64,000 bases of DNA from Agroathelia rolfsii. Lineage: Eukaryota; Basidiomycota; Agaricomycetes; Amylocorticiales; Amylocorticiaceae. Below are positions 1 to 64,000 of the stretch, one piece after another. The position numbers were made by a program, and so were the translations under genes. The stretch's first letter is position 1; every line of letters begins with the position of its first letter. The stretch lies in NCBI GenBank assembly GCA_018343915.1, contig JABRWF010000003.1, positions 1,736,001 through 1,800,000 on the forward strand. The letters run 5' to 3'. The notes beneath the pieces were generated by a model. That model was not told where the DNA came from, made no database searches, and was given only the letters and a program-made list of their open reading frames with translations.

Positions 1-306
1 GTTTTTACTTGTTTTGGGCTACTTATAGTGACCGGAGTCTTTTTTGTCTATCCACTTAGGTAATGTTCCTTTTAATAGCTCAAAAGAACCAATGCAACTG
101 TGAATACTAATACCACTTGTAATCTAGCCAAGAATACTTCTAAAATAAGAAAAGTATGAATAGGAAGACTACTACTTTTATATGTAAAATGACTATGGTA
201 GTCTACTAATTTTTACGATAATTGATTTTTGCTTAAAGTAATGTGGCTTACTATACCACCTCTAGTGTATGGAGCAACTAGTGCAGAAAAGAGAGATTTG
301 TTCTAA
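1..306 (-). mobile_element. Gypsy-A#1 internal leader, cut by the window edge
   Basis: The reverse complement aligns with the segment just downstream of the Gypsy-A#2 5' LTR (about 11575-11880), with many transition differences. It is the untranslated leader of a minus-strand Gypsy-A copy whose coding part lies left of the window. No open frame is seen. Confidence 0.8.
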
Positions 307-906
307 TATCAAGAGCACACCTGACTCTTGCCACTAAAACTCAACCAAAGCTTATAGTAACCCCTCTAAAGTATGGGGTAGGCAATAAGGCCTGTTTTAC
401 ACTTCCTAGAGCTTGGGATACAGGGGTGTATACTTCTCTATGCCCTGTTTCTACTGTCATGCAAACCTAAGCTCTTCTATCATCAGGCTTTACTCCAAGT
501 GTAAATACTTTCAAGCAAGGTCTATAGTCAAGTTACAAGTTATTTTGTATGTACAGATAGGGGTTGAGGTATCTTAACCCTGGCCAACTAGGCATAAAGC
601 TTTATTAGGGCAAGTGTACTAAGTATAATGATGTTTATGTTGTTATAATTGTAAATAGTCACCATAAGGGCTGGACCTATCTTATGCATACACACAAGGG
701 TAGCACTAAGCTAACCCTTACTACAAGTAGTACTGAGCACACTTGCAACCCTCTGGCATAGAGCCTAAGGGATTTTATTATGAGGGAGGGGAGATAGGGA
801 CTCTGAAGACAAAGTTGTTATTATGTTAGTTGGACTATTTAATATAAAGCACTACTGTACTTACCTAAAGACAAAGAGAATGAATCTAGGGTCTTTAGGT
901 AGAGGC

Positions 907-1095
907 TATTAGAATAAATGGGATGAGAAAATGACTTGTATATTCGGTAGATAAAATGTATCGGTTTTATACATGTATATTAATTGTGAGACATAAGACA
1001 AAAGAATACAAAAGAAACAAAAGAAACTATTGTTACGATGCATACAAAAAGTTTGTGCTATATTCGTAGCTGTTTATTATCCTTATTATCCAATA
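907..1095 (-). repeat. Copia-2 3' LTR
   Basis: 189 bp. It differs from the 5309-5497 copy at eight hand-counted positions, every one a transition. Both termini have changed (TG to TA at the left, CA to TA at the right). Confidence 0.9.
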
Positions 1096-1102
1096 CTCCT
1101 CC

Positions 1103-4100
1103 TCAGCAACAAATTCCCAACATTTCCTTCAATGATTTGTAAGCAGGGCCAGGAAGGGCCTTTGTCAGGATATCGGCACGATTGATCTTGCTTGGCGTAT
1201 ATGTGATGTTGATGACGCAGTTGGTGATTTGTTCGCAAATGAAATGATAGTAAATATCAATATGCTTGGCACGTGAGTAGTGGACAGTGTTATGGGCAAG
1301 CTGGTTAGTGGCAGTGTTATTGGCAAAAATAGTAATGGGCTTGGTCGGTTTAGCTCCGATTGCTTGTAAGAACGTGACGACCCAGGCAGCGTGACGTCCA
1401 GTGCTGCTGAGGGCCATGTATTCGGCTTCCATGGTTGACAGAGCCACGGAAGGTTGTTTCTTGGAGGACCATGAGACCGGGCCGCCGCAGAGTAAGAAGA
1501 CAAAACCGGTAACAGACCGGCGGTCGGTGATGTTGGAAGCCTAGTCGGCGTCTGAGTAAGCAACGACATTCAGCTTGGTGGGGGTATGAGAATATGTGAT
1601 GCCGTCGTCGATAGTGCCTTGTAGGTATCTGAAAATGCGTTTCACGGCATTCCAGTAAGCGTTCGTTGGCCTTGAGTTGAACTGAGAGAGGTGTTGCACG
1701 ACAAATGAGATATCCGGCCGGGTAAGGATGGCCAGATAGAGTAATGCGCCGATAGCAGACTGGTAAGGTGCTTGAGTGATGGTTGCGCCATCGGCGGCTT
1801 TAGCAAGTTTCACGTTAGGTTCCGCGGGTATGTTGAGTGGGAATGATGTAGTCATGTAATATTTCTTGAGTATGGATCTTGTGTAAGCACCCTGCGACAG
1901 GGTGAGCTTCCGCGCGGACCGGTCCCTAGTGACCTCAATGCCGAGAATGTGCCGGACCTGCCCAAGGTCGGTTGTCTCAAATTTGCTGGCTATAGCTGCC
2001 TTAGTTGCACCAAGTAGCTTGGCTGAGTCAGCAAAAATGACCATGTCATCCACGTACATAGAAATAATGACAAGCTGCGTGCTGCATGTCCTGACATACA
2101 CACAGGGGTCAGCTGCTATAGGAGTGAATCCGAGTCCAATAAGTGCCTTATTTAGATTGGTGTTCCAGACCCTACCGGCCTGCTTAAGTCCATATATCGC
2201 CCGATCCATCTTCCAAACACGTCCAGACCCATCGTTGAATCCCTCCGGCTGCTCCATATAGATATCATCCTCCAGCTTCCCACTTAGGTAAGCACCAACT
2301 ACATCCATCTGATGAATTTCCATATCCCTCTCCGCCGCCATTGCAAACAACATTTGTAGTGAATTGTGACAAACCACAGGAGCAAACATCTCCTTATAGT
2401 CAATGCCAGGCTTCTGCTCAAAACCACATGCAACAAGTCAAGCCTTGTACTTGACAATGTTCCTCTTTTCATCCCTTTTGATCTTGTAGACCCATTTGGA
2501 AGTGAGTGCTCGGCGTCCGGCCGGAAGACCTACAAGTTTGAATGTTCTCCTATCCACCAACTAACCCATTTCCCAATCCATTGCCCCTTTCCACTTTTTG
2601 GCGTCCCTGCTTCTGTTAGCTTCAGACTACGTCCTTGGCTCCTTCTGTCCCTCCATAATTCCAAACACGTAAGCGAAATGAATGTCATGGTGAGTTTCTT
2701 CTGCAGGTGCGTCCGAGCTGCCTTCTTTGGCTTTCTCCTTTTTGGCAAGGCGCTGGGATTGGCGTAATTTTCTGGGTTTGATTTTGATAGATAGTTTCTC
2801 ATTTTGGGAATTTTCATCTCCTTCATCGTCGTCTTCATCATCTCCTTCATTGCCGTTATCTTCTGGCATCTCCTCTTCTTTGTCACAGCTTCCCTTTTTG
2901 TTGCTTTCTTCTTCATTCTCTTCCTTATCCTCATCCTCATCTTCACTAGCCTCCTTCTTTTTCTCCTCTTTTTCTTCTTTATCACAATTTCCATCATTGT
3001 CATCTTCTTCTTCCTCCTCCTCCTGTGACCATGTGTCTTCAATTGATATTTTCTTTGATGTTACAGGACCGGGTGACAATGTGACGTGATTATTTGGCAT
3101 AAATGTGACGTTGTGTGATGTGAGGATTTGGCATGACTGAGGTGACCAGTAACAATGTGCGAGTGATGTTTCAGAGAATCCGGTGAAAATAAATTCACGG
3201 GCTTTCGGTTCAAGTTTGTGACGCTTCTGGTCCGGAACATAGACCCAAATTTTTGAACCAAATGGGCGGATATGACTAATATTGGGCTTCTTTCCCCAAA
3301 AGGCTTCATGAGGTGTGATGGCGACTAACTTTCTGTGAGGGGCACGATTCTTAATATAGCATGCATAGGCCACGGCTTCTGGCCATAGTGAGACGCTGAC
3401 GTCAGCACCAAAAATCATGGCCCTTGCAGCTTCAACAAGTGTGCGGTTCATGCGCTCAGCAATACTATTTTGGAATGACAAATGCGGAGCCGTAGTCCCA
3501 ATTTGGATGCCCTCCTTCCGTAAATAGTCCTGTAACTCAGAGTTAATGTATTCTTTACCATTGTCTACTCTAAGTGTTTTTATCTGCTTTCCTGTTTGGG
3601 TTAGTAGAAACGCTTTGTAAGCCTGAACAAATTTAGGAGCATCAGATTTTTGGTCCGAAAAATATACCGTTGTGTGACGGGTTGTAGCATCAGTAAATAA
3701 AAAGAAATACCAGTATTTATTAATGCCAGTTACCCGGGCTGGTCCCCACACATCTAAAACCACAAGTTCCCCAATTTGGCGGATTTTTGTAGCTGTCTCC
3801 TTTGGGATATTCTTTACGTAACTCTTGGCTTGAATGCATGCTTCACACGCTGTTGATTCAGGTAATTTAGTAGTAACCTCAAATCCCGTGACCATGCCCT
3901 TCTGCTGTAAATATTGCAGTGCTGGGAAATTAATATGCCCAAGCGCCTGATGCCATTCAGCCCAGGACTGTTGCACCAGACCTTGCAGCTGTGCTTCAGT
4001 TTTAGGGCGGGTCATAGGGTAGGTCACAGGAGTGACACGCTGGGGTTCGACATGCATCTTGTAAAGGTGGCTGTCTAGCCGCTCACCTTGAATGATTGTT

Positions 4101-5206
4101 GTGTTGCTAGGTTTCTCGATGCCGTCCATTCGGCCATCTGTCAAATAAAATGATAAACCTGCCTTTTCCATCCGTCCCAAGGAAATAAGGTTGAATTTCA
4201 TGCTCGGCACATGTAAGACATCCTTAAGTGTGATTTCATATGCCTTGTCACTAACATGAGTAATGATGTTAATGCTACCAGTGCCTGCAACCTTTGCAGA
4301 ACCGGCACCTTTGATTTGCTTAATGTTTGATGTAGTGTAATTCCTAAAAAATGATTTGTCAAATGCTACATGCACGCTGGCGCCTGTGTCACCCAGCCAT
4401 AAATTCTTGTCCTTTTCACTGAGTAGGGCTTCTGCCATAATAGGAAATGACCTAGCCATGCCAGTGGCTGCGCCATTGTCCTTTTTCTTGCCCTTAGACC
4501 TACAAAATTTAGCAATATGACCCTTTTTACCACAATTAAAACATTCCACCGGTGCTTTTCCACTGTTTCGACCTCCAGTCTTACCTTTAAAAGCAAGTGT
4601 GGTCTTATTGGTTCCATGCCACGCCTAGAGCCAGTTATCTTCCTCGGCAATCTTAGACATCAGCTTCTCTGGATCTTTGTAATCCTCTCCTGATGCCGCT
4701 TTAATGAATAGCTCCCATGACTCTGGTAAAGCTGACATAAGTAAATAACAAAAATCTTCACCGGTCAACTGCTTGCTCATGAGCTGCAATTTATCTTGCC
4801 ATGCTTTGAATTTGTTAATAAATTCCTCAACGGACTCACCCTCCGAACAAAAGGTTTGGTACATTTTGCGTCTGAGTGTGAGTGCCGCATAATCACCCGT
4901 AGCCTGAAAACAATTTTTCAAAATATTCCAGGCCTGCATACCAGTTTCGGCCACAGCAAGGGTGCTGGCCACTTTCTCAGCCACATGCGATCGGATCACC
5001 CGAAGCACCTTCCACTGCTTCTTTTTCCAATCCTGGCATTCTTCATCCTTGCTCTCCTACGGTTCAGCAATTTCACCTTTTACATAACTAAGGAGCTCTA
5101 GCTCCTCAAGTACGTCTTCCATCTTCCATTTCCACGCACTATAGTTTTTGGCACCACAAAGGTGGTCCATACGGCCGAGATCGCTGGTGGAAGTGTCGTT
5201 TGACAT
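1103..5206 (-). pseudogene. Copia-2 gag-pol polyprotein with nonsense codons
   Basis: The frame starts at the ATG at 5206-5204 (MSNDTSTSDLG) and stays in one frame to the TGA at 1103. Gag lies at 5206-4560, a CCHC knuckle (CFNCGKKGHIAKFC) near 4545, protease DTGA near 4390, the integrase HHCC box and D,D,E triad at about 3990-3400, RT (QMDVVGAYL, YVDD) at about 2330-2040, and RNase H (EAEYMAL, KHIDIYYHF) at about 1560-1190. In-frame stops sit at about 5059, 4627, 2627, 2557, 2437 and 1541. Each is explained by C to T (CAG to TAG, CGA to TGA) or G to A (TGG to TAG). No frameshift was found. A long Asp/Glu-rich stretch lies between integrase and RT (about 3035-2800). Non-functional as it stands. 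Confidence 0.92.
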
Positions 5207-5290
5207 TGTTTTGGCAAGTGTCAATCAAGGGGTGAGATAAGCAGAGAGAGTTTTGAGTTATAAGCAGTGGATTTAAATGAAGTTGATTAG

Positions 5291-5308
5291 AGCATAGGGC
5301 TCATAACC
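5291..5308 (-). other. Copia-2 primer-binding site (initiator tRNA-Met, internal)
   Basis: Directly next to the 5' LTR the element strand reads GGTTATGAGCCCT. This is complementary to the anticodon stem-loop of fungal initiator tRNA-Met (GGGCTCATAACC), the half-tRNA priming used by Drosophila copia and Ty5. The match is from memory of the yeast tRNA. Confidence 0.8.
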
Positions 5309-5497
5309 TATTGGAATAAATGGGATGAAAAAATGACTTGTATATTCGGTAGATAAAATGTATCAGTTTTATACATGTATGTTAATTGTGAGACATAAGA
5401 CAAAAGAATACAAAAGAAACAAAAGAAACTATTGTTACGACGCATACAAAAAGTTTGTGCTATATTTGTAGCTGTTTATTATCCTTATTATCTAACA
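5309..5497 (-). repeat. Copia-2 5' LTR
   Basis: 189 bp, ending CTAACA and beginning TATTGG (ancestral TGTTGG). Followed by the GAGGC target duplication at 5498-5502. Confidence 0.9.
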
Positions 5498-5852
5498 GAG
5501 GCACTACAGGGTTATATACTATTTCTACCTGGTCTGTGCACTGGTACATAGTCTGTATACAGAGGTGCTAAGTATGGTGTGATATTGTGCCATAGTGAGT
5601 CTATAATGGTGTTGTGACCCAGACCTATACTCTAGACTTGTTACATAATAAGTCATATGACTAGTGGTTATATGATGGCTAGTTACATGATGACTGATCA
5701 CATAACTTTACTTAGTCATCAAAGTACTTATGTAATATCCACTTATATAATATATATGTTATATACCAAAAAATAGAGAAAAATCGGAGAAAAATTAGAA
5801 AAATAATGAAAAATCTTAAATAAATTTATAATACAATGAGCGACTTGTAACA

Positions 5853-6522
5853 CCTAGGTTGAGTAAGAAACTTCTGAATTACTATTAGACACAAAGCAAG
5901 CAACTAGGAAAACATATCATCTAGAGTACCAACTATGAACAGAGTATAATAGTAATAAGGAAGTCCTATTATAAATATCTAGTAACAGGAGCATGTAGGT
6001 CTCTAATAATATCCAACCTAGTAATATATATAAAACCTGGCTTTATGGCCTACCTATAGACTTTACTAAGTAGGTTGTGTTTATTGGATATATCAAGTAT
6101 GCAAGCCTTAATACATCAAGCAAGATTATACATAGTACAAGAATCCATCTAAGACTACAAGTCCCTAATCTACTAGAGGGCAATTATACATAAAACAAAT
6201 CCTATTCATTTAGGTATAGGCAGTAATAAGTCCTGTTAGCTGTTGGTGTATACAGAGGGACAAGCTGCTGGCTTGAGTTAGAAAGTTATAAATAACCTAT
6301 TAGACACAAAGTGAGCACATAGAAAAGTTTCTGGAACTTGAAGTACCAACTGCAAGTCTAGTATAGTAGGGTACTAAGACTACTATAATAAAGAGACTTG
6401 AACAGAGCTATGTAGGTAGCTGTTTTAGAAACCAAACAAGTGCACAATATAAAAAGGGGTCTTACAACCTCTCTTATACCTTATAGAGGGTTTTTGTTGT
6501 TTGGTTACATTAAGAGTGCAAG
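5853..6522 (+). repeat. LTR-K fragments (two partial copies)
   Basis: 5853-6113 and about 6114-6522 both align, reversed, with the LTR-K copy that starts at 7692. Each right end reads as the reverse of TGTCAAGGCTTGC. No target duplication was found, so the pieces are probably truncated. No coding potential. Confidence 0.6.
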
Positions 6523-6540
6523 CCTTGACATATACAAGTA

Positions 6541-7088
6541 TGTGTTAGGGTATCTTAACCTTGACAAGTACAGGGCAATGCCTTTACTTGCTTAAGTGTA
6601 CTGAGCACTATGTTATTTGTGTTATTGTGGATACAAATAGTTACTACTAGGGCTAGACCTGTCTTATATATATATACAAGAGTAGTACTAAGTATACCCT
6701 TACTATAAGCAGCATAAAGCATACTTGTAACCCTCTGGTATAGAGCCTAAGGAATTTTTAGAAAGAGGGGAGAGAGAGAGATAGAAACTCTGAAGACAAA
6801 GTTTTTCCTATGTTAATAGCTAATTAAATACAAAGCACTACTTATACTTATCTAAAGATAAAGAGAATAAATCTAGGGTCTTCAGATAGAGATACTACAG
6901 GGTTATATACTATTTCTACCTGGTCTATACACCTAGTATATGGTCTGTATATAGAGGTGCTAAGTATAATACAATATTTATCAAGAGCACACCTAACTTT
7001 TGTCACCAAAACTTAACTAAAGCTCACAGTAACCCCTCTAAGGTATAGGGTAGGCAGTAAGGCCTTTTTTACACTTCCTAGAGCTTGG
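6541..7088 (-). repeat. Gypsy-A LTR fragments (two)
   Basis: 6541-6978 matches the interior of the Gypsy-A LTR but lacks its first ~230 bp. 6979-7088 is the start of a second copy (TATCAAGAGC), cut after about 110 bp by LTR-H. Confidence 0.75.
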
Positions 7089-7691
7089 TGTCACAGGTCT
7101 ATGGACAGAGTGCACTATAGAGAGATAAAATAACTAGGGTTAATCCAAACCCTAATAGTATAGCAGAGAGTAATTAGAGACTATAAAAATAAAGATACAA
7201 TTTGATAAAAGAGGTCTGTGAGATAAAGGACATCTCTTAGACTTTAGTAGCTTAAATATATGCTTGTATACTATTGTTATCTACTTTGGTGCGCTCTCTT
7301 AACTTCTAACTCTTACTGAATAATCCAGTAATGATCCTAAGTTCCTCCTTGATTGTTTCAAGGTCTAGTAGTATATGCTGTAGTTCCTGTGTAACTGTGA
7401 TAGTACCTGAAGATAGGAGATTATAAAGTTATACTCTTTTATATAATGTAATGCATAATATATCATAACCAGCACAATAGTGATAGTAAGGGAATAGCCT
7501 AGTTCTAAGCCTTAGCTTAAAACTAAGCTATAGCTAAATAGTAAACTATAGCCTACTACAATATACTATGACTTATAAATATTATACTATGAAATAAATT
7601 ATACTATAGTTTCTATAGTATAATATATAGCTTAATATAATAAATAATAAATGCCTAAGTAATTATATGGTTGTTCTAAGTATATGCTTAA
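7089..7691 (+). repeat. LTR-H, truncated by LTR-K
   Basis: Starts TGTCACAGG and follows the H family seen complete at 39858-40760, including the segment around CTGTGAGATA. It breaks off at the start of LTR-K. The strand is only relative to other H copies; no coding partner is present. Confidence 0.7.
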
Positions 7692-7920
7692 TATCAAGGC
7701 TTACACTCTTGATATAACCAAACAACAAAACCCTCTTAAAGGTACAAGGGAGGGTTGTAAGACCCCTTTTATATGTATTATTTGTTTAGTCTTATTTAGT
7801 TGCTTATATACTCCCGTTAATCTACTCTTGTAAAAGAAAACTTCTTGGTTACTATACTAGGCTAGTTAATTGGTACTCTAAGTGTGAATACTTTCTCTAT
7901 AACCTTTGTTTTGCATCTAA

Positions 7921-9482
7921 TGTCAGGGGTTGATCTTTTGAATTTTTCACTTCCTTTGATTTTTCATTATTTTATTTTATTTTATTTTGTGGATTAGTAT
8001 TTTGCTTACTATACTTGCAATTCTTCTTGGATCAAGATCTTACTTTTTAGGGTCTATTTGGTACTATTCCTTTACCTTATTTTCCATTCTGATCTTCTTA
8101 TCTCTTAGTTGATCTCCTTAGTTTTGCATTTTACCGTACATATCTTCATTTCTTCACTTTGTGGCTGATGTGGCTGCACTTTCATGCTCCTCTTCAATAT
8201 TGAGACTCAGCTACTATATAGTTCATGTATATACTTAAGGCTGGCTGTCCTAGAGAATGCTTCTCTAGTTCAGACCACTCTGTTCACCACTCAGTATTCT
8301 TTGCTCAATCCACTCTTTTACTTTCTTATGACTTAGTAATGATGATGCTAGCTTACTCTAGCTTATATTCTTTGTCTATGTACTCAGAAAAGACTATAGG
8401 CTCTAATAATTAGTAAGGGATAGGATATCCCAAAAGCCTGCTCTATTAGGGACATAGATATGTAAAGTTCTATAATGATTGGCATTTGTTAGCCCTTGCC
8501 AGGGGTATTCCCACTATGTTATATTTCTTAGTTTCCCACCACCTTTTTATTACTCCTTATTCCCCCCCCCTTTTATGGTTATTTAGTGTTAAGGCTCACA
8601 CTCTTGACTATCTAAATAACAGAGGTGACCCCTATCTATACTACAAATAGAACAATATACTGCTACTAGGTCCCAAAGGTGTACTCCAAGTCTAGAAGAC
8701 TTTCCACCAAAGGCTACTGTTGGCTAATGACTTGTTACTGCTTGCTTAGTAAAAAAGGGAGTGCTAAACACTCTGAGATGCTTAGATTCTTTCTTAGAGG
8801 GTAATAACTCTAAGTCACACTTTGCCCTAATTTATTAAGGGACTTAATATAGAGAGGGGGAGGCAGGCAATACAGCCTGTTCTATAGCTTGCTTAGGTCC
8901 TTATACAACCCTTAGGCTGATAAGGCATAAAGGGAGGGCAAGGGTGAGAGGGCTAGGATAATGAGCCTAAAGGCAAATATATTAGTAAATAGTAAAGAGA
9001 GATATACATACTTATTTACTTACTTAAAGGCAAAAAGTTGAAGCTAAGGCCTTCAGGGAGTGTTACAGGGTCCTTATATAAGTTTCAGGGGTGGTCTGTA
9101 CACTTCTGAATAGTCTGTATACAGAGACAGAAATAGAAAGGAATGCTAAATATAGTATAAATAGATGACTGAGCATAATAGTATAATTATTGCATCATCA
9201 GCTGATTGATCAAGAGTCTAGACTTGGAATGAACTAGAAGGGTCTAGACTCTGTTTACTCATAGGTACTAGTACAAAGGTATAATGATGGCCAGTTATAT
9301 AACTAAGTACTCTGTAACCAATTGTCCTAAGCTGTTTATTATGAATAAATAATATGTAGAAAGTCCAAGAAAAATGGTAAAAATACAAGAAAAATACAAG
9401 AAAATAAAGAAAGATTAGGAGAGTCTGGGTGTACCTATGACATTTGGAGTGGTTAGTCATAGCTTCTGGCCATGCCATGACA
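7921..9482. repeat. LTR-J solo LTR, split by a Gypsy-B solo LTR
   Basis: Starts TGTCAGGGG and ends CCATGACA, with TCTAA duplicated at 7916-7920 and 9483-9487. Removing the internal insertion leaves about 700 bp, matching the complete J copy at 28916-29609. Holds a poly-C run near 8564. Confidence 0.85.
8587..9442 (-). repeat. Gypsy-B-family solo LTR
   Basis: 856 bp, the same length as the Gypsy-B LTRs but decayed (TGTTAAGG start). The flanks are TTTAG and TTTGG. The uninterrupted J copy at 28916 has TTTGG at the same site, so the left duplication has suffered G to A. Confidence 0.9.
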
Positions 9483-10610
9483 TCTAATAACATTTGAAGT
9501 TTCTTATACTTGAGTGAAGCAGCTTAGCCCTCTATATCTACAAAAGCAATTACAAGGTCTTTTTCTGCCTTAACTATAATAAAGTAGATTTGGGTTCACA
9601 TACAAATACCTCTGGTTTATTGAGGACTTCTAGGTCTTATTCTTACCCCTTATACAAGGGTTGGTATAGATATCCTTACTAAGATGCCCTATAGGCCTTA
9701 TACTTAATAAGTAAATAAGAGAGAGGGAGGTGAGCTAGGATGTATACAAGCCTAAAGGCAAGGATATATTAGTTTAATGGTAGTGTTTAATACATAAGGA
9801 GGGGAGTGCCTTTATCTAAAGGTAAAGAGGTCAAAGCTAAAGTTCAGGTAAGCACTATAGGGGTGTATTTATACTAAAAACAAAGGCCCATATATAGCCC
9901 TAAGGGTCTATATGTAGCTAGGGTGAGTAAGCCAAAGTCTGAAAATATTACAGGGCAGTGCTTTCTGACTAAGTCCAATGAGCAACCAATTAGAATAATA
10001 AGTCTAGTACTCCTTAGTAATTGCATAGTGATAGGAATGACCCTAGTTCCTGAGCCTAGATCTTTTGATGAAAAGGAATAATCTAGACTCTACCTTCCTA
10101 ATATATTCTTGTTACAAATGCTCCTATTATATAGGGCTAACACATTTTAGTTATACGTTATAAGATGTCACCTTGTTAAGTCTTGGATGGATGGAGATAG
10201 TAGAAAAGGAAGGGGTAGAGCAGAATAGAAGTAGAGATGGAGTGAACAGGAGTAGAGATAGGAGAGTAGATAGGAAAGAAGAGAGGTGACCAGACTTAGC
10301 CAAGATATATACATCAGGTCCTTGCCTAGTTGCAGTTCAGGATAGGAGTCAGACAGAAGAAGGGGAACTAAGTTGATTTCTGAACTAAGGTAGCTAGGTA
10401 TATGCTAGGTTGGTATAAATACTATAGTAGCAGGAGGATACCAAAAGAAATAGAAATAAAGTAAGACAGAGAGTGGGAAATGGAATACAGGGCATAAATA
10501 GGCTAAAACTATCTATGTAAACAAGGGTACCAGAATGTGTGGGGGAAATAATAGGAAAATAGGATATGTGAGAAGAGGAAAAGACTCCAGGACTCTGATT
10601 GGGTACTAAG

Positions 10611-11574
10611 TATTACAAGTTGATCTATATACTATAATTTTATTTAAGATTTCTCACTATTTTTCTGATTTTTCTCCAATTTTTCTCTATTTTTTGGTAT
10701 ATAACATGTATATTACATAAGCAGACATTACGTAAGTAATCTGATGACTAAGCAAAGTCATGTGATCAGTCATCATGTGACTGGCCATTATGTGACTACT
10801 AGTTATATAACTTATTATATAAAGCAGGTCTAGAGCATGGGTCTAGAACATAACACCATCATAGACTTACTATAGTGCAATATCACATCATACTTAGCAC
10901 CTCTATACACAGACCATGTACCAGGTACACAGACCAGGTAGAATTAGTATATAACTCTGTAGTATCTCTACCTGAAGACCCCAGATTTGTTTTCTTTGTC
11001 TTTAGATAAGTATAATAGTGCTTTGTATTAAGTAGTTAACTAACATAATAAAAACTTTGTCTTCAGAGTCCCTATCTCTCTCTCTCTCTCTCCCCCACCA
11101 AATCCTTTTAGCTCTATACTAGAGGTTGTAAGCATGCTTTGTGCTGCTTGCAGTAGAGACAAGCTTAGTGCAAGTCTCTGTGTGTATGTATAAGATAGGT
11201 TTAGCCCTTGTGGTGACCATTTGCATTTATAATAACACAAAAACCAACATAGTGCTTAGTGCACCTAAAGTAAACAAAGGCTTGCCCTACATTTATTAAG
11301 GCTAAGATACCCTGCACACATATCTATATACACAAGACAGATTGGTATCCCAACTGTAGACCTCACTTGAAAGTCTAGTAGACTTGGAGTAAAGCCTAGT
11401 GACAGCAAAGCTCCTTCTTGAGTGACAGTGGAAACCGTGTACAAAGCATATACATCCTTGCATCCCAGGCCTTGGGAGTTGTAAAACAGCCATTACAGGC
11501 TACCCTATACCTTACAGGGGTTAACGTAGGCTCTGGTTAAGTTTTAGTGATAAGAGGCAGGTGTGCTCTTGATA
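10611..11574 (+). repeat. Gypsy-A#2 5' LTR
   Basis: 964 bp from TATTACAAG to CTTGATA (ancestral TGTTAC...TGACA). Contains a (TC)n run at about 11079-11093 that recurs at the same place in other copies. Confidence 0.9.
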
Positions 11575-11998
11575 TTAGAATGAATCTCCCCTTTCTGCAC
11601 TAGTTGCTCTGTGTACTAGAGGTGGTGTAGTAAGCCACGTTATTTTGAGCAAAAAACAATTACCGTAGAATTTAGTAGACTACCATGGTCATTTTACCTA
11701 CAAAAGTAGTAGTCTTTACCTTCACTTCTATTATCTTTAGGAGTATTCTTGGCCAGCTTGCAAGTGGTATTAGTATCCACAGTTGCATTGGTTCTTTCAA
11801 GCTATTAAAGGGAACTTCACCTGAGTGGATAGATGAAAAAGACTCCGGTTGCTACAAATAGCCCAAAAGATAATTAGACTATTAGTAGAATTAGGCCTAG
11901 CTCAAAGGGCAACAATAAACTTTTATTCATTGTATAAATCACTTTGGGAGTCTCTAGTAATTACTGTCAAACTTGCCTATCATTTCACACCTAGACTA
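11575..11998 (+). other. Gypsy-A#2 untranslated leader
   Basis: Non-coding stretch between the 5' LTR and gag, shared in reverse with 1-306. No primer site beginning TGG is visible next to the LTR, so the primer is unknown. Confidence 0.6.
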
Positions 11999-12529
11999 TA
12001 ACCCTAGTTAAAACCCCAAGGAAGAAAGTAGTGAAGACACCTCTTCTGGAGAATATGAATCCTCTGACAAAGAAAATTCCACCTTTCTCCCTCCTTTTCC
12101 CTTTGCACAAGTATCCGCCCTTCCTACCCCTTTTACCCCATATGCACAATCTCCCATGGCTAAGCAACCCCAACCTCCTGCTCTAGTTACCAATGCGGAA
12201 CTATTGCAAATACTAGTGGTAAACTAAACTACTATAATACAATGGATCCAGAACCAACAAGGGTCCATAGCCAAACCAAAAGAAATCAAACATCCACTTC
12301 CCATATTTGATGGACAATGGATTAATTTTCACCTATTTGTTCAAAAGTTTCAGGCCTACCTCGAACTCAACCCTTAGGTATATGTAACCAAGAAAGAAAA
12401 GGTCAAGTATCTTTTAGGCTTGATGGTGAATAGTGCAATGGCATGGTCTAGCTTGTGGTATGATGAAATAAGATGTATAGAAGAAGGAACAAGGGTAGAG
12501 GGACTAGTGACATTTGTCAAAGTACTTTG
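11999..12529 (+). pseudogene. Gypsy-A#2 gag, first part
   Basis: An acidic, Pro-rich N-terminal part is followed by a gag-like core that includes MAWSSLWYDE. At least two stops interrupt it (TAA near 12226, TAG near 12376), both explained by CAA or CAG changing C to T. The frame is broken by Copia-1 at 12529 and resumes at 21614. No confident start codon. Confidence 0.75.
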
Positions 12530-13560
12530 TGTTGAAAGATTGAATATTTACAAGCTTCATATCTTTCCAATAATTCCAATGAATACTTCAAATAATCATC
12601 TAACATCATATCATACATGATTATTTATTTCATGATTTTACAACCGTTCATTGTTGAGATATTAACAATTCTTTACATGCATATATTCATTGAAATAATA
12701 TGCATATATTCTTTTATTTAATATTTTCAATATTTCATTAAATCTAATCTTATCAGAGATAAGATTATCATATCTGAAGTCACTTGACTTTATCATTTAT
12801 GAATATCTTTTTCATAAATATTAAACAATTCCATTTAAATATTCATTTCTCAATAATCATTGTGAATATTACTAATTGATTTTTCATGCCCTAGATCCTT
12901 GCTTATAAATCACCAAAATATTTACTAAGCAAGTTCATAATATTAGTAATATTTATAAAATATTACTAATACAGATCTAATAATAGGATATTGAGATCAA
13001 TAGACATTTTACTTACTAATACTATACAAATTACTTACTAAGCACACAGATTGCTTACCAAGCGTATTATTCAGCAAATAGGAATATTACTAAGCTGATT
13101 TATAAGCTGATTTGTAAGCAACCTTCTTACTAAGCGGATTAGATAAGCACAGGATTGGCTTACTAATCTTGTAGAAATTAGAATATTTTGTATTATATAA
13201 GCACCAGCAAATTCGGCTGGAAATGACAAGTTATTTCACTCGAAAATAGTGAGTTAAATAGTCTACAAGACTAGCTCCTAGAGTACTAACTTCACCCTAG
13301 ACTTACAAAGTCTACAAGACAAGACAACAAGCCTTTCCTAAAGGGAAACAAGTAGGTAGTCTCAAAGGGACACCGGCTACAGTCTTATCTTAAGTATAGC
13401 ATAGTTACTAACCGCTTCCTACCTAGGAAACTTTGCCTATTCTTAGGAAACCACCCAAGCCTGCACTTTTCTCTACAAGTAAGTGTTTGCTTCACAACAG
13501 GTAACTTGTGAGCTAGCATATAGCCACACTATACAACCCAAGAACTACGATAGTTCAACA
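12530..13560 (+). repeat. Copia-1 5' LTR
   Basis: 1,031 bp, TGTTGAAAG...GTTCAACA. It carries a TATA box and, 83 bp before its end, a GTAAGT splice donor. Confidence 0.97.
13194..13201 (+). promoter_or_regulatory. TATA box of the Copia-1 LTR
   Basis: TATATAAG, repeated in the 3' LTR at 21242. It implies transcription starting near 13225-13235, about 250 nt before the splice donor. The only ATG between the TATA box and the donor is near 13227, opening just eight codons. Confidence 0.6.
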
Positions 13561-15134
13561 GGTTATGAGCCCTGCCTAAAAAGGCAGTCAGTATAAAACA
13601 GGAGTAGCTAACTAAATAATTCCCTTTTCTAGTGTCTTTCCAATCCAACACTGCCTCTTTCAACCTTGTTATTGCCCAGGCAATCAATTCTGCCAATCAG
13701 GTTGCTATCGCAGAAACCCTTGATCAGCAGATCATCGAGGATCAAGAGATCGACCATCAGTGGCTTCTAGATCTCAACAGTAAGCACAGATAAGGAAATA
13801 CTAAATTAGGAAACTGATATATCTTCCTAATCAGGCTACCCATCGCCCTCCAGCCCCTCTATCAAATCAGAAGACCTAGAGGAGGTCCCAAGCCTAGTAA
13901 CTACAGGCAACTACAAAGAGGAGGAAAACCTTGAAGACATCAACAAGGAGATTACCCAGTTTACCACTGAAGAAGAATTCCAGTGGATTGACTATCAAGC
14001 TTTCACCAATAGCTTCGAAGACATAAGAAGAGAATCCCCCTCCACATACATTTCTATCCTAACAGATCTTGAAATTCAAAACAAGTGGAAGTGTATAGAA
14101 AGCGTTAGGGATTACATCACAAGAGAAATCACAGAGCAACAAGACGTCTGGTGCAGACACTTCAACATCCCATCGACAGGACCCTGTTGGACAATCAAGG
14201 ATATTTTTGAGGAAGCAGCAAGATACAACCCAGAGGAGGAATACATCTATCCAGACCCCCTCACTCTCACTTCCTCAGATTTAGAACTATCTACACCATC
14301 ATCGGTTTCTGAACCAGTAAGCAAACTAAAATTAATTTTAGTAGAAGCTTATTGACACAGAAAAATATACACAGCTCTCCCCAATCTCTTCATCTTCATC
14401 TTCATTAGAGGAAGGAGAAATCAGAAGCCCTAAGGACAAGTCAGTTAAAGACGTCCAGGTGAATCTTATCAAATTTATTAAATCCTCCTCATTCAAATCC
14501 TTATACCAGGAACTTAAACAGTTACCTGAGTTCAACGTTGACGATACAGAAACTTGGGGATCCAGTCAGTCTAGACCATACACACCTTGGTCAGTAGGCA
14601 ATAGAGAGCTCAACGACTGGGCAAAAGAAGAAATTACTCCCAAGGCTATAGACTCATCGTCATCCACACAAGGTATTTAATTACCATACATCACAATCAA
14701 CTAGATAAGCTAACCAAGCTTTAGTTGAACAAGAATCCCTCCTTCAGTTTGCATTTAAGACTGTAAACGTTCTTGAAGCAACAGTCAAGCACCAGTCAGC
14801 CCAACTTTCCTGGTACAAAAGTTCCCTGGAAGACCTTACCAAGGAATTACAAGGACTCTCATACTCCTTAGGTTGGAACCAGGAGATCCAGAAAGGAGTA
14901 GCTGCAAAGGCAGAAGAAGAAAGGAAGGAGATTCGTCGATTGATTAATCATCAGGCAGGTAGACTCTTCGAGATCGATTACCACCAGAGGGATTTCAACA
15001 AGAAGTACACTGGTGAGCTAAAAGAATTCAAGGATCGATTCGAGGCCCAGACTAGGAAAATCCTAGAAAACCAAACTGGAACGTCTCACAGAGGTGGTAG
15101 AAGGCTTACAAGTAACAGATTCACCCCTTATTAG
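13478..15134 (+). CDS. Copia-1 ORF1: spliced leader protein of unknown function (predicted 445 aa)
   Basis: Predicted exons: 13478 (last base of the LTR exon), 13633-13779, 13835-14316, 14375-14672 and 14725-15134. The total is 1,338 nt, an exact multiple of three. No exon begins with an ATG. The start is formed when A at 13478 is spliced to TG at 13633, giving MSFQSN. Donors are GTAAGT, GTAAGC, GTAAGC and GTATTT; GCTAAC branch sites precede the first and last acceptors. The protein is acidic and Glu-rich, with a probable helical or coiled-coil C-terminal part containing the stretch GELKEFKDRFEAQTRKIL. I recognise no family. Copia-1b keeps the same donor, acceptor and exon order (33018-35390), so the gene belongs to the family. 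The intron model is inference from consensus and frame. Confidence 0.65.
13479..13632 (+). other. Leader intron spanning the LTR end and primer site
   Basis: 154 nt: GTAAGT donor in U5, branch GCTAAC at 13607-13612, acceptor TTTTCTAG. It contains the whole primer-binding site, so spliced RNA cannot be reverse transcribed. Copia-1b has the matching donor at 32864 and acceptor ending at 33017. Confidence 0.65.
13561..13576 (+). other. Copia-1 primer-binding site (initiator tRNA-Met, internal)
   Basis: GGTTATGAGCCCTGCC directly abuts the LTR. The first 15 nt are complementary to the anticodon arm of yeast initiator tRNA-Met as I recall it (GCAGGGCTCATAACC). Confidence 0.85.
14673..14724 (+). 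other. ORF1 last intron, precisely absent in Copia-1b
   Basis: 52 nt, GTATTT donor, branch GCTAAC at 14709-14714, acceptor CTTTAG. The Copia-1b sequence runs straight through at 34977/34978 (ATATAAG then TTGAATC), exactly as the spliced product would. Confidence 0.8.
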
Positions 15135-15324
15135 AAGTCTTATACTTTTAGTACTACAAGTCCTACTAGTACTAGAAAAATCTTTACGCTTCAGTCTTTA
15201 CCTCTTCTTTTATATTTTTGTCTTGAGCCTTGAATTTTTATACAACCTTATATCTGCCATTTCAAGTTTCATTGCATCAATCATTTCACTTATTTTTGAA
15301 TTTTGTGCAACTGTACTTTTGTGA
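15094..15324 (+). CDS. Copia-1 +1-frame membrane-protein-like ORF
   Basis: This frame lies +1 to the end of ORF1, is open from 15067 and ends at TGA 15322. Its product would continue a helical pattern (KLERLTEVVEGLQ) and then be strongly hydrophobic for about 60 residues, enough for two or three membrane spans. No ATG opens it, so it would need a +1 shift within 15067-15131 or alternative splicing. In Copia-1b the last 58 codons align without gaps (ending at TGA 35575). By hand about 14 of 23 changed codons are synonymous, which indicates that the frame was translated. It is not recognisably an envelope protein: no signal peptide and no known family. Confidence 0.5.
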   Translation: MVEGLQVTDSPLIRSLILLVLQVLLVLEKSLRFSLYLFFYIFVLSLEFLYNLISAISSFIASIISLIFEFCATVLL

Positions 15325-15473
15325 AAGTAGCCAAGTCTTAGCTACCACAAAAATCAAACATTGTATTTGTGATTCTTTGATTTTCAATAAGCCCAACATA
15401 AGTCTACTAAGGATTTTTATTTTCATACTAAGAATTCTTCAGGTATACTATAAACTTAAAAACAGGCAAAATA

Positions 15474-16205
15474 TTGGCATCAGAGAAAACACAATATCAC
15501 CACAACTCTACAGGTGAAGAATCACCTCAAACTCAAATTCCACTTGAGTTTGAAGAAATCACTCCTCCTAAGAAATTAAGTAAAACTTCACTTAAATACT
15601 TAGCAAAGAGGAACAAAAAGAAACTTCGAAGAGAAGGGCATATCACCCTTAAATCTCATTGGGAAACATATCACAAAGATTTCCCTACACCATCCAGAAA
15701 CCCAGAATTATACCTGGAAATAAAGAAATTCCTATTCGACAGTACCAAATATAATTGGGAAAAAGTCAGTCAGGATTTCCAGAATAAATTCTTCACTCTC
15801 TGTGCAGAAAGAATAATTCTTGCAAGAGTATTCGGAAGATTTGACAAAGTCGAACCCTTCACATTTCCAGACGAAGAAGTAAGAGGAAACTCTCAAAACC
15901 ATACAAGGTATCTTATCAAAATCACTCCAACGCCTCATAATTGGAGTATACCATACTTCACACCGGAGGAAATTGAAGACAAAGTTAGTCTTACAGATAT
16001 AGAGAGATTAGACGATATAATCTACCTCTATAATTCAGGACATTGGGATAGCATACATCCAGGTCCAAACCTTAAAGACTTTAAGGAATTCCTAGAAAAT
16101 CATCACAAGGAATACCTTGAAACAAGCCTCAACAGGATCATAGAAAATTATAGCATATATCTATATCCTATCGAAGACAGCTTTATATCCTGGGAATTTG
16201 TATAA
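15474..16205 (+). CDS. Copia-1 ORF2: unknown protein directly upstream of gag-pol
   Basis: About 243 codons ending in TAA at 16203. The frame contains no ATG; 15474 is a TTG, and the frame is open back to about 15431, so the N-terminus must come from splicing or a fusion not resolved here. The product is Lys-rich near its start (KYLAKRNKKKLRR) and Asp/Glu-rich later. No family recognised. It is in the same frame as gag-pol, separated only by TAA and two codons. Copia-1b keeps the same arrangement (TAA at 37364, ATG at 37370). Possible routes are stop readthrough, re-initiation, or a product made from another spliced RNA. Confidence 0.55.
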   Translation: MASEKTQYHHNSTGEESPQTQIPLEFEEITPPKKLSKTSLKYLAKRNKKKLRREGHITLKSHWETYHKDFPTPSRNPELYLEIKKFLFDSTKYNWEKVSQDFQNKFFTLCAERIILARVFGRFDKVEPFTFPDEEVRGNSQNHTRYLIKITPTPHNWSIPYFTPEEIEDKVSLTDIERLDDIIYLYNSGHWDSIHPGPNLKDFKEFLENHHKEYLETSLNRIIENYSIYLYPIEDSFISWEFV

Positions 16206-16211
16206 GTCAAA

Positions 16212-19200
16212 ATGACTGAAATACTTATAAAAGATATACCCTCAGGATTTCCTGTTTTCAACGGTTCAAATTGGGCCAAATTCTCAGTTAAATTTTATTT
16301 CCTAGCCAAGTCATTGCGCATTTGGACAATGTTCTCTAAAGGATTACCTAAGGATGATCCTACTCCCTTACAAAAACCAGATCTCAAGCCAGCAGAAATT
16401 CTACCACAAGAATTAGCTTCAGCTGCAGGGATTTCTTGGGGAGAAGACAAAAAAATCATTCTAGCTAATGCATGGGATCAAGCAGATGATCGTGCAAAGG
16501 GTTTACTTGGAGGATGTGTAAATGAAACTTGGGCAAATATTTTAATGGCTGAAGAAACAGCTGCTAAAATGTGGAATAAAATTTATACAGCGGCAAAAGC
16601 TCAAAGACTTGCAGAAGGTCAAAGATATCATACTGAGTTCTACTCCTACAGACTCAGGACTGATAAATCAATGGCTACACAAATCTCAGAAATGCAAGAA
16701 ATACAGACAAGAGCCAATGCTACAGGATTATCTATTGGAGAAAAAGATTTCATCTCACGCATAGGAGAAATACTTCCAGATTCATACCGCATGATTTGGG
16801 GTAGTATTCTAAGAGCAGTGGGAGGTTACGAGAAGGCCACAATAGACTTAATCCGGGGAGAATTGCAGCAGGAACAAACCATACGTGAATCTCTCCACAC
16901 TAATAATAAATCTCAAAGCAGGTCCAATATGTCTAAAGGCCAAAGAAAATTCAAAAAGAAATTTAAAGGTCAAGACAAAACAAATAGTCAGGAGTCAGAT
17001 AACAAAAACTATTGCAAAAAGTGCAAAAAGTATGTTAAACATACTACTGACAAACACATAGACAATTGGAAACCTCTTAATCGAAAAAATACAGGAAAGA
17101 AAAACTATGGTGGAAAATCCAAAACAAATCAAAGAACAGAAGAAGTTGAAGGCTCTTCCGATGAAGGAATAAATACTTCACTCTCTCTGTATCAAACAGA
17201 AAAAACACAGGATGATGAATTCTTTTACCTAGTTGATTCAGGTACTAGCCATCACTCCACATTTGATTTAAAGGATTTTCACCAGTACAAACCATTTCCT
17301 CCTGAAAAACAAAAATACACAATCATCTCAGATGGCACCAGACTCCCAATTAAAGGGATAGGTACTGTCAAAATCAAACACATTGATTCCAGTGGGAGAA
17401 TACATGTACTCGACATTACAAATGTCAGGTATATTCCAGACACTAGAGAAAGATTACTATCCCCTCAACAAATTTCACAAAAAACAAATGGGATATGGAT
17501 CATTGGAAAATCTGGAAAAACCATGGAATTAATGATCAACAAAAAAAAGATTCTAAGCGCATACATCAACCTAAACAATAATTTTGAGTTTAGAGGATCA
17601 ATCACACAAAGTCAACATGCAAAATCTTTGCATAGCTCAGAAGAAACACCCTATGAATTAATTCATCAAAGATTTGCACACTCAGGTAGTGATGTTATCC
17701 ATAAAATCTTAGGAAACACCATAGGTGGACCTAAAAATATAGGAAAGACATCTTATGAAACCTGTGAAGGTTGTGCACTAGGGAAATCTATCAGAGCACC
17801 ACATTTTCCATCTCCAGAGCGTACTAAAAACCCAAATGATTTGGTACACTCAGACTTATACTCACTTCCAGTAAATGCCATCCGGAGTAACATAAAATAT
17901 GTTGTGACATTCCTAGATGATGCCACTTCATATTGCACAATGTACTTCATATCATCAAAAGATGAAACCCTTGAAGTATTTAAAAAATATGTTACATGGT
18001 CAGAAAGGCAATCTGGAAATAAGTTAAAAACTATCAGATCAGATAGAGGTGGAGAATATATGTCAAAAGATTTTGACAAATTTCTCAATGACTTTGGTAT
18101 TTCTAGAGAAACTTCTATTCCGCATACACACCAACAAAATGGCAGAGCAGAAAGAGTTCAACGAACCATCCATGAAAAAGCTGAAGCCATTAGGAAAACT
18201 GCTGGAATGAAAGAAGGATTTTGGAAAATATCCATGGAAGCGGCACTATACACCTATAACCGTACACCTACCAGAGTTCAATCCTGGAAAACTCCATATG
18301 AATCTTGGTATAGAAAACAACCAGATATATCAAGGATACGGGTATTTGGATGCCAGGCATGGATGACTATTCCAAAGGAAGGTAGAAAAAATAAACTTTC
18401 AGACAAAGCCAGAAAAACAATTTTCATAGGATATCCAGAAGGTTCCAAAGGTTGGAGACTTTATGATCCAATTACTGGAAAGATATGGGATTCATACGAT
18501 GTTAAGTTCGATGAACACATATTTCCTATGAAAGAAAAGAAAAAGGCTCAATATATGCTACCTCAAAACAATGAGGCAGATATATCAGGTTCTGAAACTA
18601 CCTCAGAAAAAATACTTTATCCTCGAAAACAAAATGAATACATAGACATAGGAAATATAACAAACCCTATCTCTACAACAGATGAAGAAGAAGATATTTC
18701 ATATCTTGAAGAGTTAAGAGATACTGAAATACGTGACGAAGAGCTAGAGCCAGATAGTATTTCTGGAGCACTTGGAAGAACAGGCAGATTTGGACCACTT
18801 GGAGATTTTTCTGAAGAATATTTCCCAGGTGAATCCCAAACACCAGAAGCAAACATAGATCCTGGAGAAACAAGTCGACCTAGAAGAGAAAAGAGACCTA
18901 ATCCCAGATATAAAGACTATGTCACTTCAAGCCAAATCGAACCAGTTCAACCAACTATAAATCATCTGCTAACATTGGCTGCAGACGTCGAAAATATTCC
19001 CAGAACATATAAACAAGCAATGAATTCACCTGACCATGAAAAATGGGAAGAAGCTATGAAAAAAGAAATGGATTCATTAAAATCTAGGGATGTTTACGAT
19101 CTGGTTAATAGACCCAAAAACAAGACAATCCTCAAAGGAAAATGGGTTCTAAATATTAAATCAGATGGACGTTACAAAGCTAGATATGTTGCTAGAGGAG

Positions 19201-20558
19201 ATTTACAAACAAATGATACATTCGATGACACTTGGTCACCAGTCGCAAGATATGAGGCATTCAGAGTTTTACTTGCAATTGCCACATATAGTGATTGGGA
19301 AATTGACCAAATGGATGTTACCACTGCATACCTTTATGGAAAACTTAACCATGAGATTTACATGGAACAACCTACAGGTTTTTCAGTCAAAGGAAAAGAA
19401 GATCAAGTCTGCAAGCTTAAAAAATCCCTCTATGGATTAAAACAAGCAGGCAGACAGTGGAATTTTGAAATACATTCAACACTTGAAAAAATGAATTTCA
19501 AAAGAACACACTCAGATGCAGGTATCTACATAAACCATCAACAAGTGGGAGACCCAAATGATAAAATCATTCTCATTTTATATGTTGATGATTTATTAAT
19601 CATGGGAAAAGTGAAAAAGCAAATTCAAGACTTTAAGAAAAAACTCATGGAAAAATATGAAATGAAAGATCTTGGAGAAGCTAAATCATTCCTAGGCGTC
19701 AATATCAATAGAAACAGGAAAAAGAAATTACTGTCTATTGATCAAAAAGATTACTGTGAAGGTATTCTAAAGAAATTCCAAAAAGAAAAATCAAAAGGAT
19801 ATTCTACACCGATGTCAGCAAGCATCCAACTCAAATCTAACCCTAACCAAGTGACAGAGGCCAATAAAACCCACTACAAAAGCATGATTGGTTCACTCAC
19901 ATTCTTAACCATCATAACTAGGCCAGACATCACTTTTGCTGTAAACAAATGTGCGAAGTACAGTGAAAATCCTGGAAAAGAGCATTTCACTGCAGTAAAT
20001 CATATATTCCAATACCTATCCAAAACCCCGGATAAAGCCATTGTCTATCAAGGACAACACCCAAAAGAATTAACCGCATATTCAGATGCAGATTGGGCAA
20101 TGGACTTAGATGACCGGAAATCTACAACTGGATACATTACCATGATGTGCAAAGGTGCAACTTCCTGGTCAACCAGAAGACAACACACCACTGCATTATC
20201 TAGTGTAGAAGCTGAATATATGGCTCTCACAGAAGCAGCAAAACAAGTTAAATGGTTACGGAAACTACTAAATGACATAGGTGAAGATATATCTAACCCA
20301 ACAACTATTTTTACAGATAATCAAGGAGCTATTAGCCTAGCCAATAACCCTAAACATGGTGGTAGAGGTACTAAACACATTGAAGTTAGGCATCACTTTA
20401 TCAGAGAAACAGTCTCCGATGGTACTGCTAGGACTGAGTATATTAATACTAACCAACAACTAGCAGATGTTTTAACCAAGCCTTTGGCAGAAACAAAGCA
20501 CAGCTATTTTTCAAATTTAGCTGGACTAACAAATGATCTTAGATGGTTAAAGCAATAA
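16212..20558 (+). CDS. Copia-1 Gag-Pol polyprotein (1,448 aa), intact
   Basis: Starts MTEILIKDIP after a short AT-rich gap. Residues ~1-240 form a UBN2-like gag. Near 268-282 lies a zinc-type motif of the unusual form CX2CX5HX4H (CKKCKKYVKHTTDKH) instead of a CCHC knuckle, inside a basic stretch. Protease DSGTS is near 342, the integrase HHCC box ~485-520, and the D,D,E triad ~546, ~609 and ~645. RT holds QMDVTTAYL near 1034 and YVDD near 1124. RNase H holds SDADW near 1288, EAEYMAL near 1333 and KHIEVRHHF near 1388. All catalytic residues are present and no stop or frameshift occurs. Gag and Pol share one frame, as in many Copia elements. The ATG lies ~2.7 kb into the unspliced RNA, so translation probably needs splicing or internal entry. 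Confidence 0.95.
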   Translation: MTEILIKDIPSGFPVFNGSNWAKFSVKFYFLAKSLRIWTMFSKGLPKDDPTPLQKPDLKPAEILPQELASAAGISWGEDKKIILANAWDQADDRAKGLLGGCVNETWANILMAEETAAKMWNKIYTAAKAQRLAEGQRYHTEFYSYRLRTDKSMATQISEMQEIQTRANATGLSIGEKDFISRIGEILPDSYRMIWGSILRAVGGYEKATIDLIRGELQQEQTIRESLHTNNKSQSRSNMSKGQRKFKKKFKGQDKTNSQESDNKNYCKKCKKYVKHTTDKHIDNWKPLNRKNTGKKNYGGKSKTNQRTEEVEGSSDEGINTSLSLYQTEKTQDDEFFYLVDSGTSHHSTFDLKDFHQYKPFPPEKQKYTIISDGTRLPIKGIGTVKIKHIDSSGRIHVLDITNVRYIPDTRERLLSPQQISQKTNGIWIIGKSGKTMELMINKKKILSAYINLNNNFEFRGSITQSQHAKSLHSSEETPYELIHQRFAHSGSDVIHKILGNTIGGPKNIGKTSYETCEGCALGKSIRAPHFPSPERTKNPNDLVHSDLYSLPVNAIRSNIKYVVTFLDDATSYCTMYFISSKDETLEVFKKYVTWSERQSGNKLKTIRSDRGGEYMSKDFDKFLNDFGISRETSIPHTHQQNGRAERVQRTIHEKAEAIRKTAGMKEGFWKISMEAALYTYNRTPTRVQSWKTPYESWYRKQPDISRIRVFGCQAWMTIPKEGRKNKLSDKARKTIFIGYPEGSKGWRLYDPITGKIWDSYDVKFDEHIFPMKEKKKAQYMLPQNNEADISGSETTSEKILYPRKQNEYIDIGNITNPISTTDEEEDISYLEELRDTEIRDEELEPDSISGALGRTGRFGPLGDFSEEYFPGESQTPEANIDPGETSRPRREKRPNPRYKDYVTSSQIEPVQPTINHLLTLAADVENIPRTYKQAMNSPDHEKWEEAMKKEMDSLKSRDVYDLVNRPKNKTILKGKWVLNIKSDGRYKARYVARGDLQTNDTFDDTWSPVARYEAFRVLLAIATYSDWEIDQMDVTTAYLYGKLNHEIYMEQPTGFSVKGKEDQVCKLKKSLYGLKQAGRQWNFEIHSTLEKMNFKRTHSDAGIYINHQQVGDPNDKIILILYVDDLLIMGKVKKQIQDFKKKLMEKYEMKDLGEAKSFLGVNINRNRKKKLLSIDQKDYCEGILKKFQKEKSKGYSTPMSASIQLKSNPNQVTEANKTHYKSMIGSLTFLTIITRPDITFAVNKCAKYSENPGKEHFTAVNHIFQYLSKTPDKAIVYQGQHPKELTAYSDADWAMDLDDRKSTTGYITMMCKGATSWSTRRQHTTALSSVEAEYMALTEAAKQVKWLRKLLNDIGEDISNPTTIFTDNQGAISLANNPKHGGRGTKHIEVRHHFIRETVSDGTARTEYINTNQQLADVLTKPLAETKHSYFSNLAGLTNDLRWLKQ

Positions 20559-20568
20559 AGCATTCATT

Positions 20569-20577
20569 GAGTGGGAG
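20569..20577 (+). other. Copia-1 polypurine tract
   Basis: GAGTGGGAG directly precedes the 3' LTR, where plus-strand DNA priming is expected. Confidence 0.7.
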
Positions 20578-21608
20578 TGTTGAAAGATTGAATATTTACA
20601 AGCTTCATATCTTTCCAATAATTCCAATGAATACTTCAAATAATCATCTAACATCATATCATACATGATTATTTATTTCATGATTTTACAACCGTTCATT
20701 GTTGAGATATTAACAATTCTTTACATGCATATATTCATTGAAATAATATGCATATATTCTTTTATTTAATATTTTCAATATTTCATTAAATCTAATCTTA
20801 TCAGAGATAAGATTATCATATCTGAAGTCACTTGACTTTATCATTTATGAATATCTTTTTCATAAATATTAAACAATTCCATTTAAATATTCATTTCTCA
20901 ATAATCATTGTGAATATTACTAATTGATTTTTCATGCCCTAGATCCTTGCTTATAAATCACCAAAATATTTACTAAGCAAGTTCATAATATTAGTAATAT
21001 TTATAAAATATTACTAATACAGATCTAATAATAGGATATTGAGATCAATAGACATTTTACTTACTAATACTATACAAATTACTTACTAAGCACACAGATT
21101 GCTTACCAAGCGTATTATTCAGCAAATAGGAATATTACTAAGCTGATTTATAAGCTGATTTGTAAGCAACCTTCTTACTAAGCGGATTAGATAAGCACAG
21201 GATTGGCTTACTAATCTTGTAGAAATTAGAATATTTTGTATTATATAAGCACCAGCAAATTCGGCTGGAAATGACAAGTTATTTCACTCGAAAATAGTGA
21301 GTTAAATAGTCTACAAGACTAGCTCCTAGAGTACTAACTTCACCCTAGACTTACAAAGTCTACAAGACAAGACAACAAGCCTTTCCTAAAGGGAAACAAG
21401 TAGGTAGTCTCAAAGGGACACCGGCTACAGTCTTATCTTAAGTATAGCATAGTTACTAACCGCTTCCTACCTAGGAAACTTTGCCTATTCTTAGGAAACC
21501 ACCCAAGCCTGCACTTTTCTCTACAAGTAAGTGTTTGCTTCACAACAGGTAACTTGTGAGCTAGCATATAGCCACACTATACAACCCAAGAACTACGATA
21601 GTTCAACA
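20578..21608 (+). repeat. Copia-1 3' LTR
   Basis: 1,031 bp, reading as identical to the 5' LTR. Followed by CTTTG, the target duplication. Confidence 0.97.
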
Positions 21609-21613
21609 CTTTG

Positions 21614-22341
21614 AAGCTTCAAAACATTATTTGGAGCTTTTAATGAAAAGATTGCAGCAAGAGACCAACTGCAAAACCTCAGGCAAGGGTCTACTTCTAC
21701 AAGGAATTTTGGGATGGTGTTTATGTTACTAGGAAGGAGAACAGGGTTATCTAATGATGACCTTAGAGAAAAATATCTAGAAAGAATAAACGTCAAACTC
21801 AGACATATTATTACGGGTTGGGATAGGGATACATCCACCCTTCAACTCCTCATGAGTATAGGACATAATGCCAAAGTCAACCTTATGAAGGAAGAAATAT
21901 TGTCCAATTGGAGATATTGGTACAACAATAACCCACAGGTAGATCTCCAAAGAAGTAATCCTAATACAATGGATATTTCAGTAACTATCTTGGGAGGGAA
22001 ACCCAAGTTATCAAAAAACCCATTTATAAGCACAGGATCTACTCGGCAATCCTCCCCATTGCAAGTAGCTGCAACACAAAATCAACCTGCTACAACATCA
22101 AATAACCCCTTCTGATGAAATGACATTGTGTGTTACAATTATCAAAAGAAGGGACATATTATATGGGATTGTCAAGGCCCTAAAGTAGATAGGGTTAAAA
22201 CCAATAACCCATTCCAAAAGGTAGCTACGGCTTTATCAACAATGCCAATGCCAACACCGGCAGTGGACAGCCAGAATTCCTCTACTATGACGCAGCAAGA
22301 CATGCTCAATATGCTGCAAGAACAGGGTTAGATGATTATGG
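21614..22341 (+). pseudogene. Gypsy-A#2 gag, second part
   Basis: Continues the gag broken at 12529 (conserved core, then a Gln/Pro-rich tail). The zinc knuckle reads CYNYQKKGHIIWDC: the second Cys of a CCHC knuckle has become Tyr, a G to A change. The frame is interrupted near 22113 (TGA) and ended by a Gypsy-B solo LTR at 22342. Confidence 0.8.
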
Positions 22342-23197
22342 TGTCAAGGCTCACGCTCTTGACTATCTAAACAACAGAGGTGACCCCTACTCACACCACA
22401 AACAGAACAATGTACCGCTACTAGGTCCCAAAGGTGTACTCCAAGTCTAGAAGACTTTCCACCAAAGGCTACTGTTGGCTAATGACTTGTTACTGCTTGC
22501 TTAGTAAAGAAGGGAGTGCTAAACACTCTGAGACGCTTAGATTCTTTCTTAGAGGGTAATAACCCTAAGTCACACTTTGCCCTGATTTATTAAGGGACTT
22601 GATATAGAGAGGGGGAGGCAGGCAATACAGCCTGTTCTATAGCTTGCTTAAGTCCTTATACAACCCCTAGGCTGACGAGGCACAAAGGGAGGGCAAGGGT
22701 GAGAGGGCTAGGACGATGAGCCTGAAGGCAAATGTATTAGTAAATAGTAAAGAGAGATGTACATGCTTATTTACTCACCTGAAGGCAAAAGGTCGAAGCT
22801 AAGGCCTTCAGGGAGTGTTACAGGGTCCTTATATAAGTTTCAGGGGTGGTCTGTGCACTTCTGAATGGTCTGTGCACAGAGACAGAAATAGAAAGGAATG
22901 CTAAACATAGTACAAATGGATGACTGAGCATGATGGTGCAATCATTGCATCATCAGCTGATTGATCAAGAGTCTAGACTTGGAATGAACTAGAAGGGTCT
23001 AGACTCTGTTTACTAATAGGTACTGGTACAAAGGTATAATAATGGCCGGTCATATAACTAAGTACTCTGTAACCAATTGTCCTAGGCGGTCTATTATGAA
23101 TAAATAATGTGTAGAAAGTCCAAGAAAAATCGTAAAAATACAAGAAAAATACAGGAAAATAAAGAAAAATTAGGAGAGTCTGGGTGTACCCATGACA
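22342..23197 (-). repeat. Gypsy-B solo LTR, young
   Basis: 856 bp with the perfect duplication TATGG (22337-22341, 23198-23202). It is nearly identical to the LTRs of intact Gypsy-B at 57025 and 63248, so it formed recently by LTR-LTR recombination. Confidence 0.95.
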
Positions 23198-23202
23198 TAT
23201 GG

Positions 23203-23508
23203 CCCTTAAAGACAAGTTGGGTTTTTAGAATAGTCAGAGTATGAGGCCAATGCTTCTGATTAGTATGTACAAAATAAAATTTCTTCTTTTTCTATTTCTT
23301 CTTCATTTTCAATTTCTTTATTGGTACAGGGTGTAAATAGACAACACCTAAAAATTCCTCTTATATTCTATGGATATTCCTCTACTATTTCCATTTCTGC
23401 AATGATTGATTCTGGAGCTTCCTCCACTTTTATCAACAAAAAATTCATAAACAAAAATAAGATAAAAACTTTAAAATTACAAAAACAAATTCCTTTGTAC
23501 AACATAGA
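23203..23508 (+). pseudogene. Gypsy-A#2 protease region
   Basis: A short linker precedes an aspartic protease start with the DSGAS motif (AMIDSGASSTFINKKF) at about 23399-23446. Broken at 23508 by a Gypsy-A solo LTR; it resumes at 24459. Confidence 0.8.
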
Positions 23509-24453
23509 TGTTATGAGATAATCACTGTACTATAAATTTATTTAAGATTTCTCATTATTTTTCTGATTTTTCTCTAATTTTTCTCTATTTTTTGGTGTAT
23601 AATATATATATTACATAAGCGAACATTACATAAGTACCCTGATGACTAAGCAAAGTTATGTGATTAGCCATCATGTGACCACTAGTCATGTAACTTATTA
23701 TGTAAGCAAGTCTAGAGTATGGGTCTAGAACATGACACCATCATAGACTCACTATGGTGCAATATTGCATCACACTTAGCACCTCTATATACAGACCATG
23801 TACCAGGTACACAGACCAGGTAGAATTAGTATATAACCCTGTAGTGCCTCTACCTGAAGACCCCAGATTCGTTCTCTTTGTCTTCAGGTAAGTACAATAG
23901 TGCTTTGTATCCAGTAGTTAAATAATATAATAAAAACTTTGTCTTCAGAGTTCCTATCTACCCCTTTCCCTCCTTCCTCTCAAATCCTCTCTACTTTGTG
24001 CTAGGAGGTTACAAGTGTGCTCCGTGCTACTTGTAGTCAAGGTATACTTAGTGCTACCTCTGTGAGCTTGTATAAGACAGGTCTAGCCTATTAGTGGTGA
24101 CCATTTACAACAGCTGTAACATAAAACCACATTATGCTCAGTACACACACCTAACAAAGCTTTACGCCTAGTTAGCCAGGGTTAAGATACCTTAACCCCT
24201 ATCTGCATACACAAGAAAACTTGTGTCTTGACTATAGACCTTGCTTGAAAGTCTTGTAGACTTGGAGTAAAGCTTGGTGATAGGAAAGCTCAAGTTTGAG
24301 TGAAAGTAGAGACAGGGCACAGAGAAGTGTACACCCCTGCATCTCAAGTCCTGGGAAGAGTAAAAAAGGCCTTACTGCCTACCCCGTACCTTTGAGGGGT
24401 TTCTATGGACTTTGGTTGAGTTTTGGTGACAAGAGTCAGGTGTGCTCTTGACA
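23509..24453 (+). repeat. Gypsy-A solo LTR inside Gypsy-A#2
   Basis: 945 bp, TGTTATGAG...CTTGACA, same orientation as its host, duplication ATAGA (23504-23508, 24454-24458). One Gypsy-A copy therefore inserted into another. Confidence 0.93.
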
Positions 24454-24458
24454 ATAGA

Positions 24459-26043
24459 CAATTTACCAAATACAATAGGATTCATTTCTGAGTATGTAAT
24501 CCTTTTAACTCAAATTGGTACAGAATGATGAAGGCTAGTTTTCTTAGTAGTAAATATTGGTACAGAAGATGTAATTCTAGGTATTAATTGGTTATGACTA
24601 GAAAATCCCCTTATCAAATAGAAAAAAGAACATATTACTTTAATGGACAATTTGCTAAAAGATAAGGAATACAAAAAACTAAATAAAATTATAAAAGATG
24701 AGGACTCCCCTCCATTATTGGCAGCAATCTTAGGGTTACTACCTCAATATCAAAAATATGCTAAGGTCTTCTTGGAAGCAGAATCTTAATAATTCCCTAC
24801 TAGCAAACCCTATAACCATAAAATAGAGCTAGTAGAGGGAGCTGAAATGAAAAGGGCTAAGGTATATCTGTTGTCAATCCTAGAGTTGAAAGAATTAGAT
24901 ACGTATTTAGAGGAGAACTTGGCTAAAGGATATATAAGAAAATTGCAGAGTCCTTATATATCTCCCTTTTTCTTTATTCCAAAAAAGAATGGGAAACTCA
25001 GGCCTATAGTAGATTATTATCGACTCAATAATATCATGATAAAAAACTCCTACCTGCTTCCTCTAATCTCCTCTATTATGGATGGACTCTCTTAGGTAAA
25101 AGTATTCACTAAATTAGACTTATAATGGGGATATAATAATGTCTTAATTAAAAATGGACATCAAGAACGAGCAGCCTTCATAACCCCCCAAGGACTATTT
25201 GAACCCCTAGTAATGACCTTTAGTTTATGCAATGCCCCGGCTATCTTTTAAGCTATGATAGACAAAATATTTACAGACCTAATTGCATAAGGATTAGTAT
25301 ATATCTATATTGATGACATTATAGTTGCTATAGCCAGCCTAGAGGAACACCAGCATTTAGTGCATAAAGTACTCAAGAGATTAGCAGAAAACAACCTTTT
25401 TGCTAATTTGGAAAAATGCCTATTTGAAGTTGCTAAGGTAGAATTCCTAGGTGTAATAATTAGCTACAATTATATATAAATGACCAACAAAAAAGTCCAA
25501 GCCATTCTTAACTAGCCAACCCCTATAACAGTCAAGGATGTTCAGAAGTTCAGAGGTCTAGCCAACTATTACTAACAATTTATCAAAGAGTTCAGCAAGA
25601 TTACTAAACCCTTAGCTAGGTTAATGGGCAAAGACACTTAGAAATGTGAAAAAAAGGAACAAGAATCATTTGACTATCTCAAGAAAGCTTTTACTACTGC
25701 CCTAGTACTAGCTATCTATGACCACCAGCAGGAAAGTCAGATTGAAACTGATGCCTCAGGATATACAATAGGAGGAGTATTCTCCCAGTTGCAGGATGAT
25801 GGTGAATAGCACCCTATTGCCTTCTATTCCAAATCCATAGATAATGCACAAAGGAATTATGATATCTGGGATAAGAAAATGCTTGCAATTATTCAAGCAC
25901 TGGAAGAATGGCGCTACTACATTATTGGGTTACCTAAACTAGTGGAGATCTGGTCAGACCATAAAAACCTGGAATATTGGGCAATAAGTCAACACCTAAG
26001 CCATTAACAAGTACATTGGTATCGGATCCTATAAGAATATAAT
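24459..26043 (+). pseudogene. Gypsy-A#2 protease end, RT and RNase H
   Basis: RT motifs are readable: KGYIRKLQSPY and FFIPKKNGKLRPIVDY near 24925-25020, and YIDDI near 25306. RNase H follows with IETDAS near 25741, DKKMLAII near 25873 and WSDHKNLEYW near 25950. Many TAG and TAA codons replace CAG, CAA or TGG. Cut by LTR-L. Confidence 0.88.
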
Positions 26044-26644
26044 TGTTAAGTCTCGGATAGACGGGGATAGCAGAAAAGGGAAGGGGCGGAGCAGAACAGA
26101 AGCGGAGATGGAGTAAACAGGAGTAGAGATGGGAGAGTGGATAGGAAAGGAGAGGGGTGACCGGACTTGGCCAAGACGTATGTGTCAGGCCCTTGCCTAG
26201 TTGCGGTTCGGGACAGGAGTCAGACAGGAGAAGGGGAACTAAGTTGATTTCTGAACTAAGGTAGCTAGGTACATGCTAGGTTGGTATAAATACTATAGTA
26301 GCAGGAGGATACCAAGAGGAATAGAAATGAAGTAAGACAGAGAGTGGGAAACAGAATACAGGGCGCGAATGGGCCGAAACTATCTATATGAACAAGGGTA
26401 CCAGAACGTGTGGGGAAAATGATGAGAAAACAGGATACGTGAGAAGAGAAAAAGACTCCGGGACTCCGGTCGGGCGCCAAGCAAGGGGTCGCTGGTTCTG
26501 ACACCCAAATCGCAAAGGGTAGAGAGTAGAAGTTGGGAGCCAGAGAGGTGTCTTTGGTTGTTGGATAGTAGTAAGCAAGGGTGAGTGGGGACATATCGGA
26601 AATGTTGGAGTAGGAGCTACTTGTGCGCAGAGGGGGTTGTGACA
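26044..26644. repeat. LTR-L solo LTR
   Basis: 601 bp, TGTTAAGTC...TTGTGACA, duplication ATAAT (26039-26043, 26645-26649). Less decayed than the L copy at 10174. The open frames inside it are accidental. Confidence 0.9.
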
Positions 26645-26649
26645 ATAAT

Positions 26650-26885
26650 TTTGTATTATATTACAAAAAAGGATCAACTAATGGACAAGCTGATGCCCTA
26701 TTCAGAAGGCTAGATTTTTATACGGAAGATTCCCAGGATAATCTCAATATCACCGTACTCCAATCTTCCCACTTCAAAGTAATGGCTGCTAAAAGAGGAC
26801 ATATACTAGTTGAAGGCAAAAAGGAGATCTTGGTAGAAATTAGAAGGAAGAGCACTGAGTTGCTAGAATCCCTCTATCAGATTGT
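26650..26885 (+). pseudogene. Gypsy-A#2 RNase H-integrase linker
   Basis: Continues the polyprotein from 26043 (YYKKGSTNGQADALFRRLD), the usual sequence between RNase H and integrase. Cut by LTR-H at 26886. Confidence 0.8.
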
Positions 26886-27735
26886 TGTCACAACCCTAGT
26901 TGTACCATGTCATAGTTATTATAGCATTTATTCATGTTTACCAAGCATACACTCAGGTTTACCAAGCAAATATCTAGAATTACCATGCAGCTGTCAAAGG
27001 ATTTCTTAGAGATTATATCAAGCCATATAAAAGCCATAGTATATTATACTTCATAGCACACTAGTTATAAGTTATAGTATATCATAGTAAGCTATAGTTG
27101 CTATTTTATTACAGCTCAGTTCTAAGCCTTAGGCTTAGAAAGAGGCATACCTGTATTTCCGCTCCCTGGCTGCCATTGCTACGCTGGTTGTGACATGTGA
27201 CATGTCACGTCACAAAAAGAGCGTAACTTTGCAATCTCTCATCTTCAGGCACTATCACAGGTACAAAGGGACTACAGTACATATTACTGATCACTGGAAC
27301 AATCAAGGAGAATCTTAGGAGTAATAGTGGATTATTAGTAAGGAATAGAAGCTAGGAAAGTATACCAAAGTAAGAGAACAATAGTATACAAATCATGTAT
27401 TTAAGTTACTAAGGTCTAAGAGATGTCCCCCATCTCACAGACCTCTTTCGTCAATTCTATTGTCTTTTCCCTTGTCTAAAGTCCCCTCACAAGCCACTAC
27501 TAGCTCTAAGAATATTTCCTTGCCTCTGTATTATTTCCTGCAAGCCCAAGTTATAGTCAAAGCTATTATAAGTCATAGTTCACTATCCCATAGTTAACCT
27601 CAGGGTTGGAAACCCTGAGAGCGTCACCTCTAGCCTTGGATTAGGCTAGAGAAATCATAAAATTTTACTAACAATTCCATAGGAACTATTCACAGTGTTC
27701 ATAGTATTATTGTTTATTGCTATAGACCTGTGATA
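26886..27735 (-). repeat. LTR-H solo LTR
   Basis: 850 bp, TGTCACAAC...TGTGATA, duplication ATTGT (26881-26885, 27736-27740). Carries the GTGAC/GTCAC palindrome cluster near 27190-27215. The strand is relative to the copy at 37928. Confidence 0.9.
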
Positions 27736-27740
27736 ATTGT

Positions 27741-28915
27741 CAAGATTGGCCCATGATGGATTATACTAGGATTGCAGGATTAGGAAATAGAGGATGGATT
27801 GGTTTTATACAGAGAAAAGGTCTTTGTGCCCCCAAAAAAGGAACTCAAGGAAAAAATTATGGCTAAATACCATGATTCAGCCCTTGCTGGTCATCCCAGG
27901 CATACAAAAACATTAGAGTTTATTAGCAGAAACTACTACTGGATTAACATAATAAAGGAAATAAACCAGTATGTAGACTCTTGCTTACTTTGTCAAGCAA
28001 ACAAGCTAAGCTGACAAGTGTTGCCTGGACTCCTCCAACCCTTATCTATACCTGGAAAACCATGGGAATACGTTGTCTCAGATTTGATAGTCAAACTACC
28101 TAAGTCACAAGGGTTTGACTCAATTCTAGTAGTAGTAGATAGGCTTATAAAATTGGCACATTTCATACTAACCAACAAAAATATATCAGCCAAGGATGTA
28201 GCTGATCTCTATATCAAAAATGTGTTTAAACTATATAGTGCCCCGTCAATATAGACATTGGACTAAGGACCTTAGTTTGCTAGTCAAGTGATAAAAGATA
28301 TATATGCTAGTTTACACATCAAAACAGCCTTATCCACTATATATCATTCACAAAGTAATGGACAGACTGAACGTGTTAATTAAGAAGTAGAGCAGTATCT
28401 AAGAATCTTTTGCAATCATAGGCAAACAAATTGGGTAGAATTGTTACCTTATGCAGAATTTATACATAATAATAGGAAAAATGAGAGTACACGCGCTAGT
28501 GCTTTTGAATTAACCTATGGCTATATTCCAAATTGGGAAGCAAAGAATATTCCAAATCTGACTCCAGCAGCCTTCAACTGGATTGAAAATACTAAGGAAG
28601 CATGAAAAGAGGCACAGGCAGCATTAGGTTTAGCAAAAGAACAAATGGAACAATCATATAATAAAGGAAAAAAGATGTTCCCGGATTTAGAAGAAAGACA
28701 AGAAGTTTGGCTAAATACACGAAATTTGAAACTTAATAGACCATCCAAGAAGTTAAGTCAGAAATGGATTGGCCCCTATAAAGTGGAAAAAAAGCTAAAC
28801 GACTTGAACTACCAGTTGGACCTTCTAACTAATCTCAGAATCCATAATGTGTTTCATGTTCATTTGCTAAAACCACATCATGCCTCAGATTGGCACTAAA
28901 AGCCTTTACCTCTGG
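27741..28915 (+). pseudogene. Gypsy-A#2 integrase
   Basis: HHCC zinc box (HDSALAGHP ... CLLCQANK) at about 27870-28010. The DDE core starts near 28080 (SDLIVKLPKS). The second Asp region has changed to stops (TAG and TAA near 28253-28264). QSNGQTERVN is near 28350, followed by a GPY/F-type module (KWIGPYKVEKKL) near 28760. Cut by LTR-J just before the chromodomain. Confidence 0.88.
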
Positions 28916-29609
28916 TGTTAGGGGTTGATCTTTTGAATTTTTCACTTCCTTTGATTTTTCATTATTTTATTTGATTTTGTGGATTAGTATTTTGCTTACT
29001 ATACTTGCAATTCTTCTTGAATCAAGATCTTACTTTTTAGGGTCTATTTGGTACTGTTCCTTTACCTTATTTTCTCTTCTGATCTTCTTATCTCTTGGTT
29101 GATCTCCTTAGTTTTGCATTTTACTGTACATATCTTTATTTCTTCACTTTGTGGCTGATGTGGCTGCACTTTCATGCTCCTCTTCAATATTGAGACTCAG
29201 CTACTGTATAGTTCATGTACATACTTAAGGCTGGCTATCCTAGAGAATGCCTCTCTAGTTCAGACCACTCTATTCACCACTTAGTGTTCTTTGCTCAATC
29301 CACTCTTTTACTTTCTTATGACTTAGTGATAATGATGCTGGCTCACTCTGGTTTAGGTTCTTTGTCTATGCACTCAGGAAAGGCTGTGGGCTCTAATAAT
29401 CAGTAAGAGATAGGATATTCCAAAAGCCTGCTCTGTTAGGGGCACAGGTATATAAATTTCTATGATGATTGGCATTTATTAGCCCTTACTAGGGGTATTC
29501 CTACTATGTTATATTTCTCAGTTTCCCACCACCTTCTTATTACTCCTTACCCCCCCCCTTTTATGGTTGTTTGGAGTGGTTGGTCATAGTTTCTAGCCAT
29601 GCCTTGACA
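28916..29609. repeat. LTR-J solo LTR, uninterrupted
   Basis: 694 bp, TGTTAGGGG...CTTGACA, duplication TCTGG (28911-28915, 29610-29614). It provides the empty site for the Gypsy-B LTR inside the other J copy. Confidence 0.9.
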
Positions 29610-29614
29610 TCTGG

Positions 29615-29890
29615 TAGAAGGAGAAGGAGAAGAAGAGTATAAAATGGAAGAAGTACTTAACTCAAGAATATGGTGAGGAAAACTAGAGTTTTTGGTAATA
29701 TGGAAAGGATACCCAGGGGAACAAACATAGGTTAGAGAATCAGATATACATACAGATGATGCAATTAGAGAATTCTACAAGTCTAATCCTAGTGCTCCAA
29801 GAAAGATCAGTACTGCACTATTTAATCTTCTTCCTTTCCAAAACTGGGACAATCTAACAAAATGGCAACCCGAGGCGGATTGCCTCTAAA
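29615..29890 (+). pseudogene. Gypsy-A#2 chromodomain and C-terminus
   Basis: Reads like a chromodomain (GEEEYKMEEVLNSRIW, then LEFLVIWKGYPGEQT, then DAIREFYKSNPSAPRKIS), aligning with the intact Gypsy-B chromodomain. Stops replace Trp or Arg codons. Chromodomains of this class are thought to guide integration to heterochromatin. Followed by the polypurine tract AGAGGGGGTAA at 29890-29900. Confidence 0.82.
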
Positions 29891-29900
29891 GAGGGGGTAA

Positions 29901-31775
29901 TGTTACAAGTCAATCTATATACTATAATTTTATTTAAGATTTCTCACTATTTTTCTGATTTTTCTCCGATTTTTCTCTATTTTTTGGTATATAATATATA
30001 TATTACATAAGCAGATATTATGTAAGTAATCTAATGACTAAGCAAAGTCATATGATCAGTCATTATATGACTGGCCATTATGTGACTACTAGTTATGTGA
30101 CTTATTATATAAAGCAGGTCTAGAGCATGGGTCTAGAACATAACACCATCATAAACTTACTATAGTGTAATATTGCATCATACTTAGCACCTCTATGCAC
30201 AGACTATATACCAGGTGCATAAACCAGGTAGAATTAGTATATAACCCTGTAGTGTCTCTACCTAAAGACCCCAGATTTGTTCTCTTTGTCTTTAGGTAAG
30301 CACAATAGTACTTTGTATTAAGTAGTTAACTAACATAATAAAAACTTTGTCTTCAGAGTCCCTATCTCTCTCTCTCTCTCTCTCCCCCACCAAATCCTCT
30401 TGGCTCCATGCTAGAGGTTGTAAGTATGCTTTGTGCTGCTTGTAGTAGAGACAAGCTCAGTACAAGTTTCTATATGTATACATAAGACAGGTCCAGCCCT
30501 TGTGGTGACTATTTGTATTTGTCAAGAGCACACCTGCCTCTTGCCACCAAAACTCAACCAGTGCCTACGTTAACCCCTGTAAGGTGTGGGGTAGCCTGTA
30601 ATGGCTGTTTTACAACTCCCAAGGCCTGGGATGCAAGGATAGACATGCCTTATGTGCCGTCTTTGTTCTTACTCAATTCTGAGCTTGCTAATCACCAAGC
30701 TTTACTCTAGACTTGCAAAGTCTTCAAGCAAGGTCTACCGTTGAGACACAAAGTTTCTTGTGTATACAAATAGGCATGCAGGGTCTCTTAGCCTTAATAA
30801 ACGCAGGGCAAATCTTTGTTTACTTAGGTATACTTAGCACTATGATATTGTGATCAACAACTGCAAGTGGCTAGCACAAAGCCTAAGCCTATATTATGCA
30901 GTGTACATATAGAGGAGCACTGAGCAACCTCTAAACAATAGGTAGCACAAAGCACACCTATTACCTCTTAGCACAAAGCAGGGAGGATTTTGTAGGACAG
31001 AGAGGGAGAGGGGAGATAAGGACTCTGAAGACAAAGTTTTATTATGTTAGTTACTTATTTACTACAAAGCACTACAGGATTATATACTAATTTTACCTGG
31101 TCTGTGCACCTGGTACATGGTCTGTGCATAAAGGTGCTAAGTGTGATGTGATATTGTACCATAGTGAGTCTATGATGGTGTTATGTTCTAGACCCATACT
31201 CTAGACCTACTTTACATAATAAGTCATATGACTAGTAGTTACATGATGGCCAGTCATATAATGACTAATCACATGACTTTGCTTAGTCATCAGGGTACTT
31301 ATGTAATGTCCGCTTATATAATATACATATTATACACCAAAAAATAGAGAAAAATCGGAGAAAAATCAGAAAAATAATGAGAAATTTTAAATAAATTTAT
31401 AGTATAGTGATTGTCTCGTAACAGTATTTGCAATAATACAAAAACCAACATAGTGCTCAGTGCACCTAAAGTAAACAAAGGCTTACCCTGCGTTTATCAA
31501 GGCTAAGATACCCTGCATGCATATCTACATACACAAGACAGATTAGTGTCCTAACTATAGACCTTGTTTGAAAGTCTAGTAGACTTGGAGTAAAGCCTAG
31601 TGACAGCAAAGCTCCTTCTTGAGTAACAGTGGAAACCATACACAAGGTGTGTATATCCTTGCATCCCAGGCCTTGGAAGTTGTAAAACAGCCGTTACAGG
31701 CTACCCCATACCTTACAAAGGTTAACGTAGGCTCTGGTTGAGTTTTGGTGATAAGAGGCAGGTGTGCTCTTGATA
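29901..31775 (+). repeat. Gypsy-A#2 3' LTR, split
   Basis: 29901-30519 and 31429-31775 join to 966 bp. The insertion is an inverted Gypsy-A LTR. A (TC)n run lies at about 30365-30384. Confidence 0.92.
30520..31423 (-). repeat. Gypsy-A solo LTR, inverted, inside a Gypsy-A LTR
   Basis: 904 bp, TGTCAAGAGC...CTCGTAACA, duplication GTATT (30515-30519, 31424-31428). Confidence 0.93.
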
Positions 31776-32063
31776 CTAAGCAAGGGGTTACTAGTTCTAA
31801 TGCCCAAATTGCAGAGGGTGGAGAGCAGAAGTTGGGAGCCGGAGAGGTGTCTTTGGTTGTTGGATGGTAGTAGGCAAGAGTGAGTGGGGACATGTTAGGA
31901 ATATTAGAGTGGAAACTACTTATGCATGGAGGGGGTTATAATACACCTGCAAGGTATTTTCCTTATAACTTGTTGTAGAAAAATCGTAAAAATACAAGAA
32001 AAATAATGGTATATTTATAATAAAAATGCGAAAAATACTAGTATACTCATTTAAGTCATCACA

Positions 32064-32122
32064 TTACCCTCTTCTTAAGGGAGCTACTCTATAGCTTTCC
32101 TAGTTCCTATATTACCATTTCC
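32064..32122 (-). mobile_element. Stub of the LTR-K element body
   Basis: TTACCCTCTTC resembles a reversed polypurine tract, followed by ~45 bp similar in layout to the Gypsy-B 3' end. Cut by Copia-1b. Confidence 0.5.
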
Positions 32123-32945
32123 TATTGAAAGATATGTATATTTCAATATATTAAATCTTTCTAAATATTCCAATGAACACTTCAATAAATCAGTATATAT
32201 CTTATCTATCACTGTTATTTATTTCAAGAATTTAAAACTATTAGTTGTGAAGATATAAAGCAATTTGTTCATTTACTTTATTTTGAATATTTCCAAAATA
32301 TATTTATATTTCAATATTCATTTTAAATATCTTTTGTTTAAACAATTCACTTTACTTATTAATATACAATTGTGATTATAAATCAGCTTATAAATCACAC
32401 AAATAAATTAGTAATCACCTTTAAAGATATTAGTAATATTTGAGATATATTATTAATATCACTTTCCTATTCATTCAAATATTTAATTTGCTTACAAATA
32501 CTATACTTAGCTTATAGAGCAGATTACTTAAGCAAAGACATTATTTACAAATCCTTTAGATATTAGAATATTTTGTAGTATATAAACCCTAGTAAAATCA
32601 GCTATAAAATATAAGTTATTTTCACTTAAAAATAGTGAGTTAAATAGTCTACAAGACTAGCTCCTAGGGTACTAACTTTACCCCAGACTTACCAAGTCTA
32701 CAAGATAAGAGAACAAGCCTTTCCCAAGGGAAAACAAGTAGGTAGTCTTAAAGAGACACTGGCTACAGTTTTGTCTTTAGTATAGCAGAGTTACTAATTG
32801 CTTCCTACCTAGGAAACTTTGTCTAGTCCTAGGAACAAATCTAAGCCTGCACTTTTCTCACAAGTAAGTGTTTGCTTTATAATAGGTAACTTGTGAGCTA
32901 GTATATAGCTACACTATACAACCCAAGAACTATAAAAGTTTAATA
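32123..32945 (+). repeat. Copia-1b 5' LTR
   Basis: 823 bp, TATTGAAAG...TTTAATA, preceded by TTTCC. Shorter and diverged from the 1,031-bp Copia-1 LTR, but keeps the GTAAGT donor at 32864. The primer site GGTTATGAGCCCTGCC follows at 32946. Confidence 0.88.
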
Positions 32946-33017
32946 GGTTATGAGCCCTGCCTAAATAGGCAACTTAGATAGATCAGGAGTAGCTAACCAA
33001 ATAATTCCCTTATCTAG

Positions 33018-35390
33018 TGTCTTTCTAATCCAATACAGCTTCTTTCAACCTTGCCATTGCCTAGACAATCAACTCAGCTAATCAGGTTGCCATTGTAGAA
33101 ACCCTTGATCAGCAGATCATTGAGGATTAAGAAATCAACCATCAGTAGCTTCTTGAACTCAACAGTAAGCATAGATAAGGAAATACTCTATTAGGAAACT
33201 AATATACCTTCCTGATCAGGCTACCCATTGCCCTCTAGCCCCTTTATAGGATCAGAAGACCTAGAGGAGGTCCCAAGCTTTGTAACCATAGGCAACTACA
33301 AGCAGACCAAGGAATAGGAGGAAGAAAACCTTGAAAAGATTAATGAGGAGATAACCCAGATTACCACTAACAAAGATTTCCAGTGGATTGATTATCAAGC
33401 ATTCACTAACAGTTTTAAAGATATAAGAAGGGAATCCCCCTCAACATATATTTCCATCCTAATAGATCTAGAGATCTAAAACAAGTGGAAGTGTATTGTC
33501 ATAGGACACTCATAACTCAACCAACATAACCCTAAGATGCCTAGCCTAGAAGGGCCAGAAGCAAATAGGGGGGAGGGGGTACAACTAATATCTTTAAGCT
33601 CCCCCAGCAGGGAGGTGCAACTTATGTTTAAAGACCTAGAGGCAAGGTCTCCCACTGTTTCATAGAGGCTTCCATGCAACATATAATCACTGGTATTCTT
33701 AAAGTCCTTTGCCAGGTAGGATATGCTGTCTTCAGCTTTGACATAATTCTTTATACTCCCTCATCCTAGGAGTCTATGTTCACACATTCTGGTGATATAT
33801 ACATAGCTTTACTCAGTTTTATACTCCCTTAGAGCATAGAGTCACAGCATATCCCCTTAACCTTGGGGTCCAGGTATAACAGTAAAGATGATAATGGGGG
33901 GGGGGTAAAACACACAAGAAAGAGAGTGGGGGAAGAAACTTCAGGTGTGAGTGAGAGTAACATAGAGGGCAAAAGGTGGTCAAGCTGGATTGCAAAGGTC
34001 TCAAGGGCAGGCCTCTATATACTGTTTATAAGTACTCTAAGAATAGTTCTTAACTCTACATCAAGAGAAATAGAAGCAAGGAAAGAAAAAGGATTAGAGG
34101 AGTTAGAACAGAAGTACAGTGTAGGAAGAAATCAAAGATGAAAGAAGCATCAAAGATGGGAGAAGCAAATCAATGATGTATATCAGAAGATTTAGAAGTA
34201 TACCCAAATGAAGTATAGTACCATATAAACAATGCAACAAGAAACCAAAAATAAAGAAATAAAGCCTATATACTCAAATCAAAAGATAAAAAATCAAGAA
34301 AAATAGTAGAACATAGAGAAAAATTAGGGGAGCAAAATAATCATGGGATCAACCCATGACATGTATAGACAGTATCAGGGACTACATCACAAGGGAAATC
34401 ACCAAGCAATAAGATGTCTAGTGCAAATACTTCAACATCCCATCCATAGCACCTTGTTGGACAATCAAGGATATTTTTGAGGAAGCCTCAAGATACAATC
34501 CAAGGGAGGAATACATCTATCTAGATCCTTTTACCCTTACTTCCTTAGATTTTGAATTATCCACACCATCATCCATTTCTGAAGAATCAGTAAGCAAACT
34601 AAAATTAATTTTAGAAGAGCTTATTGATATAGAAAATTATACATAGCTCTCCCCCATCTCTTTATCTTCATCTTCACTAGAGGAAGGAGAAATCATAAAT
34701 CCTAAGGACAAGTCAATTGAAGACATCCAGGTAAATCTAATTAAATTTATCAAATCCTCATTATTCATATCCTTATACCAGGAACTTAAACAGTTACCTG
34801 AGTTCAACATTGATAATACACAAACCTGGGGATCCAGTCAGTTAAATAAATCTCAAGAAGATATTAAAATTGACTCTAGACCTTACACACCTTAGTCAGT
34901 AGGCAATAAGGAGCTTAACAACTGGGCAAAAGAAGAAATCACTCCTAAGGCTACAGGGTCATTGTCATCCATATAAGTTGAATCAGATTCCCTTCTTTAG
35001 TTTGTACTCAAGATAGTAAATGTCCTTGAAGCAACAGTCAAATAGCAATCAGCTTAACTTACCTAGTATAAAAGCTTGCTAGAAGATCTTACTAAGGAAT
35101 TACAAGGACTCCTATACTCCCTAGGTTGGAACTAGGAGATCCAGAAAGGAATAGCTAAAAAGGTAGAAGAAGAGAGGAAGGAAATTTGTTATTTGATCAA
35201 TCACTAGGCAGGTAGACTCTTTGAAATTGACTACTACCAGAGGGATTTCAACAAGAAGTACACTGGTGAACTGAAAGAATTCAAGGATTGATTTAAGGCC
35301 TAGACTAGGAAAATCCTAGAAAACCAAACTAGAATGTCTCACAGAGGTGGTAGAAGGCTTATAAGTAATAGGTTCACCCCTTATTAGAAG
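33018..35390 (+). pseudogene. Copia-1b ORF1
   Basis: Starts after the acceptor TATCTAG with TGTCTTTC, as in Copia-1. Intron 33165-33219 is 55 nt, the same length as its Copia-1 counterpart. The GTAAGC donor near 34590 is also kept. The last Copia-1 intron is absent at 34977/34978. Many CAG or CAA codons have become TAG or TAA. LTR-D splits it at 33497-34361. Confidence 0.75.
33497..34361 (+). repeat. LTR-D solo LTR (divergent copy)
   Basis: 865 bp, TGTCATAGG...CCATGACA, duplication TGTAT (33492-33496, 34362-34366). Includes a poly-G run near 33896. Related to, but clearly diverged from, the copies at 41072 and 49184. Confidence 0.88.
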
Positions 35391-35577
35391 CTTTATACTC
35401 CTAGTACTACAAGTCCTATTAGTACTAGAAAAATCTTTATGCTTCAGCCTCTATCTTTTCTTTTATATTTTTGTTTTAAGCCTTGAATTTTTGTATAACC
35501 TTACATCTGCTCTTTCAAGTTTCTTTGTCTCAATTGCTTCACTTATTTTTGATTTCTGTACAACTATACTTTTATGA
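35348..35577 (+). pseudogene. Copia-1b membrane-protein-like frame
   Basis: Counterpart of 15094-15324. One CAA has become TAA near 35363 and a single base appears lost near 35400. Downstream, 58 codons align without gaps and preserve the hydrophobic pattern to the TGA at 35575. Confidence 0.55.
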
Positions 35578-35726
35578 AAGTAGCCAAGTCTTAGCTACTA
35601 CAAAAATCAAATATTGTATTTATGATCCTTTGATTTTCAATAAGTCTATCATAAGTTTACTAAGAATTTTTATACTCATTCTAAGAATCCTTCAGATATA
35701 TTATAAACTTAAGAACGGGCAAAATA

Positions 35727-37366
35727 TTGGTATTAGAGAAAACACAATATCACCACAGCTCTACAGGTGAAGAAACACCTCAGACTCAAACCCCATTTAA
35801 GTTTGAAGAAACCACTCCTCCTAAGAAATTAAGTAAAACATCACTTAAATACTTAGCAAAGAGGAATAGAAAGAAATCCCAAAGAAAAAGACATATCACC
35901 CTTAAATCTTGCTGGGAAACATACCATAAGGATTTCCCTATACTATCCAGCAACCTAGAGTTATACCTAGAAATAAAGAAATTCCTATTTGATAGTACCA
36001 AATATAATTGGGAAAAAGTCAGTTAGGATTTCCAGAACAAATTCTTCACTCTCTGTGTAGAAAGAATAATTTTTGAAAGAATATTCAGAAGATTTGACAA
36101 AGTTAAACCCTTCACATTTCTAGACAAAGAAGTAAGAGAAAACTCTCAAAACCATATAAAATATCTTATTAAAATCACTCCAACACCTCATGTCATAACT
36201 ATAGTTATACTATGCCATAGAAACTATAGCATTTATTCATGTTTAATAAGCATACATTCAGGTTTACCAAGTATACACCTATGATCTTTCAGCATATATT
36301 CAGAATAACCATGGAATTACTCAGGTATTTAATATTATTATTATCAAGCTACAAATCATGGTATAGAGGCTATGATACATAGCATCTCATAGTATATTAC
36401 TTATAAGTCATAGCATATTACAGCAAACCATAGTTTATTATTTGATCATAGCTTAGTTCTAAGTCCAAGGCTTAGAAGAAGGTATATCATTATTTCCGCT
36501 CCCTTTCACTGTCGCGCTGGTTGTGACATGTCACGCGTCACGTCACACAAAAGAGCGTAACTTTACATTTTCTATCTTCCAGGCACTATCACAGTTACAT
36601 AGGAACCACAACACATCATGATAATCACTGAAACAATCAAGGAGGATCCTAGGAGTTATATTGGAGTATTTAGTAAGGGTTAGAAGCCAGGAGAGTGTAA
36701 CAATCTAGAGAACAATAGTATATCATCATGTATTTAAACCTTTAAGGTCTAAGAGATATTCCCCATTTCACAGACCTCTTTCGTCAATTCTAGTATTATT
36801 GTCTCACTGTCTAAAGTCCCCCTCAAGTGTCTATCAGCTTTAAAGAATATTTCCTTGTCTCTATACTGCTCCTACAAGTCCAAGTCATAAGTTACAGTTA
36901 TTATAGTCACCCTAATCATAGTTCTGTTCTTATAAGTAACCTCAGGGTTAGAAACCCTAGAGGCGTTACTTCTGGCCCTGGATTAGGCCAAATTAATTAT
37001 TCTTTATATTTCATAGTATTTCACAGTATACATTATCATTGTATTTATAGCTAAAATCACAGTATTGCAGGATATTGCTTTAGGCCTGTAACACCTCATA
37101 ATTAGAGTATACCATACTTTATACCAGAGGAAATTAAAGATAAAGTTAGTCTTACAGATCTAGAGAGATTAGACAACATAATATATCTCTATAATTCAGA
37201 TCATTAGGATAGCATACATCCAGGCCTAAATCTTAAAGATTTTAAGGAATTCCTAGAGCAAAACCACCAGGAATATCTTACAAGTAACATAGATAAAGCT
37301 ATTGAAAACTATAGCATATATCTATACCCTATTAAAGATAACTTTATATCTTGGGAATTTATCTAA
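35727..37366 (+). pseudogene. Copia-1b ORF2, split by LTR-H
   Basis: 35727-36190 and 37099-37366 align with Copia-1 ORF2, again without an ATG. One TAG lies near 36026. The final TAA at 37364 is in frame with the gag-pol ATG at 37370. Confidence 0.8.
36191..37093 (-). repeat. LTR-H solo LTR
   Basis: 903 bp, TGTCATAAC...CCTGTAACA, duplication CCTCA (36186-36190, 37094-37098). The palindrome cluster is near 36522-36548. The short open frame inside is accidental. Confidence 0.92.
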
Positions 37367-38902
37367 AAAATGAGAGAACTCCTAATCAAAGATATACCAT
37401 CTGGATTCCCAGTCTTTAATGGATCAAATTGGGCAAAACTCTCAGTCAAATTCTATTTTCTAGCCAAGTCATTACACATATAGCCAATGTACTCTAAAGG
37501 TTTACCAAAAGATGATCCAATACTACTTGATAGACCCACCTTAGGCATTGCAGAAGTCTTACTATAAGAACTAGCTTCAGTAGCCAGTATATCTTGGGGA
37601 GAAGAAAAGAAAGTCATTCTTGCAAATACATAGAATCAAGCAGATAATTGTGCTAAAGGTTTACTTAGAGGATGTGTAAATGAAACTTGGGCAAACATTT
37701 TAATGACTGAAGAAACAGTATCTAAAACATGGAAAAAGATATTTGAAGCTGCTAAAGCTCAAAGACTAGCAGAAGGTCAAAGATACCATACTGAATTCTA
37801 CTCATATAGAATTAGAATGGAAAAATCAATAACTATACAAATTTCTAAAATACAAGAGATCTAAACCAGAGCAAATGCCATAGGATTATCAATTGGTGAA
37901 AAAGATTTCATATCTTATATTGGAGAGTGTCACAGGTCTATAAACTATGACTATGAATACTTATGAATATTTATAAGGGATTACTGTGGAAAAGACTATT
38001 AAGAATACTTAAGCAGTAAACAGTAGGTTATAAAGCCTAATCCAAGGCTAGAAGTGACGCTCCTAGGATTTCCAACCCTAAGGTTAACTATAAGAGAGTG
38101 TACTATGACTTTGACAACTATAATAACTATGACTATGACTTGGGGCAATAGGAGCAGCACAATAGGGGCTTAAAGGCATAAAGAGTACCTAGGGCAATAA
38201 AGAATAATGATAGTATTGACAAAAGAGATCTGTGAGATAGGGAACATCTCTTAGACCTTAGTAACTTAAATACATAATTGTATACTATTGTTCTCCTACT
38301 TTGGTACACTTTTCTAGTTACTAATCCTTAATAAATGATCTAATATCATTCCTAGGTTCTTCTTTGATTGTTTCAATAATTATCATGATGTATTGTAGTT
38401 CCTGTATAACTGTGATAGTGCCTGAAGATGGGGAATGCAAAGTTATGCTCTTTTGTATGATGTGACACATAACATGTCACAACCAGTGTAACAGTGAAAG
38501 GGAGCGGAAATAATAATATACCTGTTTCTAAGCCTTGGGCTTAGAATTGAGCTTTGACCAAATGATAAACTATGGTTTACTGTGATATACTATGACTTTA
38601 GATAATATACTATTAAGGCTCATACTCTTAACTACCTCAACAATAGAAGTATCCATACCTACTTCACCACAAAGTGCATACTATACCGCTAATGAGTTTC
38701 CTGGCATACTCTGAGTCTACAAGACTTTCCGCTAGGCCACCGTTTACTAATAACATACTCTACTTTGCTTAGTAATAGTATTTAATACTAGACTTCTAAG
38801 ACGCTTAGAGGTTTATTCTTAAAGGGGTACTGCCCTTAAGTCATACTTATGCCCTTACTTTATTAGGGACTTAATAAGAGGGAGAGAGGTGTAGGAGGTA
38901 GG

Positions 38903-39793
38903 TATTGAACTATAGTAGTTCTTGGGTTGTATAGTATGGCTATATGCTAGCTCACAAGTTACCTGTTATAAAGCAAACACTTACTTGTAGGAAAAGTACA
39001 GGTTTGTGGTTAGTTCCTAGAATTAGGCAAGGTTTCCTAGGATGGGAAGCAATTAGTAACTATGCTATACTGAAGATAAGATTGTAGTTGGTGTCCCTTT
39101 GAGACTACCTACTTGTTTTCCCTTGAGAAAGACTTGTTTTCTTATCTTGTAGACTTGGTAAGTCTGGGGTGAAGTTAGTACCCTAGGAGCTAGTCTTGTA
39201 GACTATTTAACTCACTATTTTCGAGTGAAATAACTTATATTTTACAGCTGATTTTGCTGGGGTTTATATACTACAAAATATTCTAATTTCTGAAGGATTT
39301 GTAAGCAATGTATTTGCTTAAGTAATCTGCTTGGTAAGCAAAGAGTATATAGTTTATACTGACAAATCCGCTCTGTAAGCTAAGTATAGTATTTGTAAGC
39401 AAATTGAATATTTGAATGAATAGAAAAGTGATATTAGTAATATATCTCAAATATTACTAATGTCTTTAAAGGTGATTACTAATTTATTTGTGTGATTTGT
39501 AAGCTGATTTATAATCACAATTGTGTATTAGTAAGTAAAGTGAATTGTTTGAACAAAAGATATTTTAAAATGAATATTTAAATGATTTTAAGAAATGAAT
39601 ATTGAAATATGAATATATTTCAGAAATATTCAGAATAAAGTGAATGTACAAATTGCTTTATATCTCCACAACTAATAGTTGTAAATTCTTGAAATAAATA
39701 ACAGTAATAGATGAGATATAAACTGATTTATTGAAGTGTTCATTGGAATATTTAGAAAGATTTAATGTATTGAAATATGCATATCTTTCAACA
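38903..39793 (-). repeat. Copia-1b-type solo LTR
   Basis: 891 bp, reversed, TATTGAAC...TTTCAACA, duplication GTAGG (38898-38902, 39794-39798). Confidence 0.92.
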
Positions 39794-39857
39794 GTAGGGA
39801 TATATGAGTAGGATACAGGAGTATTGTACTTTGTCCTTATACAACCTAGGGGCTGAC

Positions 39858-40760
39858 TATCACAGGCCTAAAGTAATATCCTGCAATACTGTGATTTTAG
39901 CTATAAATACAATGATAATATCTACTGTAAAATACTATGAAATATAAAGAATAATTAATTTAGCCTAATCCAGGGCCAGAAGTAACGCCTCTAGGGTTTC
40001 TAACCCTGAGGTTACTTATAAGAATAGAACTATAATTAGAGTGACTATAATAACTGTGACTTATGACTTGGACTTGTAGGAGCAGTATAGAGACAAGGAA
40101 ATATTCTTTAAAGCTGATAGACACTTGAGGGGGACTTTAGACAGTGAGACAATAATACTAGAATTGACAAAAGAAGTCTGTGAAATGGGGAACATCTCTT
40201 AGACCTTAAAGGTTTAAATACATGATGATATACTATTGTTCTCTAGATTGCTATGCTCTTCTAGCTTCTAACCCTTACTAAATACTCTAATATAACTCCT
40301 AGGATCCTCCTTGATTGTTTCAGTGATTATCATGATGTGTTGTGGTTCCTATGTAACTGTGATAGTGCCTGGAAGATAGAAAATGTAAAGTTACGCTCTT
40401 TTGTGTGACGTGACGCGTGACATATCACAACCAATGCGACAGTGAAAGAGAGTGGAAACAATGATATACCTTCTTCTAAGCCTTGGACTTAGAACTAAGC
40501 TATGATCAAATAATAGACTATGGTTTGCTATAATATACTATAACTTATAAGTAATATACTGTGAGATACTATGTATCATAGCCTCTATACTATGATTTGT
40601 AGCTTGATAATAATAATATTAAATACCTGAGTAATTCCATGGTTATTCTAAATATATGCTGAAAGATCATAGGTGTATACTTGGTAAACCTGAATGTATG
40701 CTTATTAAACATGAATAAATGCTATAGTTTCTATGGCATAGTATAACTATGGTTGTGACA
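39858..40760 (+). repeat. LTR-H solo LTR
   Basis: 903 bp, TATCACAGG...GTTGTGACA, duplication CTGAC (39853-39857, 40761-40765). The palindrome cluster is near 40405-40430. Confidence 0.93.
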
Positions 40761-41071
40761 CTGACCAAGCATACTAGGAGGGCTAGAGTGGGTATGTGGA
40801 CTAGGACAATAAGCCTGAAGGCAAATTTTATTAGTAAGCTATTGGGGTACATATGCTTCTACTCACCTAAAGGCAAAAGGTCAAAGCTAAGGCCTTTAGG
40901 GAGTGTTACAAGGTCCTTATATACTAGAGCAAGGGCTGTGCAATGGTTTGTGTGCAGCCTCCAAAAATAACAAGGAATGGTTAAAGATAGCACAAATAGA
41001 TGACTGAGCATGATAGTATGACTATTGTATCATACTAACTGATCTAAGTCTAATAATGGAATGGTCTAGAC

Positions 41072-42018
41072 TATTATGAGATGGCAGACATACTATTGTA
41101 GGATGGCTGACATATTTTCTATGTAAACAGATATATTTCTATGGGTTGGCAGTATGCCTTTAATTTTTCCTTATTTTTCCCTATTTTTCTTATGTTTTTA
41201 TCTTTTGATTTAAGTATACAGGATATACTTCTTTATTTTCTAGTTTCTTGTTGTATTGTTTACATGGTACTATGTTACATTTAGATATGATTCTAGATCT
41301 TTTGATGTACATCATTGATTTCCTTCTTTAATCATTGATGCTTCTTTCATCTTTGATCTTTTCTCATACTATACTTCTGTTCTAACTCTATTGATCCTTT
41401 TCCTTTCCTTTCTTCTATTTCCCTTGATGTGGAGTTAAGGACTATTCTTAGAATACTTGTAACTAGTATATAAAGGCCTGCCCTTAGGGCCTTTACAATC
41501 CAGCTTGACCACTTTGTCTTTGTCTTTGTCTTTGTCTTTGTCTTTGTCTCTGCCCTTATTACTTGTCTGCCTTAGTGCTTTGCTCTGTACTTAGTACTCT
41601 GTCTTAGTCTCTTTGGGCTTCTTCTCTTGTAGCTACCTATATGAGCTTGTAAGAGGAGTGTGCTAGTCAGCAACCTATATAAGCTGTGCTATGCCTTGTC
41701 CCTTAGAGATGCTCACTCACACTTATCCCCACTCTCTCTTTTGTGTGTTTTATCACTCTTCCCACTATTATAATACACCTGGACCCCAAGGTTAAAGGGA
41801 TATAAACAAGTCCCATCTAGTTAAGGGACTATAAAGATGCTAGATTGTTAAGTGTTGCTTGGGAAAGTGACCATACTTGTGGGAGACCTTGCATTCAGGT
41901 CTTAAAACATAGATAGCACCTCCTAGTTAGGGGAGGATAAAGATATTAGTATGGTTCCTTTGCCAGCCTTCCAGGCTAGTCTGGTTAGGTTTGGCTAAGT
42001 TATGAGGATTTCATGACA
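41072..42018 (-). repeat. LTR-D solo LTR
   Basis: 947 bp, TATTATGAG...CATGACA, duplication TAGAC (41067-41071, 42019-42023). Contains six tandem CTTTGT hexamers at 41512-41547; the copy at 49184 has about two. Confidence 0.9.
41512..41547 (+). repeat. CTTTGT hexamer microsatellite (6 units)
   Basis: Six perfect tandem copies inside LTR-D, expanded relative to the D copy at 49184. Confidence 0.9.
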
Positions 42019-43722
42019 TAGACTCTGCTTACTAACTAATGGAAACTGGTACAAGGGTATCATGATGGCCAGTCATGCAATCTAGTATTATGTGACCAAT
42101 TGTTCTTCAGAAATGTTCATAACAATAAATAAAGTGTAACAAATCAAGGAAAAATCATAAAAATACAAGAAAAATATGAAAATGTAGAGAAAAATCAGGA
42201 GAGTCTAGGTGTACCTATGATATATACTGTGGATATATTATGTATAATAGCCTCTACAGCATGATTTGTAGCTTGATAATAATAATAATAAATACTTGAG
42301 TAATTTCATGGTTATCTTGAGTGTATGCTGAATAAACCTGGGTATATGCTTGGTAAACCTGAATATATACTTGGTAGACATGATTAAATGCTATAGTGTC
42401 TATGGCATGGTATAACTATGGTTGTGACAGAGAGATTCTACCAAACATATATAGAATGATCTGGGAAAGCATTCTCAGAGTAGTAGGAGGATATGAAAAA
42501 GCTACAATTAACTTAGTCCATAGAGAACTCTAACAAGAACAAACTATAAGGGAATCTCTTTATATAGAAAAAACTTATAGTCAATCCCACATGTCTAAAG
42601 GCCAGCAAAAATTTAAAAGAAAATTCAAAGGTCAAGGTAAAACCCACAATCAGCAACAGCAAAGTAATAAAAACTATTGCAAAAAGTGTGGAAAATATGT
42701 CAAATATACTGAAGCTGAACATATGGATAATTGGAAACCTCTAAATTATCCTAATAAAGGAAAGAAACCTCAAAAGAGAAAATCCAAAATAAACCAATCA
42801 AGTAATGGTTATCAAGAGGATGACTTTTCAGACTTAGACATTACTGAATCCTAGTCTATGTCTCAATCTAAGAAAGTTTAAGAGGATGGATTCCATTGTC
42901 TTGTTGATTCTGGAACTAGTTACTACTCAACCTTTGATATCAAAGATTTCTTTTTGTATAAAATTTTCCTAGAAAATAAAATCAAATACACAATAATATC
43001 TGATGGTACTAAACTCCCAATTAAAGGAATAGGTATAGTCAAGATCAAACATATTGATTCCAGTGGAAAGATACATGTTCTAGATATCTCAAATGTGAGA
43101 TATATTCTAGATACTAAAGAAAGATTACTTTCACCTCAACAAATATCCCAAAAAACAAATGGATATTGGGTAATCAGACAATCTGGAAAGATCATGGAAT
43201 TAATCATCAATAAGAAAAAGATGCTAAGTGTATATATCAATCAAAATAACAATTTTGAGCTTAGAGAAAAAATTACTCAAAGCAAATATGCCATGTCTCT
43301 ACTCACTAAAGATAAAATGCCATATGATCTAATACACCAAAGATTTGCTCATACAAATAGAGATGCAATTTTGCATATACCATTAAGTACAATAGATGGA
43401 CTAAGTGATATTAGAGCTACTACTGAAGAAACTTGTGAAGGATGTGCAAAAGCAAAGTCAATTAGAGTATCTCACCCTCCATCTCTAGAGCATGCAATAT
43501 ATCCAAATGATATAGTTCACTCAGATGTTTACACATTACCAATAAATGCTATAAAAAGTAATATCAAATATGCTGTAGTCTTCCTAGATAATGCTACTTT
43601 ATATTATACAATGCATTTCTTATCATCAAAAGACCAAGTCTTTGAAGCATTTAAGAAATATATAAACTAGTCAGAAAGACAATCTGAAAGAAAGCTACAT
43701 ACATTCAGATCTGATAGAGGAG

Positions 43723-44337
43723 TGTTACAAATTGCTCATTATATTATAAATTTATTGAGAATTTCTTATTATTTTTCTAATTTTTCTTTGATTTTTCTCT
43801 ATTTTTTGGTATATAATATATATATTATATAAGCAGATATTACATAAGCACTTTGATAACTAAGCAAAGTCATGTGATCAGTCATCATGTAACTGGCCAT
43901 TATGTGACTACTAGTTATATGACTTATTATATAACAAAGTCTAGACCATGGATCTAGATTACAATACCATCATAGACTCACTATAGTATAATATTGCATC
44001 ATACTTAGTACCTCTATGCATAAACCATGTACTAGTGCACAGACCAGGTAGAAATAGTATATAACCCTGTAGTGCCTCTACCTAAAGACCCTAGATTTGT
44101 TCTCTTTGTCTTTAGGTAAGTATAATAGTACTTTGTATTAAATAGTAGACTAACATAATGTAACTTTGTCTTTAGAGTCCCTTCACTCTAGGCTTATAGA
44201 GCCTGTCCTGGTCCCTCTCTCTCTCTCTCTCCTCCACCAAATCCTCTTAGCTCAGTGCTAGGGGGTTGTAGGCATGCTTAGTACTGCTTATATAAGAGAC
44301 AAGCTTAGTACAAGTCTCCGTATGCATGTATAAGATA
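43723..44337 (+). repeat. Gypsy-A#3 5' LTR, first ~615 bp
   Basis: TGTTACAAATTG..., breaking off at an inverted LTR. It carries a short extra segment (TAGGCTTATAGAGCC, near 44190) shared with the LTR at 54429. Confidence 0.85.
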
Positions 44338-45293
44338 TATTAAGAGCACACCTGCCTCTTGCCACCAAAACTCAACCAGTGCCTATATAAACCTCTCTAA
44401 GGTGCGAGGTAGCCTGTAATGGCTGTTTTACAACTTCCAAGGCCTGGGATGTGCAGGTGTACATACCTTGTGCCCTGTCTTAACTATCACTTACTTTAGA
44501 GTATTCTAGTCACCAAGCTTTACTCCAAGTTCACTGAACTTTCAAGCTAGGTCTACTGTCACAACACCAAAGATCTTGTATGTGCTAATAGGGGTGTAGG
44601 GTATCTTAACTACAACAAGCTTAGAGCAAAGTCTTTGCTTGCTTAGGTACACTAAGCACTATGTAGGTTGTATTGTTGCAGATATAAATAGTCACCACAA
44701 GGGCTAGACCTATCTTATACATACACACAGGAGTAGCACAAAGCAAACTCCTACTATAAGCAGCACTGAGCATACTTATAACCTCTCAGCACAAAGCAAA
44801 GAGGATTTTTAGGGGGAGAGGGAAAAGAGGAGATAGGGACTCTAAAGACAAAGTTTATGATATTAGCTACTTATCAGATACAAAGCACTACTATACTTAC
44901 CTAAAGATGAAGAAAACAAATCTAGAGTCTTCAGGTAGAGGCACTATAGGGTTATATACTATTTCTACCTGGTCTATGCACTGGTACATGGTCTGTGCAC
45001 AGAGGTGCTAAGTATGATGTGATATTGCACTATAGTGAGTCTATAATAGTGTTATATTCTAGACCTATACTCTAGACCTGCTTAGATAACAAGTTACATA
45101 ACTAGTGGTCATATGATAGCCAGTCTCATGATGACTGATCACATGACTTTGCTTAGTTATCAAAGTACTTATGTAATGTCTGCTTATGTAATATACATAT
45201 TATATACCAAAAAATCGAGAAAAATCAGGAAAAATTCGGAAAAATAATGAGAAATTCTAAATAAATTTATAGTACATAGATTAACTCGTAACA
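44338..45293 (-). repeat. Gypsy-A LTR, inverted
   Basis: 956 bp, TATTAAGAGC...CTCGTAACA. The left flank is LTR and the right flank is gag, and no matching duplication exists, so a deletion or ectopic recombination removed the sequence between. Confidence 0.88.
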
Positions 45294-45316
45294 CTTAGGA
45301 AAAAGTACCTAAAGAG

Positions 45317-47244
45317 TGTCAAGAGCACACCTAACTCTTGCCACCAAAACTCAACCAGAGCCTACATCAATCCCTATAAGGTATGGGGTAGCCTATAATG
45401 GCTATTTTATAACTCCCAAGGCCTGGGATGCAAGGATGGACATACCTTGTGTGCTGTCTTTATTCTTACTTAACTCTGAGCTTGCTGATCACCAAGCTTT
45501 ACTCTAGACTTGCAAAGTCTTCAAGCAAGGTCTACCATTGAGATACAAAGTTTCTTATGTATACAAATAGGTGTGTAGGGTCTCTTAGCCTTGATAAACA
45601 CAGGGCAAGCCTTTGTTTACTTTAGGTGCACTGAGCACTATATTGGTTTTGTGTTATTGCAAACACAAATGGTCACCACAAGGGCTGGACCTGTCTTATG
45701 TGTATACACAGAGACTCGCACTAAGCTTGTCTCTTCTGTAAGTAGCATAGAGCATGCCTACAACCTCTAGCACTAAGCCAAGAGGATTTTAGTGGGGAGA
45801 GAGAAATGTCAAGAGCACACCTGACTCTTGCCACCAAAACTCAACCAGTGCCTATATAAACCTCTTCTAAGATGCAAGGTAGCCTGTAATGGCTGTTTTA
45901 CAACTCCCAAGGCCTAGGATGCACAGGTGTACATACCTTGTGCCCTGTCTTAACTATTACTCACTTTAGAGTGTCCCAGTCACTAAGCTTTACTCCAAGT
46001 CCACTGAACTTTCAAGCAAGGTCTACTGTTACAACACCAAAGGTCTTGTATATGCTAATAGGGGTGCAGGGTATCTTAACTGCAACAAGTACAGGGCAGA
46101 GCCTTTACTTGCTTGAGTGTACTAAGCACAATGTTTGTTGTGTTATTGTAGACGCAAATGGTTACTACTAGGGCTAGACCTATCTTATACGCACACACAG
46201 AGACTTGCACTGAGCTTGTCTCTTCTGTAAGCAGCACAAAGCACGCTCACAATCTCCTAGCACTGAGCAGAGAGGATTTGGTGGGGAGAGAGAGAGAGAG
46301 AGAGAGAGAGATAGGGACTCTGAAGATGAAGTTTTTATTATATTAGTTAACTACTGGATACAAAGCACTATTGTGCTTACCTAAAGACAAAGAGAACAAA
46401 TCTGGGGTCTTCAGGTAGAGGCACTACAGGGTTATATACTAATTCTACCTGGTCTGTGCACCTGGTACATGGTCTGTGCATAGAGGTGCTAAGTATGATG
46501 CAATATTGCACTATAGTGAGTCTATGATAATGTTATGTTCTAGATCCATACTATAGACCTGCTTACATAACAAGTTACATGGCTAGTGGTTACATAATGG
46601 CTAGTTATATGATGACTGATCATATGACTTTACTTAGTCATCAGAGTGCTTATGTAATGTTTATGTAATATACATATTATATACCAAAAAATTGAGAAAA
46701 ATCAGGAAAAATTTGGAAAAATACTGAGAAATTCTAAATAAATTTATAATACATAGATTGACTTGTAACAAGAGAGAGAGATAGGGACTCTAAAGACAAA
46801 GGTTTTATTATGTTAGTTAACTATTTAATATAAAGTACTATTGTGCTTATCTAAAGATAAAGAGAATAAATTTAGGGTCTTCAGGTAGAGACACTATAGG
46901 GTTATATACTAATTCTACCTGGTCTATGCACCTGGTATATGGTCTGTGCATAATAATGCTAAGTATAATGTGATATTACACCATAATGATTCTATAGTGA
47001 TGTCATAGTCTAGACCTATGCTCTAGGCCTTGCTTCTATAATATATTACATAACTAGTAGTCACATGAGGGCCAGTTACATGATGACTGGTTACATGACT
47101 TGCTTAGTCATCAGAGTGCTTATATAATGTCTGCTTATATAATATATATATTATATACCAAAAAATCGAGAAAAATCAGGAAAAATTCAGAAAAATAATA
47201 AGAAATTCTAAACAAATTTATAGTACATAGATCGACTCATAACA
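45317..47244 (-). repeat. Gypsy-A solo LTR, inverted, split by another
   Basis: 45317-45806 and 46771-47244 join to 964 bp. Flanks AAGAG and GAGAG agree apart from one transition. Inserted in gag: the 23 bp at 45294-45316 match gag near 21763-21785. Confidence 0.88.
45807..46770 (-). repeat. Gypsy-A solo LTR nested in a Gypsy-A LTR
   Basis: 964 bp, TGTCAAGAGC...CTTGTAACA, flanks AGAAA and AGAGA (one transition apart). Same orientation as its host, giving two LTRs head to tail. Confidence 0.88.
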
Positions 47245-49183
47245 GAGAGGATAAATATCAAACTCAGATGTATCATTACAGATTGGAATAGAGATATGTC
47301 TACCCTCCAACTCCTTATAAGTACTGTGCACAATGTAGAAGTAAATCTTATGAAAGAAGAAATATTATCCAATTAGAGATATTGGTATAACAATAACCCA
47401 TAAATAGATCTCCAGCATAGTAATCCAGATACAATGGATATTTCTACAACAATCTTGGGAGGGAAACCCAAGTCATTAAAAAACTCATTCATAAGTGTAA
47501 AATCTGCCTAGCAGTCCTCCCTATTGCAAGTAGCTACAATACAAAACCAAAATGCTACAATATCTAATAACCCCTTCTGATAAAATAACATTGTATATTA
47601 CAACTGTCAGAAGAAGAGATATATTGTATGGGATTGTCAAAGCCCCAAAGTAGACAGGGTTAAAACTAATAACCCCTTTCAAAAAGTGGTGGCAGCTTTA
47701 TTGACAACACTAATGTCCACTCCTATAGTGGGTAGCCAGAGCTTATCCACTATGACATAGTAAGATATACTCAACATGCTACAAGAACAAGGCCAAATAA
47801 TTGCAGCCCTTAAAGAAAATTGGGTTTTTAGAACAGTTAGAGTATAAAGCCAATGCTTCTGACCAATATGTATAAAATAAAATTTCTTCCTTTTCTATTT
47901 CCTCTTTATTTTCAATCTCTTCTTCATCTGTACATAGTGTGAATAGACAACACCTAAAAATTCCCCTTATATTCTATAGACATTTCTTTACAATTTCTTT
48001 ATCTGCAATGATTGATTCTAGTGCCTTCTCTACATTTATCAATAAAAAATTCATAGAAAAAAATAAGATAAAAACATTAAAATTACAAAAACAAAATCCT
48101 CTATACAATATAGACAATTCACTCAATGCAATAAGCTTTATTTCTGAATATGTAATTCTTTTAACCCAGATTAGTATGGAATAACAACGTTTGGTATTTC
48201 TAGTAGTAGATATCAGTATAGAAGATGTAATTCTAGGTATTAATTGGCTACAACTAGAAAACCCCCTCATTAACTGGAAAAAAGGACATATAACTTTAAT
48301 GGACAATTTGCTAAAAGATAAGGAATATAAAAAAATTAACAAAATCATAAAAGATGAGGACTCTCCTCCACAATTAGCTGCAACTTTGGGCTTGCCACCC
48401 CAATACCAGAAATATACCAAGGTCTTCTTGGAAATAGACCCTCAATGTTTTCTAACCAGCAAACTATATGATCATAAAATAGAACTGGTAGAAGGAGCTA
48501 AAATGAAGAGAGCTAAGGTATACCTACTGTCAATCCCGGAGCTGAAGGAGTTAGATGCATACCTAGAGGAAAACCTGGCTAAAGGATATATAAGGAAATC
48601 CCAAAGCCCTTACACCTCTTTATTCTTCTTTATTCCTAAAAAGAATAAAAAACTTAGGCCTATAGTGGATTATCAAAGACTAAATAATATCACTATAAAA
48701 AATTTCTATCCACTTCTGCTCATTTCTTCTATTGTTGATGGACTCTCAAGGGCCAAAATATTTTCCAAGTTAGACTTGCAATGGGGATATAACAACGTAC
48801 TTATAAAGAATAGACACCAAGAGCAAGTAGTATTTATAACTCCTTAAGGACTATTCAAACCCCTAGTAATGACATTTGGTCTATGTAATGCCCCAGCTAT
48901 ATTCCAAGCTATAATAGATGAAATATTTATAGACCTAATTGTGTAAGGGTTAGTATACATATATATTGATGATATCATTATTGCTACTGCCAAACTAGAA
49001 GAACACCAATAATTAGTATATAAAGTATTTAAATGGTTAGCAGAAAATAACCTCTTTGCTAATTTGGATAAGTACTTGTTTAAAGTACTAGAGGTGGAAT
49101 TTCTAGGAGTAATCATTAGTTACAACTATGTATAAATGACCAATGAAAAGGTACAAGCAATCCTTAACTAGCCAACTCCTATA
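47245..49183 (+). pseudogene. Gypsy-A#3 gag, protease and RT
   Basis: Gag aligns with 21786-22330. The protease motif reads DSSAF instead of DSGAS near 48013. RT is the best preserved part (48191-48843, KGYIRKSQSPY, FFIPKKNKKLRPIVDY, LQWGYNN) and continues through a TAA at 48844 to YIDD near 48963. LTR-D interrupts after the ~49180 position. Confidence 0.88.
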
Positions 49184-50106
49184 TGTCATGAGATCCTCAT
49201 AACTTAGCCAAACCTAACTAGACTAGCCTGGAAGGCTGACAAAGGAACCATACTAATATCTTTATCCTCCTCTAGCTGGGAGGTGCTATCTATGTTTTAA
49301 GACCTGAATGCAAGGTCTCCCACAAGTAAGGTCACTTTCCTAAGCAACACTCAATAATCTAGTATCTTTACAGTTCCTTAACTAGATGGGACTTGTTTAT
49401 ATCCCCTTAACCTTAGGGTCCAGGTGTATTATAATGGTAGGAAGAGTGATAAAACACACAAAAGAGAAAGTAGGGATAAGTGTGAGTGAGCACCACTAAG
49501 GGACAAGGCATAGCACAGCTCATATAGGTTGCTAACTAGTACACTCCTCTTACAAGCTCATATAGGTAGCTGCAAGAGAAGAAGCCCAAAGAGACTAAGA
49601 TAGAGTACTAAGCACAGAGCAAAGTACTAAGGCAGACAAGTAATAAGGGCAGAGACAAAGACAAAGTGGTCAAGCTGGATTGTAAAGGCCCTAAGGGCAG
49701 GCCTTTATATACTAGTTACAAGTATTCTAAGAATAGTTCTTAACTCCACATCAAGGGAAATAGAAGAAAGGAAAGGAAAAGGATCAATGGAGTTAGAACA
49801 GAAGTATAGTATGAGAAAAGATCAAAGATGAAAGAAGCATCAATGATTAAAGAAGGAAATCAATGATGTACATCAAAAGATTTAGAATTATATCTAAATG
49901 TAACATAGTACCATGTAAACAATACAACAAGAAACTAGAAAATAAAGAAGTATATCCTGTATACTTAAATCAAAAGATAAAAACATAAGAAAAATAGAGA
50001 AAAATAAGGAAAAATTAGAGGCATACTGCCAACCCATAGAAACATATCTTTTTACACAGAAAATATATTAGCCATCCTACAATAGCATGTCTGCCATCTT
50101 ATAACA
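49184..50106 (+). repeat. LTR-D solo LTR
   Basis: 923 bp, TGTCATGAG...TTATAACA, perfect duplication CTATA (49179-49183, 50107-50111). Confidence 0.93.
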
Positions 50107-50111
50107 CTATA

Positions 50112-50595
50112 ATTGTCAAAAATATATAAAAGTTTAGAGGTCTAGCAAACTACTACAGGCAGTTTATTAAGGGCTTTAGTAATATTACCAAGCCTCTAGA
50201 TAGACTTACAGACAAAGGTACTTGAAAATGGGAAAAGAAGGAGCAGAACTTATTTGACAAGCTTAAGAAAGTATTCACTACAGTATCAGTGCTTGCAATC
50301 TATAATTACTAGAAAGCAAGTTGAATTGAAACTAATGCCTCTAGTTATGCTACTGGTGGAGTATTCTCCCAATTGCAAGATAATGGTGAATAGCACCCTA
50401 TTGCCTTCCATTCCAAATCTATGGATGATGCTCAATAAAATTACAACATCTGGGATAAGGAAATACTAGCAATTATCCAAGCATTGGAAGAGTGGCAACA
50501 TTATACTATTGGGTTACCTAAACCAATAGAAATCTAGTCTAATCACAAAAACCTAGAATATTAGGCAATAAGTCAATATCTTAGTTGGCAACAAG
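50112..50595 (+). pseudogene. Gypsy-A#3 RT end and RNase H
   Basis: Readable in pieces: FRGLANYYRQFIKGF near 50130, IETNAS near 50326 (catalytic Asp now Asn, a G to A change) and DKEILAII near 50455. Several TAG codons replace Trp. Cut by a Gypsy-B-family LTR. Confidence 0.82.
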
Positions 50596-51450
50596 TATTA
50601 TAGGTACACCTAGACTCTCCTGATTTTTCTCTATTTTTCTCTATTTTTCTTGTATTTTTACAATTTATTTTCCATTTTCTACATCTCTTTTATTATTTAT
50701 TGGTCCAACAAGGCAAAGAATCACATGGTGCTTGGTCACATGACTGGCCATCATAGTTTCCTTGTACCAGTGCCTATTTAGTAAGCACAGCCTAGATTGT
50801 TCTATTGTTAGGCTAAGGATTACTCAGCATAATACAACAAGCGCACTATCATACTCAGTCATCCATTTGCACTATTATTAAAGCTTTCCTTGTTATTTCT
50901 GAGAGGCTATGCATAGACCTTAGCACAGCCCTTGTTTATGTATATAAGGACCCTGTAACACTCCCTAAAGGCCTTAGCTTTGACTTTTTGCCTTTAGGTG
51001 AGTAGTAGCTCATGTAATAGACATGCTTGCTAATAAATTTGCCTTTAGGCTTATTGTCCTAGTACACACACCCTCTTTTGCCCTTCTAGTGTGCTTAGTC
51101 AGCCTCTAGATTGTATAAAGACTAAGTAAGTGCTCTCTACTTTATACATAAGCCCCCCTCTCTTCTATGCCCTCTCCCCCTTTTTTGCCAAAAGTCCCTA
51201 ATAAATCAAGGGTATAAGTGTAACTTAAGGGTCTACCCCTTTAAGATAAGCCTCTAGACATTGCAGAAGTATAGAATTACATACCACTATTATAAAAAGA
51301 AAATGCGTCATTAACAAATGGTAGCCCAGCAGAAAGTCTTAAAGACTCAGAGTACGCCAGGAGACTTATTAGTGGTACAACATATGCTTTGTGGTATAGT
51401 GGGTGTGATCACTTCTGTTATTGAGGTAGTCAAGAGTGTGAGCCTTGACA
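50596..51450 (+). repeat. Gypsy-B-family solo LTR
   Basis: 855 bp in the opposite orientation to the other copies. Flanks ACAAG and ATAAG differ by one C to T. Confidence 0.9.
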
Positions 51451-51455
51451 ATAAG

Positions 51456-53184
51456 CATATTAGTACTAAATCATACAAGAGTACAATTTTGTGCTATGTT
51501 ATAAAAAGGGATCCACTAATGGGAAAGCCAATACCCTGTCTTAATGACTAGATTTTTATAGGGAAGATTCACAGGATAACCTTAATATTACAGTACTACA
51601 ACCTTCCCACTTCAAAGTCATAGTAGCTAAGAGAGGACATATCTCAGTTGAAGGAGGAAAGGAGATCTTGGCAGATATTAAAAGGGAGAGCACCAAGCTG
51701 CTAAAATCCCTTTACTAGATTATCAAGATTGATCCAAGACAGATTACTCTAGGATTACAGGATTGGGAAATAGAGGATGGCCTAGTATTATACAGAGAAA
51801 AAGTATTTGTGCCTCTAAAAAAAGAAATAAAAGAAAAAATTATGGCAAAATACCACAACTCTGCTTTAGCAGGCCACCTAGGACACACTAAGACTTTGGA
51901 ACTCATTAGTAGAAACTATTACTGGATTAACATGACAAAAGAAATAAACCAGTATATAGATTCCTGCTTACTCTGTTAAGCAAACAAACCAAGTCAATAA
52001 GTACTACCTGGACTCCTCCAACCACTCCCTGTGCCTAGAAAACCATAGGAGCATGTAACATCAGACCTTATCATTAAACTACCTAAGTCATATGGCTTTG
52101 ACTTGATTTTAGTAGTAGTAGATAGGCTTACAAAACTGGTACATTTTATACTAACCAATGAAAGCATTTCTACCAAAGATGTAGCTAACCTCTATATTAA
52201 AAATGTATTCAAATTATATGGTACTCTATCAACATGGACCTTAGATTGTGGACTCCAATTTGCTAGTCAAGTGATGAAAGATATACATGCTAGTCTACAT
52301 ATCAAAATAGCTTTGTCTACTGCTTATCACCTATAAAGTGATAGACAAACTGAGTGTATAAACTAAGAAGTAGAACAATACCTTCAAATCTTTTGTAATC
52401 ACTGATAAATAAACTGGGTAGACTGGTTATCCTATGTGGAATTTATGCATAACAATAGGAAAAATAAAAGTATATGTTCTAGTGCTTTTGAGCTTACCTA
52501 TAGTTATGTCCCAAATTAGAAAGCCAAGGATGTCTAGAACCCTACTCCAGGAGCCTTTAATTGGACTGAAAATAAAAAGGAAGCACAAAAAGAGGCACAA
52601 GCAGCGTTGAAATTAGCAAAGGAACAAATGGAATAATCTTATAATAAAGGAAAAAAGATGTTCCCAGATCTTAAGGAAGAACAGGAAGTGTAGCTTAATA
52701 CACAAAATTTGAAACTTAATAGACCATCCAAAAAACTAAGTCAAAAATAGATTGGACCCTATAAAGTGGAAAAGAAGCTAAATGACCTAAACTATCAGCT
52801 AGATCTTCTAGAAAACCTGAAAATCCACAATGTATTTCATATATATCTACTTAAACCACACCACAACTCTGATTGACACTAAAAACCTTTGCCTCTAGTA
52901 GAAGTGGAAGGAGAAGAAGAGTACAAAATGGAAGAGGTACTCAATTCCAGATTATATTATGGAAAGCTAGAATTCTTGGTTACATAGAAAGGCTACCCAG
53001 GAGAACAAACCTAGGTCTAAGAATCAGATATATATATAAACAATGCAATAAGAGATTTTTACAAAGCCAATCCTAGTGTACTGAGGAAGATTAGCATAGT
53101 TATATTTGGACTTCTACCTTTTCAAAATTGGGATAACCTGACAGAATGGCAACCCAAGGTAGATTGCCCCTAAAGGAGGGGTAA
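51456..53184 (+). pseudogene. Gypsy-A#3 integrase and chromodomain
   Basis: The HHCC box is near 51850-51980 (HNSALAGHL, then CLLC). The DDE core (SDLIIKLPKS) is near 52060-52340. A GPY/F-type module is near 52750, and the chromodomain (GEEEYKMEEVLNS) near 52900-53080. Polypurine tract AGGAGGGGTAA lies at 53174-53184. Many TAG or TAA stops. Confidence 0.85.
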
Positions 53185-54428
53185 TATTACAAGTCACTTA
53201 TTATATTATAAATTTATTTAGAATTTCTTATTATTTTTCTAATTTTTCTTTGATTTTTCTCTATTTTTTAGTATATAATATGTATATTATATAAATAGAC
53301 ATTATATAAGCACTTTGATGACTAAGCAAAGTCATGTGATTAGTCATCATATGACTGGCCATTATGTGACCACTAGTTATATGACTTATTATGTAATAAA
53401 GTCTAGACTATAGATCCAGATTATAATACTATCATAGACCCACTATAGTGTAATATCACATTATACTTATCACCTCTGTGTACAGACCATGTACCAGTGC
53501 ACAGACCTATTGAACTATGGTAGTTCTTGTGTTGTATAGTGTGGCTATATGCTAGCTCACAAGTTACCTATTATGAAGCAAACACTTACTTGTAGAGAAA
53601 AGTGCAGGCTTGGGGTGTTTCCTAAGAATAGGCAAAGTTTCCTAAGTAGGAAGCGGTTAGTAACTGTGCTATATAAAAGATAAGATATAGCCAGTATCTC
53701 TTTGAGACTACCTACTTTATTTCCTTAAGGAAATGGCTTCTGATCTTGTCTTGTAGACTTGGTAAGTCTGGGGTGAAGTTAGTACTCTTGGAGCTAGTCT
53801 TGTAGACTATTTAACTCACTATTTTCAAGTGAAATAACTTATATTTTACAGCTGATTTAGCTAGGGTTTATATACTACAAAATATTCTAATTTCTGAATG
53901 ATTTGTAAGCAATGTCTTTGCTTAAGTAATCTGCTTGGTAAGTAAAGAGTGTAAGGTTTATGCTGACAAATCCACTCTGTAAGCTAAGTATAGTATTTGT
54001 AAGCAAATTGAATATTTAAATGAATAGGAAAGTGATATTAGTAATATCTCAAATATTACTAATGTCTTTAAAGCTGATTACTAATTTATTTATGTGATTT
54101 ATAAGCTGATTTATAATTACAATTGTGTATTAGTAAGTAAAGTGAATTGTTTAAACAAAAGATATTTAAAATGAATATTTAAATGATTTTTAAGAAATGA
54201 ATATTGAAATATGAATATATTTTGGAAATATTCAGAATAAAGTGAATGAATAATTGCTTTATATCTCTACAACTAATGGTTGTAAATTCTTGAAATAAAT
54301 AACAGTAATAGATGAGATATAAACTGATTTATTGAAGTGTTCATTGGAATATTTAGAAAGATTTGATATATTGAAATATATATATCTTTCAACAAGACCA
54401 GGTAGAAATAGTATATAACCCTGTAGTG
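53185..54428 (+). repeat. Gypsy-A#3 3' LTR, partial and split
   Basis: 53185-53507 and 54400-54428 are the first ~350 bp of the LTR. The remainder is replaced by an inverted Gypsy-A LTR. Confidence 0.85.
53508..54394 (-). repeat. Copia-1b-type solo LTR
   Basis: 887 bp, reversed, TATTGAAC...TTTCAACA, duplication AGACC (53503-53507, 54395-54399). Confidence 0.92.
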
Positions 54429-55753
54429 TATCAAAAGCACACCTGACTCTTATTACCAAAACTCAACTAGAGCCTACGTTAACCCTTGTAAGGTATGGGG
54501 TAGCCTGTAATAGCTATTTTACAACTCCCAAGGCCTAGGATGCAAGGATGTACACACCTTTTGTGCAGTTTCCACTATTACTCTAGATAGAGCTTTGCTG
54601 TCACTAGGCTTTACTCTAAGTCTACTAGACTTTCAAGCAAGATCTACAGTTTGGACACCAACTGTCTTGTGTATATAGATATGCATGCAGGGTATCTTAG
54701 CCTTAATAAACACAGGGCAAGCCTTTGTTTACTTAAGTGCACTAAGTACTATGATATTTATGATTGACAGCTACAAGTGGCTAGCATAAAGCCTGAGCCT
54801 GTATTATGCAGTATACACGTAGAGGAGTACTAAGCAGCCTCTAAACAATAGGTAGCACTGAGTATACCTATTACCTCTTAGTATAAAGCAGAGAGGATTT
54901 TGTGAGGGAGAAAGGGAGAGAGGGGACAGGCTCTATAAGCCTAGAGTGTCAAGAGCACACCTGACTCTTATCACCAAAACTCAACCAAAGTCTACAGAAA
55001 CCCCTTAAAGGTATAGGGTAGGCAGTAAGGCCTTTTTTACTCTTCCTAGGACTTAGGATGCAGGGGTGTACACTTCTCTGTGCCCTGTCTCTACTCTCAC
55101 TTAAACTCAAGCTTTTCTATTACCAGGCTTTACTCCAAGTCTACAAGACTTTCAAGTGAGGTCTATAGTCAAGACACAAGTTTTCTTGTGTATGCAGATA
55201 GGGGTTGAGGTATTTTAACCCTAGCCAACTAGGCATAAAGCTTTTATTGGGGCAAGTACACTAAGTACAATGTGGTTTTATGTTATTGCTGATACAAATA
55301 GTTACCCAGAGGGCCAGACCTGTCTTATACATGCATACAAGGGTAGCACTAAGCACACCCTTACTACAAGTAGCACTAAGCACACTTATAACCCCCTAGC
55401 ACAAAGCAGAGAGGATTTGGAGAGGGAAGGAAGGGGGAGATAGGCTCTAAAGACAAAGTTTTATTATATTAGTCAACTATTTAATACAAAGCACTACTGT
55501 ACTTACCTGAAGACAAGGAGAACAAATCTGAGGTCTTTAGGTAGAGACACTATAGGGTTATATACTAATTCTACCTAGTTTGTACACTTGGTATATAGTC
55601 TATGCATGGTAATACTAAGTATGATGTAATATTGCACCATAATGAATCTATAATGATGTCATAGTCTAGACCTATGCTCTAGGCCTTGCTTACATAATAT
55701 GTTACATGACTAGTGGTCACATGATAGCCAGTTATATAATGACTGGTCACTAA
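54429..55753 (-). repeat. Two partial Gypsy-A LTRs in tandem, inverted
   Basis: The first starts TATCAAAAGC at 54429 and breaks off at 54946. The second starts TGTCAAGAGC at 54947 and is cut near 55750 by the Copia-3 LTR, inside the region of repeated TGACT motifs. Confidence 0.85.
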
Positions 55754-56103
55754 TGAATGGCGCTAGTCCTTAGACCAGCAGCGTATATATCTGGCCGCTA
55801 CTATACTGTATACTATTATATATGGTATACTACTACTATTATACTTATATACTATACTACATACACTACTAATATATATATTAGACTTACATGGGTGAGG
55901 ATGGATAAGTGGTAAGGCTTATGTATATGTATGGGTGTAAGGTAGTAGTAATGGTTCAGGTATGAAAACTGTTATCATTAAAGTATGTTACTAACTTGTA
56001 TATATAGTCTACTTTAATCTCCTACTGAATATTGGAGCTCCGCTCCAATTTCCCTTATTGTGTCTTTAGCACAGCCACTAGGGCGTTCCATATAGTTGTA
56101 ACA
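55754..56103 (-). repeat. Copia-3 3' LTR
   Basis: About 350 bp. The element strand starts TGTTACAAC directly after the purine tract AAGGGGGAG and ends CCATTCA. Contains long alternating TAT/ATA stretches. It looks unlike the other families and keeps several CpG sites. Confidence 0.65.
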
Positions 56104-56165
56104 CTCCCCCTTATTCCGCACAGTCTCTATTGTTTGATGCGCTAGGACACCTTATGCTAAAGAGT

Positions 56166-56971
56166 CAGCTCTAGGAATTCAAGTCCAGTAAGAAGCTGGT
56201 ACTTATGGAAGTTGTTGAATGCCAGGTTCTTTGTGAATATGTTGGCAGGGTTAAGGTTCCCTTCTATAAAGAAGACTGCAACCTTTCCATCTTCAATGTA
56301 GCTTCTGATGTGATAGTATTGTGTATCAATGTGTTTTGACTTCTAATTTGTTACATCGTTTGCTGCTAAGAAGTTGGCATCTATGTTGTCACAGTACACT
56401 GGCGTTGGAAGGAGCATGGGTAGCTTGAGTTTGGAAAGGATGTTCTGAATCCATAGTGCTTGCTTGGCATAATCTGACACTGCTATATATTTGGCTTCAG
56501 TCAAAGAAAGTGCAACTGTGTATTGCACATATAACTTCCATGAGAAGATTCTATTTACCAGCATAAATATATTGCTGGTAATGAAGCGACGGTTCTTGGG
56601 GTCATCAGCATAGTTAGAGTCTGAATAGGCAATTAAGCCACTATCAGAGTCCTCGTCGTAAACTAGCTGATAGTCTTTTGTCATCCATAGGTACTTTGTT
56701 ATAAATAGCGCTTTGTCCAGATGCTCTTGTATTGGGTTAGCGGCAAATTGTGCCAGCTTAGTCACCGCAAAGGCTACATCTGGGCGTATACCTAGCATGA
56801 TATAAAGAAGACTTCTAATTATAGATTGGAAGCGCTATTAGAGTTTGGGATCTGTTTTAAGATCAACCAGTGTTTGAGTGGGCCTATAGCTATCCAGCAG
56901 CAGTGTATACACCCTTCTGTAGTTGGTAAGACTAAACCGCTGGATAATTTTTTCCAAATATGGAATCTAAT
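56166..56971 (-). pseudogene. Copia-3 RT end and RNase H fragment
   Basis: The element strand reads the RT C-terminus (IPYLEKIIQRF ... LLYIMLGIRPDVAFAV), then RNase H (LIAYSDSNYADDP, EAKYIAVSD, VYCDN, KSKHIDTQYYHIR) to the TAG at about 56166. Stops occur near 56820 (TAA TAG) and 56343 (TAG). The 5' part is gone, cut at 56972. A third Copia lineage, distinct from Copia-1 and Copia-2. Confidence 0.85.
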
Positions 56972-57024
56972 TGTTAAACTATTGTAGTTCTTGGGTTGTA
57001 TAGTGTGGCTATATGCTAGCTCAC
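56972..57024 (-). repeat. Copia-1-family LTR fragment
   Basis: 53 bp starting TGTTAAACT and matching the reversed end of the Copia-1 LTR. Interrupted by Gypsy-B; the rest should lie beyond the window. Confidence 0.8.
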
Positions 57025-57880
57025 TGTCAAGGCTCACGCTCTTGACTATCTAAACAACAGAGGTGACCCCTACTCACACCACAAACAGAACAATGTACCG
57101 CTACTAGGTCCCAAAGGTGTACTCCAAGTCTAGAAGACTTTCCACCAAAGGCTACTGTTGGCTAATGACTTGTTACTGCTTGCTTAGTAAAGAAGGGAGT
57201 GCTAAACACTCTGAGACGCTTAGATTCTTTCTTAGAGGGTAATAACCCTAAGTCACACTTTGCCCTGATTTATTAAGGGACTTGATATAGAGAGGAGGAG
57301 GCAGGCAATATAGCCTGTTCTATGGCTTGCTTAGGTCCTTATACAACCCCTAGGCTGACGAGGCACAAAGGGAGGGCAAGGGTGAGAGGGCTAGGACGAT
57401 GAGCCTGAAGGCAAATGTATTAGTAAATAGTAAAGAGAGATGTACATGCTTATTTACTCACCTGAAGGCAAAAGGTCGAAGCTAAGGCCTTCAGGGAGTG
57501 TTACAGGGTCCTTATATAAGTTTCAGGGGTGGTCTGTGCACTTCTGAATGGTCTGTGCACAGAGACAGAAATAGAAAGGAATGCTAAACATAGTACAAAT
57601 GGATGACTGAGCATGATGGTGCAATCATTGCATCATCAGCTGATTGATCAAGAGTCTAGACTTGGAATGAACTAGAAGGGTCTAGACTCTGTTTACTAAT
57701 AGGTACTGGTACAAAGGTATAATGATGGCCAGTCATATAACTAAGTACTCTGTAACCAATTGTCCTAGGCGGTCTATTATGAATAAATAATGTGTAGAAA
57801 GTCCAAGAAAAATCGTAAAAATACAAGAAAAATACAGGAAAATAAAGAAAAATTAGGAGAGTCTGGGTGTACCCATGACA
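57025..57880 (-). repeat. Gypsy-B 3' LTR
   Basis: 856 bp, TGTCAAGG...CATGACA on the plus strand. The adjoining polypurine tract (AAAGGGGGTAA on the element strand) is at 57881-57891. Confidence 0.95.
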
Positions 57881-57891
57881 TTACCCCCTTT

Positions 57892-60800
57892 CTAAGGGGC
57901 GTTTCCCCGAAACCGCCTATGTCCAATGCACCATGAGCCAGTAATAGATCTTTCTACTTGTATTAGGTTCTCTACTGTCCTAAATAGAAGACTACCAAAT
58001 GTAGTTGCTGAGATTCTTCTAGGAGCACTTGGATTTTCTCGATAAAACTGGGTAATCAGTCTTTTTGCATGTATATCTTGTGCAAATTCCCAGCTATCTT
58101 CTCCTGGATATCCCTTGTACTCTACTAAGAACTGGAGTTTCTTCCATCTTCCATGTAGTCGAGCATCCTTAATGCGTGACACTTCCCATTCCTCTTCTCC
58201 TTCTACCTCTACTGGTGGTGGCTCTTCTGGGGTTCTACCTGGAATCTCGCTTTCCTGGTATGGTTGTAGAAGGTTTACATGGAAGACATTGTGCACATGC
58301 CAATTTTTTGGGATATCAATTTCATAGTTTAATTCCCCAATTCTTTTGACTACCTTATAGGGGCCTAACTTTTTAGGGCTAAGTTTCCTACTTGGTTGTT
58401 TGGCAAACTTGATATTTCGTGCATCTAGCCATACTCTAGCTCCTGGTTCTAACTGGGGGAAACTTTTCTTTTTCTGATCATAGTACTGTTTCATAGTTTC
58501 CGCTGTTTTAGCTAGAGCTGCTTGAGCTTCCAGTTGGACCTCTTTTAGGTTACCTAACCAGTCTTGTGCTCCTATGGTCTTAGGCTGAGGCTGAGGGAGA
58601 ATCTCCATTTCTGGTACAAACCCATAGTTGAGTTCAAAGGGTGTAAACCCTGTTGCCATACTCTGTCTTTGGTTTAATGCAAATTCTGCCACCTCTAGGT
58701 TTTCTGCCCAATTGGTCTGCCTTTGGTTAGAGTAAATTCGTAAATAGGTTTCAATTTCTTGATTTAGCCTTTCTGTCTGTCCATCACTTTGTGGATGATA
58801 AGCAGTGGACAAGGCTGTTTTGATGCCTAATTTACGATGAATCTCTTTCATAACCTGGCTTGCAAATTGGGGGCCTCTATCTGTAGTCCAGACCTTAGGA
58901 ACACCATGGAGTTTAAACACATGCTTTAGATATAATCCTGCTACCTCTACTACAGTCACTGCTTCAACAGTTGGGATTAGGTGACACATCTTTGTGAGTT
59001 TGTCTACAATCACTAGGATAGAGTCAAATTCTCCTGACTTGGGTAGTTTTACAATCATATCAGCTGTCACATGTTCCCAGGGTTTCTGCGGAGCAGGCAG
59101 TGGTTGAAGTAAACCAGGGGGTGGTTGGCGTGAACTCTTATTTGCAATACACTGGGGGCATGTGGTTACATATTCATTAATGAATTTAGTCATGCTTGGC
59201 CACCAATAATTGCGTGATACTAGTTCTAAGGTTTTATGTTTCCCTGGATGTCCTGCAGCTGGCGCATCATGGAATTTCTTTACAATTTCTGCACGCAGTT
59301 GGGTATCCTTTGGTACATAAACCTTTCCCCGGTATAGAACTAGGCCTTCTTCTTGGTTCCACTCCTCAATTCCATTTCGGAGCTTTACTGGCCCTAGATC
59401 TTTTAGCACCTGAAGAGCTTCTGCTACTTCTGGTTCTGGATTTGCTTTTCTGATCTGGGTTAGAAGACCTTTTTCTCCTTCAACTGTAACATGTCCCCTT
59501 CTTCCAGCATTGATACGAAATAGGCGTGGGTTTAGTACAATTTGCGCCTTATTGTCTTCTGCATCATCTTTATGGAAGTCAGGGCGGCGGGAGAGGGCAT
59601 CAGCTCTACCATTATCACTTCCTTTCTTGTAGTGAATGAGGAAGTTGTATTCAGATAGGAATAATGACCATCTTGCTTGTCGCCTAGTCAGATCCTTAGA
59701 TGTTTTCCAGTATTCTAAGTTTTTATGATCTGACCAGATTTCAAATGGTTCCTCTGTTCCTATCAGATAGTGCCTCCACTCCTTGAGCGCTCTAATAATT
59801 GCTAGCATTTCCTTATCCCAGATCTCATAGTTTCGCTCCGCTGGATTGAGAGATTGAGATAGATATGCGATAGGGTGCCAGCTACTATTGTCCTGCATTT
59901 GAGAGATTACTGCTCCAGTGGCAAAGTTGGAGGAGTCTGTTTCAACCCTAGTTTTTCTTTTTGGGTCAAACATTGCCAATACTGGTGCAGAAACAAATGC
60001 ATTCCTTAGCGCATCAAAGGAGTTTTGCTCCTCTTTAGTCCATTGCCATGCTACATTGCCTGTTAACCGATCCAGAGGTTTGCACAGGTCACCAAACCCC
60101 TTTATAAACCGACGGTAATAGTTGGCTAATCCCCTAAACTGTCTAATTTCTTTGACTGTCTTAGGGATTGGCCAGTCCTTAATAGCTTGCACCTTTTCAG
60201 GCATCATGCGGATGGAATTACAACCAATTATTAGTCCTAGGAATTCGACTTGGTTTGCATTGAATTTACATTTCTCTGCATTCACATACAAGTCGTTTTC
60301 TTTCAAGCGCCGCAGCACTTCTAGGACTAGCTCAGAGTGTTCCTTCTGAGTGTTTGATGCAATTAGAATATCATCAATGTAAACAAAGACTTTTCCTAAT
60401 GCAATCAAATTGGCTAGAATCTCATCCATCATGCGCTGAAATGTGGCTGGTGCATTTGTTAAGCCAAAGGTCATTACTGTAGGTTCAAACAGTCCTAGAG
60501 GCGTCACAAAAGCCGCTTTGTACTCATCTCCTTCTTGGATCCGGACATTGTTATATCCCCATCTAAGATCTAGCTTGGTGAAGATTTTACTTCCACTTAG
60601 CTTATCTATAATTGTGCTAATAAGGGGGAGGGGGTAACTATCCTTCACCGTGATATCATTGAGTTTGCGATAGTCTTGTACTGGTCGTAGTACTCCAGAT
60701 TTCTTTGGAATAAAGAAAAAGGGGGAGCTCATAGGGCTTTCAGATTTTCTAAGATAACCCTTGGCAAGATTTTCCCTAATGTATTCATCCAAAGAATTCC

Positions 60801-61470
60801 TTTCCTTGACTGCGAGTGGATATACCTTAGATCTGCCTATAGATGCCCCTTCCTTTAGGATTATTTTGTGATCCCAAGGTTTCCGTGTAGGCATCCTAGT
60901 AGACTCCTCTTTTGAAAAGACTTGTTTATATAGGAGGTACTCTGTTGGTATTTCCACTGCATCCAAGACCTTTGCAGCATGTATATGTTCCTTCCTCAAC
61001 TCCACTGTTGCCTCCTTCCAGTCAATCTCAGGATTCTCTGCTCTTAGCCAGTCTATCCCCAAGATAACATCTTCCTCTCCAATATCAACTACACTCATAT
61101 GTATCTCTCGCTCTACTCCTCCTGTCACCAAACTAACTGTAATATACTCTGTAATTTTACCAATTTTGTTTGAGGAATTATCAATATTGTACAAAGGAAT
61201 TGGTTGGGGAAGCAATTTTTTTGGGATTTGATTTTTATGTACAAAGTGTTTATTTACAAAAGTAGAAGAAGCGCCAGAATCAATCATTGCAAGAGTATCA
61301 ATAGAAAAGGACTGTCCACGTAATTTTATAGGTACATGTAAATGTTGGGTATTTACCCCTAGTATAGAAGCAGAAATAGAAAAAGAAGAAACATCAGAAA
61401 ATGGTACATAGTATTCAGTACTCTGTTCTTTTGGCTCCTGGGTTTTGGCCTCAACCTGGGAGCCTTTTAA
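57892..61470 (-). CDS. Gypsy-B Pol (protease, RT, RNase H, integrase, chromodomain)
   Basis: No stop from the frameshift point at 61470 to the TAG at 57894-57892. About 1,192 codons, of which the part from the first Met is 1,131. Protease DSGAS begins just after that Met. RT has FFIPKKSGVLRPVQDY and YIDD near 60380. RNase H has ETDSS and WSDHKNLEYW. Integrase has an HHCC box (HDAPAAGHP ... CPQCIANK), a D,D,E triad at about 59055, 58872 and 58770, and a GPY/F-type module (KLGPYKVVKRI). A chromodomain (EWEVSRIKDAR ... FLVEYKGYPGEDSWE) lies at about 58200-58040. The -1 frame relation to gag means it is made as Gag-Pol. All catalytic residues are present. Confidence 0.95.
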   Translation of the reverse strand, partial: LKGSQVEAKTQEPKEQSTEYYVPFSDVSSFSISASILGVNTQHLHVPIKLRGQSFSIDTLAMIDSGASSTFVNKHFVHKNQIPKKLLPQPIPLYNIDNSSNKIGKITEYITVSLVTGGVEREIHMSVVDIGEEDVILGIDWLRAENPEIDWKEATVELRKEHIHAAKVLDAVEIPTEYLLYKQVFSKEESTRMPTRKPWDHKIILKEGASIGRSKVYPLAVKERNSLDEYIRENLAKGYLRKSESPMSSPFFFIPKKSGVLRPVQDYRKLNDITVKDSYPLPLISTIIDKLSGSKIFTKLDLRWGYNNVRIQEGDEYKAAFVTPLGLFEPTVMTFGLTNAPATFQRMMDEILANLIALGKVFVYIDDILIASNTQKEHSELVLEVLRRLKENDLYVNAEKCKFNANQVEFLGLIIGCNSIRMMPEKVQAIKDWPIPKTVKEIRQFRGLANYYRRFIKGFGDLCKPLDRLTGNVAWQWTKEEQNSFDALRNAFVSAPVLAMFDPKRKTRVETDSSNFATGAVISQMQDNSSWHPIAYLSQSLNPAERNYEIWDKEMLAIIRALKEWRHYLIGTEEPFEIWSDHKNLEYWKTSKDLTRRQARWSLFLSEYNFLIHYKKGSDNGRADALSRRPDFHKDDAEDNKAQIVLNPRLFRINAGRRGHVTVEGEKGLLTQIRKANPEPEVAEALQVLKDLGPVKLRNGIEEWNQEEGLVLYRGKVYVPKDTQLRAEIVKKFHDAPAAGHPGKHKTLELVSRNYWWPSMTKFINEYVTTCPQCIANKSSRQPPPGLLQPLPAPQKPWEHVTADMIVKLPKSGEFDSILVIVDKLTKMCHLIPTVEAVTVVEVAGLYLKHVFKLHGVPKVWTTDRGPQFASQVMKEIHRKLGIKTALSTAYHPQSDGQTERLNQEIETYLRIYSNQRQTNWAENLEVAEFALNQRQSMATGFTPFELNYGFVPEMEILPQPQPKTIGAQDWLGNLKEVQLEAQAALAKTAETMKQYYDQKKKSFPQLEPGARVWLDARNIKFAKQPSRKLSPKKLGPYKVVKRIGELNYEIDIPKNWHVHNVFHVNLLQPYQESEIPGRTPEEPPPVEVEGEEEWEVSRIKDARLHGRWKKLQFLVEYKGYPGEDSWEFAQDIHAKRLITQFYRENPSAPRRISATTFGSLLFRTVENLIQVERSITGSWCIGHRRFRGNAP

Positions 61471-62753
61471 AAACCCGCTAATGCAAGTTGGTTGCGCATC
61501 TGTGCAATTTGCTCCTCATATGCTTCAAATCTTGTCATAAGGTCCCCTATAGATGGTGTTGTACTTGCTGCTACTTGTTGAGGCACTGGAGTTGTAGTCA
61601 AAGTAGTAGGTACGCTAGGGGCGCTTGAAGTGGATGCTGCAACCCTAGCTGGATTCCTAGCTGGACGAGGAGGTGGGGCCTGTTTCCAGGGTCTAGTTCC
61701 TGGCGCTCTTCTGACTTTAGGACTTGTACAATCTGCTTGTACATGGCCAAACTGCTGGCAGTTAAAGCATTGCACCTGGCTCATAGGGGTAGTTCCTGGG
61801 GTAGGAATCCCTGGGTTTATGGATCCTAGGCTTGGGTTGGAGCTTGTAGTAGCTGCTACTGTGGTGCTTATCGAGGAAGGTCCTTTTCCTTGGTTTTGAG
61901 ACTTTGGATTCCAAACCCCCATCTCCTTAAGTGCACGTTCTGCTTCTCCTGCATTTTCTACGGCGCTCTGAAAGGTTACCATCGATCCCTTCCACCCTAT
62001 CATTAGGTTCCTAATCCGCCAGTTCAGTCCAGCACAGTAGCGAATACGCATATCCCCTTTTTCTAGCTCTGCTGTATGTGCTAACTCTGTGAACCGAGCT
62101 GTATAGTCCCTAACAGAGTGTGTCCCTTGCCGGAAGTTCTGGATCTTTGTTAGGGCATCTGCCTTGTAGTCAAAGTTGCCATATGCAGCGACAAACTCCT
62201 CATACAATTCAGTGATTCGAAAATCTGGGTTTCCAGGCTTCTCAGCTTCTATAATTTCAGGAATGAAGTAAGCTGCCCAGTCTGCTGCAGATCCAGTTAG
62301 ACAGCGAATGAACTGCTTGGCCTCGCTCTGAGGGTCTCCATACAATTCTTCATTGTCTGACATCCATAGCTTCCAGTCACGGAAGAAGGTCCGGAATTTG
62401 CGTGCATCCCCATCATATTTCTCTGGCCTTGTTCCGACCTCTTTGGGTTTGGGGGGACTAGGAGTATACCACTCCTCAATTTCCTTGTCTTCTCCTGTCT
62501 TGGACTTCTTTGTAGTAAAGCGGATTTTTTGTCCACTGGCAAAGCGTGTCATATCTGCATGCTGATCCTGCATGCCACCTATCATTTTGAGGATATCCGC
62601 TTGACCTAGAGCTAGAAGCTCCATAGTCCGAGATAACCGAGAAATAGCTCCCTCTAAGGTTGCAGGGGCTCCTGAAGTGCCCCCAACTCCTTCAAGTTCG
62701 CCTTCCTCTGTTTCCTCTTTACGTTTTCCATGACGTGATGGGGCTCTAGACAT
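61467..62753 (-). CDS. Gypsy-B Gag (428 aa)
   Basis: Starts MSRAPSRHGKRKEE at 62753, the first ATG of a clean frame. A helical N-terminal part is followed by a retrotransposon gag domain (about residues 115-290, including FRTFFRDWKLWM and FRQGTHSVRDY). A CCHC knuckle (CFNCQQFGHVQADC) sits near 328-341, then a Pro/Thr/Ala-rich tail. Ends at TAA 61469-61467. It should form the particle and package RNA. No defects. Confidence 0.95.
   Translation of the reverse strand: MSRAPSRHGKRKEETEEGELEGVGGTSGAPATLEGAISRLSRTMELLALGQADILKMIGGMQDQHADMTRFASGQKIRFTTKKSKTGEDKEIEEWYTPSPPKPKEVGTRPEKYDGDARKFRTFFRDWKLWMSDNEELYGDPQSEAKQFIRCLTGSAADWAAYFIPEIIEAEKPGNPDFRITELYEEFVAAYGNFDYKADALTKIQNFRQGTHSVRDYTARFTELAHTAELEKGDMRIRYCAGLNWRIRNLMIGWKGSMVTFQSAVENAGEAERALKEMGVWNPKSQNQGKGPSSISTTVAATTSSNPSLGSINPGIPTPGTTPMSQVQCFNCQQFGHVQADCTSPKVRRAPGTRPWKQAPPPRPARNPARVAASTSSAPSVPTTLTTTPVPQQVAASTTPSIGDLMTRFEAYEEQIAQMRNQLALAGF
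61470..61476 (-). promoter_or_regulatory. -1 frameshift slippery heptamer GGGTTTT
   Basis: On the element strand, G GGT TTT is read in the gag frame immediately before the TAA stop. Slipping back one base continues in the pol frame with no stop. It fits the X XXY YYZ rule for -1 slippage. Confidence 0.85.
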
Positions 62754-63247
62754 GATTGGATGTAGTGTTGGAGAGGAGGGGAGTGATTGGTGATCCTATG
62801 TGTGATAGTGGAGCTATAGCTCAACACTGTATAAATCCTTTGGTCTTCTTCTTCCTAAGGCTGCAAGCGGACAGCCTTCTAGTAGTGTAGTAAAGATACT
62901 ATCTACAAAAGCTCCTTATTTGTCAAAGCAGTTATACTCCCTTGTGAGGAGTCCCTAGAAGCAGCTGACTAACTCAGCAGTAACGCCTTCGGGTAACGGC
63001 CCACAATTTCCCAGGAATGTACTGGTACTTTTGCAGCTATGCCTTAACAGGTTGAAAGGACGTAATTAAGGTCCCCAATTGCTTCTGCTAACAGTTCGAT
63101 GACAAATAAGGCTCACAAGTGAAAGGTATAGTACTTGTATCTACAAAATCTTTTCCTTGCTTGTGCTGACTTGTAAGCGATTTATTTCTTACACAATCTT
63201 GGAGCTAAGGCTCTACAAGACTGGATCAGGTGTCAGCTTCGACCTGA
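62754..63247 (-). other. Gypsy-B untranslated leader
   Basis: About 490 bp between the 5' LTR and gag. Next to the LTR an inverted repeat ATCAGGT...ACCTGAT (63225-63248, 10-nt loop) could fold into a hairpin. No primer site starting TGG is visible, so tRNA use is unclear. Confidence 0.6.
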
Positions 63248-64000
63248 TGTCAAGGCTCACGCTCTTGACTATCTAAACAACAGAGGTGACCCCTACTCAC
63301 ACCACAAACAGAACAATGTACCGCTACTAGGTCCCAAAGGTGTACTCCAAGTCTAGAAGACTTTCCACCAAAGGCTACTGTTGGCTAATGACTTGTTACT
63401 GCTTGCTTAGTAAAGAAGGGAGTGCTAAACACTCTGAGACGCTTAGATTCTTTCTTAGAGGGTAATAACCCTAAGTCACACTTTGCCCTGATTTATTAAG
63501 GGACTTGATATAGAGAGGAGGAGGCAGGCAATATAGCCTGTTCTATGGCTTGCTTAGGTCCTTATACAACCCCTAGGCTGACGAGGCACAAAGGGAGGGC
63601 AAGGGTGAGAGGGCTAGGACGATGAGCCTGAAGGCAAATGTATTAGTAAATAGTAAAGAGAGATGTACATGCTTATTTACTCACCTGAAGGCAAAAGGTC
63701 GAAGCTAAGGCCTTCAGGGAGTGTTACAGGGTCCTTATATAAGTTTCAGGGGTGGTCTGTGCACTTCTGAATGGTCTGTGCACAGAGACAGAAATAGAAA
63801 GGAATGCTAAACATAGTACAAATGGATGACTGAGCATGATGGTGCAATCATTGCATCATCAGCTGATTGATCAAGAGTCTAGACTTGGAATGAACTAGAA
63901 GGGTCTAGACTCTGTTTACTAATAGGTACTGGTACAAAGGTATAATGATGGCCAGTCATATAACTAAGTACTCTGTAACCAATTGTCCTAGGCGGTCTAT
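63248..64000 (-). repeat. Gypsy-B 5' LTR, cut by the window end
   Basis: The first 753 bp of the 856-bp LTR, reading as identical to 57025-57777. Confidence 0.95.

Follow-up and report, generated by a model that had tools for sequence, protein, structure and literature searches.

A Copia-type element with two coding blocks ahead of Gag

The window, meaning the whole 64,000-nucleotide stretch of Agroathelia rolfsii DNA analysed here, contains a complete Copia-type element, Copia-1 (12530-21608), nested among other retroelements. Its TG...CA LTRs are identical and flanked on both sides by the short duplication CTTTG, a primer binding site follows directly 3' of the 5' LTR, and the Gag-Pol domains occur in the order Retrotran_gag_2, gag_pre-integrs, rve, SH3_retrovirus and RVT_2 (Pfam; the gag_pre-integrs match scored 26.9 bits, slightly below the cut-off of 28.4), identifying Copia-1 as a Ty1/copia-type LTR retrotransposon. 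Two extra coding blocks lie upstream of Gag, namely ORF1, with four exons within 13633-15134 plus a single LTR base, and ORF2. The features are listed below; L numbers denote stretches fetched from the genome, families A and B are introduced with the genomic copies, and a slash marks a splice junction.

12530..13560 (+): 5' LTR (TG...CA), identical to the 3' LTR; target-site duplication CTTTG at 12525-12529
13195..13202 (+): probable TATA box, TATATAAG, called from sequence
13479..13632 (+): intron 1, 154 nt; its removal brings A (13478) next to TG (13633-13634); opens with the donor GTAAGT, has a branch-like GCTAAC and closes with the acceptor TTTTCTAG
13561..13575 (+): primer binding site within intron 1; its 15 nt are the complement of part of the anticodon arm of a tRNA-Met encoded in the genome
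13565..13579 (+): five-triplet upstream ORF (uORF) ATG AGC CCT GCC TAA; its ATG pairs with the CAU anticodon and its frame closes after four codons
13633..16211 (+): start-codon-free stretch, 2579 nt, no ATG in any frame; covers exons, introns, spacer and ORF2
13633..13779 (+): ORF1 exon 2, opening with the TG of the split ATG
13780..13834 (+): ORF1 intron 2, 55 nt; exactly missing in L006, its family-B counterpart exactly missing in L028
13835..14316 (+): ORF1 exon 3, from the spliced reading frame
14317..14374 (+): ORF1 intron 3, 58 nt; lost from no copy, its boundaries deduced solely from frame and consensus
14375..14672 (+): ORF1 exon 4, from the spliced reading frame
14673..14724 (+): ORF1 intron 4, 52 nt; exactly missing in L005 and L010, its family-B counterpart missing in L024 and L028
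14725..15134 (+): ORF1 exon 5, SHRGG...TPY tail, then TAG
15432..16205 (+): ORF2, a Met-free stop-to-stop frame of 257 codons whose TAA is in frame with Gag-Pol
16212..20558 (+): Gag-Pol ORF, 1448 aa; copia-type gag, integrase, RVT_2
20578..21608 (+): 3' LTR; target-site duplication CTTTG at 21609-21613
32865..33017 (+): intron 1 of a second copy, Copia-1b, 153 nt; TCACAA/GTAAGT ... CTAG/TGTC; copy broken by insertions

Elsewhere, the window carries a second Copia element (1541-4624, minus strand), a Gag-Pol fragment of the Copia-1 kind (42882-43670, plus strand), a Ty3-like element with gag and pol (57892-62795, minus strand) and four copies, 93-99% identical, of a repeat of about 860 bp (8586-9447, 22341-23202, 57025-57882 and 63248-64000, the last clipped by the window end).

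Spliced ORF1 comprises the A of 13478 joined to 13633-13779, 13835-14316, 14375-14672 and 14725-15134, and encodes 445 amino acids with exactly one Met; read without splicing, it has no in-frame ATG and meets a stop in intron 2. Comparing the window with the family-B copy L017 on stop-to-stop pieces that include a few flanking codons gave a pS of 0.72 and a pN of 0.35 for exon 3 and values of 0.79 and 0.25 for exon 5, with exon 2 being less constrained (0.56 and 0.41). Judged by these substitution patterns, ORF1 is under protein constraint, with silent sites near saturation between families A and B. Searches with ORF1 and ORF2 returned no protein homologues at E 0.001, a weak test given a database in which fungi look thinly represented, as Gag-Pol itself found only 16 distant matches, the best at 29% identity over 92% of its length. 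Neither block had a Pfam match above cut-off, scans of viral and prokaryote contigs found no relative, and AlphaFold models were poor (mean pLDDT 49.2 for ORF2 and 50.2 for ORF1 exon 3).

At 16203-16214 the ORF2 TAA, the hexamer GTCAAA and the Gag ATG follow one another in one frame; copy L007 has a one-base shift at this boundary, so the shared frame is not universal. The spacer between ORF1 and ORF2 can fold into a hairpin (15317-15352) with the arms TTTTGTG...GTAGC and GCTAC...CACAAAA, changed on both sides in family B (GTAAC and GTTAC). We set it aside as a candidate signal, as its stability does not exceed that of shuffles (z -1.17); its motif did not turn up in the family-C loci searched.

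Predicted intron 1 splits a start codon and contains the primer binding site

Exon 1 ends with CTCTACAA (CTACAA) at 13478, inside the 5' LTR, followed immediately by the donor GTAAGT (13479-13484). A branch-like GCTAAC occupies 13608-13613, and the acceptor AG (13631-13632) precedes exon 2, which opens with TGTCTTTC at 13633, the acceptor TTTTCTAG/TGTCTTTC being situated 72 bp beyond the LTR. Joining the two sites produces an ATG in frame with the 445-codon ORF1, which contains no other Met. A donor in the 5' leader and an acceptor ahead of an accessory ORF resemble the accessory-gene anatomy of retroviruses. The first-pass annotation had described this donor after CTACAA and a branch-supported acceptor, and every letter and coordinate was correct; it had also stated that ORF1 is without a genomic ATG and that the junction supplies one in frame with 445 codons, which we reproduced, finding the junction Met to be the sole one. 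As it had further claimed, both sites are kept in Copia-1b, where the same arrangement was found at 32864/33018. Its central proposal, that ORF1 has a start codon only once its RNA is spliced, is supported at the level of sequence by the split A/TG in three families, and is also backed by the sole Met of the window ORF1 and the exact loss of other ORF1 introns from six copies. Beyond that account, our analysis contributes the ATG-free stretch up to Gag, the location of the primer site within intron 1 and the fossil record of splicing.

Two further donor-like sites occur in the LTR. The one at 13501 (CAACAG/GTAACT) gives no ATG when joined to the acceptor, and the one at 13249 (ATA/GTGAGT) would, in the window copy, make an ATG with this acceptor as well; family C reads ATC in place of this ATA, so no ATG would arise there. 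A single ATG at 13223, located 28 nt 3' of the probable TATA box, may or may not be transcribed.

The primer site matches three tRNA-Met genes of the genome, found by a pattern taken from the primer site itself (three matches); a pattern modelled on the tRNAs of other species had no match in the genome. By their loop features, we take these tRNAs to be of the initiator type. As the partner of a CAU anticodon, the primer site must contain an ATG, and this ATG, which opens the uORF, is the only one that unspliced RNA has from 13224 up to the Gag start. Because the primer site lies within intron 1, RNA without this intron cannot be primed at 13561-13575.

Genomic copies, splicing fossils and the ATG-free stretch

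We searched the source genome with DNA and Gag protein, listed the best-scored matches and fetched 39 stretches. Among the matches listed, 31 copies were readable across the acceptor, leaving out L037, which overlaps L001. The acceptor AG was kept in all 31 of these listed copies and the following TG in 30, L010 having TA in its place. An LTR lay directly upstream in 29 of the 31 (not in L013 and L014); within this listed set, the intron-1 region was present in 29 of 29, as is expected where unspliced RNA serves as the genome, and the GTAAGT donor in 27 of 29, preceded by A in every case (27/27). The remaining two, L004 and L028, have lost AAGT at the donor.

The copies fall into families A (the window element), B and C (L030). 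Against family A, L030 shows 55% identity for Gag, about 30% for ORF2 and 33-39% for ORF1. It reads ACACAA/GTAAGT ... TATTTAG/TGTCATCC, so that the junction is again ATG TCN; over intron 1, identity to family A is 57% for C and 74% for the B copy L029. As many copies are close kin and only the best-scored matches were listed, the 31 copies are not independent trials; on sequence comparison, the independent support for the split ATG is three families, all from one genome.

Several copies (L003, L005, L017, L018 and L022) combine A bodies with B-like LTRs, or B bodies with A-like LTRs, around the donor, which suggests LTR exchange between the two families. Seven of the matches listed lie within about 25 kb of contig ends (C1:574, C3:4461, C5:4297888 of 4299874, C6:3970, C7:8909, C2:13058 and C4:23045), perhaps reflecting subtelomeric targeting or survival. 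C-to-T changes exceed T-to-C changes relative to the family reference in L004, L007, L019, L020 and L028, a pattern like that of repeat-induced point mutation; L003 and L005 show no such excess.

Splicing of ORF1 has left traces in the copies themselves. Introns were removed exactly to the base seven times in six copies: in family A, L006 lacks intron 2 and L005 and L010 lack intron 4; in family B, L023 lacks intron 2b, L024 intron 4, and L028 both intron 2 and intron 4. Exact losses of this kind indicate that ORF1 RNA was spliced and that partly spliced RNA was copied back into DNA; read in this way, the copies record that introns 2, 2b and 4 underwent splicing and that partly spliced RNA was reverse-copied into the genome. 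Intron 3 was lost in none of 14 pairs scored (L037 repeats L001). All six copies retain the intron-1 region together with the primer site, and intron 1 was lost from none of the copies, including these six, as expected if it is needed for priming. A genome search for the family-A joined junction, allowing up to 3 mismatches, gave one match with 3 mismatches and no ATG, and hence no spliced copy. The family-B pattern gave 19 matches, each with 3 mismatches and again no spliced copy; judged by letters only, 12 are the unspliced acceptor CTAG/TGTCTTCC and 7 lie elsewhere.

From exon 2 to Gag, the window element contains no ATG compared with 23.2 expected from dinucleotide shuffles (minimum of 1000 shuffles, 11). 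By the same measure, family B contains none compared with 27.5 (L017) and 27.9 (L018), and the family-C copy 5 compared with 34.0. ATG has the lowest observed-to-expected ratio of all 64 triplets in A, L017 and C, and in L018 is tied at zero with the rare triplet GCG (expected 2.4). The antisense triplet CAT is only slightly low (47 versus 52.4 in A, 43 versus 52.4 and 46 versus 52.9 in B, and 39 versus 51.5 in C), and ATG is not depleted in Gag-Pol (103 versus 91). Out-of-frame ATGs, assessed by shuffling synonymous codons, number 0 versus 6.2 in ORF1 and 0 versus 1.5 in ORF2, the latter being within chance. As for methionines, ORF1 contains none internally, ORF2 contains none, and the 1448 residues of Gag-Pol include 32. 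Two other Copia copies (L034 and L035; 22% Gag identity) have no ORF above 200 codons within 2 kb ahead of their Gag ORF; they are not a matched control.

We surveyed ATGs between exon 2 and Gag in 16 copies, namely 15 collinear with the reference plus L030, a choice that followed an earlier look at the copies; L021, L023 and L024 fell outside the alignment, and insertion-broken or shortened copies were omitted. Seven of the 16 have no ATG (the window element, L001, L002, L003, L005, L017 and L018). The other nine carry one (L004, L006, L019), two (L029), three (L007, L028), four (L025) or five (L020, L030). Leaving L030 aside, the 20 ATGs of the eight A and B copies sit on ACG (11), GTG (4), ACA (4) or ATT (1) in the reference, which was the window or L017, both ATG-free. 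C-to-T changes abound in most of these copies, so that their ATGs look as if they had been acquired after insertion.

A proposed splicing switch and its relation to known systems

From the split A/TG, its conservation, the depletion of ATG and the splicing fossils, we infer translation and a choice between two RNAs, and we propose that Copia-1 uses a two-way splicing switch, a full model to which we assign a probability of roughly 0.7. Unspliced RNA would serve both as the genome and as the Gag-Pol mRNA, with ribosomes passing the five-triplet uORF and scanning an AUG-free leader of about 2.6 kb to the Gag AUG. Removal of intron 1 would create the ORF1 AUG, which would come first in the message provided that transcription starts 3' of 13223. 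An A at -3 makes for a good AUG context, and the junction AUG has this A, so that ribosomes would be expected to make ORF1. Removal of the intron would also delete the primer site, and spliced RNA would not be reverse-transcribed from that primer. The model requires unspliced RNA to carry no ORF1 start, since such an AUG would capture ribosomes meant for Gag-Pol; as unspliced RNA is nearly without start codons for about 2.6 kb, splicing would decide which protein is made from each RNA. It seems probable on balance, although by no means assured, that this single intron sets the fate of the RNA in full: its removal would make the start codon of the accessory protein or proteins, divert ribosomes from Gag-Pol and delete the primer site, its retention would leave the Gag-Pol AUG as the first to open a long ORF, and selection would have purged AUGs from the roughly 700 codons of ORF1 and ORF2.

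The weakest step concerns ORF2, which is without an evident start, no AG/TG able to make an ORF2 Met occurring in 15135-15800. AGs of phase 1, the phase of introns 2 and 4, lie near its beginning (15466, 15484, 15514 and 15520) and suggest fusion of ORF2 with the 5' exons of ORF1. That ORF2 shares the junction AUG in this way, through alternative phase-1 splicing, we advance tentatively, as a possibility that falls short of being probable.

Several observations count against the model. The family-C copy has five ATGs before Gag, the donors of L004 and L028 and the TG of L010 are lost, the 2.6-kb scan is long, and, should transcription begin farther upstream, the ATG at 13223 could come ahead of the ORF1 start.

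The alternative that survives best retains the split ATG as the ORF1 start and gives the desert another origin: Gag-Pol would have an RNA of its own, spliced or internally initiated, and ATGs would have been purged only to keep the ORF1 mRNA from yielding side products. Acceptor-like AGs do occur ahead of Gag, and the spacer hairpin, altered on both sides between A and B, could be a signal. Against this, the hairpin is unexceptional compared with shuffles (z -1.17), none of the family-C loci searched showed its motif, and the desert continues past the ORF1 stop, the spacer and ORF2 to end exactly at the Gag ATG, an extent that side products of ORF1 would not explain. We consider this alternative unlikely. 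IRES or shunting models, for their part, need no desert ending exactly at the Gag AUG.

A second alternative, to which we give little credence, has ORF1 starting at a non-AUG codon, the GTG at the position of the split ATG, in RNA that retains intron 1. The unspliced sequence does read CTA GTG TCT TTC, and the RNA that gave rise to L006 must have kept intron 1 while being without intron 2; the GTG, however, is forced by AG/TG and is no independent evidence, and the A before GTAAGT in 27 of 27 donors would go unexplained. That the junction is a coincidence, ORF1 being a decaying remnant whose A/TG was inherited without function by copies related through descent, is scarcely credible in view of protein constraint despite near-saturated silent sites, the site kept in family C at 57% intron identity, and the exact splicing fossils.

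The proposed splicing switch has partial counterparts elsewhere. In HTLV and foamy viruses the major donor lies upstream of the primer site, and spliced RNA serves other genes and loses that site; in Copia-1, likewise, unspliced RNA would be both the genome and the mRNA for structural genes, but the accessory genes lie before gag rather than 3' of pol. A start codon made at a splice junction is, to our knowledge, not the usual rule in such retroviruses. One splice choice, an alternative acceptor, makes the start codon of Epstein-Barr virus EBNA-LP, yet this is a DNA virus, without Gag-Pol or a coupled primer site. Drosophila copia uses an internal initiator-tRNA primer, a mode of priming that Copia-1 appears to share. 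Cellular genes whose start codon is interrupted by an intron are described as relatively rare (PMC1626468); they resemble Copia-1 in having a phase 1 or 2 intron in codon 1 and differ in that the Copia-1 intron would present a choice between two proteins.

The closest translational parallel is found in two groups of plant pararetroviruses, rice tungro bacilliform virus (RTBV) and the badnaviruses. According to PMC5902531, leaky scanning over 900 nt carries their ribosomes across ORFs I and II, which have no internal AUG, to ORF III; these upstream ORFs begin at an AUU or a moderate AUG that is present on that unspliced RNA, and RTBV makes P4 from spliced RNA in which a distal ORF is fused to a leader uORF. 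Copia-1 resembles them, as far as that account goes, in keeping long ORFs without internal AUG as far as the AUG of the polyprotein. It differs in that the ORF1 AUG is not on the unspliced RNA and in the length of the stretch (about 2.6 kb compared with 900 nt); with no AUG for its upstream ORFs on the same RNA, Copia-1 would work like RTBV without being a case of the RTBV system.

In the literature searched, which left most subscription journals outside, we found no report of an LTR retrotransposon whose start codon is made by splicing or whose AUG-free leader is comparably long, nor of the combination of splice-made start, AUG desert and primer site in the same intron. If the model is right, it would place a testable limit on the scanning distance of fungal ribosomes, and gene finders requiring a genomic ATG would miss proteins of this kind.

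Within Copia elements, the only splicing demonstrated as of 2013, according to PMC3735527, was that of Drosophila copia and barley BARE1, which yields a Gag-only RNA. Copia-1 shares with these elements, as there described, the Copia-type order and the use of splicing to separate RNA classes; unlike theirs, its splicing would provide an extra protein upstream of Gag together with its start codon. Retroelements must divide one transcript between protein making and genome copying, a balance that the BARE authors call a major question (PMC3735527), and one to which, if the proposed switch is true, Copia-1 would give its answer with a single intron.
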